Positions 1 to 42,628 of a DNA stretch of 42,628 nucleotides are shown here, one piece after another. The stretch comes from Spirochaetaceae bacterium (GTDB lineage Bacteria > Spirochaetota > Spirochaetia > DSM-27196 > SLAA01). The notes below the pieces were generated by a model. That model was given only the letters and a program-made list of their open reading frames with translations. It was not told the origin of the DNA and did no database searches. The stretch is taken from the NCBI GenBank assembly GCA_003556605.1, contig PWQX01000168.1, positions 1 to 42,628 of the forward strand. The letters are read 5' to 3'. Positions within the stretch are counted from its first letter, which is position 1. Every line of letters begins with the position of its first letter. Both the position numbers and the translations under genes were made by a program.

Positions 1-243
1 ACTGGCCCGTTGGTTTGCCGCTAGGGCCACCCGCTGATTTCTCACATGGGTTGCTGTGCTGTGATCAGCGGTGATAAAGCCGGGCCGCGTTCCGGTCCTC
101 AATCCGAAACCGGGCGGCTACCGGGCTGTACACACGGGGGCCGTCTTTTCACTCCCCCAACCATGGCCTGCGATCGTCCATCCACCCTTATCAGTGTCGT
201 ACGCACCTTGTATTCGAGTGTCTCTGCTCATCGTATCAACCGA

Positions 244-1761
244 CTATTCATTGTTTTCCCGGTTAGCGAACCCCATTCGCACCTGCCCCCGGAGTTTGAG
301 GAGCAACGGAAGAGCGACCGACAAAACGGACAAAAGAATAAACGCCGTGGAAACAGGACTCGCAAAGATGAATCGCCAATCATCGTTATGCGTGAGTAGA
401 GCTCGATTCAGATTCTGTTCCGCCATCGGTCCCAATATCAGTCCAAGTATCATGGGAGGCGCCGGAAAGTCGTACTTCCGCATGAAGTACCCTATTATCC
501 CAAAAAGAAGCGCCGTCATGGCATCGTTCAAGTTATTGGCGAGCGTATAGGCCCCGAGAAAACACGCAATTATGATCATCGGCAGCAGGATTTGTTTAGG
601 CGTATTGAGTACCCTCGGCCATACCTTGGTACCCGCCAACCCAAGAACGAGAACCAGGAACTGCATGACAATGAAGGCGGCAAAGAGAGTCTGTACGACG
701 GGGAGGTGCTCAATAAAGAGCATCGGCCCGGGCCGCAGTCCGATCAACATCAATGCACCGAGCATCACGGCTGTTACCGCGTCTCCGGGTATGCCCAGAG
801 TGAGAAGCGGTATCAACGCGCCGCCAACCGTTCCGTTGTTGGCAGATTCCGGAGCCGCTATCCCTTCCGGAACACCAGTGCCCCACTCGTCCTTATTCTT
901 GTGAAATCTCTTGATGAGATCATAGGCGACGAAACAGGCAATGGCCCCGCCCGCTCCGGGAATGATGCCAATCATGGTTCCGAGCACTGCACCAACGATC
1001 ATCGGCAGTATAATCCGCTTGAGGTCTCTTCCGGACGGGATAACGTTCCTGATGATCTGTCTCTCGACTTTCTCTCCCCTGCGGGCTTTCGTCAGGTCAA
1101 CGAAGATCTGGGAAAACGCGAATAGACCGACCAGAACCGGGAGAAGAGACAGACCGGCCATCAGGAACCTTGTATTGAAGGTGAACCGGTTTACACCCCA
1201 GATATCGTCGACACCTATAGTAGCAACGAGCATCCCGAGAAAACCGACGATCAGGCCTTTGAGCGTATTCTTGCTTGTAGCACTGGCTATGATAGTCAGC
1301 CCAAATATTGCAAGGGCGAAAAACTCCGGCGCCCGAAACTCGAGCGCAACCCTGGCCAGCTGGGGCGAAACAAGGATCAGTGCGGCTCCACTGACAAGTC
1401 CACCGAAAACAGATGCGATGACCGCCAAGCCCAACGCTCTACCAGCTTCTCCCTTCTGAGCCATTGGATAGCCGTCAAGAATGGTAGCCGCAGCCGACGG
1501 GTGCCCCGGTGCCCGCAATAGTACGGCGGAAATGGAACCGCCATACATGGCCCCCGAAAACATCGCTGCCAGGGTCACGAGCGCCGCACCGAACTCAAGG
1601 TGATAGATGAGGGGAAGCAGCAGAATAATTCCCATCGACCCGGTCATGCCCGGGATCGCTCCAAGAATAATGCCGCCTACAAGCCCGATCATCATCACCA
1701 CCATTGTCGATGGTTCTAAAGCGTACGCCAGACCTTCAAGAATACCTGCAAAAGCCTCCAT
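244..1761 (-). CDS. tctA: Tripartite tricarboxylate transporter, large permease TctA
   Basis: 505 aa, the usual length for TctA, the large membrane subunit that moves a carboxylate captured by the periplasmic TctC protein. Highly hydrophobic, with many predicted membrane helices. The N-terminal half carries the conserved small-residue loops of the family (GAIPGMTGS near residue 36, then YGGSISAVLL and LDGYPMAQKGEAGRALG), and a related loop (GIIPGAGGA) recurs near the middle, as expected for the internal duplication of TctA. The ATG at 1761 follows an AAGGGAG ribosome site. It lies 16 nt after tctB and is the last gene of the leftward tctCBA operon. Substrate cannot be read from the sequence; the family takes citrate, tartrate and other carboxylates or aromatics. 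No clear terminator was seen in the 243 bases beyond its stop. Confidence 0.93.
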   Translation of the reverse strand: MEAFAGILEGLAYALEPSTMVVMMIGLVGGIILGAIPGMTGSMGIILLLPLIYHLEFGAALVTLAAMFSGAMYGGSISAVLLRAPGHPSAAATILDGYPMAQKGEAGRALGLAVIASVFGGLVSGAALILVSPQLARVALEFRAPEFFALAIFGLTIIASATSKNTLKGLIVGFLGMLVATIGVDDIWGVNRFTFNTRFLMAGLSLLPVLVGLFAFSQIFVDLTKARRGEKVERQIIRNVIPSGRDLKRIILPMIVGAVLGTMIGIIPGAGGAIACFVAYDLIKRFHKNKDEWGTGVPEGIAAPESANNGTVGGALIPLLTLGIPGDAVTAVMLGALMLIGLRPGPMLFIEHLPVVQTLFAAFIVMQFLVLVLGLAGTKVWPRVLNTPKQILLPMIIIACFLGAYTLANNLNDAMTALLFGIIGYFMRKYDFPAPPMILGLILGPMAEQNLNRALLTHNDDWRFIFASPVSTAFILLSVLSVALPLLLKLRGQVRMGFANRENNE

Positions 1762-1777
1762 CGTTGACTCCCTTTAG

Positions 1778-2251
1778 CTAGAAAAGACGGAAACGGGGAA
1801 GAAGGACCAAGAGATAGTCATTGAATAACACGTAAATGATCGCCGTTGCGACGACGCTGATAACACCCATTTTGAGCCATTGGCGCAGTCCAAAAATGCG
1901 CATCAACGCAAACAAGAAGAAGGGGGTAAGCAGGACAAACCCGAGAAGAGCGACTAATCGTATATAGATAGCCACGCATAATACCAGTACCGCTATGTTC
2001 CGCAACTCGCCTTGTTCAAACTGCTCCGCGCTATCCGATTGCGACGGCTCCTTAACGTACTGTCTGTACTGATAGTACCCGTACCCCGCGAGGATAGCTC
2101 CCAGCACAAACAGCACGGTGAGAATCATTTTGGGCCAGTCTCCCGCACCCAGACCTCTCTCGGCATCCCTCAGCCTATCGGCCATGGAATACCCTATAGT
2201 TGAGAAAACAACAAGAAAAAGGCCTATGAAAAAGTCAGCTTTGGGGTGCAT
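1778..2251 (-). CDS. tctB: Tripartite tricarboxylate transporter, small permease TctB
   Basis: 157 aa, with four hydrophobic segments: N-terminal (FFIGLFLVVFSTIGYSMA), residues ~38-55, ~90-115 and ~125-150. This is the size and topology of TctB, the small membrane subunit that pairs with TctA. TctB sequences are poorly conserved, so the call rests on topology plus its place between tctC and tctA. The ATG at 2251 follows AAGGTGG. A stem-loop lies just upstream, between this gene and tctC. Confidence 0.85.
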   Translation of the reverse strand: MHPKADFFIGLFLVVFSTIGYSMADRLRDAERGLGAGDWPKMILTVLFVLGAILAGYGYYQYRQYVKEPSQSDSAEQFEQGELRNIAVLVLCVAIYIRLVALLGFVLLTPFFLFALMRIFGLRQWLKMGVISVVATAIIYVLFNDYLLVLLPRFRLF

Positions 2252-2267
2252 GCTACCACCTTGTTTT

Positions 2268-2302
2268 CAGTAAGAGAGGGCCGCGATCGCCCCCTCTTAC
2301 TG
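2268..2302 (-). promoter_or_regulatory. Intercistronic stem-loop between tctC and tctB
   Basis: CAGTAAGAG (2268-2276) pairs with CTCTTACTG (2294-2302), extended inward by GGG/CCC past one bulge, around the loop CCGCGATCGC. There is no T-run on the minus-strand 3' side, so it is more likely an mRNA-stabilising or processing hairpin, or a partial attenuator, than a full terminator. The position would let the binding protein be made in excess over the permease. Confidence 0.65.
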
Positions 2303-2373
2303 CCTGTTAGCTATCGGTAATCCTAGTGGTACCTATCACCAATACCGTATTCCTTTATGATTTGCTCGAACAT

Positions 2374-3306
2374 CTAGTCTTCTTCGATATTCGCTCTTCC
2401 ATATTCTTCAGATCCCGCGTAAGTCGGAATAACGATCATATCGTAGTATTTTTCCTGCACACGGGGATCTTCCAGACACGCTTTCAGGATATCATGAAGC
2501 CGCTCTACGATTGCGGGCGGCGTGTCTTTGTGAGTTACCACACCTCTGAACTGCGAGTAGACTACATCGTATCCCTGTTCCCGCGCGGTGGGAATATCAG
2601 GAATCTGTTCAAGTCTGTCCGGAGATAGCGTTGCCAGCCCCCGTAGTTGACCCGCCTCAATATTCGACAGTCCCTCCGGCGGAATATTCATGCTTATCTC
2701 GGTGTCACCGGCAAGCAATCCAGCCGCCGCAGGCCCGCCGCCGCCGAACGGTACGTAGACGACTTCGGTATCGGTTGCTCGCTGAAAGAGTATCGACGAT
2801 AGATGCCCGCCGCCTCCTGTTCCTGCGTGGCCCCAACTTATTTCGCCGGGACGCTGTTGCGCGTCATCCACAAAATCCTGAACGGTCTGGTACGGAGAAT
2901 CATCCCGGACTAGCACATAAGTGTAGTTGGATATCAACTTGATGACGGGTGCGAAATCCCGCACGGAATAATCCACCTCGGATACATGGGTCTTGATAGT
3001 CTGTGCACCCGCCCACGTGAGGAAGTCGTAACCGTCCGGTCTCGCAACGGACATGTACTCGGCAGTACCAACAGCACCCGCAGCACCCGGCACATTTCGG
3101 ATCAACAACGGCTGCCCGCCGGAATAATCCGGAAAGACCTCTGCGAGAGTCCGAAATACGATGTCGGAGCCCCCGCCGGCCCCCCACGGAATCCAGGCAG
3201 TTATCGGTCGCGTGGGAAACTCCGCAGGATCCTCCACATCTGCGGCGAATACGAAACTGCTCGTCAACAATAAGGCGCCAATTACCATTGCCACAATCTT
3301 TTTCAT
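2374..3306 (-). CDS. tctC: Tripartite tricarboxylate transporter, substrate-binding protein TctC
   Basis: 310 aa. The N-terminal signal peptide MKKIVAMVIGALLLTSSFVFAA is followed by the typical Bug/TctC opening, a short Pro-rich strand and then ITAWIPWGAGGGSD. Conserved family patches follow: NVPGAAGAVG, GGGGHLSS and VPFGGGGPA, which form the carboxylate pocket in Bug proteins. The start is placed at the ATG at 3306 rather than the longer open frame because AGGAGT lies just upstream of it. First gene of the leftward tctCBA operon, driven by a near-perfect promoter. Exported to the periplasm; binds an unidentified carboxylate. No lipobox cysteine is seen. Confidence 0.93.
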   Translation of the reverse strand: MKKIVAMVIGALLLTSSFVFAADVEDPAEFPTRPITAWIPWGAGGGSDIVFRTLAEVFPDYSGGQPLLIRNVPGAAGAVGTAEYMSVARPDGYDFLTWAGAQTIKTHVSEVDYSVRDFAPVIKLISNYTYVLVRDDSPYQTVQDFVDDAQQRPGEISWGHAGTGGGGHLSSILFQRATDTEVVYVPFGGGGPAAAGLLAGDTEISMNIPPEGLSNIEAGQLRGLATLSPDRLEQIPDIPTAREQGYDVVYSQFRGVVTHKDTPPAIVERLHDILKACLEDPRVQEKYYDMIVIPTYAGSEEYGRANIEED

Positions 3307-3322
3307 AGCAGGAACTCCTTTT

Positions 3323-3341
3323 AATAACACTAAATGTTATT
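3323..3341. promoter_or_regulatory. Inverted repeat in the tctC leader, candidate operator
   Basis: AATAACA (3323-3329) and TGTTATT (3335-3341) form a perfect 7-bp inverted repeat with a 5-nt spacer. It lies between the -10 box and the ribosome site of tctC, where a bound repressor would block transcription. No regulator gene is adjacent. Confidence 0.5.
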
Positions 3342-3344
3342 TTG

Positions 3345-3372
3345 ATTATAGCAGCTTCGGACTTGGTGTCAA
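3345..3372 (-). promoter_or_regulatory. Sigma-70-type promoter of tctCBA
   Basis: On the minus strand TTGACA (3372-3367) and TATAAT (3350-3345) are both full consensus, with a 16-nt spacer. It sits directly upstream of the tctC leader, about 40 nt from the start codon. Confidence 0.75.
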
Positions 3373-3905
3373 TTAAATTATTCTCCAAGAATCCGAGCGT
3401 GAGAGTCGAGAATCACGGCCCCATCCAGCTTAGGCTTAGCGGCTGTGGGCCCAACCCCCGCAGCGCGCGTTACAGTATCAAGTCGGAAGCACCCATCTTC
3501 ACCTCCGCCGCGTTGATGCGCCGCATCAAGGAATAGAGACGGGACTAAAGCGTGTGGTGCGGGGCTATGGGAACACCTGCCCGTGCGAGCTCAGCCACAC
3601 TAACCGAAGAAGGACATGCAGAAGATCATCCTCAAGACGTTCTGCAATGCAACCACGGGATCCTTTCGGATGTCAGGGAACAGACCGAATAAGCTGTCCA
3701 GTCTCAACTCTCGGCATGGAAACGTGGTCGGCCCTCCGCTGCTGTGTGTCACATAGCCCCTTCCAGTGATACGAACTTGATTCTCACGCAGGCGCACACC
3801 CTGTACCGCTGCGTGTGCCGCTCTATTCAACTCACTTCGACAACCGCAGTTCTTCTCGTGTGCCTCAGCCGCAGGTGGGGAACTGCGGTGTAAGGCAACG
3901 CTGAG
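3373..3905. other. Non-coding gap between tct and the peptide ABC operon
   Basis: About 530 bases with no convincing gene. It holds two inverted repeats. TTGATGCG-C-CGCATCAA (3513-3529) has an operator-like form. ACCGCAGTTC (3843-3852) pairs with GAACTGCGGT (3880-3889) and could fold just upstream of the ABC operon promoter. A short leftward frame around 3476-3540 ends in a stop and could be a gene tail, but I cannot assign it. Confidence 0.5.
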
Positions 3906-3934
3906 TTGCGCACGGCGTAGAAGCATGCTATCAT
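3906..3934 (+). promoter_or_regulatory. Candidate promoter of the peptide ABC operon
   Basis: TTGCGC (3906-3911), 17-nt spacer, TATCAT (3929-3934). The binding-protein start codon is about 80 nt downstream. Confidence 0.4.
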
Positions 3935-4012
3935 TTTTACTCGTGGGCTACAGGATTCCGCACGGAGCGGTACTGTAGTAGCAGCAGTAGTCAGCCGTAA
4001 AGGAGGCTTGCA

Positions 4013-5578
4013 ATGAAGAAGAAGATGAGTAAGGTGGCGGTAATAGGTGTTGCCGTCATGCTGGTAGTTTCGATCGGCTTATGGGCAGGAGGAGCCGCTG
4101 AGCCGGACGTGCCGGAAAAGACTCTGATTGTCGCGTATCCGGACGATGTGGCACATTTCGACAATATGGCGACTACGGCACCACCCAAAGAGGTGCGCCA
4201 CTTAGTGTTTGAACAGTTGTACGCTCTTGATGCGGAGCAAGTGCCGCAACCGGTCCTGGCGGAATCTGCCGAGCTAAGCGCCGACGAGCTTACATGGACA
4301 ATTCGGCTACGGGATGACGTTGAGTTTCACGACGGGCAACCGATGACATCGGCCGACGTAGTCGCGTCCTTCTATCGTTTCCGGGATGTTGGTGCAAAGG
4401 CATGGGAGCTTGACAGAGTTGAGGACGTTGTAGCTATCGACGACCACACGGTGGAGTTTCGCCTGCATGGCCGCTTCGGCGCACTCCTGGAATCACTGGC
4501 CGGTGGTGGTGGCGCTCTCTCCATCTATCCCGAGTGGGTTATTGAAGAGATTGGAACCGATGATCTGAGAGATATGGAGCACATCGTCGGGACCGGTCCG
4601 TATACAGTCGATCAAATTGTGCCCGAAGAACGCTACATTCTACGGCGCTACGACAATTACGTTTCACCGGAAGGTGAACCGAGTTATCAGGCGGGCAGGC
4701 GCGACGCTCCCATGGAGGTTATCGACGTCCGCGTTATTCCCGATGATGCTACGCGCGTGGCAGCGCTGGAAGCCGGCGACGTTGACGTGATCCAGGCTGT
4801 TCCGCTCGACGACGCACAGCGCGTAGAGGATAACCGGGACACTTACATCCAGGAGACCAGTCCCGGTTATCGCGTCTATTACAAGTTCAACGTCCGGCAA
4901 GGACCGTTTACCGATCCTAAGCTGCGCGAGGCTGTTCGCGCCGCCATAGATCCCTATGAGCTTCTGGCGGCAATCGGCGACGACCGGTTCTGGCGCGTCA
5001 ATCACGCCATGCGCTACCAGGAAGAGCAGTGGATGTGGAGTGACTACGCTGAGCAGTTTTTCGTTAACGACCTGGACAAGGCCCGCGAGCTCATGGAAGA
5101 GTCGGATTACGATGGTGAAATGATCCGCTTCCTAGCATCGCCGGGGCGCGCACTCGAGTACCGGACCGTCATACCGATGCAAAACGTGCTGGCTCAGCTC
5201 GGGATCAACGTTCAAATTATGAGCGTAGATGCCGCGACATTCTCGGAGATTCGCGCTCAAACCGACCAGTGGGAAATCAAACACGCAGGCGGCGGATCAA
5301 TCTCGATGCCGGTATACTTAGACTCGAGCGTTCAAGACCGCACAGGGGAGCGCTGGCCGGGAGTGCCCGAAGAGTGGGACGAGTACATGGGCATCGTACA
5401 GGCGGAACCTGATCTGGAGGAACGCCAGGCCGCAATACAGGAGTTGCACAAGATCTCTGCCGACCTGAATTATGAAATGTGGCTTGGTGACGTATTCGAG
5501 ATTGGAGGCGCTCGTGACAACGTCGTAAACATGCCGATATGGTTCAAGCTACATTTGTGGAACATAGACAAAGAGTAA
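4013..5578 (+). CDS. Peptide/opine ABC transporter substrate-binding protein (SBP_bac_5 family)
   Basis: 521 aa, typical for the DppA/OppA/NikA family of extracytoplasmic binding proteins that feed a DppBCDF-type ABC importer. The signal peptide ends around LWAGGAAE, a spirochaete-style N-terminus with no lipobox cysteine. Conserved patches in order: LTWTIRLRDDVEFHDGQPMTSADV (~90-115), GTGPYTVD (~195), the Asp/Glu-rich VAALEAGDVDVI (~245) and the FTDPKLREAVRAAID segment (~300). The ATG at 4013 has AAAGGAGG 6 nt upstream. Two stem-loops separate it from the permease genes. The ligand is not predictable: the family spans di/oligopeptides, nickel, opines and glutathione. The downstream amidohydrolase and dehydrogenase would fit an N-acyl or opine-type amino-acid derivative. 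Confidence 0.92.
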   Translation: MKKKMSKVAVIGVAVMLVVSIGLWAGGAAEPDVPEKTLIVAYPDDVAHFDNMATTAPPKEVRHLVFEQLYALDAEQVPQPVLAESAELSADELTWTIRLRDDVEFHDGQPMTSADVVASFYRFRDVGAKAWELDRVEDVVAIDDHTVEFRLHGRFGALLESLAGGGGALSIYPEWVIEEIGTDDLRDMEHIVGTGPYTVDQIVPEERYILRRYDNYVSPEGEPSYQAGRRDAPMEVIDVRVIPDDATRVAALEAGDVDVIQAVPLDDAQRVEDNRDTYIQETSPGYRVYYKFNVRQGPFTDPKLREAVRAAIDPYELLAAIGDDRFWRVNHAMRYQEEQWMWSDYAEQFFVNDLDKARELMEESDYDGEMIRFLASPGRALEYRTVIPMQNVLAQLGINVQIMSVDAATFSEIRAQTDQWEIKHAGGGSISMPVYLDSSVQDRTGERWPGVPEEWDEYMGIVQAEPDLEERQAAIQELHKISADLNYEMWLGDVFEIGGARDNVVNMPIWFKLHLWNIDKE

Positions 5579-5658
5579 ACGGGAACGGGAACCGTTTCCC
5601 GTTTTGATCGCACACTTCCGGGCCGGGCTGCATCCCCGTGATGTAGCCCGGCTGTTTT
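5578..5658 (+). terminator. Two tandem stem-loops after the binding-protein gene
   Basis: Hairpin 1: AACGGGAACGG pairs with CCGTTTCCCGTT (one bulge), followed by TTTT. Hairpin 2: GCCGGGCTGCAT (5622-5633) pairs with ATGTAGCCCGGC (5641-5652), followed by TGTTTT. Each resembles an intrinsic terminator, yet the permease genes follow without an obvious new promoter. Partial read-through, giving more binding protein than permease, is the likely effect. Confidence 0.72.
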
Positions 5659-5692
5659 CACACTATCTGAGCAGAGAGGTAGGAGGCAACCA

Positions 5693-6634
5693 ATTCACGC
5701 GTATATCATCCGCCGTCTGATACAGATGATTCCAATCGCCTTACTGGTCGCTATAATCGCGTTCTTTCTGATTCACCTATCTCCCGGTGATCCGGCTACG
5801 TTCTTCGTTTCGCCGGACGCGCCGCCGGAGGAGTTAGAACGTGTGCGGGAGCGTCTCGGCGTAGATCAGCCGATTTTCGTACAGTTCGGTCGTTGGTTGG
5901 GCGGGGTTGTACAGGGCGATCTGGGGGTTTCTTTTTTCCAACGCCGGCCGGTTATTCAGGCTTATCTTGCCGCGCTGCCGGTGACGCTGATGCTGGCGGT
6001 GGGTGGCATGGCGATCGCCCTCACGCTGGCCTTACCGATCGGTATTATCTCGGCGCTGAAGAAGGACTCGCTGGTAGACAAGATAGGTACTGTGTTCGTA
6101 TTCGCAGGGATATCTATGCCCAATTTCTGGTTTGGGATGCTGCTGATTCTCTTGTTCGCCGTTTTTCTCGGGTGGCTACCGGCACAGGGGTTTATACGCG
6201 GTGCAGGACTCGGAGGGTATGTGCGCAGCCTGATTCTACCGGCTCTCGCGCTTGGTTATCCGAACTCGGCCCTCATCGCGCGTATGACACGCTCGAGCAT
6301 GCTTGAAGTCATGCGGCAAGACTATGTGCAGACCGCACGAGCGAAAGGTTTACGCGCGTTCGTTGTGACGTCTAGACACGCGTTCATGAACGCGATAAAC
6401 CCAATTCTAACGGTGGTGGGGCTGGTGTTTGCCCGCATGATGGCAGGCTCGGTGGTGATTGAAACGGTGTTCAATCTGCCGGGAGTCGGCCGGCTCGTGG
6501 TAAACTCGGTAATGCGCCGCGACTACCCGGTAATTCAGGGTGCGTTACTTCTGACGGCGTTGTTGATCGTCGGCTTTAATTTGATCATCGACCTGCTGTA
6601 CGCGATCTTCGACCCACGTATCCGATACGACTGA
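5693..6634 (+). CDS. dppB: Peptide-type ABC transporter permease DppB, apparent ATT start
   Basis: Inner-membrane permease of the DppB/OppB family, 313 aa when started at the ATT at 5693. The first ATG in frame (5726) has no ribosome site and would remove the conserved N-terminus. With ATT, the protein begins M-HAYIIRRLIQMIPIALLVAII, the standard DppB opening, and a perfect AGGAGG (5681-5686) sits 6 nt upstream. No ATG, GTG or TTG occurs in frame between that site and 5726. The family TM segments follow, with the periplasmic LSPGDPA region, FFQRRPV, and the EAA-type loop (QTARAKGLRAF) near residue 215 that contacts the ATPase. Pairs with DppC. Confidence 0.9.
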   Translation: MHAYIIRRLIQMIPIALLVAIIAFFLIHLSPGDPATFFVSPDAPPEELERVRERLGVDQPIFVQFGRWLGGVVQGDLGVSFFQRRPVIQAYLAALPVTLMLAVGGMAIALTLALPIGIISALKKDSLVDKIGTVFVFAGISMPNFWFGMLLILLFAVFLGWLPAQGFIRGAGLGGYVRSLILPALALGYPNSALIARMTRSSMLEVMRQDYVQTARAKGLRAFVVTSRHAFMNAINPILTVVGLVFARMMAGSVVIETVFNLPGVGRLVVNSVMRRDYPVIQGALLLTALLIVGFNLIIDLLYAIFDPRIRYD

Positions 6635-6663
6635 GATCGGCGCAACTAAGGGAAAGACGAAAT

Positions 6664-7497
6664 ATGAGGCTACAACTGAAGTCCGATGCTGTGCCGGGTC
6701 GAATAGTCGCCGGAGCGGCACTGACGCTGGCAATGGTGACTATGGCGATAGCTGCCCCGCTGATCGCCACTCACGACCCGTATGCGGTCGCCGTCAGGGA
6801 GCGGTTTCAGCCTCCCAGCGTGGAAAACTACCTGGGCACCGATGAGTACGGACGCGACGTGTTCAGCCGCGTGGTGTTCGGTGCTCGCATCTCTATGTAT
6901 GTCGGTCTGGGCGTTATGCTGATCTCCACGATCGCCGGGACGATCATCGGACTGTTTTCGGGCTACTACCGTAAGTTGGACAACGTGCTGATGCGGGTGA
7001 TGGACGCGTTGATGTCTTTCCCTTCGATATTGTTGGCGATTGCGATTCTCGCAGCGATTGGGCCGAGAACGGGGAATGTGATCGTGGCACTTTCGATCGT
7101 GTATACCCCGCGTACGGCACGCGTGGTTCGCGGCAGCGTGCTCAGTGTGCGCGAAGAAGTCTACATAGAGTCCGCTCAAGCAGTAGGCCTTGGAGACCTG
7201 CGAATTATCTTTCGATACATCCTGCCCAACGTGATGGCACCATTGATTGTGCAGGCAACCTTCATACTGGCGCTCACTATCATCGCCGAAGCGGGCTTGA
7301 GCTACATCGGCGCCGGAACTCCACCACCAGCACCGAGCTGGGGAAATATTCTCGCCGATGGACGACCGCACATGTATCGCGCGTGGTGGATGACCGTGTT
7401 CCCGGGATTGTTCATCATGATTTCCGTGCTGGGGTTAAACGTCATCGGCGACGGTTTGCGTGACGTCCTTGATCCACGACTCCGTGGATCACGGTAG
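6664..7497 (+). CDS. dppC: Peptide-type ABC transporter permease DppC
   Basis: 277 aa, normal for DppC/OppC. One N-terminal membrane segment (~16-36) is followed by the conserved NYLGTDEYGRDVFSRVVFGARIS signature (~56-80), then membrane segments with the coupling loop YIESAQAVGLGDLRIIFRYILPNV (~168-192) and the family C-terminus NVIGDGLRDVLDPRLRG. Second permease of the importer, 29 nt after dppB. Its last codons contain a perfect 8-bp inverted repeat. Confidence 0.92.
   Translation: MRLQLKSDAVPGRIVAGAALTLAMVTMAIAAPLIATHDPYAVAVRERFQPPSVENYLGTDEYGRDVFSRVVFGARISMYVGLGVMLISTIAGTIIGLFSGYYRKLDNVLMRVMDALMSFPSILLAIAILAAIGPRTGNVIVALSIVYTPRTARVVRGSVLSVREEVYIESAQAVGLGDLRIIFRYILPNVMAPLIVQATFILALTIIAEAGLSYIGAGTPPPAPSWGNILADGRPHMYRAWWMTVFPGLFIMISVLGLNVIGDGLRDVLDPRLRGSR
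7471..7490 (+). repeat. Inverted repeat at the 3' end of dppC
   Basis: GATCCACG (7471-7478) and CGTGGATC (7483-7490) with a 4-nt loop form a compact hairpin inside the last codons of the permease gene, just before the ATPase genes. It may influence mRNA processing, or it may be chance. Confidence 0.4.
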
Positions 7498-7533
7498 CAC
7501 AGATCTCTGCGGAGCGGCACGAGGAGGCACCGT

Positions 7534-8556
7534 TTGGGTTCAACACCAATTCTCTCGATCCAGAATCTATACACCAGGTTTTACACACCCGGCGGTGTTG
7601 TGAACGCGGTCGACGGGGTCAGTATGCAGCTCAACCGCGGGGAGACGTTAGGTGTGGTGGGTGAGTCCGGCTGCGGTAAGACCGTTACGGCGCTGTCGAT
7701 CCTTCAACTGGTCCCGGATCCACCAGGCAGGATTACCGGTGGACAGATTCTTTTTGAGGGCGAGGACTTGCTCGCAAAGAGCCCCTCGGAGATCGAAGAC
7801 ATCCGCGGCAATGACATCGCGATGATATTTCAAGAGCCGCTGACTGCCCTTAACCCTGTTTTCACGATCGGATACCAGCTAACGGAAGCGATTTTGCGCC
7901 ACAAGACGGTAACGCATCAGGAAGCGCGAAGACAGGGCGTGAACATGTTGAAGAAGGTAGGAATTCCCGACCCGCAAGGCAGGATGCGAGCCTATCCGCA
8001 CCAGTTGAGCGGCGGGATGCGCCAACGAGCAATGATCGCGATGGCGCTCTCGTGTGAGCCGAAACTGCTGATTGCAGATGAGCCGACCACTGCTTTGGAT
8101 GTGACCATACAGGCGCAGATACTGGCACTCATCAAGACCCTGCGCGAGGAGTCCGGCAGTGCGGTCGTTATGATTACCCACGACTTGGGAGTAATCGCGG
8201 AAACCGCCCACCAGGTGGCCGTCATGTACGCCGGCCGGGTCGTTGAGACGGCCCCGGTCCGCAGGTTGTTCGGTGTGCCGGCTCATCCCTATACGTGGGG
8301 GCTGCTCAACTCGATCCCGAAGTTCACCGGACCACGCGAGAAACTCAAGACAGTTTCGGGAAACGTGCCGAACTTGGGCAGACTACCGGAAGGCTGCAAG
8401 TTCCACCCGCGCTGCGACTTCGCCACTGATCGTTGCCGCAGCGATGAACCGCCGTTAGAGCAGGTAGAATCGGATCACACCGCGCGTTGCTGGCACTCCG
8501 ACAAAGTCCTGGAGCTGCAGGGCGCCGTACCGGAGCCGCAAGGGATCAGCACATGA
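7534..8556 (+). CDS. dppD: Peptide ABC transporter ATP-binding protein DppD
   Basis: 340 aa ABC ATPase. Walker A GESGCGKT at residues 43-50, Q-loop [10 protein letters not shown], signature LSGGMRQR, Walker [13 protein letters not shown] and switch His in MITHDLG. The C-terminal oligopeptide/dipeptide domain is present, with the spaced cysteines of GCKFHPRC...DRC...HTARC that bind an iron-sulphur cluster in some homologues. The start is TTG at 7534, chosen because GAGGAGG (7521-7527) lies 6 nt upstream and the frame then begins directly with the ATPase strand. Its stop overlaps the next gene by 4 nt (ATGA), so translation is coupled. Confidence 0.93.
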
Positions 8557-9593
8557 GCGATACCACGCATTTGGTTGAAGTCAACGGATTGCGCAAGTAC
8601 TTCCCGATAACTGCAGGGGTTCTCCGCAGGCGGGTCGGTGATGTCAAAGCTGTGGAGAGTATTTCGTTTGGCATTGAGCAGGGCGAAACGCTCGGGCTGG
8701 TGGGAGAATCGGGTTGCGGTAAGACCACTACCGGGCGCCTCCTGTTGGGGTTGATGAAACCGACTGCAGGTACGGTGGTTTTCGACGGCCACAAGATTTT
8801 TGAATTAACGAGAGAGGAAATGCGCAAGCTGCGCCGGGATATGCAGATCATTTTCCAGGATCCGTTCTCCTCGTTGCACCCGCGCATGCGGGTGGGCGAG
8901 CTCATCGGCGAACCGATCCGCTTTCACGAGCTGCTCGACAGTAGGCAGGCAATAAACCGGCGTGTTGACGAACTGATGGAAGTTGTTGGGCTGTCGCCGG
9001 AGTACCGAAATCGTTATCCGCACGAGTTCAGCGGAGGGCAACGGCAGCGAATTGGTATTGCACGGGCACTCGCCGTTAACCCGAAGTTCCTCGTGTGCGA
9101 CGAACCGGTTTCGGCGCTCGATGTCTCGATCCAGGCGCAGGTGCTCAATCTCCTAGAAGACCTGCAGGATCAATTCAACCTGACCTACCTGTTCATCGCC
9201 CATGACCTCAGCGTAGTACGGCACGCGTGCGTTCGGATCGCGGTGATGTATCTCGGCAGGATCGTCGAGGTAGCGGAAAGCGAGACCCTGTTTGAGCAGC
9301 CGCTGCACCCATACTGCGAGGCTTTGCTTTCGGCCATACCGATTCCGGAGCCTGACGTTGCACGGCGTCAGATCCTGGTGCCCGGCGATGTTCCGAGTCC
9401 GGCGAATCCGCCGGCCGGGTGTCACTTCCATCCGCGCTGCAGATACGCTGTCGATCGCTGTCATGCTGAGGTTCCGGAGCTCCGTAACTTCGAGGCATCT
9501 GCCGCCGATGGCTCACCACGGCAGGTAGCCTGTCATCGTGCCGACGAGCTTCAGTTGCAGAGCCCAAAGGCGACGACTGCATCCAAGGCGTGA
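8553..9593 (+). CDS. dppF: Peptide ABC transporter ATP-binding protein DppF
   Basis: 346 aa partner ATPase of DppD. Walker [14 protein letters not shown]-loop [14 protein letters not shown], signature [15 protein letters not shown], Walker [13 protein letters not shown], switch IAHDLSVV, and the C-terminal oligopeptide-transporter domain with [15 protein letters not shown]. The family-typical N-terminal GLRKYFPI and long KAVESISF approach are present. The ATG at 8553 forms ATGA with the dppD stop. It completes a full A-B-C-D-F importer; the next gene (2-hydroxyacid dehydrogenase) is 106 nt downstream on the same strand. Confidence 0.93.
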
Positions 9594-9699
9594 AAGCCGG
9601 CTGTTTCCCCTGCGCGGCGGTGAAGCGCTTTGTATCTGCCCCAAGAACCCTGTCAGATCGGGTTCCTGCGAGAAGCTTGCGAGAAAGGGAGAGAACAGC

Positions 9700-10758
9700 A
9701 TGAAAGCAAATTACACCGTTGCGATTGAAAGAGACATCAGCGAGAAATCACCCGGCTTCCGTGATCAGGTAACGCGTCTGACGACCGACGGGCGGTTCAA
9801 TGTGCGGTTTCTGGAGCAGCCGGGTTCCGCGCACAGCGACGTCTTTTCGGCCGAGGAATTGTCGGACGTAGATATGCTCATCCTCATGGGGCGGCGCCGC
9901 ATCGAGGCATCATCGCTTGACGGGGCGGACCGTCTCAGCTGGATCGGCCGCTTTGGAGCGGGATTCGACACGGTAAACAAGGACGCCTGCAGTGCCCGGG
10001 GGGTTATGCTCAGCAATGCTCCGCATGGCGTTCAGCAATCCGTCGCGGAACTCGTTATGGCGTATATCTTTGCTCAGGCGACCAGGCTGGTCTTCTTCGA
10101 CCGATACATCCGCAAGAATGGCTTCGGCAAAAAGGCTCTCTACTCGACCCGCTGTGTAGCCGCGCAGACGTTAGGCGTGCTCGGCTGCGGTGGTATTGCG
10201 CAGCGTCTTGTTCAACTCATGCAACCGTTCGGGATGACTGCAGTTGCGTACGACCCGTATGCCGATGAGTCGGCGCTGGCGGCGGATGGTATTGAGCTGC
10301 TCAGCCTGGAAGACCTCTTGAAACGCTCGGACTTCGTAAGCGTACACGTTCCGCTCACCAGTTCCACGAGAGGGATGCTCACCGAGCAACACTTCCACAT
10401 GATGAAACCCACCGCCCATTTCATCAACACTAGCCGCGGGGGGATTTACTCCGACGCGGTACTCGCACGCGTGCTGAACGACGGCGTGATTGCCGGAGCA
10501 GCTGTAGACGTTTTCGAGCGTGAGCCCGATGTTGAGGGAAACCCGCTGCTAGCATGCGAACGCGCGATCGTTACTCCCCATGTGGCGGGCACTGCGAACA
10601 ACATAGACGCCATCGCCATGGTGATGGCGTCTCTGGTGGACTCGGTGTTCAATATTGCCGACGGCGAGCTGCCGGGCAGTATTGTGAACCCCGAGTCGGT
10701 TGCCGGAGATATTCCGCCGCAGAAGCTCTCAACGTCGTTTACTTCAACTTCGCGCTGA
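9700..10758 (+). CDS. D-isomer-specific 2-hydroxyacid dehydrogenase
   Basis: 352 aa NAD(P)-dependent oxidoreductase interconverting a 2-ketoacid and a D-2-hydroxyacid. The catalytic set is present: Arg246 in INTSRGG, Glu275 in DVFEREP and His294 in TPHVAG. The Rossmann fingerprint is GCGGIA (162-167), an Ala replacing the last Gly, followed by the Asp of AYDPYAD, which favours NAD. The start is the ATG at 9700 after a GAAAGGGAG site; the longer upstream frame is not plausible. It sits right behind the dpp operon, so its substrate probably derives from what that transporter imports. The relatives are a mix of phosphoglycerate-, glyoxylate- and hydroxypyruvate-reductase-like enzymes, and specificity cannot be set. 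Confidence 0.88.
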   Translation: MKANYTVAIERDISEKSPGFRDQVTRLTTDGRFNVRFLEQPGSAHSDVFSAEELSDVDMLILMGRRRIEASSLDGADRLSWIGRFGAGFDTVNKDACSARGVMLSNAPHGVQQSVAELVMAYIFAQATRLVFFDRYIRKNGFGKKALYSTRCVAAQTLGVLGCGGIAQRLVQLMQPFGMTAVAYDPYADESALAADGIELLSLEDLLKRSDFVSVHVPLTSSTRGMLTEQHFHMMKPTAHFINTSRGGIYSDAVLARVLNDGVIAGAAVDVFEREPDVEGNPLLACERAIVTPHVAGTANNIDAIAMVMASLVDSVFNIADGELPGSIVNPESVAGDIPPQKLSTSFTSTSR

Positions 10759-10799
10759 GCAGCCCAAGGACTACCGCTGATAGGAGCTGGAACAGCGGT

Positions 10800-11010
10800 A
10801 TGGCGCGTGTGCTTGTGAAATATGGATTTGACGAAGCACGTGCGCATGAATCCGCGACCTTATTCGCGGTCAATACCGCCGCTGGTGTTGCGTCGCTTGG
10901 CGTGAGTTGATAGACCAGACCATCGCCGATATCAAGGCTTCCGCGCCGGTATCGAACAAGTGCCAATTATGTATCCCGGAGAGTCGGAGCTTACTACTCT
11001 CCGTTGGTGA
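10800..11010 (+). pseudogene. Remnant of an Ldh-family (malate/ureidoglycolate type) dehydrogenase
   Basis: Two ends of one protein family are joined with the middle gone. 10800-10910 encodes RVLVKYGFDEARAHESATLF then a short AVNTAAGVASLGV, matching the N-terminal helix of the Ldh_2 family (YiaK, AllD type; normal form ...LFAENTRDGVYSHGVNRF). It hits a stop just where the catalytic SHG/NRF region should be. After the stop, DQTIADIKASAPV and, one frame over (10960-11007), VPIMYPGESEL match the C-terminal tail (family form ...PV...VRYPGERTL). About 250 internal residues are missing. Based on remembered family patterns, not alignment. Confidence 0.6.
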
Positions 11011-11188
11011 CTGAGAGGGCAGGTGGGCCGGGCCCGCGTGGTTTGTGAACACAAACCGCAGACTTGCTATCGGATTGACAGCTCCCGTCATGATAGCGCA
11101 AATTGTAGCGGACAACGAAGTCGGGCTCTGCGTTCACGGCGCCGCACGTACCGACACGAGAATCGAGCGATCCGGAGGAGGAACCCAC

Positions 11189-12457
11189 ATGCGGCAGGAT
11201 AGAAGGAATCTGCCTGACGATTCCGATATTCTCTTGAAGGATGGGCGTGTTATAGACCCTTCGCAGAATCTGGATGCCGTGCGCGACGTCTTGATTCAGG
11301 ACGGTTGCGTGACACGGGTCGGACCGTCGATTACTCATTCGGGGGACTGCTGCGTTGTCGACGTGTCTGACTGCATCGTGACCCCGGGTCTTGTTGATCT
11401 GCATGCGCACTTGTTTCACACCGCAGGCAACCCCGACGCATGGGCGGGCGACTTCAGCATAGACCCGGACGCATTCAGTTTTCGATCGGGCGTCACCACT
11501 ATGGTGGATACCGGCAGCGCAGGATGGAGAAATTTCGATCTTTTCCGTACCACAGTGATTGACCGTGTCCGGACCAAAGTCTTTGCGTTGATAAACATCG
11601 CAAGTTACGGAATGGTAACCGAGATGGTAGAGCAGTGGCCTGCCGATTTCTCGCCCGAGAAGTGTGTCGCCGCAGCAAGCCGGCACTCAGACGTGGTGGT
11701 TGGATTCAAGACCGCCCATTATGCGCACCCCGACTGGCTGTCGGTAGACAGCGTGCTCGAAGCCGGTTCTTCAGCCGAATTGCCGGTGATGGTTGATTTC
11801 GGATATTTCCAAAAGGAGCGCCCCTACTGGCAGCTGGTGTGCGAGAAGCTGAGAGCCGGAGACATTAGTACACACTGTTATCGCGGACCCGTGCCCGTCA
11901 TCGATGAGAATGGCCGGGTATACGACTACCTGTACTATGCGCGGGAGAAAGGCGTACTGTTCGATCTTGGACATGGTGCCGGTAGTTTTCTTTTCAGGAA
12001 CGCGGTTCCGGCAGTAGCGCAAGGATTCCCGCCGGACACTATCTCCACCGATCTGCACGTGTTGTCAATGAATCGGCGCATGATAGACATGCCGACCACT
12101 ATGTCGAAGTTTCTTGCAATGGGCATGCCGGTGCCCGAGGTTATTAGACGCACCACAATCAATCCTGCCGCCGCGATTGGAAGAACCGAGATTGGAACGC
12201 TGAAAACCGGCGTTGCCGCCGACGTCGCAGTGTGGAGGATCGAGAACGGGGATTTCAGATTCAGCGATAGTCAAGGGGGGCGTCTGGCAGGGTCGGAACG
12301 CTTCTGCTGCGAGGCCACTCTGCGTGCCGGAAAAGTAGTCTGGGATCTCAACGCACGTTTCGAGACAGACTACGAGAGATTACCGGATGACTGTGGTATT
12401 CGAGCGGGTCGGGAGTTTCTTACCAGGCCTCCGGAGGGTTACCCGCTCGGATCATAA
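11189..12457 (+). CDS. Amidohydrolase/deacetylase-family metallohydrolase (dihydroorotase-like)
   Basis: 422 aa amidohydrolase-superfamily enzyme, closest in pattern to the EF0837/Atu3266 group, often labelled dihydroorotase, which acts on N-acyl or O-acetyl small acids. Metal and catalytic elements: His72-x-His74 (DLHAHLF), Lys174 (the likely carboxylated bridge in VVGFKTAHY), His229 (DISTHCYRG), His262 (DLGHGAGSF) and Asp288 (TISTDLH). Odd point: the strand-5 ligand, normally His in an MVHIG-like stretch, is Asp203 here (VMVDFGY). The start ATG at 11189 follows GGAGGAGG; the longer open frame upstream is non-coding. Located after the dpp operon and its dehydrogenase, it could deacylate the imported compound. 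Function beyond the superfamily is inferred. Confidence 0.85.
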   Translation: MRQDRRNLPDDSDILLKDGRVIDPSQNLDAVRDVLIQDGCVTRVGPSITHSGDCCVVDVSDCIVTPGLVDLHAHLFHTAGNPDAWAGDFSIDPDAFSFRSGVTTMVDTGSAGWRNFDLFRTTVIDRVRTKVFALINIASYGMVTEMVEQWPADFSPEKCVAAASRHSDVVVGFKTAHYAHPDWLSVDSVLEAGSSAELPVMVDFGYFQKERPYWQLVCEKLRAGDISTHCYRGPVPVIDENGRVYDYLYYAREKGVLFDLGHGAGSFLFRNAVPAVAQGFPPDTISTDLHVLSMNRRMIDMPTTMSKFLAMGMPVPEVIRRTTINPAAAIGRTEIGTLKTGVAADVAVWRIENGDFRFSDSQGGRLAGSERFCCEATLRAGKVVWDLNARFETDYERLPDDCGIRAGREFLTRPPEGYPLGS

Positions 12458-12524
12458 GAGCTGTCGATGCGACCGGTGGCATTGTATTCTTTCTCTGTAG
12501 ACGACCCAAACGGGGATCCCCGGC

Positions 12525-13544
12525 TCACTCCCGTCTCGGCGGCATGTTTACCGCGCGCGCGCGTCTTTCCGGCATGGTATTTTCCATCGTGGCCGGGTAC
12601 CGCTCCGGAAGGCGGGATACGTCGCTAAGACGCCGGTGCGCGGCATTAGGCAGCGTCCAACCGGCGGCGCCGAGGTTATCGGCAAGCTGTTCGGGCGTCC
12701 GGGCTCCAACGATGACCGACGCGACCGCGTCTTGCTCGGCTACCCACCGCAATGAAACCTGCGCCGGGCTTCGGCCGATTTCTTCGGAGACCGAGAGAAC
12801 GGCTGCGAGGGTGTCGTCTGCGGAAGGCGGAAACAGCGCGTCGTGCCAGACCCAGCGTTCCTCAGATCGAGAGCCGGTCGCCTTGCGCATGCCGGGTCTG
12901 TACTTCCCGCTCAAGAAGCCGCCGGCCAACGGGGACCACGCGACTATTCCCAGCCTCTTATCCAGACAGAGCGGCACAAGCTCCTGCTCAATATCACGCA
13001 CGACAAGGTTATAATGCGCCTGATAACACACGAAACGCTCGAGCCCATGCAGACGGCTGACCCACATCGCATCGCACAATCGCCACGCCGAATAGTTGCT
13101 GCACGCAACGTATCGCACTTTGCCGGAGCGGACAAGATCGTCCAGCGCGCGGAGCGTTTCTTCGATCGTGGTCTCGATATCGAGATGATGAATGTAGTAC
13201 ACATCGATGAAGTCGGTCTTAAGTCTCCTAAGGCTCTCCTCGACGGCGTTCATAACGTGGATGCGCGACCCACCCGAATCGTTGACGCCGGAACCGATCG
13301 GGTTGAAGAACTTCGTCGCAACGAATGCGTCTTTGCGTCTCGAGGCGAGCGCCGTTCCAAGAATCTCCTCCGAGCGTCCGCCGGCGTATGCATCGGCAGT
13401 GTCGAAGAAATTGATGCCCGCATCCCAAGCCATATCGATCATTCTCTTCGCGTTGACTTCGTCAGTTGATCTTCCAAATGTCATCGTTCCCAAACAGATT
13501 TCCGACACTTTTGCGCCGCACGATCCCAGCCTGTTATACGTCAT
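12525..13544 (-). CDS. Aldo/keto reductase
   Basis: 339 aa NADPH-dependent oxidoreductase of the AKR superfamily, (beta/alpha)8 barrel. The catalytic tetrad is visible: Asp48 and Tyr53 (FFDTADAYAGG), Lys78 (VATKFF) and His119 (VYYIHHLD). The cofactor-binding end has SVIVGARTPEQL. Most like the AKR11/YdhF/Tas-type reductases of unknown substrate. The start is the ATG at 13544, preceded by GAGGAG and AGAGG; the frame is open 41 codons further up, but that part is not family-like. Convergent with the amidohydrolase gene; stand-alone. Confidence 0.9.
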   Translation of the reverse strand: MTYNRLGSCGAKVSEICLGTMTFGRSTDEVNAKRMIDMAWDAGINFFDTADAYAGGRSEEILGTALASRRKDAFVATKFFNPIGSGVNDSGGSRIHVMNAVEESLRRLKTDFIDVYYIHHLDIETTIEETLRALDDLVRSGKVRYVACSNYSAWRLCDAMWVSRLHGLERFVCYQAHYNLVVRDIEQELVPLCLDKRLGIVAWSPLAGGFLSGKYRPGMRKATGSRSEERWVWHDALFPPSADDTLAAVLSVSEEIGRSPAQVSLRWVAEQDAVASVIVGARTPEQLADNLGAAGWTLPNAAHRRLSDVSRLPERYPATMENTMPERRARAVNMPPRRE

Positions 13545-14088
13545 ACCTCTGCACTCCTCGTAACTATGATTCTTGCATCCAGGCCCATCGAGGAGCAGCC
13601 CATCATAATCCTCACTCGCGGGAATCCCGTCATCCGCTAGCTGAGGCTGCTGCGAAGCCTTTCTCATACGCGATCGAGGACTTCAAAAGACCTTATTGCG
13701 CAATCCTTTCCGCTCGTGAGCACTATTACCGTTTCGTGAAATCGCTCGTGAGTTCAACCTCTTCACAGTAACGAGTTCATCTTCGGCTATCAAGGCGTAG
13801 CCTCGTCTTTTGCAACGATGAGGTTCAACGATGAGGTTCGCATGAACCGATTACGCGGGGCGGGACTACGAGAAGCGGCTCACCTGCCTTGTACTTATTA
13901 CGCTGAATGCCGGCAAACGCACACACACACACCGATGGTCTCATATGATACACTGACCTTCTTGTGCATGCAGCTGGTAACCAAGCCTAACTGCACCCTT
14001 GCGGGATAAGCGAGTTGGGTGGTCTCTAGCGGCAGCGCTTCCGACCCCGGCAGATTGCACCGGGATCAGGGGGCTTACGGAGGACGCT
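13545..14088. other. Non-coding gap with simple repeats
   Basis: About 540 bases. It contains a tandem 13-bp duplication (CAACGATGAGGTT at 13813-13825 and 13826-13838) and a short (AC)n run around 13919-13932. The only recognisable control element is the GGAGG ribosome site for the gene at 14089. I see no RNA gene or supported coding region. Confidence 0.5.
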
Positions 14089-15246
14089 ATGAACACGCCT
14101 ATTACCTTCGATAACCTTGAAGTCGGCTATGATATCCCGGCGCTGCCGGGAATGCCCGAGAGCGAGATCCAAACACCCTGCCTTGTGGTCGATCTCGACG
14201 CTCTTGAGCGAAACATTGCAAGAATGCGTGAGTTCTGTTCCGGGGCGGGGGTACGCCACCGCGCACACGCCAAGATGCATAAATCCGTGGACGTCGCGCT
14301 CTATCAGATCAAGCTCGGCAAAGCTTGCGGCGTGTGCTGCCAGAAAGTGAGCGAGGCCGAGGTCTTCGCGCGCAGCGGGGTACGAGATATTCTAGTGTCC
14401 AACGAGGTGCGCGATCCGCTCAAGATCGACCGCCTGGTACAACTGCCGAGGCTCGGCACACGTACCGCCGTGTGCATTGACGATTCGGAAAACGTCGCCG
14501 ACCTGTCGGGGGCGGCCGTAAGACACGGCACCGAGATCGAAGTGCTTGTGGAAATCGACTGCGGCGGCAACCGTTGCGGAGTGGCTTCCGGAAAGCCGGC
14601 GGTTGATCTTGCGAAGGCAGTAGCTCGTGCACCGAACCTAGTCTTTGCGGGCCTGCAGGCCTATCAAGGTGCAGCCCAGCAAGTCCATGACTACGCCGAG
14701 CGTAAAGCTATGGCCGACAAAGCTATCTCCAGGGTCCGCGAGACAGTCGATATGCTGAAAGCCGAAGGACTGGCATGCAATACCGTCAGCGGCGGCGGAA
14801 CGGGCACGTATCATTTCGACGGCAATTCGGGCGTTTACAACGAACTGCAATGCGGCTCTTACGCCTTCATGGACGCCGCCTATAAGCGCATAAAGGACAA
14901 GAACGGAAACCCTATCAGCGAGTTTGCCAATGCGCTGTTCATCCTTTGTTCGGTGATGAGCCACGCCAAGGCGGACAAGGCAATCGTGGATGCGGGGCTC
15001 AAGGTACAGTCGGTGGACAGCGGCCTGCCGGTGGTGTTCGGTCGCGATGATGTGGAATACATCAAATGTTCCGACGAGCACGGCGCGGTGGCGGACCCGA
15101 ACGGTGCTCTGAAGGTGGGCGACAAGCTCAGGCTGGTGCCTGGTCACTGCGACCCCACCTGTAATCTGCATGACTGGTACGTCGGGGTGCGCGGCGGCAG
15201 GGTCCAAACCCTTTGGCCCGTCAGCGCCCGCGGCAAGATCTACTAG
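14089..15246 (+). CDS. DSD1-family PLP enzyme (D-serine dehydratase / D-threonine aldolase type)
   Basis: 385 aa, fold-type III (alanine-racemase-like barrel) PLP enzyme acting on D-beta-hydroxy amino acids. The PLP lysine is Lys62 in the RAHAKMHKS motif (family RPHxKTHK). The metal site near the C-terminus is His353-x... with Cys354 in VPGHCDPTCN, typical of the Zn/Mn-dependent D-serine dehydratase and D-threonine aldolase group. The ATG at 14089 follows GGAGG; the preceding in-frame TTG (13999) lacks a site. Products would be pyruvate plus ammonia (D-Ser) or glycine plus an aldehyde (D-Thr); the sequence does not separate these. Next to an L-threonine-aldolase-like gene, so both stereoisomers of a hydroxy amino acid could be handled. 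Confidence 0.88.
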   Translation: MNTPITFDNLEVGYDIPALPGMPESEIQTPCLVVDLDALERNIARMREFCSGAGVRHRAHAKMHKSVDVALYQIKLGKACGVCCQKVSEAEVFARSGVRDILVSNEVRDPLKIDRLVQLPRLGTRTAVCIDDSENVADLSGAAVRHGTEIEVLVEIDCGGNRCGVASGKPAVDLAKAVARAPNLVFAGLQAYQGAAQQVHDYAERKAMADKAISRVRETVDMLKAEGLACNTVSGGGTGTYHFDGNSGVYNELQCGSYAFMDAAYKRIKDKNGNPISEFANALFILCSVMSHAKADKAIVDAGLKVQSVDSGLPVVFGRDDVEYIKCSDEHGAVADPNGALKVGDKLRLVPGHCDPTCNLHDWYVGVRGGRVQTLWPVSARGKIY

Positions 15247-15363
15247 CACCATGGAAGGCAGAAAGCGGGATGTCACTGACCGCATCACTGCGCCGCCGTG
15301 TCAGCAGCACAGACAATAGCGATACAAGCAGTCGGAACTAGTTCTCACGATAAACGGCTAGTC

Positions 15364-15391
15364 TTGTCACTCCCAAGTCCAACACTATACG
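15364..15391 (+). promoter_or_regulatory. Candidate promoter upstream of the threonine-aldolase-like gene
   Basis: TTGTCA (15364-15369), 16-nt spacer, TATACG (15386-15391), about 70 nt before the start codon. Confidence 0.4.
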
Positions 15392-15462
15392 ATGGCCGCA
15401 ATACCCTGCGTCTCGGTTTTAGGACTCAGGCCACCAAGCCGCACCATTAGGGAGGTACATGT

Positions 15463-16572
15463 ATGGCAACGGGAAAACCGCCGTCAAGCGCCGCAGCAGC
15501 GCGTATTGACCTATATAGCGATACCGTCACCCGTCCCGGCCAAGGGATGCGGCGCGCCATCGCCGAGGCCGAGGTGGGTGACGAGCAGCACCGATTGGAC
15601 CCTACGGTGAACCGCTTGGTCGAGCGTGTGAGCGAGCTACTTGGCGCCGAGGACGCGCTATTTCTGCCCTCGGGGACCATGTGCAACATGATTTCCCTGC
15701 GCGTTCACTGCAGTCTCGGAGACGAGGCGATTACGGACCGTTCGGCGCACATACGCGTAAATGAATCAGGCGGTCCCGCAGCACTTGCGGGGGTGAACAT
15801 CGCTACTATCGACGGAGATAAAGGCGTCTTCACTGCTCACCAATTGCGAGAGGCTATTCGGCCTATCGGGAATCACTTTCCAAGATCACGGTGTGTGATC
15901 ATTGAGCAAACCGCGAATCTCACCGGCGGTGTGATCTGGCCGATTGAAACGATTCGCGAGGTTTGTGATACAGCGAAGAAGTTCGGACTTTCGTGTCATA
16001 TGGACGGCGCGCGGCTTTTCAACGCGGTTGTGGAGACGGGCGTTCCCGGATCCGAGTTCTGCCGTTCTTTTGACTCAGCCTGGATTGATTTCAGTAAAGG
16101 TCTCGGCGCTCCGGTGGGCGCGGCACTCACCGGCAGTGCAGATTTCATTCGGGAGGCTTGGCGTTTCAAGCACCAGTTCGGCGGCGCGATGCGACAATCC
16201 GGCATAGTTGCAGCGGCGGCCCTTTATGCAATTGAGCACAACATCACCAGATTGGCTGATGACCACCGCAACGCTCGCCGATTCGCAGAGATTCTTCGAG
16301 ACGCGCCGGGGATCACCGTTGAACCGGTGCATACGAACATGGTGTTCTTCACCGTTGGCGGCCGGAACGTTCTAGATCAAGCCGAGCCTGATAATACTAG
16401 TACGTTCACGCCTGCCCGAGTATTCGCGGACGCAGCGCTCAACCAAGGCGTTCGTTTCTCGGTAGTAGGTCCTAGGCGCCTGCGTGCCGTAACTCATCTT
16501 GATGTCACGAGTCACCAGGTAGAAGAGGCGGCCAAGATCGCACTACAGATCGCGAAGTCAAGCGTGATATGA
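15463..16572 (+). CDS. ltaE: Low-specificity L-threonine aldolase family enzyme (beta-eliminating lyase)
   Basis: 369 aa, fold-type I PLP enzyme that would split L-threonine or L-allo-threonine into glycine and acetaldehyde. Visible: the N-terminal DLYSDTVTRPGQGMRRA, LDPTVNRLVERVSELLG, substrate-side FLPSGTMCN, a stacking His96, EQTANLTGG, Asp181 in MDGARLFN and the PLP Lys212 in DFSKGLGAP. The ATG at 15463 has GGAGG 7 nt upstream (another ATG at 15459 is out of frame). A little longer than E. coli LtaE. Downstream of the DSD1-family gene on the same strand with a 216-nt gap, probably with its own promoter. The gene symbol marks the family only. Confidence 0.88.
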   Translation: MATGKPPSSAAAARIDLYSDTVTRPGQGMRRAIAEAEVGDEQHRLDPTVNRLVERVSELLGAEDALFLPSGTMCNMISLRVHCSLGDEAITDRSAHIRVNESGGPAALAGVNIATIDGDKGVFTAHQLREAIRPIGNHFPRSRCVIIEQTANLTGGVIWPIETIREVCDTAKKFGLSCHMDGARLFNAVVETGVPGSEFCRSFDSAWIDFSKGLGAPVGAALTGSADFIREAWRFKHQFGGAMRQSGIVAAAALYAIEHNITRLADDHRNARRFAEILRDAPGITVEPVHTNMVFFTVGGRNVLDQAEPDNTSTFTPARVFADAALNQGVRFSVVGPRRLRAVTHLDVTSHQVEEAAKIALQIAKSSVI

Positions 16573-16620
16573 TTTGCTCGGCCCAGCTGCACGCTACCAT
16601 CGGCGCAAGACAACGAAGGC

Positions 16621-16692
16621 GGTACCGTAAAGGTCACCGATATTGAAATAGTCGGCGACCGTATTCTCTTATCCGGGCGATTCAGTCGGTTT
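16621..16692 (+). pseudogene. Possible N-terminal scrap of an enolase-superfamily gene
   Basis: A rightward frame reads GTVKVTDIEIVGDRILLSGR then FSRF, which resembles the opening strand of mandelate-racemase-type enzymes (MKITDIEV...PL..PF) but has no start codon and no continuation. It abuts the end of the leftward RraA-like gene. Very short; may be chance. Confidence 0.2.
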
Positions 16693-17404
16693 ATATCTTC
16701 CCAGATCTCAGCCGTAGCATCTCGGATCGCCACGCTCTCAGTTGTTCCACGGTCACTTGACCGTCGGCAACGCTTCGGCACCCATCAAGCACCGGTTTTT
16801 CCGCATTCTGGGTAGCTCTACACGCATCCGCAAGCTCATGAGCAACTTCGGAGGGTATAAGAACAACACCGTGCCTATCCGCGTGCAGTAAATCATTCGG
16901 GTATACCGTCAACCCTGCAAAATGGACAGGAACGTCTACCTGCTCAACGTGAACGTATCCGTGCGAAACCAGCACGCAGGAGGCGAAATAGGCAAATCCC
17001 AGAGCCGAGACTTCATCAAGATCTCGCACCCCCCCGTTTGTGATAGTACCCGAGCACCCAAGCGCTTTGTGGGTATGCGCCTGAACCTCCCCCCAGAAAG
17101 ACCCCAGCGGAGTTTCGTCTACATCCTGTATGACCGCTATGGTTGGATCGGGACTATCCTTGACCAGCTGGTAGTATTCGAACAGCAATTCCTTCTGCTC
17201 TTGGGTTGCCGGCTGACGCGTGGATATCTTCGCGGTGCACGCGTACCCCACCAGGGGGGACATTTCCGGAAACATCGAGCCGACTTTGGGACTCATGAAT
17301 CCTTCCGTGCGGGCACGGAGATTAAACCGTTCGATCGCGTTGGCAACAGTGGGACTGTCGAACATCGCCAGTTCCTCAACTTGCGCCTTAGTTAATAGTT
17401 TCAT
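16691..17404 (-). CDS. RraA-family protein (possible 4-hydroxy-4-methyl-2-oxoglutarate aldolase-like)
   Basis: 237 aa. The RraA/MenG-like fold covers either a class II pyruvate aldolase or RNase E inhibitor-like proteins. Family patches: FDSPTVANAI (~15), GYACTAKI (~54), PLGSFWGEV (~106-114), TNGGVRDLDEV (~134-144, with the Arg-Asp pair that binds substrate and metal in HMG/CHA aldolase) and the closing DLLHADRHGVVLIP. In a catabolic setting beside hydroxyacid dehydrogenases, an aldolase or decarboxylase of an oxo-acid is more plausible than RNA regulation. The ATG at 17404 follows AGGAGT. Directly upstream lies a broken 2-hydroxyacid dehydrogenase remnant and then a good promoter. Confidence 0.82.
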   Translation of the reverse strand: MKLLTKAQVEELAMFDSPTVANAIERFNLRARTEGFMSPKVGSMFPEMSPLVGYACTAKISTRQPATQEQKELLFEYYQLVKDSPDPTIAVIQDVDETPLGSFWGEVQAHTHKALGCSGTITNGGVRDLDEVSALGFAYFASCVLVSHGYVHVEQVDVPVHFAGLTVYPNDLLHADRHGVVLIPSEVAHELADACRATQNAEKPVLDGCRSVADGQVTVEQLRAWRSEMLRLRSGKI

Positions 17405-17431
17405 GAAAGCACTCCTACTTGCTTCCGAGCG

Positions 17432-17640
17432 TTAGCGCTTCGGGATGCCCGTAAACTCCGCAAGCTGAAGGTGCGGCGTACGGACCACGTTATCAAATTG
17501 GAAGAGCGGATGGTTCAACGACGGCGGCTCCTGTTCCAACACCTCTCACGCTGCTGCCTCAATGCCGCCGTTCTGCAACGCCTTCACCAAACCCTCTTCG
17601 ACCACAACACCACCCCCGGCCGAATTGATCGGACAGGCAG
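17432..17640 (-). pseudogene. Remnant of a D-2-hydroxyacid dehydrogenase C-terminal domain
   Basis: Read leftward, this stretch gives INSAGGGVVVEEGLVKAL, QNGGIEAAA, a TGA stop (17546-17548) where the family has LD, then EVLEQEPPSLNHPLF and DNVVRTPHL. These correspond to the catalytic Arg region (INTARGG; the Arg is lost here), the Glu-Pro motif and the TPH histidine of 2-hydroxyacid dehydrogenases, in the right order and spacing. The N-terminal two thirds are absent and the frame stops at 17432-17434. Lies between a promoter and the rraA-like gene, which it probably once preceded in an operon. Confidence 0.7.
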
Positions 17641-17670
17641 CGGGGGGAGCGAAATATCCGATAAGCGAAG

Positions 17671-17699
17671 ATTTTAGCCTGATTATCGCAGACTGACAA
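17671..17699 (-). promoter_or_regulatory. Sigma-70-type promoter for the rraA-like gene
   Basis: On the minus strand TTGTCA (17699-17694), 17-nt spacer, TAAAAT (17676-17671). Transcription would run through the dehydrogenase remnant into the rraA-like gene. Confidence 0.5.
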
Positions 17700-17726
17700 C
17701 GCTATGACACTGCCGCAGACGTCTTC

Positions 17727-18386
17727 TCACGGGTTGCACACCAGGCCGCAGGTCGGAATCTCAGGATACCCGCTGCGCAGTTGCTCTGCCAATACGTGCG
17801 TATCGCCGAATGTCACCGCACGCAACCCGGCTTCCTGCGCACCCGTTACGTTATCCGGTTTATCGTCCAGAAACAGAACTTCCGACGGTTCAAGTCTTAA
17901 GTCGGTTGTCGCTTTCCAGAAAATCTCCGGAGCCGGCTTGTTAACGCCTATCCAGCCGGAGATGACTATATACTCAAAATGCTGCGTCCACATCTGATCA
18001 CGGATCACCATTTCGTAGGTTGCCGCCGCCATATTCGAGATGATCAGTGTCCGGTACCCGTGCTGCTTTAGCACGCGCGCCCACCGCAAAGTCCCCAGGT
18101 TGATTCGCGACCAACCGAGTGCGTCTAGCTCCAATAACTGCTCCACCAACGTAGCTCTGTCTTTATCGCTCCCACAGGTGTCAAGAACCGCCCTCCAGTA
18201 GGTACCGGAATCAAGCTCACCGGAATCGTAGCCGGCACGATGGCCCCACAACGCCGGACCAAATACGCCAATGGGAACACCAGCCGCATCTGCCATGTGA
18301 CAGAGCGTGCTTTCATCAATGAAGTGTGCGAGAACACCGCCGTAATCAAAGGCGATAGCGCGAATGTTGGGTCTTGTTGTCTCCAC
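17727..18386 (-). CDS. HAD-family hydrolase (YihX/epoxide-hydrolase-N-like phosphatase)
   Basis: 219 aa haloacid-dehalogenase superfamily, subfamily IA with an alpha-helical cap. Motif I is AFDYGGVLA with nucleophile Asp14 and Gly at the second acidic position, a pattern seen in the YihX/FDFGGV group. Motif II is LIISNM, motif III Lys in GVNKPAPEIF, motif IV FLDDKPDNV. Likely a small phosphate-ester phosphatase (sugar or sugar-acid phosphate), substrate unknown. The start is GTG at 18386, after AAGGAGA about 10 nt upstream. Leftward, between the hexapeptide gene and the rraA-like gene. Confidence 0.85.
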   Translation of the reverse strand: METTRPNIRAIAFDYGGVLAHFIDESTLCHMADAAGVPIGVFGPALWGHRAGYDSGELDSGTYWRAVLDTCGSDKDRATLVEQLLELDALGWSRINLGTLRWARVLKQHGYRTLIISNMAAATYEMVIRDQMWTQHFEYIVISGWIGVNKPAPEIFWKATTDLRLEPSEVLFLDDKPDNVTGAQEAGLRAVTFGDTHVLAEQLRSGYPEIPTCGLVCNP

Positions 18387-18408
18387 TTAAGGCAGCTCTC
18401 CTTACGGT

Positions 18409-18450
18409 CGTCAGTTTGGCAGCCGTCAGTTTCCCAGCCGTCAGTTCCGG
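18409..18450. repeat. Short tandem repeat, 15-bp unit, 2.8 copies
   Basis: CGTCAGTTTGGCAGC, CGTCAGTTTCCCAGC and CGTCAGTTCCGG follow each other between the HAD and hexapeptide-repeat genes. Imperfect copies; origin by slippage is likely. Its position just upstream of the HAD start could affect expression. Confidence 0.7.
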
Positions 18451-18499
18451 TGCGCAGGCTTTTGCCACCCGCCGCGCTTCGCAGCGCATGCTAGCGCCC

Positions 18500-19177
18500 T
18501 TACAACGGCTCCACTCCTCCCACGGCAGCCTTTACGACCGAGTTCGGCGGAACGACACCGCGTACCAAGGCGGTCGGATACACCTGAGCAGCCGGCCCGA
18601 CCAGGGTGCCGGGACAACACACCGCGTTGCAACCCAAGCGAGCTCCGTCGCCGATTACGGAGCCGAACTTCGACAGGCCCGTTCCTATCCGCTTCCCTTC
18701 AGCAACAACCGCAATCTCCTTCTGGTCGTGCCGTACATTGGCCAATTTTGCGCCGGCGCCCAGGAGGGCATCATGGCCGACGATGCTGTCTCCCACGTAA
18801 TTGAAGTGCGGGACTTGAGCACCATCCAGCAAGATACAGTACTTCAGCTCGGTCGCATGCCCGATAACGCAGTTTCGGCCGACAAGCGAATACGGTCGGA
18901 TGTAAGCGCCATGACGGATGACCGTACCCGAACCTATCACTGCCGGACCGATAATCATTGCACCCGGTTCAACACTCACGCCCTTGCCGATCCGCACCGG
19001 ACCGCGAACCATAGTCTGCGGCGGAATCCGGCATTCGATTCGATTAATCGCTGTGTACTCAAGATAGGCAGCCAGACGGCCGAGCACCTGCCATACCAAG
19101 CTCAGCCCGTTGAAGAGAGATTCGTGCTCTGACCGCGACACGTCAAAGAAGGCGCCCGGGTCGAAGATATGGTCCAT
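18500..19177 (-). CDS. Left-handed beta-helix (hexapeptide-repeat) acyltransferase-like protein
   Basis: 225 aa. After a ~50-residue helical N-terminus, repeated [LIV]-G-x4 hexapeptides build a left-handed beta-helix (VRGPVRIGKGVSVEPGAMI, GPAVIGSGTVIRHGAYIR, NCVIGHATELKYCIL, DSIVGHDALLGAGAKLAN, SVIGDGARLGCNAVCCPGT in order). The arrangement, with a loop between helices near ANVRHDQ, resembles the C-terminal domain of GlmU-like UDP-GlcNAc pyrophosphorylases, but there is no nucleotidyltransferase domain. Probably transfers an acyl group to a sugar or nucleotide-sugar. Leftward; its ATG at 19177 has no strong ribosome site. Confidence 0.8.
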   Translation of the reverse strand: MDHIFDPGAFFDVSRSEHESLFNGLSLVWQVLGRLAAYLEYTAINRIECRIPPQTMVRGPVRIGKGVSVEPGAMIIGPAVIGSGTVIRHGAYIRPYSLVGRNCVIGHATELKYCILLDGAQVPHFNYVGDSIVGHDALLGAGAKLANVRHDQKEIAVVAEGKRIGTGLSKFGSVIGDGARLGCNAVCCPGTLVGPAAQVYPTALVRGVVPPNSVVKAAVGGVEPL

Positions 19178-19349
19178 TCAAATAGTATGGCCTCGTGATC
19201 ACTCGGTTAGTCAATGGGGGTCCAAAGAATAGAAGCTATGACCACTCAGGCGTCTCGACGAGTTTCCACAAAGTCGCCGCTTACGCGATCTTTGCTCCGT
19301 CAAGCGTTCGTTTATCAACAGGGCGCAGCGGTCAGCAGGGCACTTGACA

Positions 19350-19365
19350 TGAACTTGACAGTTCA
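19350..19365. promoter_or_regulatory. Candidate operator in front of the GntR gene
   Basis: TGAAC-TTGACA-GTTCA is a perfect 5-bp inverted repeat around a TTGACA, with another TTGACA just upstream at 19344-19349. A promoter here could be auto-regulated, but no good -10 box is evident. Confidence 0.35.
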
Positions 19366-19383
19366 AATAGCATTCCAGCGAAA

Positions 19384-20112
19384 ATGCGAGCTAAGACGTC
19401 AACGCACACATCGAAGGTTCGTCTCCCGCAAACCAACGGGGGAGCCCTGAGCGATCAGGTCTATGAGTACCTCGTAGAGCGGCTGATTCGCGGAAGCATA
19501 GAGTACGGTGACGCGCTGAATATCAAGCAGCTCGCGGCGCACCTGGGCGTGAGTCCTATGCCGATCCGGGATGCCATAAAGCGTCTTGAGATGGAGGGGG
19601 TAGTCGTTGTCAAACCGCGCAGCGTGTGTTATGTCCGCAAGCCCACCAAGCGGACCACCTTGGCGGCAATTGATGCTCGCGAAATGCTCGAGGTTCAAGC
19701 GATATCGATGTACTATCGTACCGTCGATCGTGACGAACTGTCGGGCCTCCACCAATTGCTCGTGAGAATGCGCCCGCATGCGGAGTGCGCTGAAAAAGGG
19801 GCGCTGGAGCAAGCCGCCGAGATCGCTAAGTATATAGAGCTGGATCGCGAGTTTCACGAAGAACTGTGCCGGCTTTCCCGAAACATGTACATCCAGCGCT
19901 TTTACCGCGAGATCAGTATGCATCTGAACATGAGCTTTCGCTACGGCACAGGCACTTGTCACGGGGTTGAAACCACCTATGGCGAGCACCAGGCCATTTA
20001 CGGGCATTTGTGCGGGAACTCCCGGCATGCGGTGTCGGTACTGCGCCGGCATCTACGTCAAAGCAAGCAGAATATCCTCAGCGATCCAAGGTTTCACACC
20101 CTGTCGGACTGA
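19384..20112 (+). CDS. GntR-family transcriptional regulator, FCD (FadR) subgroup
   Basis: 242 aa. The N-terminal winged helix-turn-helix (~25-85) has LNIKQLAAHLGVSPMPIRDAIKRL and EMEGVV; the C-terminal FCD effector domain (~95-235) includes the metal/ligand positions in LDREFHEELCR and GEHQAIYGHL. Such proteins are mostly repressors released by a carboxylic acid such as a hexonate, lactate or keto acid. It is adjacent to, and likely controls, the SDR and TAXI-TRAP genes through the paired CTGATATATCAG sites about 0.9 kb to the right. The ATG at 19384 lacks a recognisable ribosome site, so the start is uncertain. Confidence 0.88.
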   Translation: MRAKTSTHTSKVRLPQTNGGALSDQVYEYLVERLIRGSIEYGDALNIKQLAAHLGVSPMPIRDAIKRLEMEGVVVVKPRSVCYVRKPTKRTTLAAIDAREMLEVQAISMYYRTVDRDELSGLHQLLVRMRPHAECAEKGALEQAAEIAKYIELDREFHEELCRLSRNMYIQRFYREISMHLNMSFRYGTGTCHGVETTYGEHQAIYGHLCGNSRHAVSVLRRHLRQSKQNILSDPRFHTLSD

Positions 20113-20119
20113 TCCGCGA

Positions 20120-20869
20120 CTAATCCATAAGGAATCCGCCGTTTACATCGACGATCTCACCGGTGATGAATGCAGCCCCGGAGGATACGAGGAACAGGAC
20201 GGTTTCGGCAACCTCCTCCGCTCGGCCAAGCCGCTTCAACGGTATCGAGTTACGAATAGCCGTACGTTTCTCCTCATCCCATTCCGCGCTCATTTCGGTC
20301 TCGATGGCGTGCGGCGCAACAGCATTGACCAGGATGTTATGCTCCGCGAGCTGTCTTGCCAACGATTTGGTCAGCGCGTTTACGCCTCCCTTGGATGCTC
20401 CGTATGCCGGAGCGGCGCTGATGTCGCCAATCTTCCCGGCTACTGAACTCACGTTTACGATCTGCCCTCCTCCCGCCTGCACCATCACGGGAATCAGCTC
20501 TTTGCAGCATATAAACGTACCGGTGAGATTTACATCGAGAACCGCCTGCCAGTCCTCGTAAGTAAGATCGAATATCGTTCCGCGTCGAATGATTCCCGCG
20601 TTGTTTACCAAGATTGTAGGCGGCGCTGCACATTCTTTGACGATGCGTCTAACAGTCTCGGCCACCTCAGCCTGGCGAGCAACGTTGGCACGGTAGAGGC
20701 GGGCTGCGATTCCGAGGCCTTCAAACTCTTTGAGCGTCTTTTCGGCCTGGGGATGCACATCGACTATAGCGACTTCCGCACCATGCTGGGCGAGTTTTCG
20801 CGCAATGCTCTTGCCGATTCCCCGGGCCGCCCCGGTTACCACCGCCGTCTTTCCATTGAGACCGCGCAC
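20120..20869 (-). CDS. SDR-family oxidoreductase (FabG-like)
   Basis: 249 aa classical short-chain dehydrogenase. TGAARGIG (12-19), NNAG (89-92), catalytic Ser141/142, Tyr156 and Lys160 (YGASK). FabG-like labels are the default, but next to a GntR gene and a TRAP transporter a sugar-acid or hydroxy-acid dehydrogenase (KduD/gluconate-5-dehydrogenase type) is more likely. The start is GTG at 20869, with AGGAGGAGG about 11 nt upstream; the spacing is long but no better start is in frame. Convergent with the GntR gene (7-nt gap) and divergent from the TRAP operon. Confidence 0.88.
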   Translation of the reverse strand: MRGLNGKTAVVTGAARGIGKSIARKLAQHGAEVAIVDVHPQAEKTLKEFEGLGIAARLYRANVARQAEVAETVRRIVKECAAPPTILVNNAGIIRRGTIFDLTYEDWQAVLDVNLTGTFICCKELIPVMVQAGGGQIVNVSSVAGKIGDISAAPAYGASKGGVNALTKSLARQLAEHNILVNAVAPHAIETEMSAEWDEEKRTAIRNSIPLKRLGRAEEVAETVLFLVSSGAAFITGEIVDVNGGFLMD

Positions 20870-20933
20870 TGTTGCCTCATCCTCCTCCTTATTCCTTTTG
20901 CGCAGATTCGCATCTACGGCTATGTGCCACAGC

Positions 20934-20955
20934 CTATACTGATATATCAGTATAG
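20934..20955. promoter_or_regulatory. Operator 1: perfect palindrome at the SDR promoter
   Basis: A 22-bp perfect palindrome whose centre is CTGATATATCAG, flanked by TATA arms. It overlaps the -10/start region of the leftward promoter for the SDR gene. The same 12-bp core recurs at 21050-21061. The likely binder is the neighbouring GntR/FCD regulator. Confidence 0.75.
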
Positions 20956-20981
20956 TAACCCTGTAGGGGCCTACCTGTCAA
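20952..20981 (-). promoter_or_regulatory. Candidate leftward promoter for the SDR gene
   Basis: On the minus strand a consensus TTGACA (20981-20976) is followed after 18 nt by TACTAT (20957-20952). A TATACT lies three bases further, inside the palindrome. Confidence 0.5.
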
Positions 20982-21018
20982 CTCCCCTCCGATTCCGTCC
21001 CGCCGCACAAAGCCGCTC

Positions 21019-21048
21019 TTGACAGCGGCCCATGAGTCAAGCTATACT
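21019..21048 (+). promoter_or_regulatory. Rightward promoter of the TAXI-TRAP operon
   Basis: TTGACA (21019-21024), 18-nt spacer, TATACT (21043-21048). The second operator begins 2 nt downstream, covering the expected transcription start, which is the classic repressor position. Confidence 0.7.
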
Positions 21049-21049
21049 T

Positions 21050-21061
21050 CTGATATATCAG
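21050..21061. promoter_or_regulatory. Operator 2: CTGATATATCAG at the TRAP promoter
   Basis: Perfect 12-bp palindrome identical to the core of the site at 20934-20955. Centre-to-centre distance is about 111 bp, so the two sites could also be bridged by a DNA loop. Confidence 0.7.
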
Positions 21062-21148
21062 TTGGGGTGAAGCCGATCTTGCCCTGTGAACCGGCCGGCA
21101 GCGCGGGTCGGTTTTGCGCCACGCGAAACGATAAGGAGGTACCTGGGT

Positions 21149-22141
21149 ATGAAACGCCTAACAACGGTACTGATTGCGTTGGTGTTGGTGTTCGGTGTCG
21201 GCTTTGCGCTGTTCTCCGCCGCAGAGCCGGACGTGCAGTTCGTTCGAATCGCTACCGGCGGCACCGGCGGAAACTTCTATCGCTTAGGAGCCGGAATCGC
21301 CTCGGTCTGGAATGACGAAGTTGAAGACATTGTCGCCTCCACCCAGTCCACAGACGGGTCGCCGCACAATGCCGAGTTGCTTGCCGCAGGTGAAGTTGAG
21401 ATAGCGTTCATGGGAGCCGATATTGCCCGTGACGCCTACCACAACACCGGCAGGTTTGCCGATGAGCCCGAGGGGTACTACCAGGCGCTCAACTTCATCA
21501 CCTACCTGTATCCGAACCCGCAGATGTTTCTGGTCATGGACTGGGCAGCCGACGAGATCGACACCATGGCCGACATCGCGGGCAAGCGTGTCTCGAAAGG
21601 GGCGATCGGCAGTCTTGGTGAGGTCTACTTCCTCGAGACGATGAAGGTGCTCGGCATAGATCCCGATGATGTAATTCAGGAGCACACGGTTCATGGAGCG
21701 GCCATCGACCAGGTCCGTGACCGCCATATCGACGTAGTGATGTGGCCGGATGCGGCCGGGTCGGCGAGCCACATGGAGATTCTTGAAACCGGTCACGCGG
21801 AAGCGCGCAGCGTCGACCCGGAGATTATCGAACACTTCACAACCGGCGCCTGGGACATCAATTTCGAGTACACGCTGCCGGCGGATACCTATCGAAATCA
21901 GCCCGAAGATGTTTACACCTTCGCGGCTCCCATTATTCTTCTCGCACATGCCGATCTTCCCGATGATCTGGTCTACGAGTTGACCAAGACGCTGCATGAA
22001 AACCAGCCGGCGTTGGTGGCAATCGCCGATCTTCTGGCGGAGTTCATGACGGTCGATGTGGCACTGGAAGGCCAGCAGATTCCGCTGCATCCGGGAGCCG
22101 AGCGGTTCTACGCAGAGGCCGGTGTCCTCGGTTCTAACTGA
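21149..22141 (+). CDS. TRAP transporter solute-binding protein, TAXI family
   Basis: 330 aa. Signal peptide (MKRLTTVLIALVLVFGVGFALF), then the family hallmark VRIATGGTGGNFYRLGAGIA (~33-52), ASTQSTDGSPHNAELLAAGEVEIAFMGAD and LYPNPQMFLV. TAXI proteins capture a carboxylate or amino acid (for example glutamate or 2-oxo acids) and pass it to a fused TRAP permease. The ATG at 21149 has AAGGAGGT 8 nt upstream; the longer open frame is not signal-peptide-like. First gene of the GntR-controlled operon. Confidence 0.93.
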   Translation: MKRLTTVLIALVLVFGVGFALFSAAEPDVQFVRIATGGTGGNFYRLGAGIASVWNDEVEDIVASTQSTDGSPHNAELLAAGEVEIAFMGADIARDAYHNTGRFADEPEGYYQALNFITYLYPNPQMFLVMDWAADEIDTMADIAGKRVSKGAIGSLGEVYFLETMKVLGIDPDDVIQEHTVHGAAIDQVRDRHIDVVMWPDAAGSASHMEILETGHAEARSVDPEIIEHFTTGAWDINFEYTLPADTYRNQPEDVYTFAAPIILLAHADLPDDLVYELTKTLHENQPALVAIADLLAEFMTVDVALEGQQIPLHPGAERFYAEAGVLGSN

Positions 22142-22200
22142 GTGCCGGTATAGCTACGCCGCGAGTGGGCGGCACCGAGCAGCTCGCTTTCTCAGGTAAG

Positions 22201-22240
22201 GCCCGTGCGGAGCGGCCGGCCGAAGGGCGTCCGCGCGGGC
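22201..22240 (+). promoter_or_regulatory. Stem-loop between TAXI binding protein and TRAP permease
   Basis: GCCCGTGCGGA (22201-22211) pairs with TCCGCGCGGGC (22230-22240) with one G-U pair. A smaller GTGCCG/CGGCAC pair precedes it right after the binding-protein stop. No T-run, so processing or stability control is more likely than full termination. Confidence 0.6.
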
Positions 22241-22265
22241 TGCGCTGAGTTTGAGACCATCGCGG

Positions 22266-22293
22266 TAAATCCGAAAGAGTAAATCCGAAAGAG
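22266..22293 (+). repeat. Perfect 14-bp tandem duplication at the TRAP permease ribosome site
   Basis: TAAATCCGAAAGAG occurs twice in a row, and the second copy runs into the AGAGAGGA ribosome site of the permease gene. A recent slippage event that could change translation strength. Confidence 0.8.
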
Positions 22294-22303
22294 AGGAACA
22301 GCC

Positions 22304-24331
22304 GTGAGCCAAAAGGACAGCGGGGGAGAATCGGAAAAGCAAGCGTTATCGGAGGAGCGCGGGCCTGGTCGCCGAGAGTCGATCGCCGAGCAGGACATCA
22401 TCGACCTGTCCAAGCTGGATGCCTCGCAAAGCTCGGGACCCCAGACAACCTATGAGCTCACCGGTGCCTGGTTCTGGATCTTCACGGGGCTTGCGATCAT
22501 TTCCGGAGTATTCCACTTCTACACCGCCGGCTACCGCACGCTGCCGGCAATGATGCAGCGTCCTACACATCTAGCGTTCATCCTGGTTTTCACCTTCATG
22601 CTGTACCCCGCCTTCAAAAAGGATCTTACCCGCAATCGTCCGAGCGTGTTCGACATTATGTTGGCTGTTCTCGCCGTTGCGGGCGCACTGTATCTGGTTT
22701 TCAATATTCGCGCCATTGCCGAGGCACGGGGCCGTGTGTCGCCGCAAGAGATGGTTATGGGCGTGGTCTTCATGGCCGTTCTCATTGAGGCCGGAAGGCG
22801 TGCGATCGGCAAGTTCATGCTCATCTTCGCAACGGTATTCATCGCCTACCTGTTCGTGGGGCCTTGGCTTCCGGGTACTATACTGCGGCACGGCGGATTC
22901 ACTTTGGCGCGGGTGGTCTCGCACATGTACACCAGCATCGAAGGTGTGTTCGGTATAGCCGTGGGAGTATCGGCGACCTATGTCTATTTGTTCATTATCT
23001 TCGGAGCATTTCTCAGTAAGTCGGGGACCACCCAAGTCTTTGCCGACCTGGCGCTCGCCGCCGCCGGACATACAGCCGGCGGCCCTGCTAAGGTCGCTAT
23101 CATAGCAAGCGGACTGATGGGCACCGTCCAGGGTTCTTCCGCCGCTAACGTGGCGGCCACCGGCCTGTTTACGATTCCGCTGATGAAGAGTCTCGGGTTC
23201 AAGGGCTATTTTGCCGCCGGAGTAGAAGCAGTCGCGTCTTGCGGCGGTCAGTTCCTGCCGCCGGTGATGGGTGCCTCTGCATTCATCATGGCCCAATATC
23301 TCGGCCGGCCGTACGCCTATGTTGCAGCCGGAGCCCTATTGCCGGCACTCTTGTACTATGCCGCGGTATTCCTGCAGGTGCACCTGCACGCCCGCCGCAG
23401 AGGCATGGAAGGGATCGATCGCAGACGGCTCCCGGCACTGGGTGGTGTGCTGCTGAGAAAGGGACATCTACTGCTTCCGATCGTGATCCTCGTTGGGATG
23501 ATCGTGATAGGCTTCACCGCGCTGTACTCCGCTTTCATGTCGACGATCGCGATTTTTCTCATCAGCTCGCTGCGAAAGGCGACCCGCATGTCGCTCGTCG
23601 ATGTCGTCGACGGCCTACGCATGGCCGCGCGCAGTTGCATCACGACGGCGCTCGCGTGTGCGATTGTGGGATTCGTGGTCGGAGCGGTAGCTTTGTCCGG
23701 GCTTGGAATGCTTATTACCCAGCAGATCGTGCGCGCCGGCGCCGGCCTGCTGCTTCCCACGCTTCTCATCGCAGCAGCCTCGTCGTTGGTTCTGAGCTTC
23801 GGGCTGCCGACTACGTCGGTGTACATTATCACCGCTACGCTGGTGGCGCCGGGGCTGGTACAGGTCGGTCTTCCGCCGCTGGTAGCGCACTTGTTCGCCT
23901 ACTACTGGGGCGGCGTATCGGCTATCACCCCGCCGGTCGCTCTGGCGGTATTCGTGGGCTCCGGCATCGCAGGGTCTCCCTTGATGAAGAGCGGCTTCAC
24001 GGCGATGCGGCTCGGGATCGCGGCCTACATCGTACCGTTCTACTTCGCTTTCTGGCCGATGCTGATCACCCGGGATGCCCCACCGTTTCAGATCGCGCTG
24101 GCGATTCTCGGTGGAATCGTGACAATCATCTGTCTGGCAGGCCTTGGAGAGGGCTATTACTTCCGTCCCCTGCCGTGGTACAAGTATACACTGCTGTTGG
24201 TCGCGGTTCCGCTGTTGATTGCGCCGACGCTATGGTCGCAGCCTGCCGGAACGGCGATTGTTGCGTACATTGTGATCTCGGAGTTAATACTGAGACGTGC
24301 GAGAAAAGCCGACACAGCCGTGGCGGCCTAG
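22304..24331 (+). CDS. TRAP transporter fused permease subunit (4TM/12TM)
   Basis: 675 aa membrane protein with the DctQ-like and DctM-like parts in one chain, the usual partner of TAXI proteins. A ~45-residue polar N-terminus precedes the first TM. The DctM part begins around residue 125 and contains ETGRRAIGK-like EAGRRAIGKFML, GTVQGSSAANVAATG (~275, ion/substrate loop), GGQFLPPVMGASAFIMA (~310), GLPTTSVYIITA and YYWGGVSAITPPVALAVF (~535). The start is GTG at 22304, 6 nt after a GAGAGGA site. Sodium-coupled carboxylate uptake; substrate unknown. Confidence 0.93.
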   Translation: MSQKDSGGESEKQALSEERGPGRRESIAEQDIIDLSKLDASQSSGPQTTYELTGAWFWIFTGLAIISGVFHFYTAGYRTLPAMMQRPTHLAFILVFTFMLYPAFKKDLTRNRPSVFDIMLAVLAVAGALYLVFNIRAIAEARGRVSPQEMVMGVVFMAVLIEAGRRAIGKFMLIFATVFIAYLFVGPWLPGTILRHGGFTLARVVSHMYTSIEGVFGIAVGVSATYVYLFIIFGAFLSKSGTTQVFADLALAAAGHTAGGPAKVAIIASGLMGTVQGSSAANVAATGLFTIPLMKSLGFKGYFAAGVEAVASCGGQFLPPVMGASAFIMAQYLGRPYAYVAAGALLPALLYYAAVFLQVHLHARRRGMEGIDRRRLPALGGVLLRKGHLLLPIVILVGMIVIGFTALYSAFMSTIAIFLISSLRKATRMSLVDVVDGLRMAARSCITTALACAIVGFVVGAVALSGLGMLITQQIVRAGAGLLLPTLLIAAASSLVLSFGLPTTSVYIITATLVAPGLVQVGLPPLVAHLFAYYWGGVSAITPPVALAVFVGSGIAGSPLMKSGFTAMRLGIAAYIVPFYFAFWPMLITRDAPPFQIALAILGGIVTIICLAGLGEGYYFRPLPWYKYTLLLVAVPLLIAPTLWSQPAGTAIVAYIVISELILRRARKADTAVAA

Positions 24332-24347
24332 CGAAGGACGGAATGCC

Positions 24348-25343
24348 ATGACGGGGAAGAATGGAAAGGTGATCGTTTTTGCGACAAGTTTTCTCGACGA
24401 GCCAGTGACCGAGCTGTATGAAAGCGACCGCCCGCGGCGTTTGCTGGAAGAGGCGGCCGCGCGACATCAGATGAAGATTGACTACCGGTGCACGCGAAAA
24501 CCCAGCGAACCGCTCTCGCCGGAAGAACTAGAGGGCGCGGTCGCGGTGATCGCCGACTTAGAGCGCTACAACGACGAGTTGCTGCAGCAGGTTGGGGCCG
24601 GTCGCGGCGGCTCGCTCGGTTTGATCGCTCGTTACGGCATAGGATACAGCAACGTCGACATCGAAGCGGCCAAGGACTGTGGAGTTCTGGTGGCCAATGC
24701 GCCGGGGGCGAACGCGCCGCCGACCGCTGAATGGGCGGTAGCGACGATACTCGATGTGGCCGGCCGGCGCATCGCGCATCACCAGCGCGCGGCTGCGGGG
24801 AAGACGAAGACCGGACCGGGGCGGCTCGACGTGCGCCAAAGAACGCTCGGGGTGATTGGAAGCGGGGCGATCGGAAAGCTGGTGGTGCAGCTGTTGGAGG
24901 GGTTCGAGATGCGGGTGCTGGCCTACGATCCGTACCCCGATCAGGCGTGGGCACGCGAAAACGCGGTGGAGTACGTAGACCTGCCGACCTTATGCCGGCA
25001 GGCCGACTTTATCACGCTGCACGCCTCCGGCGGCAAACAGATCATCGGAGAGGCGGAGCTGGCCCAAATGAAGCCCACGGCGGTACTCGTGAACTGCGCG
25101 CGCGGCGCGCTCGTGGACAACCGCGCCGCCTACTTCGCAGTCAAAGCAGGGCAGCTGTGGGGCTACGGGCTTGATGAGGTCTGGGAACACCCCGATCTAC
25201 CGCCGGCCGGCATCAACATTATTCTCAGTCCGCATGTGGGCTCGGATACCGATGAGGGCAAGCTTGGGATGCAACTGATGTCGGCCGAAACGGTAGTGGA
25301 GTTCCTCAACGGCGAGACGCCGCAGCACACCGTTAACGTGTAG
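24348..25343 (+). CDS. D-isomer-specific 2-hydroxyacid dehydrogenase (phosphoglycerate-dehydrogenase-like)
   Basis: 331 aa. Rossmann motif GSGAIG (171-176) with the NAD-type Asp in AYDPYPD (194), catalytic Arg252 (NCARGALVD), Glu280 (DEVWEHP) and His296 (SPHVGSD). The N-terminal substrate domain has ARYGIGYSNVD. The ATG at 24348 is used; it follows a GAAGGA site, and the gene begins 16 nt after the TRAP permease stop, so it is in the same operon. It probably reduces or oxidises the 2-oxo/2-hydroxy acid taken up by the TAXI-TRAP system. Only distantly like the other dehydrogenase at 9700. Confidence 0.9.
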   Translation: MTGKNGKVIVFATSFLDEPVTELYESDRPRRLLEEAAARHQMKIDYRCTRKPSEPLSPEELEGAVAVIADLERYNDELLQQVGAGRGGSLGLIARYGIGYSNVDIEAAKDCGVLVANAPGANAPPTAEWAVATILDVAGRRIAHHQRAAAGKTKTGPGRLDVRQRTLGVIGSGAIGKLVVQLLEGFEMRVLAYDPYPDQAWARENAVEYVDLPTLCRQADFITLHASGGKQIIGEAELAQMKPTAVLVNCARGALVDNRAAYFAVKAGQLWGYGLDEVWEHPDLPPAGINIILSPHVGSDTDEGKLGMQLMSAETVVEFLNGETPQHTVNV

Positions 25344-25356
25344 CCAGCCGCCCGCA

Positions 25357-26560
25357 CTATAACTCGTAGTCGCGATGACTCTGCGGATCGGTCCGCACGA
25401 AATACCAGTCCCGCATGAAACACCCGACCGGAGCGTTTGACGTGCTCACCAGAGCTGTCTGACCGCGGCCGGTTACCGGCAGCACCCTGCCGTCGAGATG
25501 CGGGACTGAATGGTCGGCGAACCACCGCCCGATCTGATGCTGCATCAACTGTGCGCGCTCATCGTATTCTCCGAGTGGATAAACATTATGCACCTCGTCC
25601 GGATCGCTTTGCAGGTCATAGAGCTCGTGAGGACCATACGGATACCGGTGAACATATTTCCATCTGCTATCACGAATCATGTGAACAGGCCCATACTCGC
25701 TGAACACCACCAGATAATCGCGCTGCACGGTCTGTTGATCTGTGTGCGCATTCAGCAGCGGCACAAGGCTGGTACCGGGTCCGACAGCGTTTACCGGGTG
25801 TTCTATGCCCGCGTAATCCAGGACTGTCGGCATGATATCGTAATGGCTCGTCAACTCCGAGCTGCGCGTGTTTACGTTGAGCACACCGCCGTGCGAAAAG
25901 ATTGCCGGCACACGAACCGATGTTTCGAACATATTGGGCGGGAATGTCGCATTGCCTTTCCCGTACAGGCCGTGATGTCCCATATTCATCCCATTATCAC
26001 TCGTAAAAACCACTAGGGTATTCTCAAGCATGCCCTGATCTTCTAAGAATCGCAGCAGCCGTCCGATGTTCCGGTCCATGCAATCGACAGCCGCATAGTA
26101 GCCCGAGAGCACCTGACGTCGCTCCTCGCCATTAAACGGTACGGGAGCGGTATTCGCCTGTAAGGTGTGAACGGCAACGTCCGGAACACAACGGAAGGGA
26201 CATGATTCGTAGTACTTGTTGTACACCTCGTGCGGGTGATGCTTCCTTCCCCACGGACTATGCGGCGCCGTGTAGTGAACGGATAGATAGAACGGCTGCG
26301 GCGTTGACCTTACGCGCTCCAAGAATCGCACGGCGTAGTCTGTGATAACGTCGGTCACGTACCCCGGGTAGACTTCAGCGCGCCCTTCAGCGTCCACCAG
26401 CCTGGTGTCATAGTACGGTCCTGCTCCAAACGGGTGAACCAACCAGTCTCGGAATCCATGCTGCGGGAGGTGCGAGTTGCCGAGGTGCCATTTACCGAAA
26501 ACGCCGCAGCGGTATCTTCGTTATCATTCAAATGCTGCAGCACAGCGATGATTTGATCCT
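25357..26560 (-). pseudogene. Sulfatase, frameshifted and missing its N-terminal catalytic region
   Basis: A 361-codon open frame (25357-26442) carries the middle and C-terminus of a type I sulfatase: SVHYTAPHSPW, the metal/active-site FTSDNGMNMGHHGLYGKGN, SHYDIMPTVLDYAG and a C-terminal WKYVHRYPYGPHELYDLQSDP. In the same frame upstream lies YRCGVFGKWHLG, the invariant GKWH motif, with no start codon before it and stops at ~26522-26527. One frame over, IIAVLQHLNDN continues the family pattern, so a single missing base near 26517 (restoring ...NEGY) explains the break. Nothing resembling the Cys-x-Pro-Ser-Arg formylglycine site is found further up. Both lesions imply an inactive gene. Last in the leftward URO-D operon; convergent with the dehydrogenase at 24348. 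Confidence 0.7.
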
Positions 26561-26759
26561 GCTGCCGTATCAGGTTGGGCCGGTGCTCAAGACCTACAAT
26601 ATCGTGCCTCTGGAAACACCCGCACTGGCGTTCCCCGAGTTTGTTTCCGGTGCCATATACCACCGGGATATCGCGGACAATCCTCACTTCCAACTGTTCC
26701 TGCAAGCAGCGAAAAAGACCGTGCGAGCTTACTCGCCTCCGGCCGAGGTACTCACCTAG
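26532..26759 (+). pseudogene. Possible C-terminal fragment of a rightward gene (binding-protein-like tail)
   Basis: A rightward frame of 75 codons ends in TAG and is followed by a GC-rich hairpin (GCCGCA 26764-26769 / TGCGGC 26778-26783). Its sequence (ALAFPEFVSGAIYHRD, DNPHFQLFLQAAKKTVRAYS) has the look of the tail of a family-1 extracellular binding protein, and its codon use is gene-like. It overlaps the frameshifted N-terminal end of the sulfatase on the other strand, so one of the two readings may be a shadow. Confidence 0.3.
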
Positions 26760-26883
26760 CGCTGCCGCACAGGAAGCTGCGGCGCCCAGACTTATTGAGG
26801 TGCTCGATTGCAGACGGCGAGCCCCCCGCCCCGCTCCTGCGCGGCAGTTGCTGTCATCTGCTCAGCGCTTGGGTTGCCGGATC

Positions 26884-27969
26884 CTACATCTTCAGCAGTG
26901 GACGCAGCGTGTCGATTTCTTTCTGATTTGCAACCATGATATACAGATAGAGACCGGCGTAGTCCAGCGAATCCATCAGGAGCCGGATTTCTTCCGGCGT
27001 GAACGAGCCTCGAATCAGCAATGGGCGCTTCGCCCGCTGCACCTTCTGAAAATGGGGAACCATCTCGGCAATCGGCGGTCCGCCGACGTCGTTGTTGATC
27101 TCGAAACAGCGGATCTCCTCGATCTCCAGCAGGCAATCAAGCACGAACATAGAGGTAGCATGAAGGTGCATAAAACAGGAATCGAAACTGCTCGCCACCA
27201 GCCGATCCACCGGCTGTAGGTAGCGCTTGTAGAGGTCCGGAGATATCACCGCTACCGCATCCTCCTGAAGCCGCGCAATCGGTCCGGGTGCCCACAGCTG
27301 GTACTGAGCATCGTAATCCCCGCCGCAATACAGCGGGATTCGTTCCCACGCCGCCTTGGTGATGTCGATGAAGAAGTGCCCAAGCCGCACGAGAAGCTCC
27401 TCCGCCTTTTCCGGCTGCAGCATCAAGTCAATAGCAGTCTGTTCATGCCCGCGAAGCGAAACAGCATAATCGAGCGGACCCACCAGCGTCCCGTGCGAAA
27501 CCGGAAACCGACCGTCTGAGCGGCGCACCAATTCGTCGATGAACTCAATGTAAGTCTGAAACCAGGGAGCGTTGCGGTGTGAGTCCAGCGAGACGTCGCG
27601 GACCTCGTTCCAATCGAGAGACCGGTCTAGGGCCACCACGTTACCCGGAAGCACCCGCATATCGCTTCCAAGAGTGCCGCAGCCCCAGAAGATCGCCTGT
27701 GAGGGCGAGGCGCCGCGCAGAATATCGTCTTCAATTGTCTCGCCTTCTCTGAGCAACCGCTCTTGGTCATCGAGAAAGTCGCGTGGGTTCACCATATCAG
27801 GCGTCAGGACTCCGTCGGACGGCCACGCGGCGCTCGCGGCAAACTCTTCCAAAGGAAACCAGCTCTTGAAGGAGAACCCCACAAGCGGCCTTGAAACCGA
27901 GTCCCGGTCCCAAAATTTCCGGTACCCTTCAATTTTCTTCGGATCGTTCCCGAACGGATAGCCTTCCAT
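26884..27969 (-). CDS. Uroporphyrinogen-decarboxylase-family protein, zinc motif lost (URO-D 1)
   Basis: 361 aa TIM-barrel protein of the URO-D/methyltransferase superfamily, whose catabolic members move methyl groups between a substrate and a corrinoid or other carrier. The family layout is recognisable (FWDRDSVSRPLVGF opening, SHGTLVGPLDYAV, central WAPGPIARLQEDAVAVISPDLYKRYLQP). At the position of the His-x-Cys metal motif it has His268-Leu-His270 (FMHLHATSMF), and the later cysteine is absent. It may bind a different metal or have another role. The ATG at 27969 follows AGGAGGAGG; the 11 codons upstream are not family-like. Likely co-transcribed with the paralogue at 28078-29139. Confidence 0.8.
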   Translation of the reverse strand: MEGYPFGNDPKKIEGYRKFWDRDSVSRPLVGFSFKSWFPLEEFAASAAWPSDGVLTPDMVNPRDFLDDQERLLREGETIEDDILRGASPSQAIFWGCGTLGSDMRVLPGNVVALDRSLDWNEVRDVSLDSHRNAPWFQTYIEFIDELVRRSDGRFPVSHGTLVGPLDYAVSLRGHEQTAIDLMLQPEKAEELLVRLGHFFIDITKAAWERIPLYCGGDYDAQYQLWAPGPIARLQEDAVAVISPDLYKRYLQPVDRLVASSFDSCFMHLHATSMFVLDCLLEIEEIRCFEINNDVGGPPIAEMVPHFQKVQRAKRPLLIRGSFTPEEIRLLMDSLDYAGLYLYIMVANQKEIDTLRPLLKM

Positions 27970-28077
27970 ATGCCCTCCTCCTCGCAGAGTACCCTCATCC
28001 ACAGCTCATACGCCACCGAACCGCAGCCTCAAATAGGTGTCTTACACGCTTCGGTACGCAGCGCCGGTTTCACGAGC

Positions 28078-29139
28078 TCAGCCGCAAAACGTGTGGGCTA
28101 CCTCTACCAACGCTTTCAAATTTGCAACCGGTGTACGGGGGGCGACCTCGCATCCTGATCCTAGAATGATCCCTCCGTCGAGAGCTTGGGTCGAACGCAG
28201 GCAGTGGTCAGCGCGTGAGCGCACCTCCTCCGGCGTGCCCTGTAGCAGTACCGTTGTCGGGTCAAGGTTGCCCATGAGAGCTACGCTGCCGGCAGTCAGT
28301 GCCTTCGCCTCCGCCATCTCTACCAGCGCGTCTATCTCCAGCACGTCTGCACCTGTCTGCGCCATCAGCGGTAAGATGCGTCTTGTGTCCCCGCAAATGT
28401 GCAGCACGGTCACGGCATCTTTTTCGCGGGCGAGCGCCTCGATCGCCGTGAATACCTTGCGCTCGTAGGGGAACACGTACTTCTCGTAGATAGTCGGTGA
28501 GATCATGCTCAGTGACGCCAATGAATCGCCGGCCTGCGCTACATCTGATCCCGCCTCCAGAACCGCCTTCAGAAAGGAGATCAGGCCGTCGGAGGCGATA
28601 TCCATGACTCTGAAGAGCTTCTCTTGCGCCTCCGGGTCTTCGTCGGTCTCCGCTTGCGCAATATCCATAAGAAACTGTTGAGTACCGCCGCAGAGGTAGC
28701 TCGCGATTGAAAAGGGACCGGTTCCCGGACCTCGAATCGCGACCTCATCGCCGAAATGCGTTCGCAGCTTATGCACCGCGTCGAGATATACAGGCATGCG
28801 ACCATCGGTGTATGGATCGGGTAGCTTGAGCCGGTCGACCTGGTCCAAGCTCTCCACCGCCGGCTTCACCAGGTGCGGCGTAGTGTCAAAGGGCTGCTCT
28901 ATCGCACAACCGTAGCCCTCGGCGATGTAGTACTGATCCGACTGTGCGACTACAACGTCATGGCCAAGAGTTTCCCATGTGCGGATGTGGGCTTCCGCCA
29001 TCCTCCCTGCGTCGGAGTTGTACAGCGAGATCGGGATCCCGGCCAGTGCCGCCCCGAAGTTCCCGTTGTACGGAGCCGCCGGAATCAGATCAGGTTTCCC
29101 AAGTTTCGCTGCAGCGAGGAAGCGCTCTCTCGGTTTCAT
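28078..29139 (-). CDS. Uroporphyrinogen-decarboxylase-family methyltransferase, MtaA/CmuA type (URO-D 2)
   Basis: 353 aa. Opening MKPRERFLAAAKLGKPDLIP and the barrel motifs match the MtaA/MtbA/CmuA branch, where a zinc ion activates a thiol for methyl transfer from a methylcorrinoid. The zinc ligands are intact: His247-x-Cys249 (LHICGDT) and Cys330 (GSGCEVAPRTP). ATG at 29139, after GAGGG. Leftward; upstream of URO-D 1 and the broken sulfatase. No corrinoid-binding protein gene is in the window, so its partner must be elsewhere or it uses a free cobamide. Methylated substrate unknown. Confidence 0.85.
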   Translation of the reverse strand: MKPRERFLAAAKLGKPDLIPAAPYNGNFGAALAGIPISLYNSDAGRMAEAHIRTWETLGHDVVVAQSDQYYIAEGYGCAIEQPFDTTPHLVKPAVESLDQVDRLKLPDPYTDGRMPVYLDAVHKLRTHFGDEVAIRGPGTGPFSIASYLCGGTQQFLMDIAQAETDEDPEAQEKLFRVMDIASDGLISFLKAVLEAGSDVAQAGDSLASLSMISPTIYEKYVFPYERKVFTAIEALAREKDAVTVLHICGDTRRILPLMAQTGADVLEIDALVEMAEAKALTAGSVALMGNLDPTTVLLQGTPEEVRSRADHCLRSTQALDGGIILGSGCEVAPRTPVANLKALVEVAHTFCG

Positions 29140-29338
29140 GCCAATTTTTCCCTCTTCGCCTGCCAAGCCTGATCTGCAGCCGGGAAAGTTGTTTTCACCA
29201 GCCGCCGGAGGCAATGAACAACGGCCGGAACAATTCGGCACCGTGCTGCACCAGCCGCATAGCAGCCTATCCCAAAAGCGCATCGATGTCACCACCGGCT
29301 GCCGCGGAACGGGGCTGCGGATCAGCGGCGGTTGGACG

Positions 29339-29491
29339 CGCGAGCTTGCTCGCGTGGACTACCGTCCGCTGCAACCGCTGGGTGGCCGGCGCCACGCGCC
29401 GGACAGACGGCGGATGGTAATCCGCAGCCCCAATGGCGCGGCGCGTAGCGTCCGCGCCATCCGCCGATCATCAAGGCCGATGACCTTGATG
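29339..29491. repeat. Dense run of inverted repeats in the URO-D divergent gap
   Basis: The 433-base gap 29140-29572 has no gene but holds at least five hairpins in its centre: CGCGAGC/GCTCGCG (29339-29354), CCGGCGC/GCGCCGG (29386-29402), CGGAT/ATCCG (29411-29424), ATGGCGCGG/CCGCGCCAT (29433-29460) nested inside GGCGGAT/ATCCGCC (29409-29465), and CATCAAGG/CCTTGATG (29469-29491). It could be a structured leader, a tandem terminator block or a decayed repeat element. No cobalamin-riboswitch box was recognised. Confidence 0.6.
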
Positions 29492-29515
29492 TGGTCCGTC
29501 AAAACAACTTATCAT
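29486..29515 (+). promoter_or_regulatory. Candidate promoter for URO-D 3
   Basis: TTGATG (29486-29491), 18-nt spacer, TATCAT (29510-29515). The start codon is about 58 nt downstream. The -35 overlaps the last hairpin arm. Confidence 0.35.
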
Positions 29516-29572
29516 TCACCCGGCACACGCGAAGAGCATGATAAGCGAGCTTCTACTAAGGGGGTGACGGAA

Positions 29573-30733
29573 TTGAAGCACGAGATGACATCCCGACAAC
29601 GTGTCCTGACGGCCCTGAGCTTAAAAGAGCCTGACCGGGTACCAATTGATCTCGGCCAGGCCGGTGGAGACGGTATTACGATTCGCGCCTACGAGAACCT
29701 GATACGGCATTTGGGCCTACCCGACCGTCAAATACGCATCAGCGCTAAGTCGTCTCAGTCGGCCTTGGTAGACGACGACGTGCTCGAGCGGTTTCGCGTA
29801 GATTTCCGCCGACTTGATTTAGGCCCTCCTGACGGCTGGAAAGATCAACCTGTTGGTGAGGACGGCTATATCGATGAGTTTGGGCTCGTCAGGAGACGGC
29901 CGCCCGGCGGGTTCTATTACGATTTAGTAGCTTCTCCAATGGCAGAAATAGACTCGGTGGAGGGAATAGCGCAATACCGCTGGCCGGATCCGGACGATCC
30001 GGGCCGTTACCGGGGGCTCAAAGAGCGAGCGGAGCAGCTGTACAACGAGACGGATTATGCGGTTGTGCTCCAGGTGAATTGTGCGTTCTTTCTGCGCTGT
30101 GCGGAGCTGCGGGGGTGGGAGAGTTTCTTCATGGACCTCGCCGGCGATCCGGATTTCGCCTCCGCGCTGATGAACCGTTACTTGGACATTAAACTGAGAA
30201 TGGCCGAGAGAGCGCTCGAGGAGGTCGGCGAGAACCTCGACATCGTCTTAGTCAGCACCGACGATTTCGGCATGACCGACCGCACCATCGTTTCGCCGCG
30301 GATGTACCGGGACGTTATCAAGCCGATACAGCGGCGCATGTTCGACTTCTTCAAGGAAAGAACCCGTGCTGTGCGATTCTTACACACCGACGGAGCGGTC
30401 TACCCGCTCATTGAAGACTTTATCGAGCTTGGCGCTGAGGCGCTGAATCCGATTCAAGTGTCGGCGGCCGGAATGGGCGATACCGCGAAGCTCAAAGCCG
30501 AGTTCGGGGAGCGGTTGGCATTCTGGGGTGCGATCGACACCCATCGCGTGCTGCCCTACGGAAGGCCCGATGAGGTTCGCGAAGAAGTGCGCCGGCGGAT
30601 TAGAGATTTGGCACCGGGTGGAGGTTACGTACTATGCTCGGTACACAACATCCAGCCCGAAGTTCCTCCGGAGAATGTCGTCGCGATGTTCGACGCGGCG
30701 TATGAGCTGGGCCGCTATCCCTTGACCGTGTGA
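29573..30733 (+). CDS. Uroporphyrinogen-decarboxylase-family protein (URO-D 3)
   Basis: 386 aa. Typical opening MTSRQRVLTALSLKEPDRVPIDL, then the barrel with STDDFGMTDRTIVSPRMYRDVIKPI and a closing GGGYVLCSVHNIQPEVPPENV. At the metal position it has His271-Thr-Asp-Gly instead of His-x-Cys, and a Cys355 near the C-terminal motif, so it belongs to a different branch from URO-D 2. The start is set at TTG 29573, because AAGGGGGTGA (29558-29567) is 5 nt upstream of it and 17 nt upstream of the next in-frame ATG (29585). Followed closely by the zinc dehydrogenase at 30822. Methyl transfer is the family expectation, not shown here. Confidence 0.83.
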   Translation: MKHEMTSRQRVLTALSLKEPDRVPIDLGQAGGDGITIRAYENLIRHLGLPDRQIRISAKSSQSALVDDDVLERFRVDFRRLDLGPPDGWKDQPVGEDGYIDEFGLVRRRPPGGFYYDLVASPMAEIDSVEGIAQYRWPDPDDPGRYRGLKERAEQLYNETDYAVVLQVNCAFFLRCAELRGWESFFMDLAGDPDFASALMNRYLDIKLRMAERALEEVGENLDIVLVSTDDFGMTDRTIVSPRMYRDVIKPIQRRMFDFFKERTRAVRFLHTDGAVYPLIEDFIELGAEALNPIQVSAAGMGDTAKLKAEFGERLAFWGAIDTHRVLPYGRPDEVREEVRRRIRDLAPGGGYVLCSVHNIQPEVPPENVVAMFDAAYELGRYPLTV

Positions 30734-30821
30734 GTCTGCGCTCCACGGCCCCGTTGGCAAGGCAAGGCCAAGCAGGCCTCGAATCACAGACAAGAACGCG
30801 TTAATGCAGTAGGATGAGAAA

Positions 30822-31877
30822 ATGAAAGCATTTTATTTACACGCCAAAGAAGACATTAGGCCGGTTGAGGTTGAAACGCCCACCCCGGGACAAGACGAGG
30901 TGCTTGTTGCTGTCCGCCGGGTAGGGATCTGCGGCTCGGACATCGAGTATTACCGTCACTTCAAGTGCGGTGCCTTTGTTCCGCACAGCCCCTTTGTCCT
31001 TGGCCACGAGCTCGCCGGCGAAGTTGCGGAGCTTGGGAACACAGGTGTTATCTCCGGAAATGGACAGGATGTTTACGAGGGGGCTCGTGTGGCGGTTGAT
31101 CCGTCCTTGCCATGTAGCCGCTGCGCTTTTTGTCGCTCCGGACGCTATAACCTCTGCACCAATATGAAGTTCTTAGGGTCGGCGAGTGTAGACCCTCACA
31201 TGGACGGGGCGATGCGCCAATATATGGTTATCCCGGCTCGTAACTGCTACGTCCTGCCGGAAAGCGTAAGCTTCGCCGAGGGGACTCTGCTCGAGCCTCT
31301 GTCGATTGCGCTGCACGCCGCACGGCGAGCAGCACCCATCGGCGGGCGGAGCGCGCTGGTCTTCGGCGGCGGCACGATCGGGCAGTTGCTGGTAACCGTT
31401 CTGCGGGTGTTCGGAGCTACCGGCATAGGCGTTGTTGACCCACTCGAGCATAGGCGCTCGGATGCGGCGAAAGTAGGAGCGGACTACGTACTTGACCCGT
31501 CTGCGCCTGAGTTTGCAGATCGTCTTAGGGAAGCGAACCCGCTGGGAGCGGAAGCGGTCTTCGAGGCGTCCGGTGCTCCTGCGGCGGTTCGCTCAGCGAT
31601 CCAAGCCGTGCAACGCGGAGGGACCCTGGTGCAGGTGGGGACAATTACGCGCGATATCGAAATCCCGGCGAATCTTATTATGGTAAAAGAGCTCGATGTG
31701 CTCGGTTCGTTCCGCACGGCTCACGAATACGGTATTGGCCTTGATTTTGTCGCCTCCAAGCGAATTGATGTATTGCAGCTTCTGACTCACGAGTTTCCCA
31801 TGGATGAAATCCAGCGCGCCTTTGCTGCTACTCAAGAACCTGGAAGCGTCAAGGTGCACCTGTCGGCAGAAACGTAG
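30822..31877 (+). CDS. Zinc-dependent medium-chain alcohol/polyol dehydrogenase
   Basis: 351 aa MDR-family dehydrogenase (sorbitol, L-threonine or L-idonate dehydrogenase type). Catalytic zinc ligands Cys37 (GICGSD), His62 and Glu63 (GHELAGE); structural zinc cysteines 98, 101, 104 and 112 (CSRCAFCRSGRYNLC). NAD-binding FGGGTIGQLL then VVDPLEHR, where the Asp suggests NAD. Probably oxidises a polyol or sugar acid to a keto form. ATG at 30822 after AGGATGAG. 88 nt after URO-D 3 on the same strand, and upstream of the DctPQM operon but separated from it by its own 362-base promoter region. Confidence 0.9.
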   Translation: MKAFYLHAKEDIRPVEVETPTPGQDEVLVAVRRVGICGSDIEYYRHFKCGAFVPHSPFVLGHELAGEVAELGNTGVISGNGQDVYEGARVAVDPSLPCSRCAFCRSGRYNLCTNMKFLGSASVDPHMDGAMRQYMVIPARNCYVLPESVSFAEGTLLEPLSIALHAARRAAPIGGRSALVFGGGTIGQLLVTVLRVFGATGIGVVDPLEHRRSDAAKVGADYVLDPSAPEFADRLREANPLGAEAVFEASGAPAAVRSAIQAVQRGGTLVQVGTITRDIEIPANLIMVKELDVLGSFRTAHEYGIGLDFVASKRIDVLQLLTHEFPMDEIQRAFAATQEPGSVKVHLSAET

Positions 31878-32070
31878 ATATCGCCCACTCTCGACCCTAT
31901 GGGTATCCCGGCTGCGGTTTTCTTGTTCCGAGAACCTCGGTAAAGGCGAGACAGAATCTGACTATCCAGGGAGCGGCTCCTTGCTGCAGGAAGGGGCGCG
32001 AGCAGGACTTCGCGTCTTGCCTTTCACACCTGTTCGCATCCTGCGGCAAGCGGTATCACACGGCCACAGT

Positions 32071-32100
32071 TTGACACATAAGTACGTCAGATGATATATG
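32071..32100 (+). promoter_or_regulatory. Promoter of the dctPQM operon, with a nearby direct repeat
   Basis: In the 362-base gap 31878-32239: TTGACA (32071-32076), 18-nt spacer, TATATG (32095-32100); GATATA at 16 nt is an alternative. The 9-mer TATATGC(T/C)A occurs at 32095 and again at 32115, 20 bp apart (two helical turns), a possible regulator site over the start point. Nothing else is recognised in the gap. Confidence 0.5.
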
Positions 32101-32239
32101 CTACTGAAGCGCTGTATATGCCAGTGTGCTTGTTAAGCATACCGCAGCGCACACTTTTCGGTAGAGTTGGACTACAGAGTACGCATATGTGCCATTGCGC
32201 GCGCATGTGCGCTCCGGGTTCGTGGCTAAGGAGGATTGA

Positions 32240-33232
32240 ATGAAGAAAGCGGTCTATTTTGCCGTTGTGCTAGTGCTGGTGCTCACCGCAGCGTGGGCTT
32301 TTGCCGGTGGTGCGGCTGAGGAGCGAGCGCGGATCGTAAACGTGGCATCCACATTCCCAGGCGGTTCACCGCAGGATGCAGGCTTAGACCTTTTTGCTGA
32401 GCTCATTGGGGAACGCAGTAATGGCCGTTTCGAGGTCATTGTTCACACAGGCGGAGCAATGGGGAGCGAGCGCGAAACGTACGAACAGCTCTCCGATGGT
32501 TCGGTTGAATTCGGTGCGGTCGGCAGCAATGATATCTCTACCTTCTATCCGGAATACGCTGTGTCGGAAGTGCCCTACATCTTTACCGATATAGACCAGT
32601 TCTGGGGTTATTGGAACGGCCCTCTTGGACGAGAGATTCATGATCTGCAAGAAGCGAACGATAACGTCAGGACTCTTGGTGTTGTGCTTCGCGGAGCTCG
32701 ATATCTAACTGCTAACCGACCGATCGAGTCGGTCGAAGATGTGCGAGGTTTGAGTATTCGGCTTCCCCCTGTTGAGTACTGGTTTGCGGTTTGGGAACAT
32801 TGGGGTGCGCTTCCGGAGTCAATCGATTTCGCTGAGGTCTACCTTGCGCTGCAGACAGGAACCGTAGAAGCTCAAGAGAACCCGCCTGAGACAATCGTCA
32901 ACTATAATTTCTACGAGGTGCAGGAGTATCTCATCGCGACTGAGCATATTTTCTCGGCGGCCCGCTATCAGATGTCGATGGATTGGTTCAACAGGCTCAG
33001 CGCAGACGACCAAGATATGTTCGTTCAGGCGATGGAAGAGGCCACTGCTTACGCGAACGAGCTGACCGCAGACGGTGATGAACAGTTCGTGCGGGAGCTG
33101 GTCGAAGAACACGGCATGACGCTTATTGAGGTCGATCAAGAAGAGTGGGCAGAGGCGGCGCGGCCTGTTTTAGAACGACTGGCGGCAGAGGAATGGGACC
33201 CCGATCACTACGCCGGACTGCTCGAACTGTAA
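32240..33232 (+). CDS. dctP: TRAP transporter solute-binding protein DctP
   Basis: 330 aa. Signal peptide ending WAFAGGAAEE (spirochaete style), then VNVASTFPGGSPQDAGLDLFAELI, GGAMGSERETYEQLSDGSVEFGAVGSNDIS, and the region with the ligand-binding arginine in GLSIRLPPVEYW and the ENPPETIVNYNFYEVQ loop: the classic DctP order. ATG at 32240, AAGGAGG upstream. Binds a sugar acid or other carboxylate; the downstream mannonate dehydratase points to a hexuronate or hexonate. Confidence 0.93.
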   Translation: MKKAVYFAVVLVLVLTAAWAFAGGAAEERARIVNVASTFPGGSPQDAGLDLFAELIGERSNGRFEVIVHTGGAMGSERETYEQLSDGSVEFGAVGSNDISTFYPEYAVSEVPYIFTDIDQFWGYWNGPLGREIHDLQEANDNVRTLGVVLRGARYLTANRPIESVEDVRGLSIRLPPVEYWFAVWEHWGALPESIDFAEVYLALQTGTVEAQENPPETIVNYNFYEVQEYLIATEHIFSAARYQMSMDWFNRLSADDQDMFVQAMEEATAYANELTADGDEQFVRELVEEHGMTLIEVDQEEWAEAARPVLERLAAEEWDPDHYAGLLEL

Positions 33233-33297
33233 ACACGTGACGATGAAACCGTAATCGTGAAAAACGGTTAGCGGTCCTATCGTTCACGGCATAAGGT

Positions 33298-33324
33298 GCG
33301 CCGCAGTCCTTTGGGCTGCGGCGC
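33298..33324 (+). terminator. Stem-loop between dctP and dctQ
   Basis: GCGCCGCAG (33298-33306) pairs perfectly with CTGCGGCGC (33316-33324) around TCCTTTGGG, followed by GTTTCT. Weak terminator or attenuator that would favour DctP over the membrane subunits. Confidence 0.72.
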
Positions 33325-33372
33325 GTTTCTGCCGGTCAAGGAACCAATTTCGGGGTTCAACGGAGTGAGCTT

Positions 33373-33882
33373 GTGAAAAGGGTACTCGAGTGGATAAGCG
33401 CAGCCGTCCTGTTGCTCATGTTCATTATGGTCATAACCACTGTAGTGTTTAGGAATTTTCTGAGCCTCCCGTCGTCGTGGTCGCAAGAACTGTCGCAGTA
33501 CATGTTCGTGATTATCGTGTTTACCGGTTCAGCCGCGGTTATGAAAGACGAAAAGCACATCAGGATCGATACAATTATGTTTCAGCTGCCGCCGAAGGCT
33601 CAACGGATTGCACGTGTCATCGGCCGCTTGTTGATTGCACCGTTCCTCTACGTGCTGGTGACAGGTAGCTTTCACAATATTCGTACCACCTGGGGTGTTT
33701 ATCTTCCAACGGTCCGGTGGTTTCGTATCGGTTGGATCTATTCAATCGTGATGATTTGCGGCGTCTTGATGTCGCTTTACCTCGTTATAAACCTCATTCA
33801 GGATCTTCGGGGACGGTATCAAACGGATATCAATGTAATGGGCACTGATCTAAGCGAAATCGGGGAGGACGCAGGTCAATGA
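33373..33882 (+). CDS. dctQ: TRAP transporter small permease DctQ
   Basis: 169 aa with four membrane segments: ~8-28, ~45-65, ~85-105 and ~130-150. The conserved FLSLPSSWSQELSQYMFVIIVFTGSAA and KDEKHIRIDTI patches of DctQ are present. GTG start at 33373 with GGAG 7 nt upstream. Overlaps dctM by ATGA, so the two membrane subunits are translationally coupled. Confidence 0.9.
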   Translation: MKRVLEWISAAVLLLMFIMVITTVVFRNFLSLPSSWSQELSQYMFVIIVFTGSAAVMKDEKHIRIDTIMFQLPPKAQRIARVIGRLLIAPFLYVLVTGSFHNIRTTWGVYLPTVRWFRIGWIYSIVMICGVLMSLYLVINLIQDLRGRYQTDINVMGTDLSEIGEDAGQ

Positions 33883-35171
33883 TCTATTTCATGACAGTCG
33901 GGCTGATTCTTCTGCTTGCCTTAGGGGTGCCGGTAGGGTTTTCGTTGGGTGTGGCGGCGCTTTTTGCGTATTTCGAAAGCACCGCCGGGTATATCATACC
34001 GTCCGTGCTTTCCCGACGTCTTATCTATGGACTCGACAACTTCTTGCTGCTGGCGATACCGCTGTTTATCCTGTCGGCAAAAATAATGAACACCGCGAAG
34101 ATCACGAGCAAGATCTTTCGGTTCGCTCATGCGATCGTCGGCTATTTGCCCGGGGGGCTGGGACATGCCAACGTAGTTGCCAGCTTGATCTTTGCCGGGA
34201 TGTCGGGCGCTGCGGTTGTCGATGCCGCAGGTCTGGGGCAGGTTGAACTCGAAGCCATGGAAGACGGCGGATACGACAAAGACATAGCTGTTGCCATTAC
34301 CGCCGCTTCATCGACAATTGGCCCAATCTTTCCCCCGAGTTTACCGATGGTGGTGTTCGGCTACATGTCCGGCGTTTCAATCGGCCGTTTGTTTCTCGGT
34401 GGCGTAGTTCCCGGGGTAATGATGACGCTCATACTTATGGCGATGGTGAGCTATTTCGCGCATAAGAACCAATACCCCAGGCTTCCATTCCCTAGCGTCG
34501 TGCACGTGGCGAAAAGCTTCCTTGAATCCCTGTTGCCGCTGCTGACACCGGTGATTCTGTTAGGCGGGATCTGGACCGGCTATTTTACTCCCACGGAGGC
34601 CGCCGCGGTAGCGGTTTTCTACGCTTTGATCATAGGGACATTCGCCCTCAAAGAGCTTGGCCTTCAGCAGCTCAAGCAGGTTTTGTTGGACACTGCACGC
34701 GAGACGGCGATCATCGGGTTTATCGTTGCGGCAGCAGGGTTTTACGGCTGGATGCTGATGCGATCGGGTCTTACCGTACGGATAGCGGCAACGCTGCTTA
34801 CGGTGAGCGATAACCCACTGCTCATACTTCTAGTGATCAACATTCTCCTGTTAATCGTGGGATGCTTTCTTGATCCCACCGTGGCGATCCTCATACTTAC
34901 CCCGCTGTTGATGCCTGCGATCGTTCGCGTCGGTATAGAGCCCGTTCATTTCGGCGTAGTGATGGTTTTGAACCTGATGATCGGTTTGCTCACGCCACCA
35001 TTCGGAATCGTCCTGTTCGTCATGGCGCAACTCTCGGGGCTCCGTTTCGGCCAGGTAGTTCGGGCTACCGCCCCATTTTTAGCTCCATTGCTGACCGTGT
35101 TGATCTTGATAGTACTGTTCCCCGGCCTCGTCACGGCACTTCCTGACTACGTATACGGGGTATTGCGATAA
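33879..35171 (+). CDS. dctM: TRAP transporter large permease DctM
   Basis: 430 aa, 12-TM ion-coupled permease. Family patches: LLAIPLFILSAKIM (~50), GGLGHANVVASLIFAGMSGAAVVDAAGLG (~90-120), SSTIGPIFPPSLPMVVFG (~145-160), GGIWTGYFTPTEAAAVAVFY (~230) and GLLTPPFGIVLFVMA (~370). ATGA overlap with dctQ. Followed 24 nt later by the mannonate dehydratase gene on the same strand, so uptake and first catabolic step are probably co-expressed. Confidence 0.94.
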   Translation: MIYFMTVGLILLLALGVPVGFSLGVAALFAYFESTAGYIIPSVLSRRLIYGLDNFLLLAIPLFILSAKIMNTAKITSKIFRFAHAIVGYLPGGLGHANVVASLIFAGMSGAAVVDAAGLGQVELEAMEDGGYDKDIAVAITAASSTIGPIFPPSLPMVVFGYMSGVSIGRLFLGGVVPGVMMTLILMAMVSYFAHKNQYPRLPFPSVVHVAKSFLESLLPLLTPVILLGGIWTGYFTPTEAAAVAVFYALIIGTFALKELGLQQLKQVLLDTARETAIIGFIVAAAGFYGWMLMRSGLTVRIAATLLTVSDNPLLILLVINILLLIVGCFLDPTVAILILTPLLMPAIVRVGIEPVHFGVVMVLNLMIGLLTPPFGIVLFVMAQLSGLRFGQVVRATAPFLAPLLTVLILIVLFPGLVTALPDYVYGVLR

Positions 35172-35195
35172 GCTGATAAAAGGACTGAGCAACTA

Positions 35196-36281
35196 GTGGC
35201 AGACACGAAGATTGGTTTCGGATTCTATCACCATATGCTGAATGACGACGGCTATCGATTTGCTCGCCAGTGCGGAGCCACCCATGCAGTGGTGCATCTG
35301 GTGGACTACTTTCACAAGGGTTATCAGAATGATAATCATCCTGATAACCAGCCGGTCGGCGATAGCGACGGTTGGGGGCGCGCCGGTGCTACACGACACC
35401 TATGGACCTACAACTCGTTGACGAGGATTCGCGAAGATATGGCGAAGCATGGTCTGACATTGTATGCGCTCGAGAACTTTGATCCGGCGGATTGGTACGA
35501 CGTTTTGCTTGGAGGTCAAAAACGCGACGAACAGCTTGAGGTGCTCAAGGGTATTATCCGTGACGCTGGACGCGCCGGCATTCCGGTAATCGGCTACAAC
35601 TTCAGCATTGCGGGTGTAGCAGGCCGCATACAGGGGGCTTTTGCGCGGGGCGGGGCGCGGTCAGTAGGGGCCGATGGCGGGGAACATACGCCGATCCCGA
35701 ACGGTATGGTTTGGAACATGTGGTATGATCCGAACGCGCGGAGCGGGACCGTTCCTCAATCGGATGAGGATACTCTTTGGGCCAGGCTTGAGTATTTCTT
35801 GAATGCGGTGTTGCCGGTCGCTGAGGAAGCCGGCGTGAGACTTGCCGCGCATCCCGACGATCCGCCTTTTGCGAGTGTTCGGCAGCAACCGCGTTTGGTG
35901 TACACACACGATCGGTATCAGAAATTGCTCGACCTTGTGCCTTCATCCTCGAATGCGTTGGAGTTCTGCCTCGGCACGCTGCAAGAAATGCAGGACGGTG
36001 ATATCTATGAAACGATTGAGCGTCACGTAGGTGCCGGGCAAGTCGCGTATATCCACTTACGAAACGTCGTTGGAAAGGTCCCCAAATATCACGAGGTCTT
36101 TCTTGACGAAGGGGAGCTCGACGTCGTTCGCGTAATGAAGCTCTTAGATAGGCTGGGATACGAGGGCGTCGTCATTCCCGATCATACTCCCTTGATGGAT
36201 TGCACCGCGCCGTGGCACTCCGGCATGGCGTACGCTATGGGCTATATCAGGGCACTCAAGCAGTGTATCCAGAACCCATGA
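35196..36281 (+). CDS. uxuA: Mannonate dehydratase UxuA
   Basis: 361 aa TIM-barrel enzyme converting D-mannonate to 2-keto-3-deoxy-D-gluconate in hexuronate breakdown. Characteristic HPDDPP motif (RLAAHPDDPP), the metal region NALEFCLGT, AYIHLRNV and the closing Asp-His of VIPDHTP. Slightly shorter than E. coli UxuA, similar to other bacterial forms. GTG start at 35196; the AGGA site is about 12 nt upstream, a loose spacing. Directly after dctPQM, which supports a glucuronate/mannonate-type substrate for that transporter. Convergent with the enolase-superfamily gene. Confidence 0.92.
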   Translation: MADTKIGFGFYHHMLNDDGYRFARQCGATHAVVHLVDYFHKGYQNDNHPDNQPVGDSDGWGRAGATRHLWTYNSLTRIREDMAKHGLTLYALENFDPADWYDVLLGGQKRDEQLEVLKGIIRDAGRAGIPVIGYNFSIAGVAGRIQGAFARGGARSVGADGGEHTPIPNGMVWNMWYDPNARSGTVPQSDEDTLWARLEYFLNAVLPVAEEAGVRLAAHPDDPPFASVRQQPRLVYTHDRYQKLLDLVPSSSNALEFCLGTLQEMQDGDIYETIERHVGAGQVAYIHLRNVVGKVPKYHEVFLDEGELDVVRVMKLLDRLGYEGVVIPDHTPLMDCTAPWHSGMAYAMGYIRALKQCIQNP

Positions 36282-36295
36282 GAAACCGGCGTTGA

Positions 36296-37465
36296 TTATT
36301 TTACACTGAACCGTTGTAGCGCGGCTCTGTCGAGCTCTATTCCGAGGCCGGGCTTCGTGGGGCGGGATATCACGCCGTCGAGCATTTGTAGATCTTCTTC
36401 AACCAGTTCTCGTCGCAGGGTCTCTTCACATATCTGCGGCGGGAGGTACTCGATATACGGACAGATAGGCGTCACGAACGCCAAGTGAGCTGTCGCGGAA
36501 ACCGATATGCCGGTTTTCCAGCAGTGCGGTACAACCAGCCGTCCGCGTTCGCGAGCCATATCGCAGACAACCTTGGCTTCGGTGAGCCCGCCCACCCTGC
36601 CCACATCGGGCTGAACAACATCGAGCTTGCCGCGCTCCATAGCTTCTTCGAACTCAAAACGGGTCGCCAGCCACTCTCCCATCGCAATCTTCATGGGTGC
36701 AGCCTCGTGGAGTTTGGCATACTCGTCGAGATTGTCGACCCAGATGGGCGTCTCGAGAAAGAACAAGTCAAACTCTTTCCAATCTCGGACAACCGATATA
36801 GCCGCGTCAAAATCGTTCCACATGTACTGCACATCCACCATCAAAGCGATTTCAGGCCCGATTGCTTTGCGCACCCGCGCAATGATCTCGGTGTGGCGAT
36901 CGTAGGATTCCGAGAGGTTGTTGTGCGCGTACGGCCCGTTCAGCGTGACTTCGGCTTTCACCGCACGGAAGCCCAACTCCTTGGCACGCAGCGCCCACTC
37001 AATAAGGCTGTCGCGATACACCTCAAAGGACTCACCGCTTGGTTGTAACGATGCGTAGGGCGTCACGCTCTCGCGCGCATGTCCGCCGAGGAGCTCGTAT
37101 ACCGGCTTCCCTAAAGCCTTACCTTTAATGTCCCACAGCGCCATATCCACTGCGCCGAGGGCGTGAATAACCGCCCCGCGCCTGCCGTCCATCGCCGTGC
37201 CGATGTATACCCGCCGCCACAGTTGCTCGATATCAAGCGGGTCTTGGTCCAGAAGGAGATTCTTGATCCCAAGGCTCATCGTGTGGGTGCCCGGGGCTTC
37301 AACGCAGGCGCGGGCAATCCATGGATTGAGATCCGATTCACCCACCCCGGATATGCCCTCGTCTGTGTGCACTACTACAACAAAGCTGTCCTGCGCGCTT
37401 GAGGTTTTGCTCGCATCATAATTCGGGGCCAGCAGAACATGGGTTTCAATATCGGTGATTCTCAT
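36296..37465 (-). CDS. Enolase-superfamily acid-sugar dehydratase (mandelate racemase/muconate lactonizing type)
   Basis: 389 aa. N-terminal capping domain (MRITDIETHVLL) and (beta/alpha)7 barrel. Metal ligands Asp211 (MVDVQYMW), Glu238 (FFLETP) and Glu264 (MGEW); catalytic Lys170 (AVKAEV) and the Asp287/His314 dyad (QPDVGRVGG; VPHCWKTG). This set fits the mandelate-racemase subgroup, mostly sugar-acid dehydratases (galactonate, gluconate, rhamnonate and similar). The ATG at 37465 is preceded by GGAGG. Divergent from the SDR gene, convergent with uxuA. A second dehydratase next to UxuA suggests more than one epimer of a hexonate is used. Confidence 0.92.
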   Translation of the reverse strand: MRITDIETHVLLAPNYDASKTSSAQDSFVVVVHTDEGISGVGESDLNPWIARACVEAPGTHTMSLGIKNLLLDQDPLDIEQLWRRVYIGTAMDGRRGAVIHALGAVDMALWDIKGKALGKPVYELLGGHARESVTPYASLQPSGESFEVYRDSLIEWALRAKELGFRAVKAEVTLNGPYAHNNLSESYDRHTEIIARVRKAIGPEIALMVDVQYMWNDFDAAISVVRDWKEFDLFFLETPIWVDNLDEYAKLHEAAPMKIAMGEWLATRFEFEEAMERGKLDVVQPDVGRVGGLTEAKVVCDMARERGRLVVPHCWKTGISVSATAHLAFVTPICPYIEYLPPQICEETLRRELVEEDLQMLDGVISRPTKPGLGIELDRAALQRFSVK

Positions 37466-37533
37466 CTTTCAACCTCCGAAGCGTTGCTTGAACCAAGTGA
37501 ATACTATATCCTGCCTGACGGCGGGAGGAAAGT

Positions 37534-38340
37534 ATGAATCAGCACATTACGGATCCAATTAACGGGCAAGCGCTGCAGCGCAGCAAGCTCTTCCGTCTCG
37601 ACGGTCAGACCGCAGTCATTACCGGGGGCGCCCAAGGGCTGGGGAAAACCGCGGCGCTTTTTCTGGCAGAGTTCGGCGCCAACGTGGTTATCGCCGATCG
37701 TAACGAGGAGCAGGCTCAAGCCACTGCCGAGGAAATCCGTGCGTTGGGAACGGGTGCTCTGGCGTTGGCGGCCGATGTCACTGCCAAGCCGGATCTTGAG
37801 CGCATGGTAGCTGCAACCGTCGGTGAGTTTGAGCGAATCGACATACTCGTGAACAGCGCCGGAATCAACATCCGCGAACCCGCTCTTGAAGTAACTGAAG
37901 AGCACTGGAACAGCATCATTGACGTCAACCTCACCGGGTTGTTCCTCGCTTGTCAGGCGGTGGGCTCTATCATGGTGCGCCAGGGGTATGGGCGCATTAT
38001 CAATATCGCCTCCCACATGGCCAAGATCGCGTGGCATCTGCGTGCCGCATACTGTGCAAGCAAAGGAGGCGTGGCTCAGCTGACCAAAGAACTGGCTATT
38101 GAGTGGGCCGAGCACGGCATTACGGTTAACGCGATTGGCCCGTCGTTTTTTCTCACTCCAATGAATGAGCCGCTATTTGCCGATCCGGAGATGAGCGCGT
38201 TTATCTCCCAGAACACCCCGGTCGGGCGTCCCGGCATTCCGGAAGAGCTGGGGAGCTCCCTGCTGTTCCTTGCGTCGCCTGGCTCCAGCTTCGTAACTGG
38301 ACACCTACTACTCGTAGATGGTGGATATACTAGCCGTTGA
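37534..38340 (+). CDS. SDR-family oxidoreductase (gluconate/mannonate dehydrogenase-like)
   Basis: 268 aa classical SDR. Cofactor motif TGGAQGLG (30-37), NSAG (107-110), Ser160, Tyr173 and Lys177 (YCASK). Has a ~20-residue N-terminal extension (MNQHITDPINGQALQRSKLF) before the Rossmann fold. In a module with UxuA and an isomerase it is likely a hexonate oxidoreductase such as a fructuronate/mannonate or gluconate-5-dehydrogenase-type enzyme; exact substrate not determinable. ATG at 37534 behind GGGAGGA. The next gene starts 12 nt after its stop. Confidence 0.9.
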   Translation: MNQHITDPINGQALQRSKLFRLDGQTAVITGGAQGLGKTAALFLAEFGANVVIADRNEEQAQATAEEIRALGTGALALAADVTAKPDLERMVAATVGEFERIDILVNSAGINIREPALEVTEEHWNSIIDVNLTGLFLACQAVGSIMVRQGYGRIINIASHMAKIAWHLRAAYCASKGGVAQLTKELAIEWAEHGITVNAIGPSFFLTPMNEPLFADPEMSAFISQNTPVGRPGIPEELGSSLLFLASPGSSFVTGHLLLVDGGYTSR

Positions 38341-38352
38341 AGGAGCAAGAGT

Positions 38353-39183
38353 ATGAAACTATCGGTCGCAGTAGCCGGCGAACACGCGCCGGCAGACGCA
38401 TTCGTCGTATGGCGAGGATTCGAGCATTCGGCCGAGAAGGCAGCTGAGCTGGGGTTTCACGGTGTCGAACTGGCACTGAAAGAGGCGGGTGACGTAGACC
38501 CCGGCAAGTTGGCCTCTTTGCTCACGCAGTATGGCCTGCAGGCGAGTTGCATTAGTACCGGCCAGGTTTTCGCCGTCTCAGGGCTTTATTTTACCCATCC
38601 TGACGAGTCGGTACGCGCACGTACACTCGCGGTTTTTGAGGGCCTTATCGACCTAGCAAGCGATTTCGGGGGCTTGATCAACGTTGGTCGTGCCCGCGGC
38701 TATTATGCTGAAGGACAGGCGCCGGAACAGACCGAGCGCTTGTTTGTCGACACATGCCGCACGCTGTGCGATTACGCTGCCCCGCACAATGTTACCATCA
38801 TGATCGAGCCGGTGAACCGCTACGAGATCAACTTTATAAACTCGGTGGCAGAGGGTGCGGAGCTGCTGTCGCGGGTAGAGCGTGACAACATCGGACTTAT
38901 GCCGGACACGTTTCACATGAACATCGAGGATGTGAGTATCGGCGGAGCGCTTGCAGAGCACGCGGAGTACGTCAAGTACGTGCATTTCGCCGACTCCAAC
39001 CGGCTTGCCCCGGGCCAGGGGCACCTCGATTTCGACGATGTCCTGCGGGGGCTCAAAACCGGTGGCTTTGACGGGTGGGTTTCGATCGAAATCTTACCCA
39101 AACCGGACCCCGACACCGCCGCGCGGCAATCGGCGGAGGCCGTGTTGCCGATGGTGGAGCGCTACAACGCCGGTAGGCTGTGA
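38353..39183 (+). CDS. Xylose-isomerase-like TIM-barrel sugar isomerase/epimerase
   Basis: 276 aa AP-endonuclease-2/xylose-isomerase-like barrel (hydroxypyruvate isomerase, tagatose/psicose 3-epimerase group). Metal residues: Glu152 (IEPVNRYE), Asp185 and His188 (MPDTFHMN), His211 (KYVHFADS) and Glu246 (VSIEILP). The Glu-Asp-His-Glu set is the 3-epimerase/isomerase pattern, with Glu152 and Glu246 as the acid/base pair. Coupled to the SDR gene. Likely interconverts keto-sugars or sugar acids in the same pathway. Confidence 0.9.
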   Translation: MKLSVAVAGEHAPADAFVVWRGFEHSAEKAAELGFHGVELALKEAGDVDPGKLASLLTQYGLQASCISTGQVFAVSGLYFTHPDESVRARTLAVFEGLIDLASDFGGLINVGRARGYYAEGQAPEQTERLFVDTCRTLCDYAAPHNVTIMIEPVNRYEINFINSVAEGAELLSRVERDNIGLMPDTFHMNIEDVSIGGALAEHAEYVKYVHFADSNRLAPGQGHLDFDDVLRGLKTGGFDGWVSIEILPKPDPDTAARQSAEAVLPMVERYNAGRL

Positions 39184-39320
39184 GACACAATCCGGGGCCT
39201 ACGCCTCCGCAAGTCCACAGCGGCTAATCGAGGTGATTTGTCTCTTGAATATGATGCTTAGTCATCACTCGCCACTCGCGGTAGCCCGCGCACGCCCTAT
39301 TCAACTATTCGATTACTGAT

Positions 39321-39349
39321 TTGACTAGCGCGGTCATCTGTGCTACAGT
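39321..39349 (+). promoter_or_regulatory. Candidate promoter of the family-1 ABC operon
   Basis: TTGACT (39321-39326), 17-nt spacer, TACAGT (39344-39349), about 30 nt before the ribosome site at 39368. Confidence 0.5.
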
Positions 39350-39379
39350 CCCGTAGCCATGCTTTTCAAGGAGGTTCGT

Positions 39380-40633
39380 ATGTGTAATGCAAAGCGTAGT
39401 GTGTTGGTTTTGGCGCTGGTGGCTTTTGTGGTTGGGCTTGCCTTCGCCGGCGGAGCCGAAGCGCCGCCTGACGAAGTTGAACTCACCGTGTGGGGTGTTA
39501 GAGACGAGTATCTTCTCGACCTGGACGAGTGGTACGAGGAGAATCCTGATATCCGAATAGAATACGAGGTAGTGCCATGGGAGCGCCATCTCGAGCAATT
39601 GCTTCTGACGGCCGGAACTGCTCGAGCGCCTGACATCGCCTCGCTTGATCTGCCTTGGGTGGCGATACTCGCCGACTTGGGGCACCTGCTTGCACTTGAT
39701 GATTATGTAGCGCAGATTCCTCAAGATGATCGCGATGACATTACGCCCGCAATGTGGGACTTCCCCAGGTATGAGGGTGATCTTTACGCGTTTCCCTTTA
39801 CAACGTTCGGTAGAGCCCTCTTTTATCGAGCCGACTGGTTTGAAGAAGCCGGACTGTCTCATCCGCCTGAGACATGGGAAGACGTAGTTATAGCGGCGCA
39901 GGAGCTGCAGGATCCGGCTAACGACATTTGGGGCTTGAGCGTCCGGGGCCGGACCGACGACGGTACGACCCAGGGATGGCTACCGATCTTCTACGCGATG
40001 GGCGGAGAGTTCGTAGACGAGATCCCGCAAATTGACTCAGAGGCCGGAGTCCAAGCGTTGGAGTTGTATCGGGCGTTAACTTGGGACTACGAAATCATGT
40101 CGCCCGACACGGTTTCGTTTGGCAGCGGTGAAGCGCGCGGCTTGTTCATTGCAGGCCAAGCGGTAATGTCGATTATCGGCTCGCATATCGCCCCTGCGGT
40201 AGTCGAGGGTGGAACCGAGTATGGAGACTTCAAGCTTGCGCACATACCACGATTGGATCGAGACGATCCGGTGGTCAACATGCCCACGACATTCCAATGG
40301 GCTATCCTGAGCAATTCTGAGCACCCTGATGAAGCTATGAAGTTTATTCAGTACCTTTCGAGAACAGAAGGGCAATTTGAATACAGCAAAGGCTACATGG
40401 AAGCGGTCCGCGCAAGTGTCTACGATATGCCGGAATACCACGAGGCTAAGCCATGGGCTTCTTTCATGTTAGAGGACCAAGCGGTTTCTAGCCCGTTGCC
40501 CCGCGTTCCCCAATATGCTCAGATGTCGGACATTATCCAGGACGCGCTGCAGGAAATGCTTGGAAATCCCGATGCCAATGCTAGTGAAGTTGCCGCTGAG
40601 ACGCAGCGCCGCATTGACGAACTCTTTGACTGA
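39380..40633 (+). CDS. Family-1 ABC transporter substrate-binding protein (sugar)
   Basis: 417 aa, typical for MalE/UgpB-type proteins. Signal peptide runs through LALVAFVVGLAFAGGAE, the spirochaete-style end. The family core includes VELTVWGV, LLTAGTARAPDIASLDLPWVAILADLGHLLALDDYV, YAFPFTTFGRALFYRADWFEEAG and the C-terminal helix IIQDALQEML. The start is the ATG at 39380, just after AAGGAGG (39368-39374); the upstream ATG at 39359 has none. First gene of a three-gene importer. The ATPase is absent here and may be a shared MsmK-type subunit elsewhere. Confidence 0.92.
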   Translation: MCNAKRSVLVLALVAFVVGLAFAGGAEAPPDEVELTVWGVRDEYLLDLDEWYEENPDIRIEYEVVPWERHLEQLLLTAGTARAPDIASLDLPWVAILADLGHLLALDDYVAQIPQDDRDDITPAMWDFPRYEGDLYAFPFTTFGRALFYRADWFEEAGLSHPPETWEDVVIAAQELQDPANDIWGLSVRGRTDDGTTQGWLPIFYAMGGEFVDEIPQIDSEAGVQALELYRALTWDYEIMSPDTVSFGSGEARGLFIAGQAVMSIIGSHIAPAVVEGGTEYGDFKLAHIPRLDRDDPVVNMPTTFQWAILSNSEHPDEAMKFIQYLSRTEGQFEYSKGYMEAVRASVYDMPEYHEAKPWASFMLEDQAVSSPLPRVPQYAQMSDIIQDALQEMLGNPDANASEVAAETQRRIDELFD

Positions 40634-40681
40634 GCAAGCGAGTCAAGTAGAGTAAGAAAGGCGTTGAGAGAACGGTATGTT

Positions 40682-40730
40682 CCCGCAGCCGGGCGGTCTT
40701 ACAGTTGGCTTAAGGGACCGCCCGAGCGGG
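40682..40730 (+). promoter_or_regulatory. Stem-loop between sugar binding protein and permease
   Basis: GGGCGGTC (40691-40698) pairs with GACCGCCC (40716-40723), and an outer CCCGC (40682-40686) pairs with GCGGG (40726-40730). No T-run follows, so processing or stability control is favoured. Confidence 0.65.
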
Positions 40731-40762
40731 ATGCCGACTACGCATAATCAAATGGTGAAGGT

Positions 40763-41632
40763 ATGACTGCACGTGGGAAAGAACTCCGCTTTGCCTACGG
40801 TTTAATCAGCCCAACGTTTGTCGTAATAATGCTCTTGTTGGGTTTTCCGTTGGTGTATGCTTTCGTCCAAAGCTTTCAGCACGTGACGGTGTATGACCCG
40901 GCGGGAGAGTTCATCGGACTGGGAAACTACCGGGAGGCTTTTTCCGATCCGCACTTCATCGACAGCATAACGCGGTCTTTCGTGTTTGTGGCTAGTTCGC
41001 TCGTTGGCGCGGTGATCATAGGCCTTACTATCGCGGTGCTGCTTAACCGAACGATCCCAGCCCGCCGAGCGCTTCGAGCGCTGGTACTCTTGCCGTTCAT
41101 CGTCTCCGAGGTTTCCGTGGGCGTTATTTGGCAGTGGATGCTGGCGCCGCAGCTCGGGATCATCAACTGGATACTCCGATACTTGTCAATACCCACAGTT
41201 CGCTGGCTCAGTGAGCCGAACTGGGCAATGTTTTCGATTATCTTCGCAAACACCTGGCGCTTGACGCCGTTTGCTGTGTTGATACTCCTGTCGGGGTTGC
41301 AGTCCATCGATCGGAATTACTATGAAGCTGCGTATATCGACGGCGGCTCCCATTGGCAGGTTTTTCGCCTGGTGACATTGCCGCTGATCAAGCCAATGAT
41401 GCTTGTTACTGTGGTATATCTATCATTCGCATCTTTCAACCAGTTCGCCACAATATTTTCGTTGACCGGAGGTGGACCCGGGCGTGGAACTGAAGTTATG
41501 GCTCTGAACATGTACCGGACAGCTTTTCAACACTTCAACTGGGGGTACGGTTCAAGCCTGGCGGTCATTCTGTTCTTGATTAACGTATTGCTCAGTGTTA
41601 CTTACTCAAAAGTGTTCGAACGCAAAGACTAA
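40763..41632 (+). CDS. Sugar ABC transporter permease, MalF/UgpA type
   Basis: 289 aa with six predicted membrane segments. First membrane segment at ~12-33 (ISPTFVVIMLLLGFPLVYAF). Conserved TFVVIMLLLGFPLVYAFVQSF opening, GLGNYREAFSDPHF, and the EAA coupling loop YYEAAYIDGGSHWQVFRLVTLPLI (~186-209), followed by NQFATIFSLTGGGPGRGTEV, the MalF-type periplasmic stretch. ATG at 40763 after GGTGAAGG. Partner of the permease 23 nt downstream. Confidence 0.92.
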   Translation: MTARGKELRFAYGLISPTFVVIMLLLGFPLVYAFVQSFQHVTVYDPAGEFIGLGNYREAFSDPHFIDSITRSFVFVASSLVGAVIIGLTIAVLLNRTIPARRALRALVLLPFIVSEVSVGVIWQWMLAPQLGIINWILRYLSIPTVRWLSEPNWAMFSIIFANTWRLTPFAVLILLSGLQSIDRNYYEAAYIDGGSHWQVFRLVTLPLIKPMMLVTVVYLSFASFNQFATIFSLTGGGPGRGTEVMALNMYRTAFQHFNWGYGSSLAVILFLINVLLSVTYSKVFERKD

Positions 41633-41655
41633 AGCCGAAGGCGAGGCCAGTGATA

Positions 41656-42513
41656 ATGCGTGAATTAGGCCCAGACAAAAGGAAGAAGGTAAGAGCCGGG
41701 TCAGTCCTATTATATGTTATCACGCTATTACTCGTATTCTGGGCAATAGCGCCATTCTTCTGGACACTCAACAGCGCTGTGAAGTCGTTAGCCGAGGTGT
41801 ACCGTACACCACCGACTTTCATCCCGATGGAACCAACACTCGGCAACTTCGCTCTCATCTTCGACCGCCTGCCGTTCGTTCGTTTCTTCATGAACAGCGT
41901 CTTTGTTACCACGGTGACTATCGTGTGTACGGTCGTCTTGAGTGTACTCACTGCATACGCGTTTTCGCGATTTCGGTTTCCGTTTCGCCACTTGCTGCTC
42001 ATCGGGATTCTGGTACCACGGATCATCCCAAGCATTACCCGCGTGATCCCTTTGTACCAGATATTCCAGGATCTCAACCTGTTGGACAACTACTTGAGCA
42101 TCATACTGCCCTATATTGCGGACGCGCTGCCTATTGCAGTCTGGATCCTTATCGGTTTCTTCGATGGAATTCCGAAGGAGCTGGAGGAGTCTGCTATGGT
42201 TGACGGAGCCAGCAGGCTTACAGCGCTGCGCAAAGTAATAGTCCCCTTGGCAACACCGGGAATGGTTTCTGCTGCCCTATTTACTTTCCTGCGGGCGTGG
42301 AATGAGTTTGTGCTGGCCTTTACCTTCGTCGGGCGTGGCCGAATGCTGACTTTACCTGTTGCGCATTACCGCGTGTTCGAATTCTTTGGGGTGCGACAAT
42401 GGGGCGCTATCAATGCGTTCACTATTCTCGCCGTGGCGCCCATTATCGTGTTCTTTCTCGTGTTTGAGCGACACATTAGCAAGACGTTAGTGGCCGGCGC
42501 GGTAAAAGGATAG
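41656..42513 (+). CDS. Sugar ABC transporter permease, MalG/UgpE type
   Basis: 285 aa. Conserved FWAIAPFFWTLNSAVKSLAEVY opening, PTLGNFALIF, AYAFSRFRFPFRH and the EAA loop ELEESAMVDGASRLTALRKVIVPLATPG (~180-206). The ATG at 41656 sits 9 nt after GCGAGG; a GTG two codons upstream (41650) is an alternative start. The remaining ~115 bases of the window show no gene. Confidence 0.92.
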   Translation: MRELGPDKRKKVRAGSVLLYVITLLLVFWAIAPFFWTLNSAVKSLAEVYRTPPTFIPMEPTLGNFALIFDRLPFVRFFMNSVFVTTVTIVCTVVLSVLTAYAFSRFRFPFRHLLLIGILVPRIIPSITRVIPLYQIFQDLNLLDNYLSIILPYIADALPIAVWILIGFFDGIPKELEESAMVDGASRLTALRKVIVPLATPGMVSAALFTFLRAWNEFVLAFTFVGRGRMLTLPVAHYRVFEFFGVRQWGAINAFTILAVAPIIVFFLVFERHISKTLVAGAVKG

Positions 42514-42628
42514 GTAGGGTAACCGGCTCAGGAAGTATGCAGAACCGTGTAGATGATTGGGGTTGCGCGGCGCCCTGAGCCCGGCTCTACGCCGAGGCGG
42601 GCACGCGTCCGGTATCGGCGGCCACCCC

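Follow-up and report, generated by a model that had tools for sequence, protein, structure and literature searches.

Architecture of the locus

The window (the whole stretch of 42,628 nucleotides that was analysed) comes from an uncultured spirochaete and carries two copies of the sequence CTGATATATCAG, which lie over the predicted start sites of two divergent promoters. The first gene proposed to be regulated, which is read leftward, encodes an SDR-family dehydrogenase (20120-20869, minus strand). The second, which is read rightward, encodes a TAXI-family TRAP solute-binding protein (21149-22141, plus strand; TIGR02122, 217 bits against a cut-off of 84). It is followed on the same strand by genes for a fused TRAP permease (22304-24331; TIGR02123, 605 bits, cut-off 321) and a D-2-hydroxyacid dehydrogenase-like protein (2HADH; 24351-25343; PF02826, 6.8e-36). 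The latter gene is probably part of the TAXI TRAP operon, and a homolog of it adjoins the operator in two related loci (L037 and L014).

Convergent with the SDR gene lies that of the proposed repressor (19384-20112, plus strand), which has an N-terminal GntR winged helix-turn-helix (PF00392, 61.6 bits, cut-off 27; 5.4e-17) and a C-terminal FCD domain (PF07729, 57.7 bits, cut-off 24.3; 2.1e-15). Judged by this domain content, the predicted protein is a member of the FCD (FadR) subfamily of the GntR family. None of the named NCBIfam equivalogs (PhnR, NanR, LldR, PdhR) scored above its cut-off, the best match being TIGR03338 with 69.5 versus the 271.5 required. A promoter-like site precedes the gene (19344-19373, plus strand; TTGACA-18-TAGCAT), but it does not carry the operator core. 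Thus, autoregulation is not evident in the window, though it is suggested in relatives: there, the promoter from which the GntR gene is read, whether that of the SDR operon (L036, L038) or one of its own (L037, L040, L041), carries the site too. The spacer of the window's GntR promoter holds a different inverted repeat, TGAACT-TGAC-AGTTCA (19350-19365), which is a possible site for autoregulation or for another regulator. Elsewhere in the window, at 13999-15246 and 15463-16572, a BhcC-like 3-hydroxy-D-aspartate aldolase (685.8 bits, just below the cut-off of 690) is encoded beside a GntG-type PLP aldolase, a pair that hints at nearby hydroxy-amino-acid metabolism.

Two identical sites at promoters of the same geometry

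Both divergent promoters are of the sigma-70 type. The leftward one (20952-20981, minus strand) has TTGACA at 20981-20976 and TACTAT at 20957-20952, and the rightward one (21019-21048, plus strand) has TTGACA at 21019-21024 and TATACT at 21043-21048. They share the same geometry, in which TTGACA, 18 nt, the -10 element, a single nucleotide and the 12-bp core follow one another; thus, at either promoter the predicted start site lies under the core. The predicted SDR-side operator occupies 20939-20950, within the perfect 22-bp palindrome CTATACTGATATATCAGTATAG (20934-20955), and the predicted TRAP-side operator occupies 21050-21061, 111 bp away when measured start to start. An earlier note on this DNA had described the GntR/FCD gene next to the SDR gene, the 22-bp palindrome overlapping the leftward promoter, the identical core at both promoters, a spacing of about 111 bp and the TTGACA-18-TATACT promoter. 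All of these were borne out, as was the placement of the core directly after the TRAP -10 element, except that the gap there is 1 nt rather than 2.

The sites from this and related loci were aligned to establish which positions are conserved (23 sites, chosen by their 10-bp core and oriented by promoter). Information was concentrated in the 12-bp core, with little at the positions beyond it, which indicates that the longer symmetry on the SDR side is an extension coinciding with the -10 element. The 22-bp palindrome was therefore rejected as the functional unit, as its outer arms are not conserved. Because the sites were chosen by their core, independent conservation is limited to the outer C and G, which played no part in the choice and are kept in 18/23 and 19/23 sites, respectively, and to the promoter position: a perfect TTGACA lies 26-41 nt upstream of 20 of the 23, versus 1.2% per random stretch.

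The sites are unique to this locus in the genome

Within the window, CTGATATATCAG is the sole 12-bp perfect palindrome that is present twice. A repeated 12-bp palindrome of any sequence arose in 5% of first-order Markov trials with the window's dinucleotide content, and the corresponding expectation for 22-bp palindromes is 0.03 per window. Across the 3.88-Mb genome, the 10-bp core TGATATATCA occurs exactly twice, both times at this locus, and the reversed control pattern does not occur at all. The motif is therefore not frequent at random positions, nor did the genome-wide search find the core upstream of any other operon. Only two sites have a single mismatch, one in the coding frame of a large, repetitive protein and one in that of an rsmH-like gene, and the number of sites with up to two mismatches is close to that of the reversed control (72 vs 54), which leads us to reject a multi-operon regulon in this genome. 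The earlier proposal of a repressor-controlled regulon thus holds for operators on divergent promoters, with the GntR/FCD protein as the best candidate regulator, but is narrowed to a single divergon.

Conservation of the sites with a GntR/FCD ortholog

Four congeneric genomes (G001-G004) were compared. G002 and G003 possess both sites together with a TAXI gene of 83-84% identity; G001 and G004 have neither the gene nor the two sites. The TRAP-side site holds its position in the congeners (TTCTGATATATCAGTTGGGG) and lies in a block (21048-21067) that is identical to G003 at 20 of 20 nt, whereas identity over the remainder of the intergenic region is 51%. The SDR-side site is shifted in G002 and G003, where the two sites are 165 bp apart instead of 111 bp. 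No GntR gene was found for this locus in the two genomes, probably because of an assembly gap, as both contigs end within the SDR gene.

Orthologs of the GntR/FCD protein were found at 32 loci (L036-L067; 34-57% identity), in Spirochaetota only; beyond these, similarity falls off and the matches are unrelated GntR proteins from other phyla. Many of the genomes compared are fragmented metagenome assemblies. The ortholog loci contain 10 exact TGATATATCA cores in 316 kb, 9 of which precede the GntR gene by 85-1077 nt; the surroundings of 47 outgroup GntR genes (532 kb) contain none. A search of 46 genomes from the order gave 14 exact 12-mers, of which 10 fall in the module, either beside the GntR ortholog or at a TAXI gene, and the reversed 12-mer occurs three times anywhere in the same genomes. 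A tree of 39 proteins places the window protein in a 10-member subclade (97/98 support), and the compact operator lies close to the gene of each of the ten.

The genes that accompany the operator differ among these loci. SDR-GntR faces TAXI-TRAP in L036 and L038, GntR-2HADH faces TAXI-TRAP in L037, and GntR faces a DctP-type TRAP system with a nickel-pincer-dependent isomerase in L041, with L040 being similar. Elsewhere, the operator adjoins DctP (L010), 2HADH (L014) or ABC-type transporter genes (L048, L066). What the loci share is the GntR gene, while the SDR, TAXI, DctP, 2HADH and ABC genes vary, and this comparison of gene neighbourhoods makes the protein encoded at 19384-20112 the best candidate for binding, and repressing at, both sites. 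L066 has three sites (945, 2117 and 5938), one of which lies about 60 nt before a gene for an MtaA/CmuA-like methyltransferase of the URO-D family; the window's own MtaA/CmuA-like gene (28078-29295) is without a site.

Alternative explanations for the paired sites

Two identical, strong sites in one intergenic region could be bound at once by the same GntR protein, with the intervening 111 bp looped out, as the earlier note had considered the spacing to permit. In the six genomes with double sites, however, the spacing is 111, 165, 165, 251, 266 and 336 bp, corresponding to 10.6, 15.7, 15.7, 23.9, 25.3 and 32.0 helical turns, and is thus neither constant nor helically phased as looping repression would have it. 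Rather, it grows with intergenic length (r = 0.93 for n = 6 double-site divergons, two of them near-identical, such that not all are independent). Dependence of inter-site distance on intergenic length is a mark of double sites that control each operon separately, an arrangement already described for GntR/FCD proteins (PMC4494728). Moreover, several relatives have only a single site (L040, L041, L010, L014). We therefore favor independent sites and reject looping between the two operators, which we consider improbable.

The sites could also be bound by another regulator, such as a metal repressor of the DtxR/TroR type. The Treponema denticola tro operator probe contains TTTTGATATATCAAAA (PMC2628430, tro promoter oligonucleotides), so that the TroR operator has the 10-bp core in common with the window sites. 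Three DtxR-type proteins are encoded in the genome, and these could in principle bind, as could nine further FCD proteins. However, the core is found nowhere else in the genome, including the surroundings of the DtxR genes, and the flanks are C/G (18/23 and 19/23 sites) instead of T/A. The T. denticola operator also differs in its regulator family and in serving metal-transport genes, whereas the genes linked here encode transport and dehydrogenase functions and the constant neighbor is GntR. A DtxR/TroR-type binder is thus judged very unlikely.

Some GntR-family proteins act as activators, and the candidate regulator could be an activator or dual-acting instead of a repressor. In nearly all loci, however, the site follows the -10 element and sits over or just past the predicted start, a position that would block rather than recruit polymerase, and both promoters of the window have full TTGACA boxes. 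The chance of activation being its role is accordingly small. Finally, a palindrome without function is scarcely credible despite the 5% of Markov windows with a repeat, because the core is unique to these two promoters in the genome and recurs in different genera at promoters next to the same ortholog.

Comparison with known regulators

The proposed system is of a known kind: a repressor that acts locally on one divergon, as in normal bacterial nutrient switches. The window protein shares its winged helix-turn-helix and FCD make-up with the FadR-subfamily local repressors of carboxylate catabolism (such as GlcC, LldR, UxuR and DgoR), which likewise act in local divergons beside transporter and dehydrogenase genes and have palindromic, A/T-rich operators. 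The recognition sequence differs: the common GntR/FCD operator consensus has GT/AC boxes, whereas CTGATATATCAG has GA/TC in their place. The TKGT/ACMA boxes are absent from both window sites; this consensus is common in the family without being universal or defining, and NanR and BioR depart from it (PMC4494728). Within open-access full text, the 12-mer was found only as a PCR primer and a search for spirochaete GntR operators returned nothing fitting; in that literature, CTGATATATCAG is previously undescribed for a switch of this type.

The protein itself also differs from FadR and TM0439 at aligned positions. Arg35 and Arg45, the base-contacting arginines of FadR, align with Lys48 and Pro58 of the window protein. 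By profile, the best solved structure is TM0439 (E 3.8e-23), a GntR/FCD protein of Thermotoga maritima (PDB 3SXY, 3FMS); it is only distantly similar and has Arg where the clade mostly has Lys (Lys48). Two positions before the conserved recognition-helix Pro, the clade has Pro, Ser, Thr, Met or Leu, and never Arg. These aligned substitutions may relate to the changed operator. An Asp and three His of the TM0439 FCD domain align with positions that are conserved in the window clade.

Proposed mechanism and effector

Taken together, the sequence comparisons make it very probable that the CTGATATATCAG sites are operators for dimers of the GntR/FCD protein, which would independently repress the SDR and TAXI-TRAP genes and be released by a carboxylate. 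Without inducer, each site would be occupied by one dimer, which would extend from just past the -10 element across the start and block RNA polymerase separately at the SDR promoter and at that of the TAXI-TRAP(-2-hydroxyacid dehydrogenase) operon. The inducer would be a carboxylate imported by the TRAP transporter; it would bind the FCD domain and free the dimers, such that uptake and catabolism would be turned on together. Asp/His sets of FCD domains bind metal and carboxylates, and the window protein keeps D154, H158, H202 and H223, which is compatible with the predicted effector. Our best guess is a 2-hydroxy or 2-oxo acid, which we infer from the neighboring genes, namely the TAXI TRAP, SDR and 2HADH genes and the nickel-pincer-dependent isomerase of L041, which carries a lactate-racemase domain.

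For an uncharacterised TAXI-TRAP uptake module of spirochaetes, the locus thus supplies two defined operators with their promoters, together with a candidate for the repressor. A simple binding screen could find the effector and, hence, the substrate of the TAXI TRAP transporter. The main survey of GntR motifs did not include Spirochaetota, and its taxon table lists no protein from that phylum (PMC4494728).

Half-site arrangements in the wider clade

At more distant ortholog loci, GntR promoters still contain the half-site CTGATAT, in arrangements other than that of the window. An exact copy was found in 14 of the 16 such promoters examined, and loci with the half-site (L042, L044-L047, L050-L052, L054-L058, L060 and L061) carry it ca. 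50-120 nt ahead of the GntR gene. In the window clade, the half-sites are inverted and overlap (offset +5), forming the compact operator. The other arrangements are an inverted pair separated by 5 bp (+12), an everted pair (-10) and a direct repeat (+7), each concentrated in particular subclades, and the everted form is that of one clade (100/99 support). On the 39-protein tree, the arrangement labels cluster, requiring 13 changes vs 22.3 in shuffles, a difference inflated by related sequences. The pattern is suggestive of rearrangement of the half-sites across the wider clade. That the dimers of this group altered their geometry on DNA several times, with base recognition retained, is a tentative reading, to which we give somewhat less than even chances. 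The varied arrangements provide a natural series for studying operator change.

Follow-up and report, generated by a model that had tools for sequence, protein, structure and literature searches.

Three adjacent URO-D-superfamily genes in a sediment spirochaete and their possible place in a dispersed corrinoid C1 system

Several described methyl-transfer systems bear on proteins of the URO-D superfamily. MtaA, the methylcobalamin:coenzyme M methyltransferase, has been solved (4ay7/4ay8). For the S-methyltransferases of the superfamily, the work of Kountz and Balskus on mlp gene clusters (PMC10418091) states a His-Cys-Cys zinc site. The chloromethane methyltransferase CdmB (9rui; PMC13222342) is a UroD-superfamily corrinoid methyltransferase which, according to that paper, functions without zinc. 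In acetogens, the methyltransferase MTI is substrate specific, whereas sharing is possible for the corrinoid protein and MTII, as described for the methanol system in PMC13391211.

The window analysed here, a stretch of 42,628 nucleotides from a sediment spirochaete, carries three adjacent URO-D-superfamily genes, UROD1 to UROD3. The three genes reported in a preliminary description of this DNA proved to be real open reading frames, at 26884-28002 (minus strand), 28078-29295 (minus) and 28979-30733 (plus). The starts of UROD2 and UROD3 are likely internal to the listed frames, near 29139 and 29585, so that the two genes diverge without overlapping. UROD1 (26884..28002, minus) encodes 372 aa, UROD2 (28078..29139, minus) encodes 353 aa beginning with MKPRERF, and UROD3 occupies 29585..30733 on the plus strand. 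The divergent intergenic region between UROD2 and UROD3 (29140..29584) has no Rfam match at the gathering score. A riboswitch, for cobalamin or otherwise, was rejected both there and in the corrinoid hub described below, since scanning 133,470 bases from eight sources at gathering scores returned a single tRNA, in locus L005.

UROD2 is a predicted MtaA-like methyltransferase. It scores 241 bits against PF01208, its nearest solved relative is MtaA (4ay7, E 1.7e-49), and it reaches 210.1 bits against TIGR01463, the MtaA/CmuA family, under the curated cut-off of 235.4. Its His247, Cys249 and Cys330 are unchanged in 15/15 aligned relatives and align with the H-x-C and C columns of 4ay7, which we take to be the zinc ligands of MtaA; the MtaA-type site that had been read from the sequence is thereby upheld. 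The H-x-C...C site of the MtaA/CmuA family is absent from UROD1 and UROD3, and UROD2 is the only HCC member among the 18 URO-D genes of its genome.

The preliminary description was also right that the window holds no corrinoid protein or activase, as neither domain occurs on its contig. The genome search that it had proposed found one stand-alone corrinoid protein, at 5990-6658 of locus L011, and one RACo, at 8919-10787 of that locus, together on contig C154, in a hub that also encodes a PocR/AraC regulator and DUF1638. Because the corrinoid protein, the activase and a pterin-type methyltransferase lie on other contigs, their lack in the window does not mean a corrinoid-free route. The genome contains 18 URO-D genes and one remnant, with one member on contig C240. 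Type 1 mlp clusters have members of the Mlp2 and Mlp3 clades beside a corrinoid protein and Ram/RACE; here the hub combines corrinoid protein and RACo, but no URO-D gene adjoins it in this genome. A transporter gene lies within ~5 kb of 14 of the 18 URO-D genes, a count that stands without a background rate and on frames from a home-made gene caller, which can include spurious ones.

In relatives, hub and UROD2 orthologues are found side by side. In G002, a genome from the same genus, the genes run RACo, DUF1638, PocR, MtaB, corrinoid protein and an HCH URO-D, followed by the UROD2 orthologue (76%), an SDR orthologue (88%), an HDN URO-D and DctM/Q/P orthologues; in G038 it is corrinoid protein, PocR, DUF1638, RACo and the UROD2 orthologue (77%). 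The UROD2 orthologue of G030 lies near aldolase-like (84%) and HAD-like (71%) genes, named by eye, whose relatives flank the hub on C154. The synteny in G002 and G038 suggests for UROD2 the corrinoid-protein partner typical of the MtaA/CmuA family, and a predicted role of UROD2 in C1 transfer or demethylation is well supported by this proximity of its orthologues to corrinoid protein and activase. UROD2 might, more specifically, be part of a system for methyl-sulfur or methyl-selenium compounds resembling the mlp gene clusters, with UROD1 and UROD3 as unrelated neighbours. Its HCC site fits the S/Se-type rule of PMC10418091, and its relatives are linked to the hub; however, the G002 hub also carries MtaB, a methanol-type enzyme, and this reading is possible but tentative. 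MtaB is present in 13/198 genomes of the class and gave 0 matches in the genome studied here, so methanol was rejected as its substrate via MtaB and the methanol methyltransferase system MtaABC is not complete in it.

The class-wide distribution of these genes argues for a broader involvement of the family. Counts of RACo, URO-D and MtaB in the 198 genomes surveyed were taken as coming from the same draw, as handles and totals agree; among the matches listed (150 places), URO-D numbers per genome are at least about nine at the upper end. RACo occurs in 58/65 genomes with at least five URO-D matches and in 16/23 with two to four, against 4/24 with one and 6/86 with none. Comparing genomes with at least five matches to those with fewer gives a Fisher p of 9e-22, a value that ignores shared ancestry. 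The seven URO-D-rich genomes (at least five matches) without RACo are all <90% complete. Further, a URO-D gene lies within 10 kb of at least 28 of the 101 listed RACo places compared, where about one is expected, with the short second fragments listed last left out. Collectively, this link between URO-D number and RACo makes a C1-transfer or demethylation role for the URO-D family well supported.

UROD3 scores 79 bits against PF01208 and 56.3 bits against TIGR01463, and matches the UROD2 profile with an hhalign probability of 99.9% (E 1.3e-33). Its metal site had been described as His-Thr-Asp-Gly with a lone Cys355, which was a misreading, as the named cysteine lies three residues upstream and off the site. 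His357 (in SVHN, numbered on 385 residues) falls in the column of UROD2 Cys330 and of the MtaA cysteine, and because this conserved histidine occupies the third-Cys position of MtaA, the site reads H270-x-D272...H357, with both histidines unchanged in 13/13 sequences. The UROD3 model (pLDDT 67.5, pTM 0.73) has MtaA (4ay7) as its top Foldseek match in the PDB, and VIA-align places HemE chains and MtaA in a near tie. The third-position histidine is also found in HemE and may therefore have been inherited as a catalytic residue, and not serve as a metal ligand. UROD3 belongs to a tree group of nine HCH and eight HDH members (n=17), of which the HCH members retain the cysteine. In G002, its orthologue adjoins a UxaC glucuronate isomerase. 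UROD3 is most likely an O-methyl demethylase acting on a sugar acid; O-methylated sugar acids are plausible substrates, with 4-O-methylglucuronate as a candidate for UROD3.

UROD1 is a remote member. At 20.2 bits against PF01208 it falls under the Pfam cut-off of 23.9, which UROD2 and UROD3 pass; it has no match to TIGR01463, and its support from the UROD2 profile is partial, limited to residues 85-271 (hhalign 96%, E 2.7e-9). No PDB sequence matched the UROD1 profile at E<=0.1, and the single-sequence model was unusable (pLDDT 40.4). His279-Leu-His281 is unchanged in 11/11 sequences, and the window protein has neither Cys nor His at the aligned third position, in agreement with the earlier account of a His-Leu-His protein without cysteines. 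From its sequence, UROD1 (H-x-H) appears to be a distant family member with sugar-acid neighbours. These neighbours invite a different reading of UROD1 and UROD3, as lyases, decarboxylases or isomerases acting in the breakdown of sugar acids on a recruited URO-D barrel, and the missing third ligand of UROD1 and the third-position His common to HemE are consistent with it. Yet UROD3 clusters with Cys-retaining members, its best solved Foldseek relative is MtaA (with the near tie to HemE in VIA-align), and URO-D number tracks RACo, so that a role outside methyl transfer seems doubtful.

The sugar-acid genes beside the trio are real. On the UROD3 side lie a zinc-type alcohol/polyol dehydrogenase (30822..31877, plus; closest NCBIfam L-idonate 5-dehydrogenase, under cut-off), a DctP-DctQ-DctM TRAP transporter (32240..35171, plus) whose orthologues in G002 (85/73/84%) lie next to the corrinoid hub and the orthologue of UROD2, a UxuA-like mannonate dehydratase-family protein (35196..36281, plus; PF03786, 158 bits), an enolase-superfamily (MR_MLE) sugar-acid dehydratase-like protein (36296..37465, minus) with a 33% relative beside the UROD1 orthologue of G050, and the SDR dehydrogenase (37534..38340, plus) whose 88% orthologue adjoins that of UROD2 in G002. 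On the other side are a D-2-hydroxyacid dehydrogenase with family profile matches (24297..25343, plus), a second TRAP-type system of NMT1_3/TAXI binding protein and fused permease (21086..24331, plus), and a TctA/B/C-type transporter (244..3330, minus; 95/89/93% identity to one on the G002 contig of the UROD3 orthologue), the TctA family name being transferred from scanned relatives. The sulfatase that had been placed among these neighbours (25357-26442) matches profile positions 136-301 of 301 only, and no open frame continues upstream; it is a remnant and was rejected as a working partner.

In a quick tree without bootstrap, UROD1, UROD2 and UROD3 fall into three separate supported clades and not into one ordinary clade. 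The tree and site set comprised 84 sequences after de-duplication, some loci being repeated in the raw site alignment; rows with <270 aligned residues were left out, including L003 of this genome, so that 17/18 of its URO-D genes are represented, and the site reading IGC of L001 9094-10251 may reflect a misalignment. None of the relatives searched carries more than one of the three orthologues on any single contig. Wherever a genome has two at >=60% identity (G002, G030, G050) they are split over contigs, and G050, with only six contigs, has its UROD1 and UROD2 orthologues on separate large ones. As the orthologues lie on different contigs, the neighbourhood of the trio is not conserved in relatives, and the trio was rejected as a conserved unit. 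The C1-transfer or demethylation route proposed in the preliminary description is well supported for UROD2, by hub synteny in relatives, and for the family, whose number tracks RACo, but not for the trio as such. The same separation of orthologues, and the presence of corrinoid and activase genes in the genome, make it quite unlikely that the three genes form a dedicated, self-contained and corrinoid-independent demethylation pathway for one substrate, even though they are adjacent here and other adjacent sets occur (HCH-HCC-HCH behind a DctM-family gene in G055, HCH-HCC-HDN in G002); for an orthologous trio, such a pathway is largely refuted. Haem biosynthesis by HemE paralogues, suggested by the Pfam name and by the 107.2 bits of UROD2 against TIGR01464, is wholly improbable and was rejected, as all three miss the cut-off of 302.95 bits and UROD1 and UROD3 have no match.

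The best explanation is that the trio is probably part of the 18-gene URO-D set of a hub-and-spoke corrinoid C1 system. It draws on the genes and their aligned site residues, on the hub synteny of UROD2 orthologues, on the joint occurrence of URO-D genes and RACo and on a cluster on contig C98, which encodes Pterin_bind, Fhs, MTHFR-like, EtfB and EtfA proteins and the URO-D remnant. The closest NCBIfam of the C98 Pterin_bind protein, under its curated cut-off, is the methyl-H4F:corrinoid/FeS protein methyltransferase, and Fhs (formate-H4F ligase) scores 1055 bits, above cut-off. From these we infer all catalysis, that a single carrier is shared, which way the methyl group moves and what the substrates are. 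Many URO-D methyltransferases, dispersed over transporter/sugar-acid operons, would depend on one shared corrinoid carrier. The pterin-type methyltransferase of C98 could then pass the methyl group to tetrahydrofolate, with oxidation via the MTHFR-like/ETF and formate-H4F ligase steps; additionally or instead, UROD2, as the sole His-Cys-Cys (thiol-type) member, may move methyl onto or from a thiol. Counterpoints to the hub-and-spoke system are that the URO-D genes of this genome lie away from the hub, that the MtaB of the sister hub is missing from it, and that RACo also occurs in 10/110 genomes with at most one URO-D match.

A more speculative extension is that spirochaetes of the class demethylate O-methylated sugar acids (e.g. 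4-O-methylglucuronate from xylan) independently of oxygen, through a network in which one corrinoid protein and activase would serve ~18 dispersed URO-D methyltransferases. The metal sites of these would have diversified (His-Cys-Cys, His-Cys-His, His-Asp-His, His-x-His) to suit hard oxygen substrates, UROD2 would be the sole thiol-type member, and methyl groups would be burned to formate via C98 for ATP. Search listings of open-licence PubMed Central articles yielded no literature on demethylation of 4-O-methylglucuronate or O-methyl sugars by corrinoid systems, nor on corrinoid O-demethylation in spirochaetes. Where no corrinoid gene is adjacent, URO-D genes are easily taken for orphans or haem enzymes; should many scattered methyltransferases depend on a single shared carrier, a role becomes assignable to such genes across the whole class. 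If true, anaerobic methyl-ether removal from plant and algal sugars is directly testable. The Cys/Asp switch at the second ligand within one clade (HCH, HDH) also offers a natural experiment on sulfur-versus-oxygen substrate selection by the metal site.

Compared with known systems, UROD2 aligns with MtaA over its full length and shares the HICG and GC-AP site columns, but it lies under TIGR01463 and far under the MtaA equivalog cut-off, and coenzyme M finds no evidence here; in UROD3 the two cysteines are replaced by D and H, and UROD1 is without the site. CdmB matches the UROD2 profile weakly (E 5.6e-7), and in contrast to this enzyme, reported to be zinc-free, UROD2 retains the full HCC site. 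Set against the mlp gene clusters, the URO-D genes of this genome are dispersed and mostly non-HCC. Relative to the acetogen systems, MtaB is absent and ~18 candidate URO-D methyltransferase genes accompany one stand-alone corrinoid protein, while the genome has a candidate for each of the three roles, namely MTI, corrinoid protein and MTII.

The three URO-D-family genes claimed within 26884-30733 are indeed present there: UROD1 at 26884-28002(-), UROD2 at 28078-29139(-) and UROD3 at 29585-30733(+). Against PF01208 (cut-off 23.9 bits), UROD2 scores 241 bits and clearly belongs to the URO-D family; UROD3 matches well (79 bits) and UROD1 only weakly, at 20 bits, below the cut-off. Profile comparison with UROD2 matched UROD3 over its full length (99.9%, E 1.3e-33) and UROD1 over residues 85-271 (96%, E 2.7e-9). 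Homologues place the probable starts of UROD2 and UROD3 at ~29139 and ~29585, so that these two genes are divergent. The preliminary description was right about the genes, but it misread the metal site of UROD3, and its neighbouring sulfatase gene is a remnant (25357-26442, minus strand) that covers only PF00884 profile positions 136-301 and has a broken frame upstream. In a tree of 84 URO-D proteins, built with the ligand columns removed, the paralogues do not form one clade but fall into three separate supported ones. The UROD3 clade (n=17) holds nine HCH and eight HDH members (residues at the MtaA-type metal-site positions), which requires at least three changes. The window comes from a spirochaete: of the ten named loci from the search, six are from Spirochaetaceae, Spirochaetales or Treponema MAGs, as is every named locus that carries a UROD2 relative with at least 60% identity.

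The site proposed for UROD2 holds: all 15 relatives keep His247, Cys249 and Cys330, which line up with the equivalent positions of the solved MtaA 4ay7. The His-Leu-His reading of UROD1, without the cysteines, is likewise borne out, as His279 and His281 are invariant in all 11 relatives, as is Glu301, and the alignment shows that the window protein lacks both Cys and His at the third ligand position. UROD3 had been described as His-Thr-Asp-Gly with a lone Cys355. However, His357 aligns with Cys330 of UROD2 and the MtaA Cys, which makes the site H-x-D...H, and all 13 relatives keep both His270 and His357. As HemE also has a His at the third position in the alignment, metal binding there is only putative. 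The structure model of UROD3 is moderate (pLDDT 67.5, pTM 0.73); its top PDB match by Foldseek is MtaA, and VIA-align places HemE chains (best Z 24.9) and MtaA (Z 23.9) near each other. Kountz and Balskus (PMC10418091) give His-Cys-Cys as the mark of the superfamily's S-methyltransferases, with carboxylates or non-coordinating residues replacing Cys in O-methyltransferases. By this rule, UROD2 would be thiol-type and UROD3 oxygen-type.

The genome itself contains 18 URO-D genes and one broken remnant; 17 of the 18 were included in the tree-based site reading, and UROD2 alone among the 18 is HCC. A transporter gene lies within ~5 kb of 14 of them (a raw count, without a background rate). The genome search for corrinoid partners found both a carrier and an activase. 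B12-binding_2 has two matches, namely a MetH-like 1268-aa frame, which has a Pterin_bind domain as well, and a stand-alone corrinoid protein on contig C154. The single-copy corrinoid reductive activase (RACo) shares that contig; genes for a PocR/AraC regulator and a DUF1638 protein separate the two. C98 carries a third Pterin_bind gene, whose nearest family is that of the methyl-H4F:corrinoid/FeS protein methyltransferases (185 bits, below the cut-off of 259); after it come genes for formate-H4F ligase, an MTHFR-like protein, EtfB and EtfA. The URO-D remnant, of HCH type and in two pieces, lies directly upstream of this methyltransferase gene (L091 5438-5806). On C292 (L001 11268-13666), a Meth_synt_2 protein and an MTTB-family corrinoid-type methyltransferase have two URO-D genes and a TRAP transporter as neighbours.

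Among 60 relatives, orthologues of UROD2 (63-77%) occur in eight, and those of UROD1 (75-82%) and UROD3 (72-83%) in three each. G002 (same genus), G030 and G050 hold two of the three, always on separate contigs (2.4 and 1.2 Mb in G050); the trio is therefore no conserved unit. What recurs is the proximity of UROD2-like genes to the corrinoid protein-RACo cluster, an HCC-type URO-D adjoining it in G002, G020 and G038. In G002, orthologues of UROD2, the SDR (88%) and DctP/Q/M (85/73/84%) directly adjoin the cluster, which comprises RACo, DUF1638, PocR, MtaB and the corrinoid protein. This MtaB, a methanol:corrinoid methyltransferase (G002:C153, L035 4173-5540, 525 bits), had no counterpart in a profile search of the window's own genome. 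In G038, the corrinoid protein, PocR, DUF1638 and RACo are followed by the UROD2 orthologue; the G020 cluster is 84/80/74/62% identical to that on C154; and in G030 two proteins with 84% and 71% identity to the neighbours of the C154 cluster are encoded near the UROD2 orthologue. The pairing of HCC with H-x-H types also recurs with non-orthologous partners, as in an independent adjacent trio, HCH-HCC-HCH, behind a DctM-family gene (G055:C90, L042 6369-9756). In the same-genus relative, a 38-residue remnant next to the DctP orthologue (L083 13872-13985) is 60% identical to the C-terminal end of the zinc dehydrogenase in the window, so the ADH-DctP order appears to predate the split of the two genomes.

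The UROD1 orthologue in G050 lies among TRAP, PdxA, MR_MLE, SDR and 2-hydroxyacid dehydrogenase genes; relatives 50-51% identical (G002, G003) adjoin an FGGY kinase (domain scan in G002) and genes that by eye resemble ABC transporters. The UROD3 orthologue in G002 adjoins the glucuronate isomerase UxaC (633 bits), on a contig with a Tct transporter 95/89/93% identical to that at 244-3330 of the window. Given this neighbour and the H-D-H site, 4-O-methylglucuronate as the substrate of UROD3 is a lead, not a result.

Across 198 genomes of the class, RACo occurs in 84 and a URO-D match in 112. RACo is present in 58/65 genomes with at least five URO-D genes, 16/23 with two to four, 4/24 with one and 6/86 with none (Fisher p 9e-22, uncorrected for ancestry); the seven with at least five but no RACo are all <90% complete. 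Among the matches listed, at least 28 of 101 RACo places have a URO-D gene within 10 kb, against ~1 expected. In genus group g73 (G158, G179, G184, G204, G209), RACo accompanies none or one URO-D gene, so that this activase probably serves another corrinoid system.

The suggested C1 role of the window's URO-D genes is likely, but not as a stand-alone trio, the orthologues being on separate contigs. Most likely, many URO-D enzymes work with one shared corrinoid carrier. Each URO-D enzyme would be specific to its substrate, many being encoded next to a transporter and catabolic genes of their own, and would hand its methyl group to a single corrinoid protein that RACo keeps active. The C98 enzyme would then form methyl-H4F, whose oxidation would run through MTHFR-like/ETF and formate-H4F ligase steps. 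UROD2, the only predicted thiol-type member, may be an MtaA-like enzyme that shifts methyl to or from a thiol. In the open-licence PubMed Central literature, our searches listed no paper that describes a spirochaete system of this kind or corrinoid demethylation of O-methyl sugars. Precedent for a shared carrier comes from an acetogen paper (PMC13391211, 2026), which states that the carrier and the acceptor-side methyltransferase (MTII) can be common to different substrate-side enzymes (MTI). What is unusual here is the ratio of URO-D enzymes to carrier.
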